Assembly: GCA_903896015.1 (NCBI GenBank)
Contig: CAITWF010000068.1
Coordinates: forward strand, 1-41,504
Direction: 5' to 3'
Length of the DNA: 41,504 nt
Source: an uncultured Opitutia bacterium
GTDB taxonomy: Bacteria; Verrucomicrobiota; Verrucomicrobiia; Opitutales; Opitutaceae
Part shown: piece after piece, positions 1-41,504 of the stretch
Layout of the letters: every line of letters starts with the position of its first letter
How positions within the stretch are numbered: the first letter of the stretch is position 1
The notes under the pieces: model-generated
Databases searched by the model: none
The model's input: the letters and a program-made list of their open reading frames with translations, nothing else
Told to the model about the DNA's origin: nothing
Program-made: the position numbers and the translations under genes

Positions 1-206
1 CCCACCGCCATCACGTCTCCTGCCGTCGTCGCCTGATTCCATCAGCAGAGTCTAACCGAAATCGCTCGCGGCGTCCCCCTGTCGGAGTTGAACGCTTACG
101 CCGCAGTTGCCCTTCGGCTAGACCTTCCCTCTGCAGGGCGGTCAACAGACTTACACGTTCTTTCGTTCATGTTCACTGTCCAGCAGGTGCGCCCTGCCGG
201 GCGCAC
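1..206 (-). mobile_element. 5' end of a group II intron (probable class IIC), runs off the left edge
   Basis: Read on the minus strand, the sequence just past the terminator T-run is GG and then GTGCGCCC, matching the GTGYG 5' end of group II introns. The first bases form a perfect 9-bp hairpin (positions 186-207, loop TGCC). Farther in, around 140-165, is a GAAAGAACGTGTAAGTCT stretch of the kind found in domain I of bacterial introns. The position directly after a stem-loop and T-tract on the same strand is the known target preference of class IIC introns. Only the first 206 bases of the intron are in the window, so the reverse transcriptase is not visible. No protein-coding gene is supported between 1 and 268. 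Confidence 0.65.
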
Positions 207-208
207 CC

Positions 209-237
209 AAAAAAGCCCGGGCCAATCGGCCCGGGCT
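209..237 (-). terminator. Rho-independent terminator of the NHL/Ig protein gene
   Basis: The arms AGCCCGGGCC (214-223) and GGCCCGGGCT (228-237) form a perfect 10-bp stem with an AATC loop. On the minus strand it is followed by six T residues (209-214). It lies 31 bases after the stop codon of the 2116-residue gene and forms the 5' exon of the intron at the left edge. Confidence 0.9.
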
Positions 238-268
238 CGAGAAACATTTTCAGTATTCGCGATCGCGG

Positions 269-3200
269 TTACGGGAGTTCGTAGACCTCGATGATGGCGA
301 CGCCGCCGGTGGTGCCGTTCACCGGGTTGATTTGCGCGGTGTAGCTGCCGGGCGCGAGGCTGACGATCATCGCGGAATCGAGGCTACCGGCGACGATCGG
401 GAAGGCGCCGACCTGGCTGGAAGCGGTGGCGATCGCGCTGGCGTCGGCGGAGGTGCTCCAGCCGGTGTTTTGCACGATGACCTGATTGCTCGAGTTGAAG
501 AGCTGCAGCTGCGTCGCGCCGAGGGCGTTGGTGAATCCGAACTGCACGAGGCCGGGGCCGACGCCACGGATGAGCACGCGTTTCGGCGCAGCGCCGTTGA
601 CCACGAAGCCGGCGGCGAGCGTGTTGGCACCGGTACCGGCATTGGCGCGGGTCGAGATGTTGAACAGCTTCTGACCGGCGGCCGGGGCCGAGAGATCGTA
701 GACTTCGATCAGCGCGACGCCGGTGCCGCCGTTGGCACTGCTGACTACGGCGGTGTAGTTGCCGGGCGCGAGCGTGGTGAAGATGACTGAGTCGGCCGTT
801 GTCGCCCCAAGTGCAAAGGCGCCCGCCTGTGAACTCGCCGCGACGATCGCCGCGGTGTTGGGCGCGGTGGACCAGGCGGTGTTGTTCGCAATGCTGACAT
901 TGGCGCCGTTGAAGAGTTCGAGCTTCGGGTTGCTGAGCGGGCTGCCGATGCCGAAGAGCGAGAGGGTCGGCCCGATCGCGCGGATGAGGACGGGCTTCGA
1001 GTCGGTGCCGGAGATGACGAAGCCGGCGATGGCAACGTTGTTGCCGGTGCCGACGTTGGCGCGCGTGGAGATGTTACCCAAGCGCTGATTCGCGATGACA
1101 GCTTCCGCGGCCCCAGAGTAGGTTGTAACTGTGCTACCTGTGATCGTCGTGCCGCCCAATGTGGAGGTAGCGGCGTTCACGTTTAGCGCGATTACTTCGC
1201 GAGCGGTCGTGACCGCGATTCTTCCCGTGCCGTCCACCGTGCCAGCGCCGCCATCGGACGTCGTGGAGGTTTGCACGAGCACAAACGCTTGACCGGCCGC
1301 ACCGGCGATACTGAAGAGGGACGACGAGCTATTAGCCGCCGCGGCCTGATAATAACCAGCCACCGCCTGGGTCGTACCAATGTCGGCCGACTTCGTGCCA
1401 GAAAGAGAGGCACCGCTAACGCCTGTCACACTGCCGGACAGCGTGCCATCGTTGGCAATCGAACCGACGAGCGTGGCATCGCCAGCCGCCGCCGCACGTG
1501 TGCCAGCATCAGCCGGTTGCGCTCCGACCGCAGACGAGGCGGCCTGCGTGAAGCTAAACTGCCCAGAATCACTGACCGTCAAGCCTACGTTTTTCACTGT
1601 GAATCCCGCACCCGGCAGATAGCCGAGGAAAACCCCGGTGTTATCAGCCCGAATGTAGATAGCAAAGCTGCCAACGCCGGCACCGAAGGATCCAAAATAA
1701 GTGCCGGCGTAACTGCGGCGAATAACGCCAAGGTTGCCAACTGCTGAGGTCACCGAGCCCGTGGCATTACTGACCACAACGGAATAACTGCCCGCGTCGC
1801 TCGTTTGGGCATTATTGATCAGGAGTGTCGAGGTGGTCGCACCATTGATTGGCGCGCCGTTCTTGCGCCACTGATAACTCGGAGCCGGAGCACCTGCTGC
1901 TGATACGGTAAATGTCGTGGCACCGCCAACCAGGATCGTGCGAGAACTCGGCTGGGAGGTAATTACCGGTGCCGACAGCGTAGTCACAACGGACAGTTGG
2001 GCCTCCGAGCTTACAATTTGTCCCAACAAATTACCCACGATTACATCGTAGTTACCGGCGTTGGCAGTTTGTGCGCTCGCAATGGTGTACGAAGAGCCAT
2101 TCGCACCGGCGATCGCCACGCCGTTGAAGCGCCATTGATAAGTCGGACTCGGCGAGCCGGTGGCGCTGACAGTAAACGTCACGGGGTTGCCAGCGATAAT
2201 CGTCTGCGGGCGAGGAGGAGCGGAAACGATCGGTGTGGCGTTGACCACAAGCGCTGCCGTGGCGGACGTCGTGGTGCCCACTGAATTGTTGATCGTGACT
2301 GAATAGCTGCCCGCCATGCCGGCGGTGACATTGCTAAGGGTGAGTGTGCTGCCAGTCGCACCAGTGATCGGAATGCCTCCCTTGTTCCACTGGTAGGAGA
2401 ATGGCACTGTGCCAGTGGCGACGACGGTAAACGTGGCCGTATCACCCGTATTCACGGTGATACTGGCCGGTGACGTGCTGATGCTCGGGGGGAGCACAGG
2501 CACCACCAGATTTAGTGTGAAGTTTTGCGTCGCCGGAGCACCATTGTTGGCCGTCAGCGTTAGGGAAAGCGGTGAACCCGCCGTGCCCGGGGGTGTGCCG
2601 CTCAAAATGCCGGACAAGGGATCGAGAGAGAGCCACGATGGCAATCCCGCCGCGCTGTAGGTGACGGTTGTAGCACTCGTCGTGGTCACACTGAAAGAGT
2701 TCGACTGACCCACATTGAAAGTGGCGCTCGAAGCACTCGTAAATACAGCCGGCGGCAACGTGGTGAGCGACGCAGTGTTACTTGTGGCACTCGGGCTGAT
2801 GAGGTTGCTCACAACAACGACGAACTGATCGCCTGACATACCGGACGTTACACCGGTGATCGTGAGCGTTGAGCTCGTAGTGCCGCTATACGTGCCGTCA
2901 TTCGAAAGATTCAAGAAGCCCGTGGTGCCAGCCGGCTGACGTTGCCACTGGAAGATCGAGGGCGCCGGAGAACCAGTCGCCGCTACCGTAAACGTAGCGT
3001 TCTGGCCCACGCCAGCGGTTTGGTTCTGCGGTTGGGTCTGGATGCTCGGCGCCGAGACCGAACCACTACGGCGGATGGTCTGGTTTCGAGTATCGACGAT
3101 GAAGAGGTTGCCGGACCCGTCGACCGTAAGCCCGAACGGCGCGTTGAACCGCGCTGTGGAGCCAGAGCCATCGGCCGAACCCGTGTTCCCCGCGGAGCCC

Positions 3201-6200
3201 GCAATTGTCGTCACGGCGCCACCAGAGGTAATTTTGCGGATCGTATTGGCGCCAGTGTCTGCCACGTAAATATTGCCTGAGCTATCCACGACAACACCGG
3301 ACGGTTGATTAAACAACGCACCGGATCCCGTGCCATCCGAGCTTCCAATCGTGCCGGCCACACCCGCGATCGTGCTAACCGATCCACCAGTAATCTTGCG
3401 GATCGTCTGATTGAACGAGTCTGCTACGTAAACATTGCCTGAGCTGTCGACCGCGAGACTGTTCGGGTACGCGAAGCGCGCAGGGCTGTCCGTGTTGCCA
3501 CGCACACCGAGCGAACCTGCATACGTGCTGACTGTGCCCGAGATAATGCGCCGGATCGCATGGTTGAACGAGTCCGCGACATAAATGGTGGATGAGGAGT
3601 CAACCGCCACACCCGTTGGATAATTGAAGCGCGCAGTATTGCCCGCACCGTCCACTGCACCTGGATTTCCCGCCAAACCTGCGAGGGTTGTCACCACACC
3701 GCTAGAAGTTACCACGCGGATGGTATGGTTGTAGGTATCAGCCACGTAAATGTTTCCCGCAGGATCGACTGCGATACCGGAGGGCGCGTTAAATCGCGCC
3801 GCCGAACCGGTGCCGTCGACGTTGCCACTGGATCCCGCCTGACCGGCGAGCGTCGTGACTACGCCACCAGAGGTGATTTTGCGAATCACGTTGTTGGCTG
3901 AATCGGCGACATAGAAATTGCCTGAGCTATCAATCGTGATCGCGGCTGGGCCGCTGAACCGTGCAGCGGTGCCCGTGCCATCCAAGCTCCCCACGCTGCC
4001 CGCCTGTCCGGCGAACGTGGTGATGGTCGTGCCCACGACGACCGTGAGGGTCGCCGCGTTGCTCGCCGTGCTGCCGCTGGTGTTAGTGGCGACACAGCGA
4101 TACTGATCGCCGCTCATGCCGGAGGACGGATTCGTAATGGTGAGCGTAGCGGTCGCCGTGCCGCTAAAAGTGGAATCGTCACCAAAATTATTGAAGCCCG
4201 ATGAACCGCTCAACTGCCGCTGCCATTGGTAGGTGGGTGTCGGCGTGCCCGTCGCAACGACGGTAAACGTCGCCGTCTGGCCGAGTGCGACTGTGAGATT
4301 GGAGGGTTGGGTCGTAAACGCAGGCACGAGTGCCGTCGGCGTAACCGTCAGCGTGAAGTTTTGCACTGCAGCGGAGCCCACGCCGTTGCTGGCGGTGAAT
4401 TGCAAGTTGTAGGGTGAGCTGGTGCTCGCGCCGACCGCCGGCGTGCCGCTTAGGATGCCCGAGGAGGAATCAAGCGTGATGCCGCTTGGTAGCGAGCCGC
4501 CTGTAAGCGTAAATGTCGGCGCCGGTGACCCAGTCGCAAGAATTGTGAACGAGCTGCTGGTATTCTCCACGAATGTGGTGCTATTCAAACTCGTGATATT
4601 AGGTGACTGCGTGATCGAGAGCGTGGCGACCGAGGAGGGCGTCGTGCCCACGTTGTTCGTCACATTTACTTGGAATTGGTCGCCGCTCATCGCCAGCGTC
4701 GAGTTGCTGACCGTGAGGGTGGCCGTGCCGCTGCCGCTGTAGATACCGTTGTCGCTCAGCACCGTAAAGCCAGAGCCGCCCGCGGGTTGCCGGAGCCACT
4801 GGTAGGAGGTCGCCGCGGTTGCCGTCACAGAGAACTGCGCACTCGCGCCGGCACCGACGGTCTGGTTCGAAGGCTGGGAGGTAATCGAAGGACCCGCCGC
4901 AACCGTGAGCGTGAAGCTCTGCGTCGCAGGTGACCCGACACTGTTGCTCGCCTGAATCGTAAACGTAAACGGCGAGCCGGTCGTGTTGGGCGGCGTTCCC
5001 GAGATTACACCGCTTGACGAACCGATCGAAGCCCACGACGGGAAGCTGCCCGAAATGACGCTGTAGGTCATCGTGCCAGAACCTGTGGCAGTGACCGTAA
5101 AGGTGCCTGCCTGAGTCAAGTTGAAGGTTGTGCTGTTCGCACTCGTGATCGTCGGCGCCTGCTGCACGGTGAGCGTCTTGGCCGTCGAGGTGACGGAGCT
5201 GACACCGTTCGTAACGACGCACTGAAACTGATCGCCGTTCATCGCGAGCGTCGCGGGATTAATTGAGAGCGTCGCAGTCGTCACGCCGCTGTAAGGCGAG
5301 ACGTTGCTCAGACTGGTGAAACCACCACCCGCCGCCGGCTGGCGCTGCCATTGGTAGGTCGGCGTGGGATTACCCGTCACGCCGGTCACCGTAAATGTCG
5401 CGGAGCCACCGACGGCTGTCGAAGCGTTGGTGCCGCTGCCGCCGATGGAGGGAGCGGAGGCCGGACCACCGAAGCGGATGGTCTGATTGTTCGTATCGGC
5501 GATGTAGAGATTGGCCGAAGTATCGGCCGCGATTCCCGTCGGGCCTTGGAAGCGCGCCGCCGTGCCCACACCGTCGCCCGTTCCCGCCGCACCCGCAGTG
5601 CCCGCGAGCGTCGTAGTCGCCCCGCTCGAGATTACCACCTGACGGATCGTATTATTGAGAGTGTCAGCAATGTAGAGATTGAGAGCTTTTGCCACGATAC
5701 CGGCAGGTCCGTTGAAGCGCGCCGAAGCTCCGGATGCATCGGTGCTGCCACTCGTTCCGATCAATCCCGCCAACGTGCTTACCGACTGAGAGCCGATGAC
5801 AATTTTACGGATGGCGTGGTTGTTTGTGTCCGCAACGTAAAGATTCGTCGCGTCGGCTGCGATTGCCGACGGATGGTTAAAACGCGCCGCGGTGCCGACC
5901 ACGTTATCGGTGGGTCCCGAAGTAGCGCCGGCCGTGCTGCCGGCAAAAGTCGACACAGCAAACGTGCCCGAGAGCACAATCTGGCGAATGTTGCTGTTAC
6001 CCGTGTCGGCTACGTAAAGGTTGGTGCTCGTGCTGTCGACGGCGAGGGCGAGTGGGCTGTTGAAGGTGACAGCCGTGCCAGTGGCCCCGCTATCGACGTA
6101 GGGATTGAAAACACCACTGCCAGCGATCGTTGTGACAGCCGTGCTCGAAATAACGATTTTGCGGATCTTGTGGTTGCCGGTATCGGCGACGTAGAGGTTG

Positions 6201-6619
6201 GTGTTGGTGCTGTCGATCGCGATGCCCTGCGGCGCATTGAACGATGCACTCGTGCCCGTTGCGTTGTCAGCGCTGCCGGCGGAACCCGTGCCCGCCAGAG
6301 TCGTCGTGACGCCGGTCGCGATCACCACCTTGCGAATCAAATGATTCGCCGCGTCCGCGACATACAGGTTCGTTCCCGTGCTATCGATCGCAATGCCAGC
6401 CGGGTTATTGAACCGCGCCAAGGTCGCAGGGCCGGTCCCAGTGTTCGTGCTGTTCGGAGAAAGCGCAGCGCCGCCGTAGGTGCTGATGGCAAAACTTTGA
6501 GCGCGCACGGACCCAAGCAGCCCCACGGCCACCAGACCGGCCAGCGCAACGCCGCGCGCCCAGCGAGTCCAAGATTTATGAACGCCAACCAAGGGCGCGG
6601 GAGTGAGGAGCATCTTCAT
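269..6619 (-). CDS. Giant secreted protein with two NHL six-bladed propellers, Ig-like domains and duplicated C-terminal module
   Basis: The protein has 2116 residues and a signal peptide ending near VRAQS (about residue 40). Residues 65-390 hold six NHL repeats of the pattern FNxPxGIAxD...NLYVADxxNHxIRK, enough for one propeller. Residues 400-860 alternate Ig-like domains (PTPTYQWQRQ motif) with cadherin-like He_PIG domains (SGxLSGTP motif). Residues 863-1190 hold a second set of six NHL repeats, then more Ig and He_PIG domains to about 1630. A beta-rich segment of unknown type follows (1633-1845). Two tandem modules of about 130 residues, beginning NISTRA and ending EVY, close the protein, which stops at EVYELP. 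NHL propellers and Ig domains usually bind ligands or other proteins, so a cell-surface adhesion or scaffold role is inferred; no enzyme motif is seen. A second ATG lies six bases downstream of the chosen start. The gene is monocistronic, with a strong terminator. Confidence 0.9.
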   Translation of the reverse strand: MKMLLTPAPLVGVHKSWTRWARGVALAGLVAVGLLGSVRAQSFAISTYGGAALSPNSTNTGTGPATLARFNNPAGIAIDSTGTNLYVADAANHLIRKVVIATGVTTTLAGTGSAGSADNATGTSASFNAPQGIAIDSTNTNLYVADTGNHKIRKIVISSTAVTTIAGSGVFNPYVDSGATGTAVTFNSPLALAVDSTSTNLYVADTGNSNIRQIVLSGTFAVSTFAGSTAGATSGPTDNVVGTAARFNHPSAIAADATNLYVADTNNHAIRKIVIGSQSVSTLAGLIGTSGSTDASGASARFNGPAGIVAKALNLYIADTLNNTIRQVVISSGATTTLAGTAGAAGTGDGVGTAARFQGPTGIAADTSANLYIADTNNQTIRFGGPASAPSIGGSGTNASTAVGGSATFTVTGVTGNPTPTYQWQRQPAAGGGFTSLSNVSPYSGVTTATLSINPATLAMNGDQFQCVVTNGVSSVTSTAKTLTVQQAPTITSANSTTFNLTQAGTFTVTATGSGTMTYSVISGSFPSWASIGSSSGVISGTPPNTTGSPFTFTIQASNSVGSPATQSFTLTVAAGPSITSQPSNQTVGAGASAQFSVTATAATSYQWLRQPAGGSGFTVLSDNGIYSGSGTATLTVSNSTLAMSGDQFQVNVTNNVGTTPSSVATLSITQSPNITSLNSTTFVENTSSSFTILATGSPAPTFTLTGGSLPSGITLDSSSGILSGTPAVGASTSSPYNLQFTASNGVGSAAVQNFTLTVTPTALVPAFTTQPSNLTVALGQTATFTVVATGTPTPTYQWQRQLSGSSGFNNFGDDSTFSGTATATLTITNPSSGMSGDQYRCVATNTSGSTASNAATLTVVVGTTITTFAGQAGSVGSLDGTGTAARFSGPAAITIDSSGNFYVADSANNVIRKITSGGVVTTLAGQAGSSGNVDGTGSAARFNAPSGIAVDPAGNIYVADTYNHTIRVVTSSGVVTTLAGLAGNPGAVDGAGNTARFNYPTGVAVDSSSTIYVADSFNHAIRRIISGTVSTYAGSLGVRGNTDSPARFAYPNSLAVDSSGNVYVADSFNQTIRKITGGSVSTIAGVAGTIGSSDGTGSGALFNQPSGVVVDSSGNIYVADTGANTIRKITSGGAVTTIAGSAGNTGSADGSGSTARFNAPFGLTVDGSGNLFIVDTRNQTIRRSGSVSAPSIQTQPQNQTAGVGQNATFTVAATGSPAPSIFQWQRQPAGTTGFLNLSNDGTYSGTTSSTLTITGVTSGMSGDQFVVVVSNLISPSATSNTASLTTLPPAVFTSASSATFNVGQSNSFSVTTTSATTVTYSAAGLPSWLSLDPLSGILSGTPPGTAGSPLSLTLTANNGAPATQNFTLNLVVPVLPPSISTSPASITVNTGDTATFTVVATGTVPFSYQWNKGGIPITGATGSTLTLSNVTAGMAGSYSVTINNSVGTTTSATAALVVNATPIVSAPPRPQTIIAGNPVTFTVSATGSPSPTYQWRFNGVAIAGANGSSYTIASAQTANAGNYDVIVGNLLGQIVSSEAQLSVVTTLSAPVITSQPSSRTILVGGATTFTVSAAGAPAPSYQWRKNGAPINGATTSTLLINNAQTSDAGSYSVVVSNATGSVTSAVGNLGVIRRSYAGTYFGSFGAGVGSFAIYIRADNTGVFLGYLPGAGFTVKNVGLTVSDSGQFSFTQAASSAVGAQPADAGTRAAAAGDATLVGSIANDGTLSGSVTGVSGASLSGTKSADIGTTQAVAGYYQAAAANSSSSLFSIAGAAGQAFVLVQTSTTSDGGAGTVDGTGRIAVTTAREVIALNVNAATSTLGGTTITGSTVTTYSGAAEAVIANQRLGNISTRANVGTGNNVAIAGFVISGTDSKPVLIRAIGPTLSLFGIGSPLSNPKLELFNGANVSIANNTAWSTAPNTAAIVAASSQAGAFALGATTADSVIFTTLAPGNYTAVVSSANGGTGVALIEVYDLSAPAAGQKLFNISTRANAGTGANTLAAGFVVNGAAPKRVLIRGVGPGLVQFGFTNALGATQLQLFNSSNQVIVQNTGWSTSADASAIATASSQVGAFPIVAGSLDSAMIVSLAPGSYTAQINPVNGTTGGVAIIEVYELP

Positions 6620-6791
6620 TTCAGGATAGGGTTGTTACGAGATTTCATGGCGTGACGCTGGCTAGGAGGCGTTTGTCACGTGATTCAGTCAAATTCTGTA
6701 GGGAGTTCACCGGCAGTAGGCCAGACGATAAAGTGTCACGCCTAGGTATGCCAAAGTCGAACGAGGTTCCCCAAACGATACGGGAAAAAGC

Positions 6792-6868
6792 TGGCGTCCC
6801 CACGGGGATTCGAACCCCGGTTCTCACCGTGAAAGGGTGGTGTCCTAACCGGGCTAGACGATGGGGAC
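6792..6868 (-). tRNA. tRNA-Glu (anticodon TTC), 3' CCA encoded
   Basis: On the minus strand the sequence folds as a full cloverleaf. The acceptor stem is GTCCCCA paired with TGGGGAC, the D-loop carries GGTTAGGA, the anticodon loop is CTTTCAC (anticodon TTC, glutamate), and the T-arm contains GGTTCGAATCC. The discriminator base is G, followed by an encoded CCA (6792-6794). The lowest anticodon-stem pair is a C-A mismatch. No partial copy of the tRNA end was noticed elsewhere in the window, so there is no sign of an element integrated here. Confidence 0.95.
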
Positions 6869-7136
6869 TAACCGCGGAGCCGGGCACGCTAAGGCGCGCA
6901 CCCTCCCGCGCAAGGCAATTTTCGAAACGGATTTTCCTCTCCATCTTCGCACCGCCGCATGAGAAAACCGAGTCGTGATCGTCGCCCAATTCTGACCCAG
7001 ATTGGTAAATCGCATACATTGGCGCTTGAATGACATTCCACCAGACAGACTCCACCATTCGGAAACGTGCTTTCCTTGAGAGCGTAACTAAATTTCGAGG
7101 CGACATCACGCGTCGCAGCGTTTCAACATCAGGCGT

Positions 7137-8048
7137 TTGAACTTCTCCTCCCTCGCCGCCGCGCTCCCCCCCACTGCCCGCACCGTGATCGACGGGCTGC
7201 CGTTTCCGCGTCTCGCCTCCGGCAAAGTCCGCGAAATCTTCGACCTCGGCGATGCGCTGCTGCTCGTCGCGACCGATCGGCTGTCAGCCTTCGATGTGAT
7301 TCTGCCTGACGGCATCCCCGGCAAGGGTGCTATCCTCACCCAGCTGAGCCTGTGGTGGTTCGCTCAGACGGGCGGCCTGATCCAAAATCATCTGCTGCCC
7401 GATCAAGCCGGCGAATTCGCACGCCGCGGGATCACGGATCGCGATCTTCAACTGCGCAGCATGATCGTGCGGAAACTGAAACCACTCGCGATCGAATGTG
7501 TCGCGCGCGGCTACTTGATCGGCAGCGGATGGAGTTCGTATCAAAAAACCGGCGAGATCTGCGGCCTCAAACTTCCCGCGGGACTTCGCCAGGCGGACAA
7601 GTTGCCCCAACCGATCTTCACCCCCACGACCAAAGCCCCGAAGGGCCAGCACGACGAAGCGATCGATGACGCCCAGGGCGCCGCGATCATCGGCGCGGCG
7701 CTTTATGAAAAAGTGAAGGCCACGAGTCTCGCGCTTTATCGCTTCGGCCATGATCGCGCCAAGTTGGCCGGGATGATTTTGGCCGACACAAAATTCGAGT
7801 TCGGCACCGACGCCGCGGGAAATCTTTTTCTAATCGACGAAGTGCTGACGCCCGACTCGTCGCGTTACTGGCCCGCCGACAGCTACGCGCCCAACCAATC
7901 GCCGCCGAGCTATGACAAGCAATTCGTCCGCGATCATCTGCTCGCGTTGCATTGGAATCAAAAACCGCCGGCCCCGCGCCTGCCCGCCGACGTCATCGTG
8001 CGCACGCAGGAAAAATATCTCGCGGCGCTGACGAACCTGATCGGTTGA
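7137..8048 (+). CDS. purC: Phosphoribosylaminoimidazole-succinocarboxamide synthase (SAICAR synthetase)
   Basis: This is the purine biosynthesis enzyme that joins CAIR and aspartate with ATP to make SAICAR in the cytoplasm. Family motifs are clear: ATDRLSAFDV near residue 43, the PGKGAILTQLS segment after it, GSGWSSYQKTGEICG, PIFTPTTKAPKGQHD, LADTKFEFG and LIDEVLTPDSSRYWP. At 303 residues it belongs to the longer (yeast-like) form rather than the roughly 240-residue enterobacterial form. The start is TTG at 7137. The next in-frame ATG is far inside the conserved domain, and the residues after the TTG match the family's N-terminus. It stands alone and converges with cinA, whose stop lies 38 bases away. 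Confidence 0.95.
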   Translation: MNFSSLAAALPPTARTVIDGLPFPRLASGKVREIFDLGDALLLVATDRLSAFDVILPDGIPGKGAILTQLSLWWFAQTGGLIQNHLLPDQAGEFARRGITDRDLQLRSMIVRKLKPLAIECVARGYLIGSGWSSYQKTGEICGLKLPAGLRQADKLPQPIFTPTTKAPKGQHDEAIDDAQGAAIIGAALYEKVKATSLALYRFGHDRAKLAGMILADTKFEFGTDAAGNLFLIDEVLTPDSSRYWPADSYAPNQSPPSYDKQFVRDHLLALHWNQKPPAPRLPADVIVRTQEKYLAALTNLIG

Positions 8049-8086
8049 CCACGATCAGCGCGTTGCAGGCAATGCGCTTCACCCGC

Positions 8087-9430
8087 TCACCGCATCACGT
8101 TCGAGCGGCGATCGGTGATCGTCGCACCGCTTTCGAGGCGCAGCAGTTCGCGGCGGAGCCAGTCGAGGGCGGCATTCACGGCGCGCACTTTCACCGTCGA
8201 GCGCGGACCCGGATAGCTCAGCTTCTTCGCCCACACCCCGCCCGGCGAAAACAAGCCGATGAACATCGTGCCGACCGGATTCCCGCCCGGACCGGTTGTC
8301 TCGCCGGCGAAACCGGTCACCGCGATCGCAAATTCGGCACCGAGCGTTTCCGCCGCACCCGTCGCCATCGCGACGGCCGCTTCCTCGCTCACGGCACTGT
8401 GCTGGAGGAGCAAACATTCAGGCACATCGAGGAGCTGCGTCTTCGTGTCGTTCGTGCAGCAGACGACGCCGCCGGCGAAAAATTTGCACGCCCCGCCCAC
8501 TTCCGTGAACGCCTGTGCGAGCTGACCGCCGGTCGCGGTTTCAGCAACGGCGATTTTTTTCTCCCGCGCGCGGAGCAGATTCGCGCAGACCTTCGCGAGC
8601 GTGTCGTGGCCGTAGCACACGAAATCCTCACCGAGAAGTTTCGCGCATTCGGCGGCTATTTCTTCAAGCTGTGGGTGCAAAAGTTTTCCGCTCGGCGAAC
8701 TCACGCGGCAATCCACCGCGCCCGTGTGCGCGCAAAACGCCACGCTCAACGCGTCGCCAAACCGATCAAAAATCGGCTGGAGACGCGTCTCCAGCAGCGA
8801 CTCGCCGACGCCCGCGGTGCGGATCTGCACGTAGGCTTCGCCCTCGCTGAGCAGCCCGCGCGCGGCGAGGCGCGGCACGACTTGATTCGTGAACATCGGC
8901 TGCAGCTCGTTCGGCGGGCCGGGAAGCATGATCAAAATTTTTCCGCCCTGCTCGACCCAAAGTCCGGGCGCGGTGCCATTGGCGTTGGCGAGGACTTCGC
9001 CGCGCTCAAACCGATCGGCCTGCTTGAGATTATTGTCGGTCATCTTGCGCCCGAACGCCGCGAACCGGTTTGCGATGTGCTCCACGATCGCGGGATCGCG
9101 GACGAGTTTTTGGTTCAGCTCAGCTGCGATCGCTTCGCGGGTGCGGTCGTCGCACGTCGGGCCGAGGCCGCCGGTCGTAATCACGACGTCGGCGCGCGCC
9201 CAGCTCTCGCGAAACTGCGCGGCGATCGCTTCGGCCTCGTCCGTGATCGTGACGTTGCGGGTGAGGAGTGCACCATGGCGGCCGAGTTGTGCGCCGATGA
9301 ATGTGAGATGGCCGTTGGCGGTGAGCCCAAGCAGCAGCTCGTCGCCGAGCGTGACGAGTTCGTAGCGCACATGCGCCACGGATTTTGGAGGAGTCGGACC
9401 GTTGCCGTTCGTGTTGTGGGGAGAAACCAT
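8087..9430 (-). CDS. cinA: CinA-family protein (MoCF-like domain plus nicotinamide-nucleotide amidase domain)
   Basis: The protein has 447 residues. Residues 22-190 form the molybdopterin-binding-like (COG1058) domain, with LGDELLLG at 28-35, TTGGLGPTCDD at 85-95 and MLPGPPNEL near 168-176. Residues 275-440 form the CinA C-terminal (PncC) domain, which deamidates nicotinamide mononucleotide in NAD salvage. That domain departs from the family: AESxTGG is AETATGG here (T298 where Ser is usual), and the usual tyrosine in the GGVxxY strand is C325. The start was placed at the ATG at 9430, because upstream of it the frame only reads through the antisense of uvrC. The short divergent gap to uvrC (9431-9466) may hold both promoters. 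Deamidase activity is uncertain. Confidence 0.9.
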   Translation of the reverse strand: MVSPHNTNGNGPTPPKSVAHVRYELVTLGDELLLGLTANGHLTFIGAQLGRHGALLTRNVTITDEAEAIAAQFRESWARADVVITTGGLGPTCDDRTREAIAAELNQKLVRDPAIVEHIANRFAAFGRKMTDNNLKQADRFERGEVLANANGTAPGLWVEQGGKILIMLPGPPNELQPMFTNQVVPRLAARGLLSEGEAYVQIRTAGVGESLLETRLQPIFDRFGDALSVAFCAHTGAVDCRVSSPSGKLLHPQLEEIAAECAKLLGEDFVCYGHDTLAKVCANLLRAREKKIAVAETATGGQLAQAFTEVGGACKFFAGGVVCCTNDTKTQLLDVPECLLLQHSAVSEEAAVAMATGAAETLGAEFAIAVTGFAGETTGPGGNPVGTMFIGLFSPGGVWAKKLSYPGPRSTVKVRAVNAALDWLRRELLRLESGATITDRRSNVMR

Positions 9431-9466
9431 TCTTGCGGGGCCGGAATTTAAGCGGATTCTGGCAGA

Positions 9467-10945
9467 ATGCCAGCGATGGAACCGGTAAATCTCAAGGAGA
9501 AGGTGCGCCACCTGCCCGACAAGCCCGGCGTTTACCTGATGAAGGACCGGCTTGGGAGGATCATTTACGTCGGCAAGGCGAAGTCGCTGAAGAAGCGTGT
9601 CTCGTCGTATTTCCAGCGCGGACGCGCGCGGACCGTCTCGCAGCCAAAAATCCGCGCGCTGATCGAAATGATCGCGGACCTCGACACGATCGAAGTCAAA
9701 AGCGAGCCCGAGGCGCTGCTCCTTGAGGGCAAATTGATCAAACAGTGGCGACCGCGCTACAACACGGACTTTACCGACGACAAACGCTTCCTCCTTGTGC
9801 GCGTCGATCCCGGCGAGGAGTTGCCGCGCTTCCGGCTCACGCGGATCAAGAAGGACGATCGCTCGCGCTACTTCGGGCCGTTCGCGCACAGCGGACTGCT
9901 GCGCCGCACGCTGGCGCAGATGCGGCGGCAGTTCGGAATTCTGCTGGGCGATACGCTCCCGAAAAAACTCCCCGATGGCACATGGCAACTTTACGACGAC
10001 GTGCGCGAGGAACTCTATGGCGCGGTCAACATTCTCACCGCCGAAGTCTATCGCGCGCGGGTCGACGCCGCGTGCGAATTTCTCGAGGGCAAATCGCGCG
10101 AGTGGCTCGAGACGCTCCGCACCGAGATGGCCGCCGCCGCGGAGAAACAGGAATATGAAAAGGCCGCCGAGCTGCGCGACGTCGTCTACGCGCTCGAGGA
10201 AACGCTCCGCAAGACCCGCCGCTTCGAGCGCCTCGATCCCACGCGGCCGGCAGGCGACGAGGAGGCGTTGCGACTGTTGCAGGAGGCGCTGCACCTCGCC
10301 GCGCCGCCGCACGGGATCGAGTGCTTCGATATTTCGCACATCTCCGGGACGTTCGTCGTCGCCTCGATGGTGCGCTTCACCGACGGCCGACCCGACAAGG
10401 ACAATTACCGCCGCTTCCAAATCAAGAGCTTCATCGGCAACGACGATTTCCGCGCGATGGAAGAAGTCGTGGGCCGCCGCTACCGCCGGCTCGTCGAGGA
10501 GCAGAAGCCGTTTCCCGATCTCGTAGTGATCGACGGCGGGCGCGGGCAGATCGGCGCCGCGCTGAAATCCTTTGTCGGCCTCGACGTGATGCCTCCGCCG
10601 CTCATCGGACTCGCGAAAGAGCACGAGACGATCATTTTTCCGGATGAGCGCGCGCCGCTGAATCTCCCACTCACCCACCCCGGCCTGCAACTCCTCCAGC
10701 GCCTGCGCGACGAAGCGCACCGCTTCGCCAACACCTACAACGCCGATTTGCGTTCGAAAAAAATCCGCGAGAGCGTGCTCGACGATTTTCCCGGGCTCGG
10801 CCCGAAGCGCCGCGCGGCGCTCTTCGAACATTTTTCCAGTATCGAAAAACTCCGCGCCGCGAGCATCGAACAGATTGCCGAAGTCCCGGGCTTCGGCGGA
10901 AAAAAGGCGGCCGGGCTCCACGCTTTCTTGAGCAAACCCGCCTGA
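9467..10945 (+). CDS. uvrC: UvrABC system protein C, compact form
   Basis: This is the dual-incision nuclease of nucleotide excision repair. The GIY-YIG domain occupies residues 17-98 (GVY at 21, YVGKAK at 34, E87 in EALLLEGKLIKQ). The UvrB-binding UVR helix pair is at about 221-250. The RNase H-like nuclease follows, with D288 (CFDISH), D326/D327, D356 (VIDGGRGQ) and H418 (RDEAHRF). Tandem helix-hairpin-helix motifs lie at 438-488. Both catalytic centres look intact. The protein has 492 residues where about 600 is usual. The four-cysteine segment after the GIY-YIG domain is replaced by cysteine-free sequence (131-190), and most of the segment between the UVR motif and the RNase H fold is absent. 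Only two cysteines occur in the protein (C203, C286). An ATG three codons in (9476) is an alternative start. Confidence 0.93.
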   Translation: MPAMEPVNLKEKVRHLPDKPGVYLMKDRLGRIIYVGKAKSLKKRVSSYFQRGRARTVSQPKIRALIEMIADLDTIEVKSEPEALLLEGKLIKQWRPRYNTDFTDDKRFLLVRVDPGEELPRFRLTRIKKDDRSRYFGPFAHSGLLRRTLAQMRRQFGILLGDTLPKKLPDGTWQLYDDVREELYGAVNILTAEVYRARVDAACEFLEGKSREWLETLRTEMAAAAEKQEYEKAAELRDVVYALEETLRKTRRFERLDPTRPAGDEEALRLLQEALHLAAPPHGIECFDISHISGTFVVASMVRFTDGRPDKDNYRRFQIKSFIGNDDFRAMEEVVGRRYRRLVEEQKPFPDLVVIDGGRGQIGAALKSFVGLDVMPPPLIGLAKEHETIIFPDERAPLNLPLTHPGLQLLQRLRDEAHRFANTYNADLRSKKIRESVLDDFPGLGPKRRAALFEHFSSIEKLRAASIEQIAEVPGFGGKKAAGLHAFLSKPA

Positions 10946-11051
10946 GTCTATTGCGCACCGCAGCTCGATCTGGCATCAGAGTCCGCTGCGCCCCGGGTAT
11001 TATGGCTACTGCCGCCTTGCTAAGTTCACCAGCATACGATGGGATTGCAAT

Positions 11052-14000
11052 ATGGATGCACTAGCTGCTCCCGTCTGGTGCCGCAGCCCCTGCCACGCGG
11101 CGGTGGTTTTCCTCGCCCTCGTCGCGCTCGGGCACGCGCAAACCAACCCGTTGATCAACGGAGTCAACAACCCCGCGATCGGCACCGGCACGCAGACGCT
11201 CAATCCGCTCGATGCGTTTACCGGCACGATCACGATCGGCACCGCCGGCCAATACAGTGGCTCGCTGAACCTCAGCGGCAACTACACCAGCACGGCCGGA
11301 CAGGCTTTCAGCTTCACCGGCAACAGCTCCTACCTCAGCTACACCAGCGTGCCCCGCATGCTGACGCTGGTTTCAGGCGTAGCGCTCACCCGCACCGGCA
11401 CCGGCGGCACCACCTACGTTTACGACAATCTGGTGAACGGCGGGACCATCACGGTCTCAGGCGGCACACTGCAGTTTCAGAACGGCACGGCCTTCACCAA
11501 CAGCGGCACCGGCAACGTCACCGGCCCCGGCAGCACGCTCACCCTCTACAATCTCACCAACACCGGCAACCTCATCGCCAATTCTGGTGGCCAGCTCCAA
11601 CTCGCGGGCAACTTCACCACCGCCGGCCTCGGCAACATCAGCCTCACCGGCGCGAGCCCGGGCAGCGTCCAGATCACTGGCAACCTCGACAACACCGGTG
11701 CCACCCTCGGCGCGCCCAGCGGCGGCGCTTACACGCTCTCCAGCGGCACGATCAAGAACGGCACCGTCACCAGCAGCGCCCTTTCGTTCTCCAATTCCGG
11801 CGGCACGATCGACAACACCACCGTTAACGGCGACATCAACATCGCGGGCGGCGCCAGTTACACCGACCAGTCTCTCACGTTGCAGAACAACACGATCGTC
11901 AACGGCAACATTGCGGTCGGCACCACCGGCCAATATTACGGCACCCTTTACTTCGGCTCCAACCTGTCCCTCGCCGCGAACCGCAACCTCACTCTGACCG
12001 GCATCGATTCCACGCTGGGCAACTATTATACCCCGGCTACACTCACCATTCCCGCCACGGCCAGCTTGGTTCGCACCGGGACTGATTACTCCTACATTTA
12101 CGCCAACCTCAACAACGCCGGCAACATTGTCGTAAATGGCGGCACTGTTTACCTCGACGCCAATCTCACCAACGCCGGCAACCTCACGGTCTCCAACGGC
12201 GCGACCCTGAATCAGAGCTATGCCTCCATCGCGTTCACCAACACCGGCACCGCCAACGTCACCGGTGCGGGCAGCACGCTGATCGCCCACAATCTGACGA
12301 ACACAGGCAATCTCATCGCGGATTCCGCAGGCGTGCTCCAGCTCGCGGGCAACTTCACCACTGGCAATCTCGGCACTATCGCGATCACCGGAGGCAAACC
12401 CGGTGCCGTCCAGATCACCGGCACCCTCGACAATACCGGCGCCACCCTCGGCGCGCCCAGCGGGGGGGCTTACACGCTTTACGGTGGCACAATCAAGAAC
12501 GGCACCATCACCAGCGCCGCCCTCGCCTTCTCTAACGACATTGGGACTCTCGATAACGCCACGGTGAACGGCGACATCACCATCGCCGGCGGCCCTAGTT
12601 ACACCGACCAATCCCTGCTCCTGCAGAACAACACCTCGATCAACGGCAACATCACCGTCGGCACCGCCGGCCAATACTATGGCACACTCTACCTGAGCTC
12701 CGACCTCGCGCTCGCCGCCAATCACAACCTTACCCTGACCGGCTCGGCCTCCAGCCTCACCTACTACTACAACCAGCCGACCCTCACGATCCCAGCCACT
12801 GCCAGCCTCCTGCGCACAGGCGCGGGCTATTCCTACGTCTACGACACCGTCGCCAACTCGGGCAACATCGTCGTCAACGGCGGCACACTTTATTTCGACG
12901 CCAACCTCACCAACTCCGGCTCCGTGCTTGTCTCCAGCGGCGCCAATCTCACCACCAGCAGCTACTACCCCACGGTGTTCATCAATCACGGCACCGCCAA
13001 CGTCACCGGCTCCGGCAGCACCCTCGTCGTCAACAATCTCACCAATACCGGCAACCTCATCGCCGATTCCGCAGGCGTGCTCCAGCTCGCGGGCAACTTC
13101 ATTACTAGCAATCTCGGCACTATCGCGATCACCGGAGCCAAACCCGGTGCCATCCAAATCACCGGCACTCTCGATAATACCGGCGCCACACTTAGCGCGC
13201 CCACCGGCGGCACCTACACGCTCTACGGTGGCACGATCCGCAATGGCACGATCACCAGCAGCGCCTTGGCCTTCTCCAACTCCGACGGCGTCCTCGACAA
13301 CGCCACCGTCAACGGCGACATCATCGTCGCGGGCAGCAATGGCACCAGCTACAGCGACCAATACCTCACCCTTCAGAACAACACCGTGGTCAACGGCAAC
13401 ATCACCGTCGGCACGGCCGGTCAAAATTACGGCACGCTCTACGTTGGCAATAACACTGCGCTTGCTCCCAATAAAACCCTCACACTCACCGGCAGCAGCT
13501 CTTCCCTGAGTTATTATTCCGGTTCACTGCCCACGCTCACCATCCCAACCACCGCCACCCTTAACCGCGCCGGCACAGGCTACACCTACGTCTACGACAA
13601 TCTCGCCAACTCCGGCAATATTGTCGTCAACGGGGGCACGCTTTACTCGAATGCCAACGTCACCAACTCCGGCTCGCTGCTTGTTTCCGGCGGAGCAAAT
13701 TTCGCGCAAAGTTACTACTATTACGGTGCGTCAACCTTCAACAACACCGGCACCGCCAACGTCACGGGCACCAATAGCACACTTACCCTCTACAATCTCA
13801 CCAACACCGGCAACCTGATCGCCGATTCCGCCGGTGTGCTCCAGCTCGCTGGCAACCTTACCACCGCCGCCCTCGGCAACATCAGCCTCACTGGCGCCAC
13901 GCCCGGCGCCATCCGGATCACCGGCAATCTCGACAACACCGCCGCCAACCTCGGCGCACCTACCGGCGGCCCCTTCACGCTCTACGGCGGCACGATCCGC

Positions 14001-15755
14001 AACGGCACGATCACCAGCAGCGCCCTGACGTACTCCAATTCCGGTGGCACCCTCGATAACGCCACCGTCAACGGTGACATCAACGTCGCCGGCGGCCCCA
14101 GTTCAACCGAACAGTCGCTCACGCTGCAGAACAACGCGACGGTCAACGGCAACATCACCCTCGGCACAGCCGCCCAGTATTACGGAAGCCTTTACCTAGG
14201 CTCCAATCTTTCGCTCGCGCCCAACCGCTCTCTCACACTCACAGGCAGCGCCTCCTCCCTCACCTACAATTACGGTTCGACGCCTATCCTCACGGTCCCC
14301 GCCACCGCCTCCCTCACCCGCACCGGCGCAGGCTATTCTTACGTCTACGACGATCTCGCCAATTCTGGAAACATCGTCGTTTCCGGCGGCACGCTTTACC
14401 TCTACGCCAACGTCACGAACTCCAATTCCCTCCTCGTCTCCGGCGGCGGGAACTTCGCGCAGAGCTCCTACTCCTCCACGTTTAACAACACCGGCACCGC
14501 TAACGTGACCGGCGCCAACAGCACGCTCACTCTCTACAATCTCTCCAACACCGGCAACCTGATCGCCGACTCCGCGGGCGTGCTTCAGCTCGCCGGCAGT
14601 TTCGCCACCGCCAGTCTCGGCAACATCATCGTCACCGGTGCCACTCCCGGCCTCGTCCGTCTTGCCGGCACCCTCGACAACACCGGTGCCACCCTCGCCG
14701 CCCCCACCGGCGGAGCTTACACCCTTTACGGCGGCACCCTCCGCAATGGCACCGTTTCCGGCAACGCGCTCACCTTCTCCAACAACGGCGGCACGATCGA
14801 CAACGCCACCCTCAACGGCGACATCACTGTCGGCGCCAACAGCACCTCCAGCCAATACGTTTACTTCGTCAACAACACCACCGTCACCGGCAATCTCACG
14901 CTCGGTACCGCCGGCCAGTATGGCGGCACTCTCTATCTTGGCTCCAACCTCTCCCTCGCCACCAACGCCAACCTGACCATTACCGGAACCAACTCCTACC
15001 TCAGCTGGACCGGCAGCGCGCGGCAACTCACTCTCGGCCCCACCAACACGATGCTGCGCACCGGCGCCGGCTACGGCTCCGTTGCCGACAGCATCGTCAA
15101 CGCTGGCACTATCTCCGTCACCGGCGGCTCGCTCTACACCACCGGCAACGTCACCAACCAGGCCAACATCACCGTCGCCGCCGGCACCCAGCTCTACAGC
15201 GGCAGCACCCCGCAGTTCACGCAGACCGCCGGCGTTTTCCGCGTCGACGGCACGTTCAATCCACCCCCCACCGGGCTCAACATCTCGGGCGGCTCGCTCA
15301 CCGGTGCAGGCACCCTCGCCGGCAACGTTACCTTCACCGCCGGCACCCTCGATCCCGGCAGCTCGATCGGCACACTCACCTTCGGCGGCAACCTCACGCT
15401 GAGCGGCAGCACGATCACGAACCTCGAACTCGGCGCCGGCGTAAACGACCGCATCGTCGTGACCGGCTCCAACGGCCTCGTCTTCGGCGGCACGCTCAAC
15501 ATCCTCGCCGTCTCCACTGCATTCACCTCCGGCCAGACGTGGAATCTCTTCAACTTCACCGCGCATACCGGCAGCTTTTCCTCGATCAACCTGCCCAACA
15601 CCGCCAACGGCTGGGTCTGGGACGCCTCGCAGCTGCTGACCACCGGCAACCTCACGCTCACCACTTTCGTCCCCGTCCCCGAGCCCTCGACCGACGCGCT
15701 CCTCGCCACCGGCCTCGGCGCACTGCTGCTCGCCCAACGCCGCCGCCGACGTTAG
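11052..15755 (+). CDS. Beta-helical surface protein with about six long tandem repeats and a PEP-CTERM tail
   Basis: The 1567-residue protein has an N-terminal signal peptide ending near GHAQT (about residue 33). It then carries tandem units of about 230-250 residues starting near residues 57, 285, 531, 781, 1032 and 1278. Each unit runs through GNITVGTAGQYYGTLYL, LTIPATASL.RTG.GYSYVYD, ANSGNIVVNGGTLY, NLTNTGNLIADSAG, LDNTGATLGAP.GG.YTLYGG and DNATVNGDI. The Gly/Asn/Thr-rich short-strand pattern resembles the beta-helix passenger regions of autotransporters, but there is no C-terminal barrel. The end is a PEP-CTERM signal instead: VPEPS, a hydrophobic stretch and a run of five arginines. Such tails are processed by exosortase, and no exosortase gene is in the window. 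A surface or extracellular-matrix role is inferred. Confidence 0.88.
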   Translation: MDALAAPVWCRSPCHAAVVFLALVALGHAQTNPLINGVNNPAIGTGTQTLNPLDAFTGTITIGTAGQYSGSLNLSGNYTSTAGQAFSFTGNSSYLSYTSVPRMLTLVSGVALTRTGTGGTTYVYDNLVNGGTITVSGGTLQFQNGTAFTNSGTGNVTGPGSTLTLYNLTNTGNLIANSGGQLQLAGNFTTAGLGNISLTGASPGSVQITGNLDNTGATLGAPSGGAYTLSSGTIKNGTVTSSALSFSNSGGTIDNTTVNGDINIAGGASYTDQSLTLQNNTIVNGNIAVGTTGQYYGTLYFGSNLSLAANRNLTLTGIDSTLGNYYTPATLTIPATASLVRTGTDYSYIYANLNNAGNIVVNGGTVYLDANLTNAGNLTVSNGATLNQSYASIAFTNTGTANVTGAGSTLIAHNLTNTGNLIADSAGVLQLAGNFTTGNLGTIAITGGKPGAVQITGTLDNTGATLGAPSGGAYTLYGGTIKNGTITSAALAFSNDIGTLDNATVNGDITIAGGPSYTDQSLLLQNNTSINGNITVGTAGQYYGTLYLSSDLALAANHNLTLTGSASSLTYYYNQPTLTIPATASLLRTGAGYSYVYDTVANSGNIVVNGGTLYFDANLTNSGSVLVSSGANLTTSSYYPTVFINHGTANVTGSGSTLVVNNLTNTGNLIADSAGVLQLAGNFITSNLGTIAITGAKPGAIQITGTLDNTGATLSAPTGGTYTLYGGTIRNGTITSSALAFSNSDGVLDNATVNGDIIVAGSNGTSYSDQYLTLQNNTVVNGNITVGTAGQNYGTLYVGNNTALAPNKTLTLTGSSSSLSYYSGSLPTLTIPTTATLNRAGTGYTYVYDNLANSGNIVVNGGTLYSNANVTNSGSLLVSGGANFAQSYYYYGASTFNNTGTANVTGTNSTLTLYNLTNTGNLIADSAGVLQLAGNLTTAALGNISLTGATPGAIRITGNLDNTAANLGAPTGGPFTLYGGTIRNGTITSSALTYSNSGGTLDNATVNGDINVAGGPSSTEQSLTLQNNATVNGNITLGTAAQYYGSLYLGSNLSLAPNRSLTLTGSASSLTYNYGSTPILTVPATASLTRTGAGYSYVYDDLANSGNIVVSGGTLYLYANVTNSNSLLVSGGGNFAQSSYSSTFNNTGTANVTGANSTLTLYNLSNTGNLIADSAGVLQLAGSFATASLGNIIVTGATPGLVRLAGTLDNTGATLAAPTGGAYTLYGGTLRNGTVSGNALTFSNNGGTIDNATLNGDITVGANSTSSQYVYFVNNTTVTGNLTLGTAGQYGGTLYLGSNLSLATNANLTITGTNSYLSWTGSARQLTLGPTNTMLRTGAGYGSVADSIVNAGTISVTGGSLYTTGNVTNQANITVAAGTQLYSGSTPQFTQTAGVFRVDGTFNPPPTGLNISGGSLTGAGTLAGNVTFTAGTLDPGSSIGTLTFGGNLTLSGSTITNLELGAGVNDRIVVTGSNGLVFGGTLNILAVSTAFTSGQTWNLFNFTAHTGSFSSINLPNTANGWVWDASQLLTTGNLTLTTFVPVPEPSTDALLATGLGALLLAQRRRRR
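11220..15150 (+). repeat. Tandem coding repeats, period about 740 bp
   Basis: The GGCACCGCCGGCCAATA-type motif recurs near 11220, 11905, 12642, 13393, 14147 and 14884, giving spacings of about 685, 737, 751, 754 and 737 bases. The inner copies are highly alike at the DNA level, for example the segment encoding LIADSAGVLQLAGNF near 12310, 13060, 13818 and 14565. This suggests recent duplication or ongoing homogenisation. The reading frame is kept throughout. Confidence 0.85.
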
Positions 15756-15763
15756 GCGCACAC

Positions 15764-16648
15764 ATGCTCGTTGACGGATCGATCGCGCGATCTACGGTCG
15801 CGCGCGTGATTCCATCGCGGCCGTTTCTCAAATGGGCGGGAGCTAAGACCCGCTTGGTCGCCGCCATCCGAGCCACGGCGCCGCCCCAGACCCGGCGTCT
15901 GATTGAGCCGTTCGCGGGCAGCGGCGCGGTCGCACTCAATCTCGGTTTCGAGCGCAACCTCCTCGCCGACACCAACGCCGACCTGATTGAGATCTATCGC
16001 GAGTTGAAGCGCTCGGGCGAACAGTTCATCGCCACTTGCGAAAAATTTTTTACTCCCCGGCACAACACGGCGAAGACTTACTACGCCCTACGCACCCAGT
16101 TCAACGCGTCCACAGATCACCGACATAAGGCCGCGCTCTTCGTCTATTTGAATCGCCACGGGTATAACGGACTCTGCCGCTACAACGCCCGCGGCGGTTA
16201 CAACGTGCCGTTCGGCCGCTACGACGCGCCTTATTTTCCACGTAAGGAAATGGAAAATTTCCGCCGGCTGCTTGCCCGCTGCACGCTTCGCCGCGCCGAT
16301 TTTCGCTCGATCCTCGCCGCCGCCGGCGACGGTGATTTCGTCTACTGTGATCCCCCCTACGTGCCCGCGAGCGCCACCGCGAATTTTACCGCCTACGCGC
16401 GCGGCGGCTTTGGCTCACACGATCAGGCAAACCTGTTGGCGGCCTGCCTCGCCGCCACGCGCCGCGGCGCTTGCGTCGCAATCTCAAATCACGACACGCC
16501 AGAAACCCGTCGGCTCTACGCCGAGGCCGACGAAATCATTTCTCTTTCGGTCGCCCGCCATATCAGCCGCAACGGCCGCAAACGCACGCGCGCGAAAGAA
16601 CTACTCGTCGTCTATCGTCCCTCGGGGCCCGCCGGCCTGAGCGCGTAA
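15764..16648 (+). CDS. dam: DNA adenine methyltransferase, Dam / D12 class
   Basis: This SAM-dependent N6-adenine DNA methyltransferase most resembles the Dam family, which methylates GATC. Motif FLKWAGAK is at residues 21-28, the SAM-binding EPFAGSGAV follows at about 49-57, the catalytic DPPY motif (CDPPYVP) is near residue 196, and a conserved AISNHDTP segment lies near the end. The ATG at 15764 gives 294 residues. A GTG at 15806 would give 280, closer to the 278-residue E. coli enzyme and starting just before the FLKWAG motif, so the true start may be the GTG. It begins 8 bases after the PEP-CTERM gene. No restriction nuclease, mutH or seqA is next to it, so it appears to be an orphan methylase. 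The specificity is assumed from the family. Confidence 0.9.
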   Translation: MLVDGSIARSTVARVIPSRPFLKWAGAKTRLVAAIRATAPPQTRRLIEPFAGSGAVALNLGFERNLLADTNADLIEIYRELKRSGEQFIATCEKFFTPRHNTAKTYYALRTQFNASTDHRHKAALFVYLNRHGYNGLCRYNARGGYNVPFGRYDAPYFPRKEMENFRRLLARCTLRRADFRSILAAAGDGDFVYCDPPYVPASATANFTAYARGGFGSHDQANLLAACLAATRRGACVAISNHDTPETRRLYAEADEIISLSVARHISRNGRKRTRAKELLVVYRPSGPAGLSA

Positions 16649-16724
16649 CGCGAGATCACGCGCCGGAAATCCACGTTGCGCGCCGCACGAAGGCTGCAAT
16701 CGTCCTCCGCAAAAAAAACCCACC

Positions 16725-18266
16725 ATGTCATTTCCCCGCACTGCTGTCGTTGTCGCCCTTGGTCTTTCCGCCACCTTCCTCGCCCGCGCCGACGTTACGC
16801 TCGCCCCGCTCTTTACCGATCACGCCGTGCTCCAGCGCGACAAACCGATCCCGGTATGGGGCATTGCCGACGCCGGCGAAAAAGTTACCGTCACGTTCGC
16901 GCGCCAGACGCGCACCGCCACCGCCGGCGCCGACGGCGCGTGGAAAGTCTCTCTCGACAAACTTTCCGCCGAATCGAAGGGCGCTGATCTCACCGTCGCC
17001 GGCAAAAACACGCTCGTGCTCCACGACGTCGTCATCGGCGAAGTCTGGCTCTGCTCCGGCCAGTCCAACATGGAGTTCACTGTCAGCCGTGCGCGCGATG
17101 CCGCCAAGGAAATCGCGGCCGCGAATTTCCCGCTCATCCGTCACGTCAAAATCAGGAATACCGTCGCCGCCGATCCCGCCACCACCGTGAAAACCACCGG
17201 CTGGCAGTCCGCGTCACCGGAGACCGTCGGCGCGTTCACCGCCGTCGGCTATTTTTTCGCCCACGATATCTTTCAAAAGCTCAACATCCCGATTGGTCTC
17301 GTACACAGTTCGTGGGGCGGCACGCCGGTCGAATCGTGGATGCCCGCGCCCGCTCTCGCGCGCGATCCGCGTTTTCGCGTCGTCGCCGAGCGCTGGGAAA
17401 AAACGCTCGCCGACTATCCCGATAAAAAAGCCGAGTATGCGCCCGTGCTCGCCGAGTGGACCGCCGCCGATGCCGCCGCCAAGGCACAGGGCGACGCCGA
17501 GCACGCGGCGTGGCTGAAGGCCCACCCAAAACCGCGCGCCCCGCGGGGCCCCGGCGATTCGTGGACGCCCTCCGGTCTCTACAACGGCATGATCGCCCCG
17601 CTCGCGCCCTACGCGATCCGCGGCGCGCTCTGGTATCAGGGCGAGAGCAACGCCGATCACGCCGCCGAGTATCAACCGCTCTTCGCCGCGATGATCACGG
17701 CATGGCGGAAAAGTTTCGGCCAGGGCCCGTTTCCTTTTTTCTGGGTTAACCTCGCCAACTACAAAAGCCCCAGCGACTCCACCGGCCAGACTTACGCCTT
17801 CCTTCGCGAGGCGCAGTCGCAAACCCTCGATCTTGAGAACACGGGCCAGGCTCTCGCGATCGATATCGGCAATCCGGACGACATTCATCCAACAAACAAA
17901 CAGGACGTCGGCCATCGCCTCTCGCTGCTCGCGAAGAACCGCGTCTACGGTTATCAAGGTGAGGACACCGGTCCGACCTTCGCCAACGTCCGGCTCGGCG
18001 GCGCCGCGCTGTTCGCAACCTTTAGCCACTCCGCCGGCGGCCTGACCATCCACAACGCCACGGAAGTCGCAGACGTCGAGGTCGCGGGCGACGACAAAGT
18101 GTTTCACCCCGCGCGAGTCGTCGTCTCGAGTTCGATCATGATCGCCTCATCGCCCGACGTGAAACAACCCATCGCGCTGCGCTACGCCTGGAAAAACGCG
18201 CCCAACGCCAATCTTTACAACGGCGCCGGCCTCCCCGCTGTGCCGTTCCGCTCGGATAACTGGTAA
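16725..18266 (+). CDS. Sialate O-acetylesterase (SGNH-type esterase), secreted
   Basis: The protein has 513 residues with a signal peptide ending near ARAD (residue 22). The N-terminal beta-sandwich contains the family hallmark DHAVLQRDKPIPVWG. The esterase domain has the nucleophile in LCSGQSNMEF (S114), the block GALWYQGESNAD near 305, and a C-terminal DDIHPTNKQD containing the Asp/His pair. This family removes O-acetyl groups from sialic acids or other sugars. In verrucomicrobia such genes are often part of polysaccharide breakdown, so the substrate could be an acetylated plant or algal polysaccharide. It stands alone and converges with the delta-60 protein gene. Confidence 0.9.
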   Translation: MSFPRTAVVVALGLSATFLARADVTLAPLFTDHAVLQRDKPIPVWGIADAGEKVTVTFARQTRTATAGADGAWKVSLDKLSAESKGADLTVAGKNTLVLHDVVIGEVWLCSGQSNMEFTVSRARDAAKEIAAANFPLIRHVKIRNTVAADPATTVKTTGWQSASPETVGAFTAVGYFFAHDIFQKLNIPIGLVHSSWGGTPVESWMPAPALARDPRFRVVAERWEKTLADYPDKKAEYAPVLAEWTAADAAAKAQGDAEHAAWLKAHPKPRAPRGPGDSWTPSGLYNGMIAPLAPYAIRGALWYQGESNADHAAEYQPLFAAMITAWRKSFGQGPFPFFWVNLANYKSPSDSTGQTYAFLREAQSQTLDLENTGQALAIDIGNPDDIHPTNKQDVGHRLSLLAKNRVYGYQGEDTGPTFANVRLGGAALFATFSHSAGGLTIHNATEVADVEVAGDDKVFHPARVVVSSSIMIASSPDVKQPIALRYAWKNAPNANLYNGAGLPAVPFRSDNW

Positions 18267-18269
18267 GAT

Positions 18270-18300
18270 AAAAACGCGCGCCGAATTTCTCGACGCGCGC
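18270..18300 (-). terminator. Probable terminator of the delta-60 repeat gene
   Basis: The arms CGCGCG at 18275-18280 and 18294-18299 can pair, and on the minus strand they are followed by five T residues (18270-18274). It begins 23 bases after the stop of the delta-60 gene. The arms are self-complementary, so the exact fold is less sure. There is no T-run for the plus strand. Confidence 0.55.
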
Positions 18301-18322
18301 CAGGGTGGAACGACTTTGCCGC

Positions 18323-21300
18323 TTACGGCAACTCGTAGACTTCGATCAGGGCTGCGCCGGTCGCGGACGTCGCGGACGAAACCTGCACCGTGTAAGTGCC
18401 CGGCACGAGGGTGAGTGAGAGGGCCGCATCCGCGCTGCCCACCGCGAGCGGATAAGCGCCAACACTGCGCGCCGCGGCGGCGAGGCTGAGGGCATCGCCG
18501 GCGGTCTGGCTCCAGTTGTCGTTGCTTGACAGCAACTGGCCCGAGCCTGTGAACACGCTGACCACCGGATTGGCGAGCGCGCCCGGGACGCCGAACTGCG
18601 TGAGCGACGGACCGTCGCCCCGCACGAGGAGGCGTTGTGTGGCGTTGCCGGTGAGGACGAAGCCGCTGAGAAACGCGCCGTCTCCGGGGTTCACATTGCC
18701 GCGGATCGAGAGGTTCACGATTTGGGAGCCGGCACCGGAATCGGCGTCGTAAATTTCGGCGAGCGTAATGCCGCCCGCGCCGGTGCCGTCGAGCACCAGC
18801 ATCGAGTAGGTGCCGGGCGGGAGCGTGACAACCATCGCGGCGTCAGCACTGGTGCTGGCGCTGAAGGGAAACGCGCCGGTGCGCGCGGCCGCAGCGGATA
18901 CCGCGGCAAGGTTGGCGGCGGTCGCGCCCCAGCCGGAATTCGCACCAAGAAGATTGCCGGCGCCGTCGAGCAGTTGCAGGCGGGGCGCGGCGAGCGCACC
19001 GCTCACACCGAAGGCACCCAGGCTCGGGCCCGCCGCACGGAGGAGCACGGTGCGCGGCGCGGTGCCGCTGATCGCAAAGCCGGTCTGGAGCACGCCGCTG
19101 GCGCTGACCCGGGCGCGGGCGGAAAAATTCGACAGCCGCACAGAGCTCGCGGTGCCGGTAGTCGGCAACAGGACAGCTTGCGCCACGGTGCCGATCGATG
19201 CGGTGGTGAGCGCGGGGCTCGCGTTCACCCCAGTCAGAATCTGGCCGGTGACGAGGCCGGTCGCGGCATCGATCAATACGCCGCCGACTTCGATCGTGGG
19301 CACGGAGGCGGGCACGGGGCCGACGCCAGGCGTTGCAGCGAGGTTAATCTCACGCGCCGATTCGGTCGTGCCAGAGGAACTGCCGGCGCCTCCGGGCGTG
19401 ACGCCACGGGCGCGCAGGTAAAACAGGCCGGACGCGGGGAGCGAAAGGCCATTGAGCTGCCAGTTCGCGGTACCGGCGACCCGGCCTGCGGTGCCGAGTT
19501 TGGTCCAAGTGGTCGCGTCGCTCGATTGCTCGAAGGTCACGCTGGAGAGTTCGGTGCTCACGCCGCTGCGCGCCCAGATGGCCGAGGTGCGGGTCGCAGT
19601 AATCGCCTGCGTCGCGGCCCCGGAAACCGCGAGCCGCGCGAGGCCGCCGCGCGGCAGGCCGCCGATGGAGGTAAAGTTGCCGGCGAGCATCACGCGGCCG
19701 TCGGTCTGCACCGCGAGCGCGTTTACGACATTGTCGATTCCCGCGTTAAACGCAGTGTCGAGCACGCCATTGGCGCTGAAATGCGACAGGTAGCTGATCG
19801 AGCCGCTAGCGATATTTTTGTAGGCTCCGCCGATGAGGAAAGTGCCGTCGGCCTGAACGCTGAGCGCATTGATCGGCGCGGTTGTGGTGATGGTAGGGAA
19901 CGAGGTGTCGCTCGTGCCGTTGGTGTTCAGCCGCACGACCGTCCCGCCCGAGGAGCCGTTGCCGACAACGAGTATACGGCCGTCCGACTGGAGCGCAAGG
20001 TTACCGGCCGCGGTGACGGCCGAAGAGAAGGTCGAGTCGCGCGTACCGTCGGCGTTGAGCCGAGCGAGGGCGGTTGCACCGCTGGCGAGTATTTTCCCAT
20101 CGGGCTGCAGAACGAGTTTCGCAATCGCGCCGATGGCGGGGGGATTGAACGCCGTGTCGACCGTGTAGTCCGTGTTGAAGCGCGCGAGGTTGTTGCGCGT
20201 GACGCCCGCGATATTAGTGAACGATCCGGCGATCACGAATTTTCCGTCGGGCTGCACGAGGAGCGCACTGACGGTTCCGTTGGGATTCGGCTGGAAGAGC
20301 GAGCTGACGGAACCATCATCGCCGAGGAGCGCTACGCCGCGACTCGCCAAGCCGCCGATGGTGTTAAACGCGCCACCGACGAGCAGCGGAGGAACGGGCT
20401 GCAGCGTGGCGAAGTTGCCGCCGAGGATCAGCGACCCATCCGCGGCGACCGCGAGGGCATTGGCGTTGGCGTCGGCATTGGGATCGAAGGAGGTGTCGAG
20501 GGCGCCTGAGAAATCAACGCGGGCGACGTGGTTGCGCACCGTGGTGGTGGTGGCGCCGTTCGGCTGCACGGTGGTAAACGCGCCGCTGAACACGATTTTC
20601 GCGTCGGGCTGCACGGCGATCGAGCTGACGAGGCTGTTGGGGCTGGGATCGAAATTTTGGTCGAGGCTGCCGTCGGTGTTGAGACGGAGGAGATAGTTGC
20701 GCGTGTAGCTGCCGCCGCCATTGGGGGCGACGCTGGTGAACGCGCCGCCGGCGATCACCTTGCCATCGACGAAGAGAGCGAGCGTGCTGATGCTGTCGTT
20801 GGCGTTGGGGTCGTAAACGGTGTCGAGACTGCCGTCGGTGTTGATCCGCGCGAGGTGGTTGCGGGTGGTGACATTGCCCGTGGCACCGGGTTGGAAGCCG
20901 GTAAACTGGCCGCCGATGATCGCCCGGCCGTCGGGCTGGAGCAGGAGGGCGTTGACGGTGCTGCTGGGCGAAGGGTTGTAGGTCGTGTCAACTTTGCCAG
21001 CGGAGGTGAGGCGCGCGAGGTAGTTGCGGGCGATGTCATCCTGGTTGGTGCTGACGACAGTGGTGGTCGTCGTACCGTCAACCGTGCTGACCGTCGTCGT
21101 GGTGTTGCCGCCGCCGGTGTTGTTTTTCGTCGCGGTGCTGTTGCCGGCGTTGGGCGTGTTGGTGACTGTCGTGATCGTGGTGGTCGTGGTGACGTTGGGG
21201 TTGAGCGTGGTGAACGCGCCACCGATCACGATATTGCCGTCGGCTTGGACCGCGACGGCGTTGACGCGGCCGCCGGCGTGCGGATCGAACGCGGAGTCGA

Positions 21301-24300
21301 TGGTGCCGTCTTTGTTGAGCCGCGCGATGTAGTTGCGGTTGGAGCTGGCGATCGTGGTGAAGGTGCCGCCAACCACGATTTTCCCGTCGGGCTGGATCGC
21401 GATGGCGTCAACGGCACCGTTGGGGCCGGGGCCGAAGTTGGGATCGATCGCGCCGCTGGGGGTGAAGCGCACGAGGTTCGGGCCGGGGATGCCGGTGTCG
21501 GTGGTGAAGGTGCCACCGGCGACGACAGAGCCGTCGGGCTGGATCGCGAGGACATCGACTTCTCCGGTAATTTTTGAGGTGGCATCCGGCGCGAAGCTGG
21601 CGCGGAGCGTGCCGTCGGGGTTGAGCCAGGCGAAGCCCTGGCTCTGAGGCAGGACGGTCGTGACACCGGGCCGCACGAGGACGGCGTTGATCGCGCCGTC
21701 GGCGGCGAGCGTGGTCGAGAAGCCTGCGTCGACGCTGCCTTGGGGAGTGAAGCGCGCAAGGTTGGTGGTGGTCGCGCCACCAATGCCGGAGAAATTTCCG
21801 GCGGCAAGAATCTTGCCGTCCGGCTGGAGGACGAGGGCGCTAACGAGGCCGCTCGGCGTGCCACCGATGCCGGGCTGGAATGTGCTGTCGAGCCCGCCGG
21901 CCGTGGTGAGGCGCACGAAGCGATTGACCGTCACGCGCCCGGGCGCGCCGATCGGCTGGAGCGAGGTAAACGCGCCACCGATCAGGATTTTTCCGTCGGG
22001 CTGCAGCGACCAGGAATCGACGCGGTTGCCGTTGATTTCGTTGAGGTCGAGGTTAAAGCCGGCGTCGACAGTGCCGTCCGTGTTGAGGCGCGCGGCGTAT
22101 TTGCGGAGCGTGTAGTTCGGCGGGTTGGTCGAACTGCTGCCGCCAGGCGTAAGCGTGGTAAACGCGCCGCCGATGAGGGCCTTGCCGTCGGGCTGGAGGA
22201 GAAGCGAAAGGATGGTGTTGTTCGCGTCCGGATCGTAGGTGGTGTCGACGGTGCCGTCGGTGTTGAGGCGCGCGATGCGGTTGCGCTGGAAGGTGGTGAT
22301 GTCGAGGTTCGGGCGCAGAGTGTTGAACACACCGGCGATCAGGATTTTTCCGTCGGACTGGACTTGGATCGCGTTGACGGTGCTGTTGGGGACCGGGTTA
22401 AACGCGGTGTCGAGCGAGCCGTCGGCGTTGATGCGCGCGAGGGCGTTGCGCGCGGTGGCAGTGCCGGTGGGCGTCGTCGTGGTCGTCGTGCCATCCTTGT
22501 TGAGGGTGCTTACGGGCGTGAGATCGACGCCGGGTGTGAAGGCGGTGAACACGCCACCAACGAGAATCTTACCGTCGGTCTGCACTTGGATCGCGTAGAC
22601 GGTACTGTTGGCGTTGGGGAGGAAGCCGGTATCGACCTGACCGGTCGCGGTGAGCCGCGTGAAGTAGCTGCGCGTGAGCGCGGAGGCGACGCCAATGGGC
22701 TGGATCGTCGTGAACGAGCCGCCGATGAGAATCTTGCCATCGGACTGGAGGGCGACGGTGGCAACCTGGGCGTCAACGTTAGGATTAAACTCGGAATCGA
22801 TCGTGCCGGAGGGATTAAGGCGCGCGATGTAGTTGCGCGTCTCGCCTCCGATCGTGGTGAAGGTGCCGGCGACGAGAATCTTTTGATCGGCGGGCTGGAT
22901 CGCAAGCGAAAGGACGAGGCCGTTGAAATCGGGGGCGAAACTGGTGTCGACCGAGCCGTCGGCGTTGAGGCGCGCGAGATGGTTGTGTGTGGCGCCGCCC
23001 GCGGTGGTGAACGTGCCGCCGATGACGATTTTCCCGTCCTTCTGCACGGCGGAGACGAGGGGGCGGCCGATCGATTCGAGGCTGAAGGTGGCGTCGAGCG
23101 AGCCGTTGGGGTTGAGGCGCGCGACGCGGTTGCGCACAACGGCCGAGGTCGAGCCGACCGGTTGCACGCCGGTGAAGTAGCCGCCGATGATCAGTTTGCC
23201 GTCGGGCTGAAACACGAAGGCATCAACGATCGCGTTGGCACCAGAGACGAAAGTGGTGTCGACGGTGCCGTCGGGCTTGAAGCGCGCGGCGTAGGGGCGG
23301 CTCACGACGTTAGTGCCGGAGGACCAGACGTTGCCAAACGCGCCGCCGACGAGAATAGAGCCGTCGGGTTGGATAGTGATCGCAGCAATGTTGCCTGAGG
23401 CGCTGCCAGTAAACGTGGTGTCGACGGTGCCGTCGGGGTTGAGGCGGACGAGGCGGTTGTGCGAGGCGGCGGCCGCATCGGCGATGCCTTGCGCGGTAGC
23501 GAAATCGCCGCCGACGAGGATTTTTCCATCGCGCTGGACCGCGAGGGCGGTCGCGCGGTTGTCGAGCGCGGTGTTGAATTCGGAGTCGAGCGTGCCGTTG
23601 GGATTGAGGCGCGCGACGCGACCACGCGTGTCGCGGCTGGTGGCGTTGTTGGCGAGAAAGCTCGCGAAGCCGCCCGCGACGACGATCTTGCCGTTGAGGT
23701 GGGGCACGATGGCGAAGACGAGCGCGTCCGGCTCCGGATCGTAGGTCGGATCGAGGATGCCGGTGGCGCTGAATTTCGCGAGGTGGTGGCGCGTAAGCGA
23801 GGCGCCGGCGGCGGTGGGCGCGGCGGTGGTGAAGTTGCCGCCGACGAAGATCGTGCCGTCGGCGTTGAGGAGGAGCGCGTAGACCTGCGCGATGGGCGAG
23901 CCGGTGATGCTGGGCGCGAACGCGGCATCGAGCGTGCCGTCGGCGTTGATGCGCGCGACGTGGTTGCGTGTGGCAGCGGCCGCAGCGCCATTGGGCTGGA
24001 GCGTGGTGAAATCGCCGCCGATGAGAATCTTGCCATCGGGCTGGAGCACGATCGCGCGAACGGCGCCGTTTAGATTTGGATCGAAGGTGGTGTCGACCGT
24101 GCCGTCGGCGTTGAGGCGGGCGAGGTTGTTACGCGTAACGCCGACGGAGCCGTTGGGGCGAACGAGGGAGAATTGCCCCGCGAGGATCAGCTTGCCGTCG
24201 GGCTGGAGCGCGGCGGCGTAGACGTTGCCATCGAGATTCGGATCGAAGCCATCGGCAGCGGAGGGGAATTGGGCAAACGCCGCGGCTGCGGAGGCCAGCA

Positions 24301-24361
24301 ATACGGCAAAAAGGCTCCGCCACAGAGGTGCAGCGGACCGGAAAAGCGAGGCAATGGGCAT
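18323..24361 (-). CDS. Giant secreted delta-60 repeat protein with duplicated C-terminal module
   Basis: The protein has 2012 residues from the chosen ATG, with a clear signal peptide (MPIASLFRSA start, AAAFAQ cleavage region). An in-frame ATG at 24418 would add 19 residues ahead of it and spoil the signal. About 28 delta-60 repeats follow (pattern LQPDGKILIGGxFTT, then NxxARLNxDGTVDTTFxP), filling residues 30-1570. This family is thought to form beta-propellers. One unit, near 21670, is degenerate. Thr/Asn-rich expansions interrupt loops near residues 1052-1113 and 620-640. A fibronectin-like segment follows (about 1580-1675). Two copies of the roughly 130-residue module, beginning NFSARA and NLSIRG, end the protein at EVYELP, as in the 2116-residue protein. 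The substrate or partner is unknown; surface display is inferred. Confidence 0.88.
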   Translation of the reverse strand: MPIASLFRSAAPLWRSLFAVLLASAAAAFAQFPSAADGFDPNLDGNVYAAALQPDGKLILAGQFSLVRPNGSVGVTRNNLARLNADGTVDTTFDPNLNGAVRAIVLQPDGKILIGGDFTTLQPNGAAAAATRNHVARINADGTLDAAFAPSITGSPIAQVYALLLNADGTIFVGGNFTTAAPTAAGASLTRHHLAKFSATGILDPTYDPEPDALVFAIVPHLNGKIVVAGGFASFLANNATSRDTRGRVARLNPNGTLDSEFNTALDNRATALAVQRDGKILVGGDFATAQGIADAAAASHNRLVRLNPDGTVDTTFTGSASGNIAAITIQPDGSILVGGAFGNVWSSGTNVVSRPYAARFKPDGTVDTTFVSGANAIVDAFVFQPDGKLIIGGYFTGVQPVGSTSAVVRNRVARLNPNGSLDATFSLESIGRPLVSAVQKDGKIVIGGTFTTAGGATHNHLARLNADGSVDTSFAPDFNGLVLSLAIQPADQKILVAGTFTTIGGETRNYIARLNPSGTIDSEFNPNVDAQVATVALQSDGKILIGGSFTTIQPIGVASALTRSYFTRLTATGQVDTGFLPNANSTVYAIQVQTDGKILVGGVFTAFTPGVDLTPVSTLNKDGTTTTTTPTGTATARNALARINADGSLDTAFNPVPNSTVNAIQVQSDGKILIAGVFNTLRPNLDITTFQRNRIARLNTDGTVDTTYDPDANNTILSLLLQPDGKALIGGAFTTLTPGGSSSTNPPNYTLRKYAARLNTDGTVDAGFNLDLNEINGNRVDSWSLQPDGKILIGGAFTSLQPIGAPGRVTVNRFVRLTTAGGLDSTFQPGIGGTPSGLVSALVLQPDGKILAAGNFSGIGGATTTNLARFTPQGSVDAGFSTTLAADGAINAVLVRPGVTTVLPQSQGFAWLNPDGTLRASFAPDATSKITGEVDVLAIQPDGSVVAGGTFTTDTGIPGPNLVRFTPSGAIDPNFGPGPNGAVDAIAIQPDGKIVVGGTFTTIASSNRNYIARLNKDGTIDSAFDPHAGGRVNAVAVQADGNIVIGGAFTTLNPNVTTTTTITTVTNTPNAGNSTATKNNTGGGNTTTTVSTVDGTTTTTVVSTNQDDIARNYLARLTSAGKVDTTYNPSPSSTVNALLLQPDGRAIIGGQFTGFQPGATGNVTTRNHLARINTDGSLDTVYDPNANDSISTLALFVDGKVIAGGAFTSVAPNGGGSYTRNYLLRLNTDGSLDQNFDPSPNSLVSSIAVQPDAKIVFSGAFTTVQPNGATTTTVRNHVARVDFSGALDTSFDPNADANANALAVAADGSLILGGNFATLQPVPPLLVGGAFNTIGGLASRGVALLGDDGSVSSLFQPNPNGTVSALLVQPDGKFVIAGSFTNIAGVTRNNLARFNTDYTVDTAFNPPAIGAIAKLVLQPDGKILASGATALARLNADGTRDSTFSSAVTAAGNLALQSDGRILVVGNGSSGGTVVRLNTNGTSDTSFPTITTTAPINALSVQADGTFLIGGAYKNIASGSISYLSHFSANGVLDTAFNAGIDNVVNALAVQTDGRVMLAGNFTSIGGLPRGGLARLAVSGAATQAITATRTSAIWARSGVSTELSSVTFEQSSDATTWTKLGTAGRVAGTANWQLNGLSLPASGLFYLRARGVTPGGAGSSSGTTESAREINLAATPGVGPVPASVPTIEVGGVLIDAATGLVTGQILTGVNASPALTTASIGTVAQAVLLPTTGTASSVRLSNFSARARVSASGVLQTGFAISGTAPRTVLLRAAGPSLGAFGVSGALAAPRLQLLDGAGNLLGANSGWGATAANLAAVSAAAARTGAFPFSASTSADAAMVVTLPPGTYSMLVLDGTGAGGITLAEIYDADSGAGSQIVNLSIRGNVNPGDGAFLSGFVLTGNATQRLLVRGDGPSLTQFGVPGALANPVVSVFTGSGQLLSSNDNWSQTAGDALSLAAAARSVGAYPLAVGSADAALSLTLVPGTYTVQVSSATSATGAALIEVYELP

Positions 24362-24544
24362 AGAGGAGTGCGGATAAGAAGTCACAGGCGCGACCGGCGC
24401 AAGACGGATAACAGCCATCCGGCCGGCCGGGTTCCGGCAAAAACAAATTGTGAATAACTCGCCGCAGGCAGGGAGCGCACGCGGGCGGCCTAAGTTTTTC
24501 GGCGTTGGCTCGTTGTTCCGGCCATGATGTTATCCCTCCCCTCC

Positions 24545-26230
24545 ATGAAAACCCTCCGCGCCTTCCTCGCCGCTTCGCTGGTTCTCGCCACCCTCTCCCG
24601 CGCGCCCGCCGCGCCTCTCACCGCCCATTCCACCCTCACCGCCGCCACGGTCTACACCGATCGCGCGCTCGTCACCCGCACGGCCTCCCTCGACCTCGCT
24701 GCGACCGGCGTGACGGAGGTGACCTTCGAAAAACTTCCCGCCGCACTTCTTGATCAATCGCTCCAAGTCTCGGGCCGCGGCGCTGCGCAGGTCACGATCC
24801 TCGATGTGACGGCGCGCGCCGCCTACGTCGACTTCACACCCAACGAGCGCGTCAAAGCGATCGAGGACGAACTCCGCGCCCTCGCGAAACAAAAACGCGT
24901 GCTCGACGATCGCGGCAACCTCCTCGCCCTGCAGGACAAGTCGCTCGGCCGCCTCGAAACCGCCGCCACCACGCCACCCGTGAAAGACGGAGCTCCGCGC
25001 CTCTCGATCGAGGAATCGGCCAAGCTGCTCGCCTTTCTTGAGGAGAGCCGCGGGAAATTTACCACCGAGCGCGAGTCGCTCGACACCCAACTTGAGGAGC
25101 TCGCTGCGAAAACCGACGCCGCCCAACGCAAGCTCAACGAACTCCGCGGCGCCGGCGGCCGCAGCTACAAGACCGTGACCGTCCGACTCGACGCCGCGAC
25201 TGCCGGCACGCTCGATCTCACGCTCAGCTACGCGGTGCCCGGCGCGAGCTGGACGCCGACCTACGACGCCCGCGTGAACTCCAACGAAAAGACCGTCGCC
25301 CTCGCCTACTCCGGCCTCGTCCGCCAAAACACCGGCGAGGACTGGAAAGACGTCGCGCTCACGCTCTCGACCGCGCGCCCATCGCTCGGCGGCGCCGCGC
25401 CCGCGCTCTTGCCGTGGACGCTCGATGTGTTTCTGCCGCGGCCGATGCCGATGGCCGCACCCGCGGTCATGAAGGAGGAACGCTCGTTCAAAGCCACCGG
25501 CGGCGTCGCGCTCAACATGCAGGCCTTCACGTCCAACGCGCCCGCACTTGCCGACACTGAGCTTCGCGAACGAGACGCCGGCTTCGCCGCTGCCGCGATC
25601 GATCAGGCAGCGACGAGCGCCTCGTTCAAAATCACCTCGCCCGCCACCGTCCCAAGCGACAACTCCCCGCAGAAAGTCCCGATCACGACCGCCGCGCTCG
25701 CCGCGAATCCGGAATACCTCACGACGCCGAAACTGCTCCCCGCCGCGTTCCTTACCGCGAAGGTCGTCAACTCGTCCGACTTCCCGCTCCTCGCCGGCGC
25801 GATGAACGTGTTTCTCGACGGCACCTTCGTCGCCACGAGCGGGCTTCGCACCGTGATGCCCGGCGAAAAATTCGATCTCGCACTCGGCGCCGATGAGGGA
25901 ATCTCCGTGAAGCACCGGCGTGTGAACCGTTTCACCGAAGACACCGGCCTGACCAACAGTGGCAAGCGCATCACCTTCGAATACCTCATCACGCTCCAGA
26001 ACAATAAACGCACCGCTGCGCACGTCATCGTCGCCGACACGCTCCCCGTCTCGCACAACGAAAGGATCGTCGTAAAGCAGCTTGCGCCGGACCCTAAGGA
26101 CGCGAAGCCCACCGCCGAAGGCGCGCTCAAGTGGACGCTCGATCTCAAGCCCGGCGAGAAACGCGAACTCACGTTGAAATTTTCGATCGATTATCCGAAC
26201 GACACGCAGGTCGCCGGCCTCGAACCGTGA
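24545..26230 (+). CDS. DUF4139 / mucoidy inhibitor MuiA-like exported protein
   Basis: The protein has 561 residues from the ATG that begins MKTLRAFLAASLVLAT, a typical signal peptide. ATGs at 24524 and 24527 would add six or seven residues. After the signal comes the DUF4140-like N-terminal domain (VYTDRALVTR motif). A charged helical, probably coiled-coil segment follows (about 95-200). The DUF4139 beta-rich domain comes last, with VPGASWTPTYDARV, LRQNTGEDW-type sequence (here GLVRQNTGEDWKDV) and LTLSTARPS. In other bacteria the family has been linked to exopolysaccharide control, but its biochemistry is not known. It is divergent from the delta-60 gene across a 183-base gap and convergent with the sulfatase, only 7 bases apart. 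Confidence 0.85.
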   Translation: MKTLRAFLAASLVLATLSRAPAAPLTAHSTLTAATVYTDRALVTRTASLDLAATGVTEVTFEKLPAALLDQSLQVSGRGAAQVTILDVTARAAYVDFTPNERVKAIEDELRALAKQKRVLDDRGNLLALQDKSLGRLETAATTPPVKDGAPRLSIEESAKLLAFLEESRGKFTTERESLDTQLEELAAKTDAAQRKLNELRGAGGRSYKTVTVRLDAATAGTLDLTLSYAVPGASWTPTYDARVNSNEKTVALAYSGLVRQNTGEDWKDVALTLSTARPSLGGAAPALLPWTLDVFLPRPMPMAAPAVMKEERSFKATGGVALNMQAFTSNAPALADTELRERDAGFAAAAIDQAATSASFKITSPATVPSDNSPQKVPITTAALAANPEYLTTPKLLPAAFLTAKVVNSSDFPLLAGAMNVFLDGTFVATSGLRTVMPGEKFDLALGADEGISVKHRRVNRFTEDTGLTNSGKRITFEYLITLQNNKRTAAHVIVADTLPVSHNERIVVKQLAPDPKDAKPTAEGALKWTLDLKPGEKRELTLKFSIDYPNDTQVAGLEP

Positions 26231-26237
26231 ACCTAGT

Positions 26238-28442
26238 TCAGTCTTGAAAGGGCTCCGCCTCGATCACCACGCGGCGGAGTTCACCGGTGAAATTCGCCGG
26301 CGACGCGTAATCCTCGCTCACCGGCGTGAACAAATCGCAGCCGAGGTCGAACGATTCGTGCGAGATCACGACCATCACGCGCGGCACGCGGCCGCGGCCG
26401 ACTTCGCGACCATCAATGCTGATCGCCACGTCCGCGCCGCCCGCCGGATTAAGCGCGAAGGAAACACCGACCTGCTTCGCGTGGCTGAGCTCGAGGTCGC
26501 CGGTGATGGTGGTGCGCTCCATGCCCGCGTAGTTGTAGTGAAAAATCAGGCGGTCGTGATGCGCGTAGAGCGACCACCCGGCGAAGCGACCGCCCAAAGC
26601 CGCGATCACGCCACTCGGCGATGCCGCGCTCTCGCCGAGATCGGCGGTGAGTGTCCACGAGCGTTTGCGCAGATCCGGTGCAGAGCCTTTGTGCACGCCA
26701 CTCACCGGCGGAAAAAATTCAAAATGTTGGGCCAGCACCGGCGAATCCGCGGGAAACAGCAGCTCTCGTGCGCCCCGACGGTCGTCGAGCGGGTAAACGT
26801 CGTTTGCCTTCGCCTCGCGTTCCCATGCGGCGATCAGCTCGGCGAGTTTCTGCGGCTGGGTTTTCGCGAGGTCGCGCGTCTCGTTGAAATCGTGCCCGAG
26901 ATCGTAGAGTTCCCACGCGTCGCTGGAGAACGGCGTGCCCGGCGCGTGAAACGTCACCGCCTTCCAGCCGTTTTCGTAGATCGCGCGGTGGCCGTAGATC
27001 TCGACGTATTGCGCGGTGCGGTGCGACGGCGCGGCCGCGTCGGCCCACGTGTAGGCCATGCTCGTGCCGGCGAGCGGCGGCTGCGCGCGGCCGTCCAAAT
27101 TTTTCGGCGCGGTCGTGCCCGCCGCCTCAAGGATCGTCGGCAGCAAATCGACGACGTCGTGAAATTGTGGGCGGACGGTGGCATCGGGTTTGATGCGCGC
27201 GGGCCAGCGCATGATGAGCGGCACACGCGAGCCGCCCTCGTGGGTGGTGCCCTTGGTGCGGCGAAACGGCGTGTTGCCCGCCATCGTCCAGCCCGTCGGG
27301 TAAGTCGGATAGGCCGTCGGCGATCCCAACTCCGAAAAATGCGCGAGGCCGTCGGCGGCGCGATCGAACGTGTCGGTCGTGAACAGACGGACCTGGTTCC
27401 ACATGCCCTCAGGGCCGCCTTCTGGACTCGCACCGTTGTCGGAGGCGACGATCACGAGCGTGTTCTCGCTGAGCCCCGCGCGATCGAGGTAGTCGAGGAG
27501 TCGGCCAAACTGCGCATCGGTGTGCTCGACGAAACCCGCGAACGTCTCGTAGTAGCGCGCGTAGAGGCGCTGCTCGTCGGCGGAGAGCTCGGCCCACGCT
27601 TTCACCCCGGGATTGCGCGACGGGAGTTGCGTGTCGGGCGGCACGAGGCCGAGCGCCTTCTGGCGCGCGAGTGTTTCCTCGCGCGCGACATCCCATCCGC
27701 GATCGAATTTGCCGCGCCATTTTCCCAAATACTCCGGCGGCGCCTGATGCGGCGCGTGGCCCGCGCTGTAGGCGAGGTAGAGGAAGAACGGCGACTGTGG
27801 CTGAGTCGCGCGCTGCTCCGCGATGAAGCCGATCGCATGATCGGTGAGGTCAATTTCCGAGTGCAGTGGCGAGCCGTCGGGGCGCGCGGGCGGGATTTTG
27901 ATTCGCTCGCGATCGCGGAAAAGTTCCGGTGCCCACGGATTCGTTTCGCCACCCATGAAGCCGTAAAAATGATCGAAGCCCTCGCCGGTCGGCCAATGCG
28001 TCGACGGCGCGCCGGGGTTGAGTTCGGTCATCGGGATGAGGTGCCACTTGCCGATCGCGGCGGTGCTGTAGCCGGCGGCGCGCAAGTAGTCGGCGACAGT
28101 GCCCGCGTCGGCGCGGATGCCGCCGCGGCTGTTGGGCTCACCGTTCGCGAACTCCGCGATGCAAGCGACGCCGACGGCGTGAGGGTTGCGTCCGGTGAGG
28201 AACGCTGCGCGCGTCGGCGAGCATACGGGCGCGACGTGAAAATTGTTGTAGCGCACGCCGGCCGCCGCGACGCGATCAATGTTGGGCGTTGCGAGTGGCG
28301 CACCAAAACAGCCGAACTGCGCAAACCCGAGATCGTCCATCAGGACCACAATCACGTTGGGCCGGGCCGGCGCGCCCACCGCCAGCGCCGTCGTCGTGAT
28401 TCCCAGTATTCCGATCAGCGGGAGCAGGCGCAGGTGTCGCAT
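26238..28442 (-). CDS. Sulfatase (arylsulfatase family), exported
   Basis: The protein has 734 residues from the ATG that starts MRHLRLLPLIG, a signal peptide. A longer in-frame start at 28481 would put 13 extra residues in front. The metal-binding LMDDLG motif is at residues 34-39, and the formylglycine motif CSPTR is at 74-78 followed by FLTGRNPH, so the cysteine should be matured to formylglycine by a separate enzyme that is not in the window. Further metal and substrate residues lie in VASDNGAS and the GGSRVPLIMRW segment. The C-terminal 200 residues form a beta-rich extension. It is probably a polysaccharide or aryl sulfatase; substrate unknown. Confidence 0.92.
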   Translation of the reverse strand: MRHLRLLPLIGILGITTTALAVGAPARPNVIVVLMDDLGFAQFGCFGAPLATPNIDRVAAAGVRYNNFHVAPVCSPTRAAFLTGRNPHAVGVACIAEFANGEPNSRGGIRADAGTVADYLRAAGYSTAAIGKWHLIPMTELNPGAPSTHWPTGEGFDHFYGFMGGETNPWAPELFRDRERIKIPPARPDGSPLHSEIDLTDHAIGFIAEQRATQPQSPFFLYLAYSAGHAPHQAPPEYLGKWRGKFDRGWDVAREETLARQKALGLVPPDTQLPSRNPGVKAWAELSADEQRLYARYYETFAGFVEHTDAQFGRLLDYLDRAGLSENTLVIVASDNGASPEGGPEGMWNQVRLFTTDTFDRAADGLAHFSELGSPTAYPTYPTGWTMAGNTPFRRTKGTTHEGGSRVPLIMRWPARIKPDATVRPQFHDVVDLLPTILEAAGTTAPKNLDGRAQPPLAGTSMAYTWADAAAPSHRTAQYVEIYGHRAIYENGWKAVTFHAPGTPFSSDAWELYDLGHDFNETRDLAKTQPQKLAELIAAWEREAKANDVYPLDDRRGARELLFPADSPVLAQHFEFFPPVSGVHKGSAPDLRKRSWTLTADLGESAASPSGVIAALGGRFAGWSLYAHHDRLIFHYNYAGMERTTITGDLELSHAKQVGVSFALNPAGGADVAISIDGREVGRGRVPRVMVVISHESFDLGCDLFTPVSEDYASPANFTGELRRVVIEAEPFQD

Positions 28443-28507
28443 GTCGGCCTGCAGCGCATTCGGTGCTCCAGTAGCTGTCAACGCGCCACGGACGCGATTC
28501 GCGCACG

Positions 28508-28541
28508 CGAAAAAGACGGCGCGACTACCACGGTCGCGCCG
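28508..28541 (-). terminator. Rho-independent terminator of the outer-membrane protein gene
   Basis: The perfect 11-bp arms GACGGCGCGAC (28513-28523) and GTCGCGCCGTC (28531-28541) enclose a 7-base loop. On the minus strand they are followed by five T residues (28508-28512). It begins 36 bases past the stop codon at 28578 and separates that gene from the sulfatase. Confidence 0.85.
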
Positions 28542-28577
28542 TCGCTATTTCGACTACACACTACGCTGAGCCCGTGC

Positions 28578-29240
28578 TCAGAAATGATAGTTCACGCCGA
28601 GCGAGTAGCCGGTGCGATCCACGAGGCGTTTGTAATCCATCCATTGCGCTGTCGCCGTCACACTCCATTCGCGGGTGATGTGATACGTCGTGCGCACGCC
28701 GTAGCGCAGATCGCTTTGGTTAAAACCCGTCTCGCGATCCCAGCCGACGAACGGCGAGATCACCCACGCGGGCGCGGCTTGAAACTCCACGCCTGTCTCC
28801 GCGCCGAGGCCCCACGAGCCGTGCCGGCCGGTCACGTCACCGTGCCGCCACGCGTGATCGAGGCCGAACGTGACGAACGGCTTGCCCCAGCTCTGCCGCG
28901 AATAACCGGTGAGCGAGAGCCCCAGATCCTGGCGCGTGGCGGAGTAGCCCGCCGCGTGTGCGCGCACCCAATCGTAGGTCACGCCGAGATCGAGATTCGA
29001 GTCGAGCGACTGACTGAAATACGCCGTCGCGCCGCGCGCGACTGAGGGCGGGCCATTGTGCAGCGAGAAGTAATTCAACGCCACGCCGGCGTAAGTGCTG
29101 CCGAGTAAGCCGAGCGCCGTGGGCGCGCCGGGATTCGGCGGCGCCTTCGACGGATCTTGCGCGTGGGCGGCGGCGGCGAAGCCGAATGCGGCGGTCGCCG
29201 CAAGGAGGAGGTTTTTCAGGTTTTTGGTATTCTGTTTCAT
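28578..29240 (-). CDS. Outer-membrane beta-barrel protein of unknown role
   Basis: The protein has 220 residues with a lysine-rich N-terminus and a signal peptide ending AAAHAQ. The mature part alternates polar and hydrophobic residues and is rich in aromatic ones (YFSQSLDSNLDLGVTYDW, WSVTATAQWMDYKRLV). It ends with YSLGVNYHF, the C-terminal phenylalanine signature of outer-membrane barrels recognised by BamA. Its length would suit an 8-strand barrel. No specific family was recognised. It is a single gene with its own terminator. Confidence 0.75.
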   Translation of the reverse strand: MKQNTKNLKNLLLAATAAFGFAAAAHAQDPSKAPPNPGAPTALGLLGSTYAGVALNYFSLHNGPPSVARGATAYFSQSLDSNLDLGVTYDWVRAHAAGYSATRQDLGLSLTGYSRQSWGKPFVTFGLDHAWRHGDVTGRHGSWGLGAETGVEFQAAPAWVISPFVGWDRETGFNQSDLRYGVRTTYHITREWSVTATAQWMDYKRLVDRTGYSLGVNYHF

Positions 29241-29253
29241 GTTTGTTTGGGTC

Positions 29254-29276
29254 GGCCTACGGATGCTCCGCAGGCC
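29254..29276. repeat. Short intergenic inverted repeat
   Basis: The arms GGCCTACGGA and TCCGCAGGCC (one mismatch) flank a 3-base loop, in the 177-base gap between the outer-membrane protein and peroxiredoxin genes. A CGACCTACGG remnant lies 13 bases farther on. It resembles the longer inverted repeat at 33572-33625. Confidence 0.5.
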
Positions 29277-29417
29277 GGCGTCGCGTTCGACCTACGGCGC
29301 CTCTCCGGGATCGGCGGAATATTTTTCAAAAGCCGCGCGCGGCACGGAACAATTCGCCCGGATTTTTTTCGCCCGGGCGCTTGCGCCGATCTCGCGTCCG
29401 GTTAACCGTCCACTGCC

Positions 29418-29933
29418 ATGAAACTCCGCTCCTTACTTACCCTCATGTCCCTTCTCACCTTCCTCGGCCTCATCGCGCGGGCCGAGCCGCTCAAAATCGG
29501 CGCGCCCGCCCCCGCCGTCTCCGGCACCACCGACGAAGGCCAGACACTCAACCTCGCCGACGTCTACAAAGCCAACGACTACACGCTCGTCTGGTTCTAC
29601 CCGAAGGCGCTCACCGGCGGTTGCACTAAACAGGGCTGCTCGCTCCGTGACGCCGCAGCCGATCTGAAAGCCAAAGGTGTCGCGATCGTCGGCGTGAGCG
29701 TCGACCCGGTCGACAAGCAGAAGGAATTCAAGGCCGTGAACCACTTCCCCTACCCGCTGATCGCCGACACCGACAAGACGGTCATCAAGGCGTTCGGCCA
29801 GTCCGGCGGATTGATGGCGAGCCGCGAAGCCTACCTCATCGATCGCTCGGGCAAGGTCGTCTATCACGACGAAAAGCAAACCGACAAACAGGCCGAGCAG
29901 GTCCTCGCGTTTCTCAACGCGAAAAAGAGCTGA
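29418..29933 (+). CDS. Exported peroxiredoxin, Bcp/AhpC-TSA type
   Basis: The protein has 171 residues. A signal peptide (MKLRSLLTLMSLLTFLG, cleavage near ARAEP) places it in the periplasm. The thioredoxin-fold domain reduces peroxides. The peroxidatic cysteine is C69 in the motif TGGCTKQGC, with a probable resolving cysteine five residues later (C74), the 1-Cys/atypical 2-Cys layout of Bcp. The usual proline before the GCT is glycine here. WFYPKA and VVGVSxDP-like segments (GVSVDPVDKQKEF) also fit the family. It is followed by a strong terminator, so it is a single-gene unit. Confidence 0.9.
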   Translation: MKLRSLLTLMSLLTFLGLIARAEPLKIGAPAPAVSGTTDEGQTLNLADVYKANDYTLVWFYPKALTGGCTKQGCSLRDAAADLKAKGVAIVGVSVDPVDKQKEFKAVNHFPYPLIADTDKTVIKAFGQSGGLMASREAYLIDRSGKVVYHDEKQTDKQAEQVLAFLNAKKS

Positions 29934-29964
29934 GCCTCGCCGCTCAACTTGGTTTCGAAAAGCG

Positions 29965-29996
29965 GAGCGCGTTTAACCAACGCGCTCTTTTCTTTT
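29965..29996 (+). terminator. Rho-independent terminator of the peroxiredoxin gene
   Basis: The perfect 9-bp arms GAGCGCGTT (29965-29973) and AACGCGCTC (29979-29987) enclose a TAACC loop and are followed by TTTTCTTTT. It begins 31 bases after the peroxiredoxin stop codon. Confidence 0.9.
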
Positions 29997-30021
29997 CCGC
30001 TCTGCGCCGCACACTCGCCGC

Positions 30022-31167
30022 ATGATTCGTCTCCGCTCTGCCCCAGCGCTCGCGCTGGCGTTCTGTTTTGCCGCCGCCAGCGGGCTCGCCGCCCAGCCGC
30101 GCGCCCGCGATCTCGGCGTGCCGTTTGACGGCACGCCCGGCCCGCTCAATGCCATCACCGATGTCGCGGGCGTCGAGGTCGGCCACGCCACGATCATCCG
30201 CGGCGAGGGCAAACTCGTCGTCGGCGAGGGCCCGGTGCGCACGGGCGTCACGGCGATTTTTCCTCGCGGCCACGCGAATCACGCGTCGGTGTTCGCCGCC
30301 TGGTTCTCGCTCAACGGCAACGGCGAGATGACCGGCACCGCGTGGCTCGACGAGTCCGGAATTCTCGACGGCCCGATCGCGCTGACCAACACGCACAGCG
30401 TCGGCGTCGTGCGCGACGCGATTATCCAATGGCAGGTGAAAAAGGGCCGCGGCGAGGGAGAGGTCTGGTGGTCGCTCCCCGTCTTCGCCGAGACGTGGGA
30501 CGGCTGGCTTAACGATCTCAACGGCTTTCACGTGAAACCCGAGCATGTGTTCGCCGCGCTCGAGGCCGCGAAGGGCGGCCCAGTCGCCGAGGGCAATGTC
30601 GGCGGCGGCACCGGCATGATCTGCCACGAGTTCAAGGGCGGCATCGGCACCTCGTCGCGCATCACACATGGCGGCTACACTATCGGCGCGCTCGTGCAGG
30701 CCAACTACGGCCTCCGCCGCCAGCTCCGCATCGCCGGCGTGCCCGTCGGGAAGGAAATTCCCGAGGGTGCGTTTCGCCCCGACGAGGACGGCTCGATCAT
30801 CGTGATCCTCGCGACGGACGCGCCCGTGCTGCCGCACCAACTGAAGCGACTCGCGCGCCGCGCCTCGCTCGCCCTCGGCCGCATGGGCTCGATCTCGGGC
30901 GACGGCTCAGGCGATCTGTTTCTCGCGTTCTCCACGGCCAACACCGTCCCCGCCGAACGAAACAAAGCGGGCACCGTGCAACTGATGAACACCGAAGACC
31001 TCGGCCCGATCTTCGCCGGCGTGGTCGACGCCACCGAGGAAGCGATCGTCAACGCCCTCGTCGCCGGCGAAACAATGAAAGGTCGCGACGATCACGTCAT
31101 CGAAGGCCTCCCACACAACAAGCTGCGCGAGGTCCTGAAAAAATACGGCCGGCTCGTGGAGAAATAG
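30022..31167 (+). CDS. P1 family (DmpA-type) aminopeptidase, exported
   Basis: The protein has 381 residues and a signal peptide ending near LAAQ. It belongs to the N-terminal-nucleophile DmpA/BapA family. Seen are ITDVAGVEVGHATI near 45, GTGMICHEFKGGIGTSSR (196-213) and DGSIIVILATDAPVLPHQ. The last motif marks the self-cleavage site, Gly257-Ser258, so Ser258 should become the nucleophile of a small subunit of about 124 residues. Family members release N-terminal D-amino acids, beta-alanine or amides. The exact substrate cannot be told. It converges with the kinase-fold gene, 6 bases apart. Confidence 0.92.
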   Translation: MIRLRSAPALALAFCFAAASGLAAQPRARDLGVPFDGTPGPLNAITDVAGVEVGHATIIRGEGKLVVGEGPVRTGVTAIFPRGHANHASVFAAWFSLNGNGEMTGTAWLDESGILDGPIALTNTHSVGVVRDAIIQWQVKKGRGEGEVWWSLPVFAETWDGWLNDLNGFHVKPEHVFAALEAAKGGPVAEGNVGGGTGMICHEFKGGIGTSSRITHGGYTIGALVQANYGLRRQLRIAGVPVGKEIPEGAFRPDEDGSIIVILATDAPVLPHQLKRLARRASLALGRMGSISGDGSGDLFLAFSTANTVPAERNKAGTVQLMNTEDLGPIFAGVVDATEEAIVNALVAGETMKGRDDHVIEGLPHNKLREVLKKYGRLVEK

Positions 31168-31173
31168 CAGCGG

Positions 31174-32115
31174 TCACAACTCTTCGTCGCGCGACGCGCC
31201 GAGGGCGGATGCCGCGGGATTTTCGCGCACGCGCTCCAGCCATTCGGCCATCAACGGATCGCGCGCCGCTTCCCGTTCCGGCCACGGCGCGCCCACCAAA
31301 TCTATCACGCGCAGCGCGCCGTCGTCGCAGCGCACGAAATTCCGCGCGTGCAGATCCGCGATGAGAAACGCGCGGTCGCCGAGAAAAAGCAGCCGCGGGT
31401 GATCGCGATTCGCCCGCAGGAAGCGCGACGGAATTTCGATCAGTCCGCCGGGCAGCACGCCCGAGACATCATCACCCTGCGGCAGCGGCTCGCCGAGCGC
31501 CTGCTTCGCGACGACGATTCCCTCGGGCGTGACGGCGATCACTTCCGTTGCCATTCCGCCGAGCGCGTGGATTAGCAGGAGTTTTTCCAACAGCGCGCGG
31601 TAGTCGCCGAGCCCCGCGTCCGCTTGCAACGCCGTCTCGTCGCCACGCCGAAAGCCAAACTCGCTTCCGATCTTCTTTTCCTCGCGCGGGAGGTAAAATT
31701 TATAGACCGAACCGCCATCGTCGGGCGCGGCGAAGCACCACGCCTCAACGCCGCCGCCGATGCGCCGGAGCTTTTCGTTGGGCTCCTCCAGCGGATTTTC
31801 GATCTCATCGCTCGCCGAAAACCCAAACTGATCGAGCCGTATCAGCGGCAGCAGCGCCCGCCAGCCGCGAATCGCAGCGTCGAACTCATCCCACTCGCGG
31901 CCGGCACCAACGAGCAACGCTACTTCGTCTTCGCCGAGCGTGACGAGATCGCGGTCCGAATTTTCTCCGACACCGCATTCTTTTGCTGCCGCGCCGAGGC
32001 GAGCGAGCGCCGCCAGTCGTCGCTCGTGATCGTCTTGAAGAGCGCGTCGGTCTTGTGCTCCCGGGAGGAGCCGCCCGCGGATGCGTGTGGTTTGGCCGGT
32101 GAAGAGGTCTTGCAT
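31174..32115 (-). CDS. Kinase-fold protein, probably of the polyvalent-protein kinase type
   Basis: The protein has 313 residues and is soluble. No family was recognised with certainty. The C-terminal half has kinase-like marks: a candidate ATP-binding lysine in SVYKFYLP (about residue 140), then FLIADLHARNFVRCDDG (a DLHxxN catalytic loop near 252-258) and RVIDL, the metal-binding Asp. This order resembles the Ser/Thr/Tyr kinase domain described in polyvalent phage proteins (Kinase-PolyVal), though here it stands alone. The N-terminal 130 residues are charged and of unknown type. It follows the CNNM-family gene in the same direction after 86 bases, so co-transcription is possible. Confidence 0.6.
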   Translation of the reverse strand: MQDLFTGQTTRIRGRLLPGAQDRRALQDDHERRLAALARLGAAAKECGVGENSDRDLVTLGEDEVALLVGAGREWDEFDAAIRGWRALLPLIRLDQFGFSASDEIENPLEEPNEKLRRIGGGVEAWCFAAPDDGGSVYKFYLPREEKKIGSEFGFRRGDETALQADAGLGDYRALLEKLLLIHALGGMATEVIAVTPEGIVVAKQALGEPLPQGDDVSGVLPGGLIEIPSRFLRANRDHPRLLFLGDRAFLIADLHARNFVRCDDGALRVIDLVGAPWPEREAARDPLMAEWLERVRENPAASALGASRDEEL

Positions 32116-32201
32116 GACGGGTCCGCTGACATGCGCGGACGGTCAGCGCCGCCCTCCGCGAACGCAAAGAATTTTTCCCGACAAGTTATTCGCCGTCGCG
32201 C

Positions 32202-33530
32202 TCAGCTCGCCTTCTGCACGGGAGCCGCCGGCGTTTTACCGACGAGCACCTTGTCGACGCGTCGCCTGTCCATGTCGACGACCTCGAATCGCCAGCCGCC
32301 CCAGTCGAACCGATCGCCAGCCGCCGGAATGCGGCCGAACTGCGTCACCACAAAGCCGCCGAGCGTCTGAAACTCCGCCGACGCCTCGTTCGGCAGCGCC
32401 GCGTCGATCCCGAGCAGCGTTTTCAGTTCCGCCGTCGGCAGTGTCGCATCGATCAGCCACGAGCCGTCCTCGCGTTTCTTCGCCTCGGGCTGCGCGCGAT
32501 CACCCTTCTCGGGCAGGTCACCGACGATCGCCTCCATGACGTCGATCAGCGTGACCAGGCCCTGCACGGCGCCAAACTCGTCGGTCACGACCGCGATGTG
32601 CTTGCCGGTTTTCTTGAACTGCTCAAGCAGCTGGCTCGCCGCCATTTTTTCCGGCACGAGCAGCGGCGGCAGCAGAAGATTTTTCAATGACGTCGGCAGC
32701 CCGATCGCCGAGTGCGCCCAAAGCGCCTTCACCGCGACCATGCCGACGATCTGATCGCGGTGGCCCTGATACACAGGAAAATACGAGTGACCGCTCGTTA
32801 CGATCTTCCGCCAGTTCACCTCCTCGGGATCGTCGAGATTGAGAAAAACGATCTTCGGCCGCGGCGTCATCAGCGTCGTCACGAGCCGCTGATCGAGCGT
32901 GAGCACGCCCTCGACCATCTGCTGTTCGGCACGCTGAAACACGCCCGCGTGCAACCCCTGCTCGATCAGAGCTCGGACCTCGTCGTCGCCCACGGTCTCG
33001 GCCGCGCTGCGCGGTTTCACGCCGGAGATTTTCACGAGCGCCTCGGTTGCGAGTTCAAAGATTCGCAGCAGCGGCGCCGCGAGCCAAGCGAGCCCGCGCA
33101 TCGCGCCCGCGAGCGCCGAAGCCACTTTTTCCGGCTGCGCGAGGCCGATGCGTTTCGGGACGAGTTCGCCGAAAAGCAGCATCAGCGACGTGAGCCCGAC
33201 TGTCACGATCCCGAGCGCCAGCACGTGGGCCGACACATCGAGCGCAAAGCTCGCACGCAGCCTCGTTTCAACCGGATCGACGAGCCGGGCACCGGCCAGC
33301 ACACCCGCGATCATGCTTGAGAGCGTCAGCCAGAATTCCACCAGCGCGAGGAAGCGCGTGGGTTGCTCGGCCAGCGCGAGCGCTTGGGCGGCACCGACAT
33401 TACCCTTCGCGGCGAGTTTCTTAAGCTTCGATTTCCGCGCCGAGATGACCGCCGTCTCCGCCATCGCGCACAGGCCGTTCGCGAGCACGAGCAGGGCGAG
33501 AATCAATAGCTCAAACGGCAGGCTCAGCAT
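32202..33530 (-). CDS. CNNM / CorC-HlyC family membrane protein with CBS pair
   Basis: The protein has 442 residues. Residues 1-190 form the DUF21 (CNNM) transmembrane domain with several hydrophobic helices and the AETAVISARKSKLKKLA segment typical of the family. A CBS-domain pair spans about 200-330 (LMTPRPKIVFL and VVTDEFGAVQGLVTLIDVME). A CorC_HlyC domain closes it (LGGFVVTQFGRIPAAGD). Members are linked to magnesium or cobalt efflux. They are often annotated as haemolysins without good reason. The start ATG was placed at 33530, since 13 additional upstream residues (start at 33569) would precede the first membrane segment. Confidence 0.9.
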   Translation of the reverse strand: MLSLPFELLILALLVLANGLCAMAETAVISARKSKLKKLAAKGNVGAAQALALAEQPTRFLALVEFWLTLSSMIAGVLAGARLVDPVETRLRASFALDVSAHVLALGIVTVGLTSLMLLFGELVPKRIGLAQPEKVASALAGAMRGLAWLAAPLLRIFELATEALVKISGVKPRSAAETVGDDEVRALIEQGLHAGVFQRAEQQMVEGVLTLDQRLVTTLMTPRPKIVFLNLDDPEEVNWRKIVTSGHSYFPVYQGHRDQIVGMVAVKALWAHSAIGLPTSLKNLLLPPLLVPEKMAASQLLEQFKKTGKHIAVVTDEFGAVQGLVTLIDVMEAIVGDLPEKGDRAQPEAKKREDGSWLIDATLPTAELKTLLGIDAALPNEASAEFQTLGGFVVTQFGRIPAAGDRFDWGGWRFEVVDMDRRRVDKVLVGKTPAAPVQKAS

Positions 33531-33571
33531 GGGATATACGGAGGCTAGCTCGCAGCGCGCGGCTGGCAACC

Positions 33572-33625
33572 CTGTAGGCGGGCTTTGCGCCCGACAGGTC
33601 CCGGAGCGTAAAGCCCGACCTACAG
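33572..33625. repeat. 54-base imperfect inverted repeat containing a stop codon
   Basis: The arms CTGTAGGCGGGCTTTGCGCC and the inverse of GGAGCGTAAAGCCCGACCTA plus CAG form a long interrupted hairpin. It fills most of the gap between the SDR and CNNM genes, and its outer end provides the TAG stop of the SDR gene (33620-33622). It may damp read-through, but no T-run follows. Confidence 0.7.
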
Positions 33626-34393
33626 CGCCGCGAGCAATCCGCCGTCGACCGCGAGCATTTGACCGTTCACGAAATCGCTCGCGCGCGACGAGAGAAACAC
33701 CGCCGCGCCGATCAGTTCCTCCGGCTTACCCCAGCGTCCGGCCGGCGTGCGGCCACAGATCCATTTATTGAAGTCGGCGTTGGCCATGAGCCCGCGGTTC
33801 AACTCCGTCTCCATGTAGCCCGGCGCGATCGCGTTGCACTGAAGTCCGAGCTTCGCCCACTCAACGGCCATCGATTTGGTGAGCATTTTCACGCCGCCTT
33901 TCGCCGCCGCGTAATTTCCGATCGTTGGGCGGCCGACCTCGCTGATCACCGAAGCGATGTTGATGATCTTGCCGGCGCCGCGCGCGATCATCCGCGGCGC
34001 TACGGCTCGCGCGACGAGAAACACACTCGTGAGATTCGTGTCGATTACCGCACGCCACTGTTCCTCGGTCATCTCGGCGAGCGGGGCGCGCTGGTGGATA
34101 CCGGCGTTGTTCACGAGAATGTCGATCGCGCCGAACCCCGCCTCAATCTCCTCGACCTCGCGCATCGCGGCGGCGCCGTCGGTCACGTCAAACGCCGCCA
34201 TCGCCACACGCGCGCCTTCAGCATCCAGCGCTTTCGCGGCCGCGGAAAGTTTTTGTTTGTCGCGGCCATTGAGCACAACCGCCGCGCCCGCCTGCGCAAG
34301 CCCACGCGCAATCGCGAAGCCGAGGCCTTGGCTGGAGCCGGTGACAAGCGCCGTGCGCCCGGTGAGATCGAAGAGGGGATTGGTTTCAGGCAT
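33620..34393 (-). CDS. SDR oxidoreductase, gluconate 5-dehydrogenase / 5-keto-gluconate reductase type
   Basis: The protein has 257 residues. The classical SDR layout is complete: VTGSSQGLGFA NAD(P)-binding loop near residue 18, NNAGIHQR near 92, the Ser-Tyr-Lys set in IASVISEVGRPTIGNYAAAKG, and the end FLSSRASDFVNGQMLAVDGG. The closest relatives recalled are IdnO/Gno, with RTPAGRWGKPEELIGAAVFL nearly unchanged. The KduD type is an alternative, which matters because KduI is related to the IolB family member in this operon. Its GTG/ATG spacing fits co-transcription: the transporter stop is 6 bases upstream. Confidence 0.88.
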   Translation of the reverse strand: MPETNPLFDLTGRTALVTGSSQGLGFAIARGLAQAGAAVVLNGRDKQKLSAAAKALDAEGARVAMAAFDVTDGAAAMREVEEIEAGFGAIDILVNNAGIHQRAPLAEMTEEQWRAVIDTNLTSVFLVARAVAPRMIARGAGKIINIASVISEVGRPTIGNYAAAKGGVKMLTKSMAVEWAKLGLQCNAIAPGYMETELNRGLMANADFNKWICGRTPAGRWGKPEELIGAAVFLSSRASDFVNGQMLAVDGGLLAAL

Positions 34394-34399
34394 AAATTT

Positions 34400-35650
34400 T
34401 CAGGAAAGTTCGATTGCACGCACGCGACCGGCGAGCAGAAACAGCGCGCCCGTCGCCAGCGGCGCGAGCACTGCTGCCGTGATCAGGATCGGCGTGTAGG
34501 AAAAATGGTCGACCACCCAGCCGGTCGACAGCGTGAAGATCACCGCGCCGACGCCCGCCGCCGTGCCCGCGAATCCCGCGATCGAGCCGACGGCGCCAAC
34601 CGGGAAGAAATCGCTCGGCAGCGTTTGCACGTTACCGACCCAAAATTGAAACCCGAAACACGTGATGCACATCCACCCAAGCGCCGCATACGGCGACGCC
34701 GCGAACGCCGTCGCAAAGCCCGTTGTCATGCACGCGGTGCCGATGAGGATCGCGGTCTTGCGCGCGCGGTTCACGTCGTCCGTGCGCCGCAGCAGCCAGC
34801 CCGAGAGCCAGCCACCGCTGAGCGCACCGAGCGCCGCTGCGACGAACGGCATCCAACCAAACGCCGCGATTTCCTTCAGCGAAAAACCGCGCGCGTTGAA
34901 GAGATAAAGTGGCAGCCAGTTCAAGTAGAGCCACCAAATCGGATCGCCGAAAAAGCGCGCGAGCACGATGCCCCACACTTCGCGCCGCCGCAGGAGCACG
35001 CTCCACGGCACCGGCTTGTGCTGCACCGCCGCCGCGAGCCCGGCCGATGAGGCCACGCCTCGCCGTGGATAAAAAATCAGCCACAACGCGAGCCACATAA
35101 AGCCCAGCGCGCCCGTCGCGAGAAACACCGTGCGCCACCCGAAGCTGAGCTGCATCCAGATAATCAACGGCGGCGCGAGCGCGGGACCGAGCGACGCGCC
35201 CGTGTTTGCGATCCCCATACCGAGGGCGCGTTGCCGCGCCGGAAACCACGCGGCAACCGTGCGCGTCGCGCCGGGCCAGTTGCCCGATTCGCCCGCGCCG
35301 AGCGCCGCGCGCAGCCCGCACAAACTGCCGAGTCCGCGCGCCGCCGCGTGCGCGATTTCCGCGACCGACCAGAGGACGACCGCAAGCGCGAAGCCGGTGC
35401 GGTTGCCGAACCGATCGAACACCGCGCCCCACACGAACATCGACGCTGCATACGCAAAAAGAAACGCCGAGCCGATCCACGAATACTGGACGTTGGTAAG
35501 ATGAAATTCCGCCTGCAGCACCGGCGAGAGCACCGGTATCGCGAGGCGGTCGAGAAAGTTCACGACGGTCCCGAGAAAAATCAGCGCGATGATCACCCAG
35601 CGCCACGGATGCTCGCCATTCCCTGGGGTTGGGGTGGCGGGAGGGCTCAC
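34400..35650 (-). CDS. MFS transporter, anion:cation symporter family (ExuT-like)
   Basis: The protein has 416 residues and about 12 predicted membrane helices. It starts FLGTVVNFLDRLAIPVLSP, the N-terminal signature of the hexuronate/glucarate (ACS) group, and has the loop WGAVFDRFGNR plus GAGESGNWPGATRTVAAWF, typical of ExuT relatives. It probably imports a sugar acid with protons or sodium. The start is GTG at 35650, which overlaps the IolB stop codon by 4 bases (GTGA). This is sequence-level evidence for translational coupling. Confidence 0.9.
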   Translation of the reverse strand: MSPPATPTPGNGEHPWRWVIIALIFLGTVVNFLDRLAIPVLSPVLQAEFHLTNVQYSWIGSAFLFAYAASMFVWGAVFDRFGNRTGFALAVVLWSVAEIAHAAARGLGSLCGLRAALGAGESGNWPGATRTVAAWFPARQRALGMGIANTGASLGPALAPPLIIWMQLSFGWRTVFLATGALGFMWLALWLIFYPRRGVASSAGLAAAVQHKPVPWSVLLRRREVWGIVLARFFGDPIWWLYLNWLPLYLFNARGFSLKEIAAFGWMPFVAAALGALSGGWLSGWLLRRTDDVNRARKTAILIGTACMTTGFATAFAASPYAALGWMCITCFGFQFWVGNVQTLPSDFFPVGAVGSIAGFAGTAAGVGAVIFTLSTGWVVDHFSYTPILITAAVLAPLATGALFLLAGRVRAIELS

Positions 35651-36495
35651 TTGAATTTATCCCGCATCGCCTGAATGCCCGGGATCTTCGCCATCAGGTG
35701 CGCGTGCCCCGGCTCGAAACTCTGCACGAGCGAACGCTGATGTCGTCCGACAAGAATCGTGAAGATGTAACCCTCATGGCCCGGCGCTCGCAGCGTCGGA
35801 TGATAACCGCGATCGATGCAAAACGTGTCACCGTGTCGCGTCATCACCACGCTCGGGTCCGCGCCGCCGCCGTTTTCCTGATAACAAAACTGCGCGCCAA
35901 AACCGTTCTCCGGCCGATAGCGGTAGTGATAAATTTCCTCGAAGTCCGTTTCCTCCGGCGGGCGCTCCGTGTCGTGCTTATGCGGCGGGTAGCCCGACCA
36001 GCAGCCTTCGTCGCCGTAAAGTTCGCTCACCAGCAGGTTGCCCGCTCGGCCTTCTGCATTCTGCCCGAGGAGGTGAAAAATTCGCCGCCGCGAATGCGTT
36101 TCCTTCGAGCCAACCTCGACCATCTCGACCTCATCCGGCGTGATGCGAAACGGCGCAAAAGGCGTCGTGCACACGCCGCCCGCGACCGCGACTTCCGTGT
36201 CGTCGCGGAGCGCGCGTACGGTCACACGCGGACACGTCCCGCTATAAACCGAGTCCGCCGGCCCATCCCACACGCTCGCCCGGTGGCCGACGCGCGAAAA
36301 CGATTTCCCTCCCGCCGCGATCTCCGCCTGCCCCGTCAACACCGCGCACAGCAACTCGCACCGCGGCTCATCGATCGTCACCGACTCACCCGCGCGCAGC
36401 CGCAGGAGATTAAAATAACTCAACGCGAGCGGACCCTTGCCCGGCTCAACGAGCGGGGCGTTGCGATTGTCGGAGGCGCGGAGGAGTTGGGGCAT
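35647..36495 (-). CDS. iolB: 5-deoxy-glucuronate isomerase (IolB family)
   Basis: The protein has 282 residues from the ATG that begins MPQLLRASDN; a longer frame upstream to 36615 overlaps the PIG-L gene and is not conserved-looking. Two-cupin IolB features are seen: the metal-binding GYPPHKHD near 182-189, ETDFEEIYHYRYRPENGFGA, GDTFCIDRGYHPTLRAPGHE and ILVG. The enzyme turns 5-deoxy-D-glucuronate into 2-deoxy-5-keto-D-gluconate in inositol breakdown. No iolC, iolD, iolE or iolG lies in the window, so this gene may serve a different uronate-like substrate here. Confidence 0.9.
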   Translation of the reverse strand: MPQLLRASDNRNAPLVEPGKGPLALSYFNLLRLRAGESVTIDEPRCELLCAVLTGQAEIAAGGKSFSRVGHRASVWDGPADSVYSGTCPRVTVRALRDDTEVAVAGGVCTTPFAPFRITPDEVEMVEVGSKETHSRRRIFHLLGQNAEGRAGNLLVSELYGDEGCWSGYPPHKHDTERPPEETDFEEIYHYRYRPENGFGAQFCYQENGGGADPSVVMTRHGDTFCIDRGYHPTLRAPGHEGYIFTILVGRHQRSLVQSFEPGHAHLMAKIPGIQAMRDKFK

Positions 36496-36523
36496 GACTG
36501 TGGGTTCACCACGGACGAGAGCA

Positions 36524-37390
36524 CTACAAACTGAATTTTCTGATCCGCACTGCAACGTCGGATCGCAGACTCTCGATGTGCCCGGCGGTAAAGTCGGCGA
36601 CGGAGAGTGTTTCATCGTTCACCAGTGGCGTGAGATCCATCGCGAACGAAAGCGCGCTGGCCGTGTCGGTCGCGTGCGAGGCGTAGAACGTGGCGTTGGC
36701 GAGGCGGCGACCCAGCGCGGCGAGATCGTAGCGTTTGCCGCCGGCGATCTGCGAGGCGAAGACGGCGACGAGTTTCTCCGCGAGCGCGGGATGCGCGCCG
36801 GCGTCGAGCGGCACCTTCTGGTCGTCGGCGAGCCAATCGAGATCACGCCAGCCTTCGACGCCGAGGACGCGGGCCGGTCGTTGGGCGCGCGGGAGCGCGC
36901 GCAGCGCGTCGAGGCAGCGGAGCAGGCAGGCGACGTGCGTGTCGTGCTTGTCGGCGGGCTGGTGCAGATAGACGACCGACGGACGGCAGCCGGCGAAAAT
37001 CGCGGCGAGGTCGGCGGTGACCGCAGGGTGACCGGGGGTTTTCACGTCGGCGCTCGGGTGCGCAAGCTGGAGCTGAAGGTTGTATTTCCCGAGCGCGGCC
37101 GCAGCGCGCTGCTCCTCGCGACGGATGCCCTGCATCTCGGCGTCGGTCACGCGCGCATATTGGCCCGTGCGGGCCGAGCCGGCGCCATTGGTCATGACGA
37201 CGCCCGTGAAGAACCGATCGGCGCGACCATAGCATTCGGCGACGGCTGGGTAGGCGTTGATCTCGATGTCGTCTTGATGCGCGATCACGCAGAGATGCGT
37301 GGTGCGGGCGAGCGCAGCCGCGGGCGCGAGGCCGGCGGACGGACCGGAGTCGGGGACGAAAATGTCGGCGTCGGGACGGGAGAGTTTCAT
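36524..37390 (-). CDS. PIG-L family deacetylase
   Basis: The protein has 288 residues. The zinc-binding AHxDD motif is AHQDDIE at 37-43 (usually AHPDDIE), and the third ligand region is HQPADKHDTH near 143-152. The family removes N-acetyl groups from amino sugars such as GlcNAc-inositol, GlcNAc-PI or chitobiose. No signal peptide is seen, so it is cytoplasmic. Its ATG overlaps the stop of the NahK-like gene by 4 bases (ATGA), and iolB starts 28 bases after its own stop, so the three are surely co-expressed. Confidence 0.9.
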   Translation of the reverse strand: MKLSRPDADIFVPDSGPSAGLAPAAALARTTHLCVIAHQDDIEINAYPAVAECYGRADRFFTGVVMTNGAGSARTGQYARVTDAEMQGIRREEQRAAAALGKYNLQLQLAHPSADVKTPGHPAVTADLAAIFAGCRPSVVYLHQPADKHDTHVACLLRCLDALRALPRAQRPARVLGVEGWRDLDWLADDQKVPLDAGAHPALAEKLVAVFASQIAGGKRYDLAALGRRLANATFYASHATDTASALSFAMDLTPLVNDETLSVADFTAGHIESLRSDVAVRIRKFSL

Positions 37391-38496
37391 GAGGGTCCAA
37401 AGACATCGCTGACGATACGCGCCATCGCGTCGCGTTCGCGCTCGATGCTCGCGACGAGCGCAAACTGCGTGCGCGCACGATCGAGGTTGTGGCCGGTGCG
37501 CGCGATCCGAAAATAGACGTCGCCCTGAAGGTGATCGGCGAGGAAACGCAGGCCGGTCTCGAACGCGAGCAACTGGCCGGCGAACCCGAGATGCGCGCGC
37601 TCGGTGGCGTTGAGCACGCTACCCGCGCTCTCGAGGTAGCCCTCCACCAGCGCGCGAAAATACGGCAGCACGACGTGCATCTGCGTCGCGTCAGGATTAT
37701 CCTCGACGGTTGAGCACGCTGCCGTGCGTACCATGTCGCCGAAATCGTAGAGCGAGAGCCCGGGCATGACGGTATCGAGATCGATCACGGCGGCGGACCG
37801 GCCGGTCGCGTCGTCGAGCATGACGTTGTTGATCTTAGTGTCGTTATGCGTGACGCGCTCCGTCAACTCGCCGCGCGCAAGCAGACCGAGGAGCACGTCG
37901 GTATCCGCTTCACGGGCCAACGCGAAATCGATCTCGGCGCGCACGGCGGCGGCGCGCCCCTGCGCGTCCGTGCTCACCGCGCGGCGCAGCGCCTCGAAGC
38001 GGCTCCGCGTATGGTGAAAATTCGGGATCGTCTCGTGCAGGCGCGCGCCCGGCAGATCGGCGAGCTGCGCCTGAAACTCGCCAAACGCTCGCGCGGCCTC
38101 GCGCGCCTGTGCGGCATTCGTCACCCGATCGACCGAGTGCGCCTGCTCGATGAAATCGTAAACGCGCCACCAGTTACCCGCGGCCTCCTGGAGGCACATT
38201 GACCCAGCGCGCGTCGGCACGAGCGCGAGTGCCCGCGGCGACTTGGCCGCGAGATGAGCGGTGACCCGTCGGATGTTCTCCTGGAGCGCCGGCACATTTT
38301 TAAAAATGTGGTGATTGATTTTTTGCAGAACGTAGCGCCGCCGGCCGCTTGAGGTCGCGCAGGTCAGCGCAAACGTTTGGTTGATGTGGCCGCTGCCGTG
38401 CAGCGCGGCGGCCACGAGCCGCCCTTCCAGCGAAAACTCCGCGGCAATCGGCGCGAGTTCGGCGAGCCAGTCTTTGTTTTCAGTCGATGCGCTCAT
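37387..38496 (-). CDS. Anomeric sugar kinase of the N-acetylhexosamine 1-kinase (NahK) / APH group
   Basis: The protein has 369 residues from the ATG beginning MSASTENKDW; the longer frame upstream overlaps the nucleotidyltransferase. NahK-like marks are GSGHINQTF near 49-57, YVLQKINHHIFKN, the catalytic THNDTKINNVML and the metal-binding VIDLDTVMPG. This group phosphorylates HexNAc sugars at C1. Together with the nucleotidyltransferase directly upstream it would make an NDP-sugar. Its start overlaps the nucleotidyltransferase stop by 4 bases (ATGA). The actual sugar cannot be read from the sequence. Confidence 0.88.
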   Translation of the reverse strand: MSASTENKDWLAELAPIAAEFSLEGRLVAAALHGSGHINQTFALTCATSSGRRRYVLQKINHHIFKNVPALQENIRRVTAHLAAKSPRALALVPTRAGSMCLQEAAGNWWRVYDFIEQAHSVDRVTNAAQAREAARAFGEFQAQLADLPGARLHETIPNFHHTRSRFEALRRAVSTDAQGRAAAVRAEIDFALAREADTDVLLGLLARGELTERVTHNDTKINNVMLDDATGRSAAVIDLDTVMPGLSLYDFGDMVRTAACSTVEDNPDATQMHVVLPYFRALVEGYLESAGSVLNATERAHLGFAGQLLAFETGLRFLADHLQGDVYFRIARTGHNLDRARTQFALVASIERERDAMARIVSDVFGPS

Positions 38497-39389
38497 GCCC
38501 ACAATTTTTCCGGATAAAGCCCGCGGCCCACGAGCTCCGCAATCGCTGCGGTCACGCGCGGCTTGTCCTCGCGATACGTCACGCCGAACCACGCGCTGGC
38601 CGTCGGCAGCACGCGCACCGTGGCCTGTCCGCGCGTGATTTGCTCGGAGACGGCGGCGGGCAAATAAAACTCCGACTTCGCGTCACCGCCGCGCGCCGCA
38701 AGAAATTCACGCCATTGCCCGTCGAGCGCGGTGAACAACGCCGGCGTAAAGCCCCAGCAATTCATCGAGACAAGTTCGTCGCCGGTGAATTTATTTCCCG
38801 CCCCTGCGCCGACCTCGCTAGCGAGGATGCCGGTCTGCTCGGTGATCGAGCGAAGCGCGCCGGCCGCGTCGGCCACACACACGCCGCGCGACACCGCACC
38901 GTGCTCGGAAAGGGTATTGGCGAGCCGGAAGCCGACCATCGCGAACGCCGGTCGCTTCAACGCAAGCCCGTCCTCGCCCTGCAGAAACGCCCCGAGCTGC
39001 GCAAACGAGTCGGCGCCGTAAAAATCGTCGGCGTTGATCACGGCAAAGTTTTCCTTCACCGCCTCGCGCGCGCACCAGACCGCGTGACCCGTGCCCCACG
39101 GTTTCTCGCGTCCCGCCGGCACGACGGAGCCCGCCGGCAACGCATCGATCGACTGAAAAACATAATCAACCGCGATCGTCCCGGTGTAGCGCGCGCCGAT
39201 TTTTTCGCGGAAGAGCTCTTCAAAATCCTTCCGGATGACGAAGACCACGCGGCCGAAGCCCGCGCGCCGCGCGTCGAACACCGCGTAGTCGAGCACCGTC
39301 TCGCCCGACGGGCCGACCGGATCGATTTGCTTCAGGCCACCGTAGCGCGAACCCATGCCGGCGGCGAGAACGAGGAGCGTGGGTGACAT
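38493..39389 (-). CDS. Sugar-1-phosphate nucleotidyltransferase
   Basis: The protein has 298 residues from the ATG at 39389; the frame continues 47 codons upstream but into the neighbouring gene. The N-terminal signature is LVLAAGMGSRYGGLKQID (residues 5-22), with AVINADDFYG near 112 as the metal and sugar-binding segment. It transfers a nucleotidyl group to a sugar 1-phosphate, giving an NDP-sugar and pyrophosphate. The gene pair with a NahK-like kinase is one also seen in other sugar-using bacteria. The nucleotide and sugar are unknown. Confidence 0.88.
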   Translation of the reverse strand: MSPTLLVLAAGMGSRYGGLKQIDPVGPSGETVLDYAVFDARRAGFGRVVFVIRKDFEELFREKIGARYTGTIAVDYVFQSIDALPAGSVVPAGREKPWGTGHAVWCAREAVKENFAVINADDFYGADSFAQLGAFLQGEDGLALKRPAFAMVGFRLANTLSEHGAVSRGVCVADAAGALRSITEQTGILASEVGAGAGNKFTGDELVSMNCWGFTPALFTALDGQWREFLAARGGDAKSEFYLPAAVSEQITRGQATVRVLPTASAWFGVTYREDKPRVTAAIAELVGRGLYPEKLWA

Positions 39390-39427
39390 GGCCGCGAGCA
39401 GAAGCGATTGCGCCGCGCGGTCAACGC

Positions 39428-40906
39428 TCAGCTCGCCCACAGCCGCCGTTGCGCCTCGACAAAGCGCCCAACGATGGGGCCCTGCTGGAGATGGCGGCCG
39501 TTGACCACAAGCTGCCGCCCGCCGATCCACACTTCGCGAATCGCGCGACGCTCAAGCGAAAAGACGACGTTCGCGAGCAACGCGCCGTGCTCCGCGCCCG
39601 CGATCGACAGATCGAAAAGGTTGACGGTGAAAAAATCGGCTGGCCGTCCCACTTCGAGCGCACCGCCCGTCGCACCGAGCGCGCGTGCGCCGGCGACGGT
39701 CGCAGCGTGAAACAACATGTTCGCAACCTCCGGCGCGAGCGCCGCGCGCGATCCGCGCGACGTTCGCAACGCGTAGTCGAGCAACCGCGCGTCTTCGAGC
39801 AGATCGATCTGCACCTGCGCATCGGAGCCGAGCGCCACGGTCGCGCCGGACGCGAGCAGTTTTTCGATCGGCGCGAGGCCGAGGCCGAGATTGCGCGCCG
39901 AGGTCGGACACGCGATCACCGCCGCGCGCGCGGTGCCAAGCGTCTTGATTTCATCGTCTGTCAGATGGGCCGCTCCGATCGCGGCGAAGCGTTTGTCGAC
40001 GAGTCCACGCTCCGCGAGCCACGCGACCGGTGTGCGCTGGTGTGCGGCGGTCCAGGCTTCCACGTCAGCGGCGGCCTCTGCCACCGGCACGTGCAACCGC
40101 ATCCGCTGCGCGTGCGCATACGCCGCGATCGTTTTTAGTTCGTCGGCCGAGACGGCACCGAGGCCGTTAATCGCGAGACCGAGCCACGCCTCGTCGGCCG
40201 GAAAATTTTTCTCCATCCAGAGTCGGAGCGCTTCAGTGTCGCGCAGAAACGCGTCCGTCGCGCCCGACTGCGTGCGCGCTGGGCCGGTGTTCGCGTTCGC
40301 TACGCTGAACAGCGAGATCCGGATGCCCACTTCGTGCGCCGCGCGCAAAATCTCCTGTGCCACCCGGTTCGGCTCCGCGCTCGCCGCGGCGGCGCGATGC
40401 AGTTCGTGAAAATCGCCCACACACGTGATGCCAGCCGCGAGCATCTCCAAAAACACCATCCGCGCGGTGTCGAAAATCTCCTCGTCGGTCAGCCGCTCCG
40501 TCGCTCGCGCAAGCGCCTCGTGCCACGGCGCGCGCGGATCGTTCGCGACGCGCGACCGCGTTTCCGCCCGGCCGCGGGCGACGCGGTGCCACGCGTGCGA
40601 GTGAGCGTTGACGAGTCCCGGCAGGACCGCCTGCCCGGAAAGCCGTCGCGCCATCGCGAGATCTTTTTCCTCGCGGGAGAAACGTGCGATGCGGCCTTGA
40701 GCGTCGGCAAAAAACGCCACGCCCGACTCGAATTTTTCCCCGGTGAATACGCAGTCGGGCAGCCAGCCGAGCTCGCGTGGAGCCGCCGGCACGACTGGTT
40801 TTGGCAATGGCGCGGGAATCGCCGCTTTCGCGACCGGCGCGGAGGCGCGCGGCGCAGGCAGCCGGCTGTTCGCGGGACGCGATTGCATCATCGGTGGTTT
40901 TGCCAT
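39428..40906 (-). CDS. HutF-like amidohydrolase (formimidoylglutamate deiminase homologue) with a degraded active site
   Basis: The protein has 492 residues. It starts with a roughly 45-residue Pro/Ala-rich stretch without family similarity, then a complete amidohydrolase barrel. HutF-like segments are VNAHSHAWHRV (H102, H104), FLEMLAAGITCVGDFHELH, PVAWLAERGLVDKRF and IACPTSARNLGLG. Compared with Pseudomonas HutF from memory, H206 is N247, R209 is G250, H232 is P274 and H269 is G311, and the His of SDSHV is Q364. E277 and D362 are kept. Formimidoylglutamate deiminase activity is therefore doubtful. It may be inactive or use another substrate. It leads the minus-strand operon; the nucleotidyltransferase starts 38 bases after it. 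Confidence 0.75.
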   Translation of the reverse strand: MAKPPMMQSRPANSRLPAPRASAPVAKAAIPAPLPKPVVPAAPRELGWLPDCVFTGEKFESGVAFFADAQGRIARFSREEKDLAMARRLSGQAVLPGLVNAHSHAWHRVARGRAETRSRVANDPRAPWHEALARATERLTDEEIFDTARMVFLEMLAAGITCVGDFHELHRAAAASAEPNRVAQEILRAAHEVGIRISLFSVANANTGPARTQSGATDAFLRDTEALRLWMEKNFPADEAWLGLAINGLGAVSADELKTIAAYAHAQRMRLHVPVAEAAADVEAWTAAHQRTPVAWLAERGLVDKRFAAIGAAHLTDDEIKTLGTARAAVIACPTSARNLGLGLAPIEKLLASGATVALGSDAQVQIDLLEDARLLDYALRTSRGSRAALAPEVANMLFHAATVAGARALGATGGALEVGRPADFFTVNLFDLSIAGAEHGALLANVVFSLERRAIREVWIGGRQLVVNGRHLQQGPIVGRFVEAQRRLWAS

Positions 40907-41358
40907 GGTGCCAGCACACGCGTGGAAACCGCGCGGTCAATCGCGTTAGCGAAGCACGCGTTGCGCAAATAAGCATAGGCGGGTCTTACTTGCCCGTCTC
41001 CTTTCACGCGGCTGCAGTCAGCCGCACCGATTGCGCCTTCGCTCCAGCGCGTTTCCACGCCTTCGTCGCTACTACGCGCGAAGCTGACTTCTTGCCGCGA
41101 ATCACCCCACCTCGCTTTCCTCGCACGATCGCCGACTTTACGCTTCCGGGCTTTGATCAGTCGGGAGTTCGCGGTCTTCTGCCCGCTCCTCCACCCTTGG
41201 CGCCTCTGTAGCCGGTTCTTGTTCATCGACCCGCAATTTTGCTCCACGCTTCTTTCAGACGAACGCCTCGTGACGCCGCCCTTGCGCTTCACTACCCTTC
41301 GCCCTGATCAGGCTGGGAGAGAAACTTTCATTCTCATAGCCAGGTGACATGCTGGGCA
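40907..41358. other. Intergenic region without a supported gene; contains hairpins and possible repeat
   Basis: The open frames here are arginine- or proline-rich with no recognisable motif. A hairpin GCGGCTG/CAGCCGC (41010-41016 and 41021-41027) is seen, and near 40977-41000 TAGGCGGGTCTTACTTGCCCGTC resembles the repeat at 33572-33625. The part 41150-41235 has the look of a dispersed noncoding repeat, but that is only an impression. The promoter of the operon is probably near its left end. Confidence 0.5.
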
Positions 41359-41504
41359 ATCGGGTAGCCGGGGAGGATTACCCTGCCCAGCTCCCACACC
41401 ACCGGACGTGCGGTTCACGCATCCGGCGGTTTCGGTTGCAGTGTAATTGCCGCTTTAGCAACGGCTCGGTTGAGTGACTTTCCCCCGATGGTGAGCTTGA
41501 AGCA
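41359..41504 (-). mobile_element. 3' end of a group II intron (domains V and VI), runs off the right edge
   Basis: On the minus strand, 41398-41432 folds as a domain V-like hairpin: ACCGCCGGATGCG, a short loop, then CGC, an AC bulge and GTCCGGTGGT. Next, GCTGGG pairs with CCCGGC as domain VI, and the intron ends CTACCCGAT at 41359, which places the bulged branch A seven bases from the end. An open frame of 28 codons and a stop (41418-41504, ending QPKPPDA) leads into domain V and might be the tail of the intron protein. This is not certain. The 3' exon is the unassigned sequence to the left. Confidence 0.65.

Follow-up and report, generated by a model that had tools for sequence, protein, structure and literature searches.

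Adjoining gene modules for proposed N-acetylhexosamine salvage and lyase-released uronate conversion in an uncultured Opitutaceae bacterium

N-acetylhexosamine 1-kinase (NahK), which phosphorylates N-acetylhexosamine at C1, is part of the GNB/LNB pathway of Bifidobacterium. Unsaturated uronates released by polysaccharide lyases are handled by the KduI-KduD and DhuI-DhuD clusters. The portion of the published account available to us gives 16 combinations, in which the isomerase is KduI or DhuI (PMC12838403). For Verruconatronum, the accessible part of a description of Opitutales uronate metabolism reports several alginate lyases, including PL38, together with KduD, KdgK and KdgA (PMC13274419). 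Among the openly licensed papers listed in literature searches, judged by titles and the beginnings of abstracts, we found no description of the gene set analyzed here, nor of any IolB-type isomerase in lyase clusters.

We analyzed 41,504 nucleotides (the window) from an uncultured Opitutia bacterium of the family Opitutaceae (GCA_903896015.1, contig CAITWF010000068.1, positions 1 to 41,504, forward strand). The genome that contains the window is called G000, that of a sister species G001, and loci of relatives have L-numbers. The explanation we favor, with a probability of about 50%, is that a run of seven genes in the window consists of two adjoining modules. Module A would serve N-acetylhexosamine (HexNAc) salvage. 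Module B would serve isomerization and reduction of lyase-released uronates, with an IolB-like protein in the role of KduI or DhuI.

The seven-gene run

Reading the sequence confirmed that seven open frames are present on the minus strand at 33620-40906, as originally predicted. They are listed in their order along that strand, followed by two other genes of the window.

39428-40906, minus strand: HutF-like amidohydrolase-superfamily protein, below the cut-off of HutF models
38493-39386, minus strand: sugar-phosphate nucleotidyltransferase (PF12804, 27.3 bits, barely above the cut-off of 27)
37387-38496, minus strand: NahK-like N-acetylhexosamine 1-kinase-like phosphotransferase (PF01636), whose ATG at 38496 overlaps the nucleotidyltransferase stop
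36524-37390, minus strand: PIG-L family de-N-acetylase (PF02585, 50.7 bits; cut-off 28.2)
35647-36495, minus strand: IolB-like cupin isomerase (PF04962, 219 bits), proposed DHU/DEH isomerase
34400-35650, minus strand: MFS transporter of the galactonate/ExuT-like type, proposed uronate importer (PF07690; TIGR00893, 243 bits, cut-off 395)
33620-34393, minus strand: SDR of the gluconate 5-dehydrogenase/DhuD/KduD group, proposed 2,5-diketo-3-deoxygluconate reductase (PRK07523, 355 bits, cut-off 413)
32202-33530, minus strand: CNNM/CorC-type membrane protein (CNNM, CBS and CorC_HlyC domains), after the run and outside the proposed pathway
26238-28442: sulfatase with an SGSH_C domain

Profile searches assigned the seven products, in the same order, to Amidohydro_1/HutF-like, MobA-like NTP transferase, APH fold, PIG-L, KduI/IolB, MFS_1 and SDR families. 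Some of the gene names are loose; the IolB, HutF-like and MFS proteins all fall below the cut-off of their best curated models. A codon-usage gene caller chose the same seven genes, some with shorter starts, but it had been trained on these seven and three neighboring genes and hence is not independent of them.

The three 4-base overlaps of the original prediction were also confirmed: nucleotidyltransferase/kinase (38493-38496), kinase/PIG-L (37387-37390) and IolB/MFS (35647-35650, with a GTG start). The remaining gaps are 41 bases (HutF-like gene to nucleotidyltransferase gene), 28 bases (PIG-L to IolB) and 6 bases (MFS to SDR). This spacing suggests that the seven genes form one transcription unit. 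A scan of 31000-41504 found no sigma-70-like promoter (1.1 in shuffled sequences) and 21 terminator-like sites (11.8 in shuffles, sd 4.2), none of which is in the gaps between the seven genes. No inverted repeat was reported between the SDR and CNNM genes in a repeat search. The CNNM/CorC-type gene is close to PIG-L or SDR in several relatives.

Module A and the HutF-like protein

In module A, the NahK-like kinase would produce HexNAc-1-phosphate, the nucleotidyltransferase would convert it to an NDP-sugar, and PIG-L would remove the acetyl group from an amino sugar destined for another fate. The kinase has near full-length homology to solved NahK (4ocj and 4wh1; E 2.4e-83 and 2.6e-83, residues 16-368/371, phmmer), and phosphorylation of HexNAc at C1 is predicted from this similarity. 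The best solved match of the nucleotidyltransferase, 3pnn (E 2.3e-91), is labeled merely "conserved domain protein". The overlap of these two genes recurs on a Hymenobacter plasmid, and there are many loci with nucleotidyltransferase and PIG-L genes but no kinase.

PIG-L has the motifs AHQDD and HDTH, which correspond to what we take to be the zinc motif of PIG-L de-N-acetylases (AHxDD and HxxH). Among seven homologues, AHQDD and both histidines of HDTH are invariant, and the aspartate of HDTH is kept in six. Its structure model is weak (mean pLDDT 58.4), and the fold matches, headed by chitobiose deacetylases and LnmX and including MshB, show the PIG-L fold and no more. PIG-L is carried by 59 of 61 family genomes, one as a fragment, and no homologue was detected on plasmids at E 1e-5. 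None of 62 family genomes has a gene over the NagA cut-off, although weaker matches occur in 50; in G000 a single gene separates a 188-bit NagA-like gene from a NagB-like gene, and a full-strength NagB is encoded at another place. PIG-L is a candidate enzyme for deacetylating amino sugars in this family.

Module A is not simply a route of GlcN-6-P catabolism, because NagB was not found in 12 of the 62 family genomes and several of these keep the nucleotidyltransferase gene adjoining PIG-L (for example G002, G011, G018, G025 and G044). This arrangement also fits the alternative that survives best, which we nevertheless consider rather unlikely: module A could be biosynthetic, with the kinase and nucleotidyltransferase providing a UDP-amino sugar from which an envelope glycan or a small thiol is built, PIG-L deacetylating an intermediate, and the adjacency to uronate genes merely inherited. 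Near-universal PIG-L in the family is consistent with such a role, as is its position at five loci (L053, L057, L068, L072 and L074), where it is part of a conserved series of genes that look unrelated. A catabolic setting is indicated by other Opitutaceae, in which this PIG-L family occurs with NagB-PIG-L fusions, GH20 and SSF sugar symporters, and by three loci with PIG-L near a GH116 enzyme.

The HutF-like protein, which sometimes precedes module A, scored 331 bits against a HutF cut-off of 413. We compared it with P. aeruginosa HutF (3mdu) and four HutF proteins encoded in hut clusters, counting positions on the alignment to 3mdu; an annotated HutF at L179, outside a hut cluster, was omitted. 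The residues H56, H58, R209, H232, E235, H269 and D320 are presumably the metal, catalytic and substrate positions of HutF. The window protein keeps the counterparts of H56, H58, E235 and D320, and has proline in place of H232 and glycine in place of both H269 and R209. R209 is missing from each of the ten Opitutaceae copies in the comparison, and each also lacks one or more of H58, H232, E235 and H269. No hutH was found in G000 or in the five other PIG-L-survey genomes with a HutF-like gene (G001, G004, G024, G031 and G054); hutH is present in 3 of 21 genomes searched. Given the absence of a detected hutH and the loss of metal and catalytic residues, we rejected a role in the histidine pathway, and with it the idea of a working formimidoylglutamate deiminase. 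The protein is probably degenerate or has another role, and it may be a degenerate amidohydrolase.

Modules A and B in relatives

In module B, the MFS protein would import uronate-type monomers, the IolB-like cupin would convert 5-keto-4-deoxyuronate (DHU/DEH) from polysaccharide lyases to 2,5-diketo-3-deoxygluconate, and the SDR would reduce this to 2-keto-3-deoxygluconate. Because it is proposed to isomerize lyase-released DHU/DEH, the IolB-like protein would replace KduI or DhuI. The SDR, which belongs to the KduD/DhuD group, is separated from the isomerase gene by one gene (MFS) and matches the solved relatives 5u9p (299 bits), 4z9x (240), gbs1891 4u8g (222) and 4z9y (197).

We surveyed 46 non-redundant IolB-like loci, after removal of 3 partial and 5 duplicate rows; the counts include related genomes and are not independent. 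Each count refers to the loci with sufficient flank for it. An SDR gene was found within 6 kb downstream of the IolB-like gene at 25 of 37 loci (none at 12), and at 15 of 42 loci an MFS homologue lies no more than 3 kb downstream. There was a PF05426 lyase gene within 3 kb upstream at 9 of 38 loci (none at 29), compared to a chance expectation of approximately 0.07 of 38 (41 rows in 12 genomes, approximately 68 Mb). Membership in the lyase family was checked at L122 (311 bits) and L123 (258 bits). Sulfatase genes were within 10 kb at 12 of 28 loci. The sister species has, in a row at L151, three sulfatase-like genes, two lyases, IolB (84%), MFS (71%) and SDR (90%). Alphaproteobacterial homologues are beside Dpp-type ABC transporters, GH39 or, 8 kb away, kdgD. 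There is no lyase beside the run in the window; the PF05426 genes of G000 are on other contigs, as are all three of its GH88 genes over the cut-off. The eda match in G000 has 144 bits (cut-off 156), with PF01081 (KDPG/KHG aldolase) above its cut-off at 115 bits, and its neighbors, by eye, are acyl-CoA-type rather than uronate genes.

The two modules recur separately. Module A comprises the nucleotidyltransferase, in some cases the kinase, and PIG-L; module B comprises the IolB-like isomerase, in some cases the MFS protein, and the SDR. They adjoin in several Opitutaceae species, so the predicted joining of amino-sugar genes to a uronate-type isomerase, reductase and transporter set holds beyond this genome. 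The exact uninterrupted order, the uniqueness of which had been named in advance as counting against the prediction, was seen in G000 alone among the genomes examined, but its modules are recurrent in relatives. In the sister species, IolB-MFS-SDR (L151) and nucleotidyltransferase-kinase-PIG-L (L031) are on different contigs. PIG-L is within 10 kb upstream of IolB at 11 of 35 loci (8 of 32 without three loci from the PIG-L survey), and this IolB type was found in 37 of 200, compared to the near-universal PIG-L. The relatives suggest two separable modules rather than one inositol pathway; the separate contigs in the sister species and the unequal distribution of PIG-L and IolB speak against the single pathway originally proposed.

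The adjacency of A and B would fit a polymer, perhaps a sulfated one, that contains uronate as well as amino-sugar residues. A stronger version, in which all seven genes are one operon that imports and dismantles a glycosaminoglycan-like uronate-amino sugar disaccharide, seems to us improbable. It would account for the tight gene spacing, for the loci with PIG-L upstream of IolB, and for L123 and L156, where PIG-L and IolB are separated by regulator, TonB-receptor, lyase and sulfatase genes, and L161, where a lyase gene is in that position. It would also accommodate another PF05426 lyase gene back to back with the HutF-like gene at L031 in the sister species, and the SGSH_C sulfatase in the window. 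The lyase genes at L123, L156, L161 and L031 count equally toward the two-module explanation. The separate contigs in the sister species and the unequal distribution of PIG-L and IolB argue against it, as does an opposite-strand AraC-type regulator gene (family checked in L123 only) that interrupts the run at L123 and L156.

The IolB-like isomerase and comparison with known systems

PF04962, the fold and four residues invariant in 19 homologues (H172, H174, E187 and H232, presumably the metal ligands) place the isomerase of module B among cupin isomerases of the KduI/IolB fold. It is not KduI by sequence: identity to five KduI proteins is 22-26%, and a KduI profile barely detects it (11.8 bits, compared to 67.7 bits for an iol-operon profile). 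The fold is closer to IolB-like 2qjv (TM 0.80) than to KduI (0.59-0.67). The IolB equivalog model is its sole NCBIfam match, at 152 bits (cut-off 205; classical IolBs, 329-356 bits). This score proves little, because IolBs from four Opitutaceae iol operons reach just 89-107 bits, also below 205. Identity to iol-operon IolBs is 29-35% (six plasmids) and 30-33% (four Opitutaceae). Among plasmids, 237 records had a match; of a spread of 40, 15 share 54-58% identity and are mostly from Rhizobium, 23 share no more than 33%, and two fall between these at 40-43%.

In a tree of 50 proteins, with two support figures for each group, classical IolBs (0.997/97) and Opitutaceae iol-operon IolBs (1.0/100) form their own groups. 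The window type groups with two Rhodobacterales proteins from inositol-type clusters (0.94/84); on its own it is weakly supported (0.81, bootstrap 54). These nearest relatives outside the clade, from Marivivens (44% identity) and Limimaricola (41%), are encoded near class II aldolase genes together with iolC or with both iolC and iolD, and Marivivens has a classical iolB in addition. Given this placement, the lineage may have originated in inositol-type metabolism, and a related substrate is still conceivable. A bolder idea, which we consider less likely than not and about as probable as a biosynthetic module A, is that an IolB-derived clade of Opitutaceae, Spartobacteria and Alphaproteobacteria represents another sequence type among unsaturated-uronate isomerases. 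This clade would have departed from inositol metabolism to act, together with a DhuD-like SDR, on uronate set free by lyases. Coupling to the HexNAc kinase, nucleotidyltransferase and PIG-L in some Opitutaceae would then allow the two halves of a uronate-amino sugar polymer to be handled from one place.

Alternatively, the protein could be a second hexuronate isomerase (glucuronate/galacturonate to fructuronate/tagaturonate), with the SDR reducing its product in place of UxaC/UxuB. We consider this quite improbable. An ExuT-like MFS gene adjoins the isomerase gene, no uxuA is over the cut-off in G000 (82.5 bits compared to 199.55), and, in the available part of one study, conversion of galacturonate and glucuronate was improved in extracts of KduI-overexpressing E. 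coli (PMC3578941). Against this, UxaC is encoded separately in G000 (634 bits) and at full strength in all eight genomes searched, and the homologues follow lyases, the products of which are unsaturated. Salvage of myo-inositol or GlcNAc-inositol, as originally proposed, is very unlikely: the sole NCBIfam match, the inositol-type outgroup and the presence of MshB, a GlcNAc-inositol deacetylase, among the PIG-L fold matches favor it, but G000 has no iolD over the cut-off (best 233 bits, compared to 715) although such a gene is present in 4 of the 12 genomes searched, the IolBs encoded in iol operons of relatives and plasmids belong to other groups, Marivivens keeps a classical iolB, and the PIG-L fold matches start with chitobiose deacetylases and LnmX. 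Overall, the amino-sugar and uronate part of the original prediction stands; its inositol and one-pathway parts probably do not.

If the two-module explanation is correct, some "5-deoxy-glucuronate isomerase" annotations point to the wrong pathway, lyase products could be processed even in genomes without kduI or dhuI, and the IolB-like gene would help to identify Opitutaceae that consume sulfated, uronate-rich polysaccharides.

The locus shares features with several described systems. With HutF, the HutF-like protein has the superfamily and overall alignment in common; it differs in the replacement of Arg209 and two metal or catalytic positions, and its neighbors are not hut genes. Like the NahK system, the run has its kinase beside a sugar-phosphate nucleotidyltransferase; unlike it, the block lacks a GNB/LNB phosphorylase gene and has an attached PIG-L deacetylase. 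The IolB-like protein resembles the myo-inositol enzyme IolB (5-deoxyglucuronate isomerase) in its Pfam family, presumed metal ligands and inositol-type outgroup, and differs from it in sequence and in the lack of an iolD over the cut-off in the same genome. Verruconatronum belongs to the same order as the window organism; its list, in the part of the paper at hand, has KduI/UxaC and DehR, and IolB has no occurrences in the text (PMC13274419). The closest resemblance is to the KduI-KduD and DhuI-DhuD clusters, which, in the available portion of their description, also place the gene of an SDR reductase close to that of an isomerase (PMC12838403). The SDR is of the DhuD/KduD group, and relatives of the window type have both genes after polysaccharide lyases. 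The differences are an isomerase from the IolB side of the family, an MFS gene often between the two genes, and a Verrucomicrobiota host. By analogy with these clusters, the IolB-like protein and the SDR of the window are predicted to convert DHU to DK-II and then to KDG.

Gene order of the seven-gene run

In the seven-gene run two modules meet locally: module A, made up of a nucleotidyltransferase, a NahK-like kinase that can be absent, and PIG-L, and module B, made up of an IolB-like isomerase, a variably present MFS transporter and an SDR. The window is the entire contig C68 of a genome of 4.96 Mb and 98% completeness. The nearest named homologues of the IolB-like protein, together with the presence of the window's genes in genomes of the family, place it very probably in the Opitutaceae (Verrucomicrobiota). 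The seven genes, their strands and the three 4-base overlaps described in the original prediction were all borne out by the sequence and by family matches. The features of the window considered here are:

33620-40906, minus strand: the run, with genes for the HutF-like protein, nucleotidyltransferase, NahK-like kinase, PIG-L, IolB-like isomerase, MFS transporter and SDR
39428-40906, minus strand: the HutF-like gene
33560-33623: the SDR end and the gap to a CNNM gene, with GTAGGTCGGGCTTT...AAAGCCCGCCTAC, a possible hairpin spotted by eye; the window has a single copy of this pattern, and a repeat search did not report it
31174-32115: a 313-aa protein with no Pfam or NCBIfam match, whose gene comes after those for SDR, PIG-L or CNNM proteins in several Opitutaceae; among the 36 IolB-like loci with sufficient flank, 9 have a homologue within 5 kb downstream
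26238-28442, minus strand: an SGSH_C-domain sulfatase, some 5 kb past the downstream end of the run

We surveyed gene order in relatives using PIG-L as the anchor, which matched 72 of 95 genomes (59 of 61 within the family, one as a fragment only). Genes were called in 74 fetched stretches and the window. Gene calling was incomplete and failed at entire loci whose base composition differed, and PIG-L itself was called in just 62 of the 75 stretches, so the counts are lower bounds: at least 24 for the nucleotidyltransferase, 19 for a NagB-PIG-L fusion, 14 for the kinase, 6 for the HutF-like gene, and 4 each for IolB and the SDR. An order unique to this genome had been named as evidence against a coupled operon, and the exact uninterrupted order was found in the window alone among the 75 gene-called stretches. 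One relative (L032) had six of the seven genes, without the kinase and with two extra genes inserted. Another (L123) had all seven, the HutF-like gene truncated by the stretch end, and between PIG-L and IolB it carried an opposite-strand AraC-type regulator, a TonB receptor, a lyase and a sulfatase.

Module A and the HutF-like gene

The kinase aligned with solved NahK over residues 16-368 (E 2.4e-83). The best solved match of the nucleotidyltransferase was 3pnn (E 2.3e-91), labelled merely 'conserved domain protein', and PIG-L retained the AHQDD and HDTH motifs. The three genes, with or without the kinase, recurred as a set across the surveyed loci, and the nucleotidyltransferase and kinase genes also had a 4-base overlap on a Hymenobacter plasmid. 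In three loci (L038, L039, L040), a GH116-family gene, its family verified in L039, lay immediately upstream of the kinase with a 4-base overlap.

Elsewhere in the Opitutaceae, PIG-L of the same family followed the NagB-PIG-L fusion, often also a 468-aa protein, and had GH20, SSF symporter and AraC regulator genes nearby. These neighbors suggest that module A acts on amino sugars. A serious rival is that it serves activation or biosynthesis. No NagB was detected in 12 of the 62 family genomes searched, and several of these (G002, G011, G018, G025, G044) still have the nucleotidyltransferase upstream of PIG-L. The module can therefore exist without GlcN-6-P deamination; the association of the PIG-L family with the fusion, GH20 and SSF symporters argues against the rival.

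The gene for the 468-470 aa protein (L081:7876-9285 and homologues) occurred in 20 of 74 loci, or 16 of 75 when stricter gene clusters were used. In most it stood immediately upstream of PIG-L, and it usually sat between PIG-L and the fusion gene or that gene's neighbors. The one copy examined matched no Pfam or NCBIfam family and nothing significant in the PDB. The protein is a candidate amino-sugar kinase or similar enzyme.

The HutF-like gene was upstream of the nucleotidyltransferase, directly or one gene apart, in all 11 loci showing both:

Loci with HutF-like and nucleotidyltransferase genes
window, L031, L032, L034, L035, L042, L114, L116, L123, L125, L127

There was no hutH match in any of the six PIG-L-survey genomes with a HutF-like gene, and 3 of 21 genomes searched were positive. 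Compared with four HutF proteins encoded within hut clusters, all ten Opitutaceae HutF-like copies lacked R209 and at least one of H58, H232, E235 and H269 (numbering of P. aeruginosa HutF, 3mdu); the window protein lacked H232 and H269. Losses of metal and catalytic residues varied by copy among the window protein and nine homologues, while adjacency to the nucleotidyltransferase was kept. The copies share 50-72% identity with the window protein, so the gene has been retained, perhaps encoding a protein that lacks deaminase activity.

An IolB-type isomerase, beside lyases in relatives

The IolB-like protein scored 219 bits with the Pfam KduI/IolB model and 152 bits with the IolB equivalog model (cut-off 205). 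Its closest named homologues were from Lacunisphaera, Opitutus and unclassified Opitutaceae assemblies. Proteins of its type (at least 54% identity) were found in 37 of 200 family genomes (37 rows, two partial), and 14 additional rows were only 29-36% identical. The MFS transporter falls in the galactonate transporter group as a remote member (243 bits versus a cut-off of 395). The SDR is closest to gluconate 5-dehydrogenase, with solved structures 4z9x (240 bits) and 4u8g (222 bits), which we take to be DhuD enzymes, ranking above 4z9y (197 bits), presumably KduD.

We assembled 54 IolB-like loci from a homologue search, 20 of the 37 family rows and three PIG-L loci; 46 were complete and non-redundant.

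Neighbors of the IolB-like gene (each total counts the loci with sufficient flank; the genomes are related, so the counts are not independent)
SDR, within 6 kb downstream: 25 of 37
MFS transporter, within 3 kb: 15 of 42
PF05426 polysaccharide lyase, within 3 kb upstream: 9 of 38
Sulfatase, within 10 kb: 12 of 28
PIG-L, within 10 kb upstream: 11 of 35 (8 of 32 without three loci picked for PIG-L)

About 0.07 lyases would be expected by chance in 38 stretches (41 PF05426 rows per ~68 Mb), ignoring kinship of the genomes. Lyase family membership was confirmed by score in two loci (311 and 258 bits). In the sister species, a row of three sulfatase-like genes and two lyases is continued by IolB (84%), MFS (71%) and SDR (90%) (L151), separate from its HutF-nucleotidyltransferase-kinase-PIG-L-SDR locus (L031), where a further PF05426 lyase adjoins the HutF-like gene back to back. 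A GH88 enzyme was encoded upstream of the IolB-like gene in a single locus (L126). In Devosia (L138), the SDR and IolB-like genes share a 4-base overlap, with a GH39 enzyme next. The IolB-like gene follows Dpp-type ABC transporter genes on a Rhizobium plasmid, where a GH39 gene comes next, and on a Phyllobacterium plasmid, where kdgD is 8 kb off; no SDR was seen beside it on either. In one locus (L137), genes for an MPI-like cupin, a hydroxyacid dehydrogenase and a 627-aa protein come after the IolB-like gene and SDR. On contig C51 of the window's genome, a PF05426 lyase lies a few genes past genes that, by eye, resemble these three (L193).

The original prediction named an amino-sugar-inositol or amino-uronate compound; it looks half right, with amino sugars and uronates supported and the inositol reading and the single pathway probably wrong. 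Of 12 genomes searched for iolD, 4 had a match over the cut-off; G000, the window's genome, was not one of them. In four Opitutaceae loci (L189-L192), iolD (877-897 bits) adjoins a different IolB. These iol-operon IolBs scored 89-107 bits on the equivalog model, below the window's 152, so missing its cut-off says little; classical IolBs encoded in six iol clusters on plasmids scored 329-356 bits. The window protein was 30-33% identical to Opitutaceae iol-operon IolBs, 29-35% to classical IolBs and 22-26% to KduI. In a tree of 50 proteins (support given as FastTree/ultrafast bootstrap), classical IolBs (0.997/97) and Opitutaceae iol-operon IolBs (1.0/100) formed separate groups. The window type comprised 31 proteins, five of them alphaproteobacterial, with weak support by itself (0.81/54) and 0.94/84 when joined with two Rhodobacterales proteins, from Marivivens and Limimaricola (44% and 41% identity with the window protein). 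The plasmid genes for these two (L215:5983-6837, L216:6007-6861) sit between iolC and a class II aldolase gene, in one of the two with iolD as well; the window lineage therefore borders on inositol-type metabolism. A classical iolB lies about 2 kb from the related gene in Marivivens, so the two IolB types coexist. We read the window type as one that would have left inositol-type metabolism, an IolB-type isomerase that probably changed pathway.

The isomerase model (pLDDT 80.8) matched the IolB-like 2qjv best (TM 0.80), then KduI (0.59-0.67), and H172, H174, E187 and H232 were invariant across 19 homologues. Both the KduI and IolB families carry out ketol isomerisation of uronate-like sugars, so the change of substrate would be chemically small. 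UxaC was found in all eight genomes searched, and therefore the IolB-like enzyme would be unneeded for ordinary glucuronate. An unsaturated uronate released by a lyase would open to 5-keto-4-deoxyuronate (DHU/DEH), which the IolB-like enzyme may convert to 2,5-diketo-3-deoxygluconate and the SDR may reduce to 2-keto-3-deoxygluconate; the final kinase and aldolase steps are putative.

Relation to known isomerase-reductase pairs

The Opitutales are described as lyase-rich uronate users (PMC13274419). Clusters of kduI-kduD, dhuD-dhuI and hybrid isomerase-reductase pairs have been described over 3,550 genomes, and in the 16 combinations considered in that study the isomerase is KduI or DhuI (PMC12838403). 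The window isomerase fails the KduI sequence test, and for that reason we do not class its pair as a KduI-KduD member. If our reading is right, the isomerase-SDR pair would work in the same way as the KduI-KduD and DhuI-DhuD pairs.
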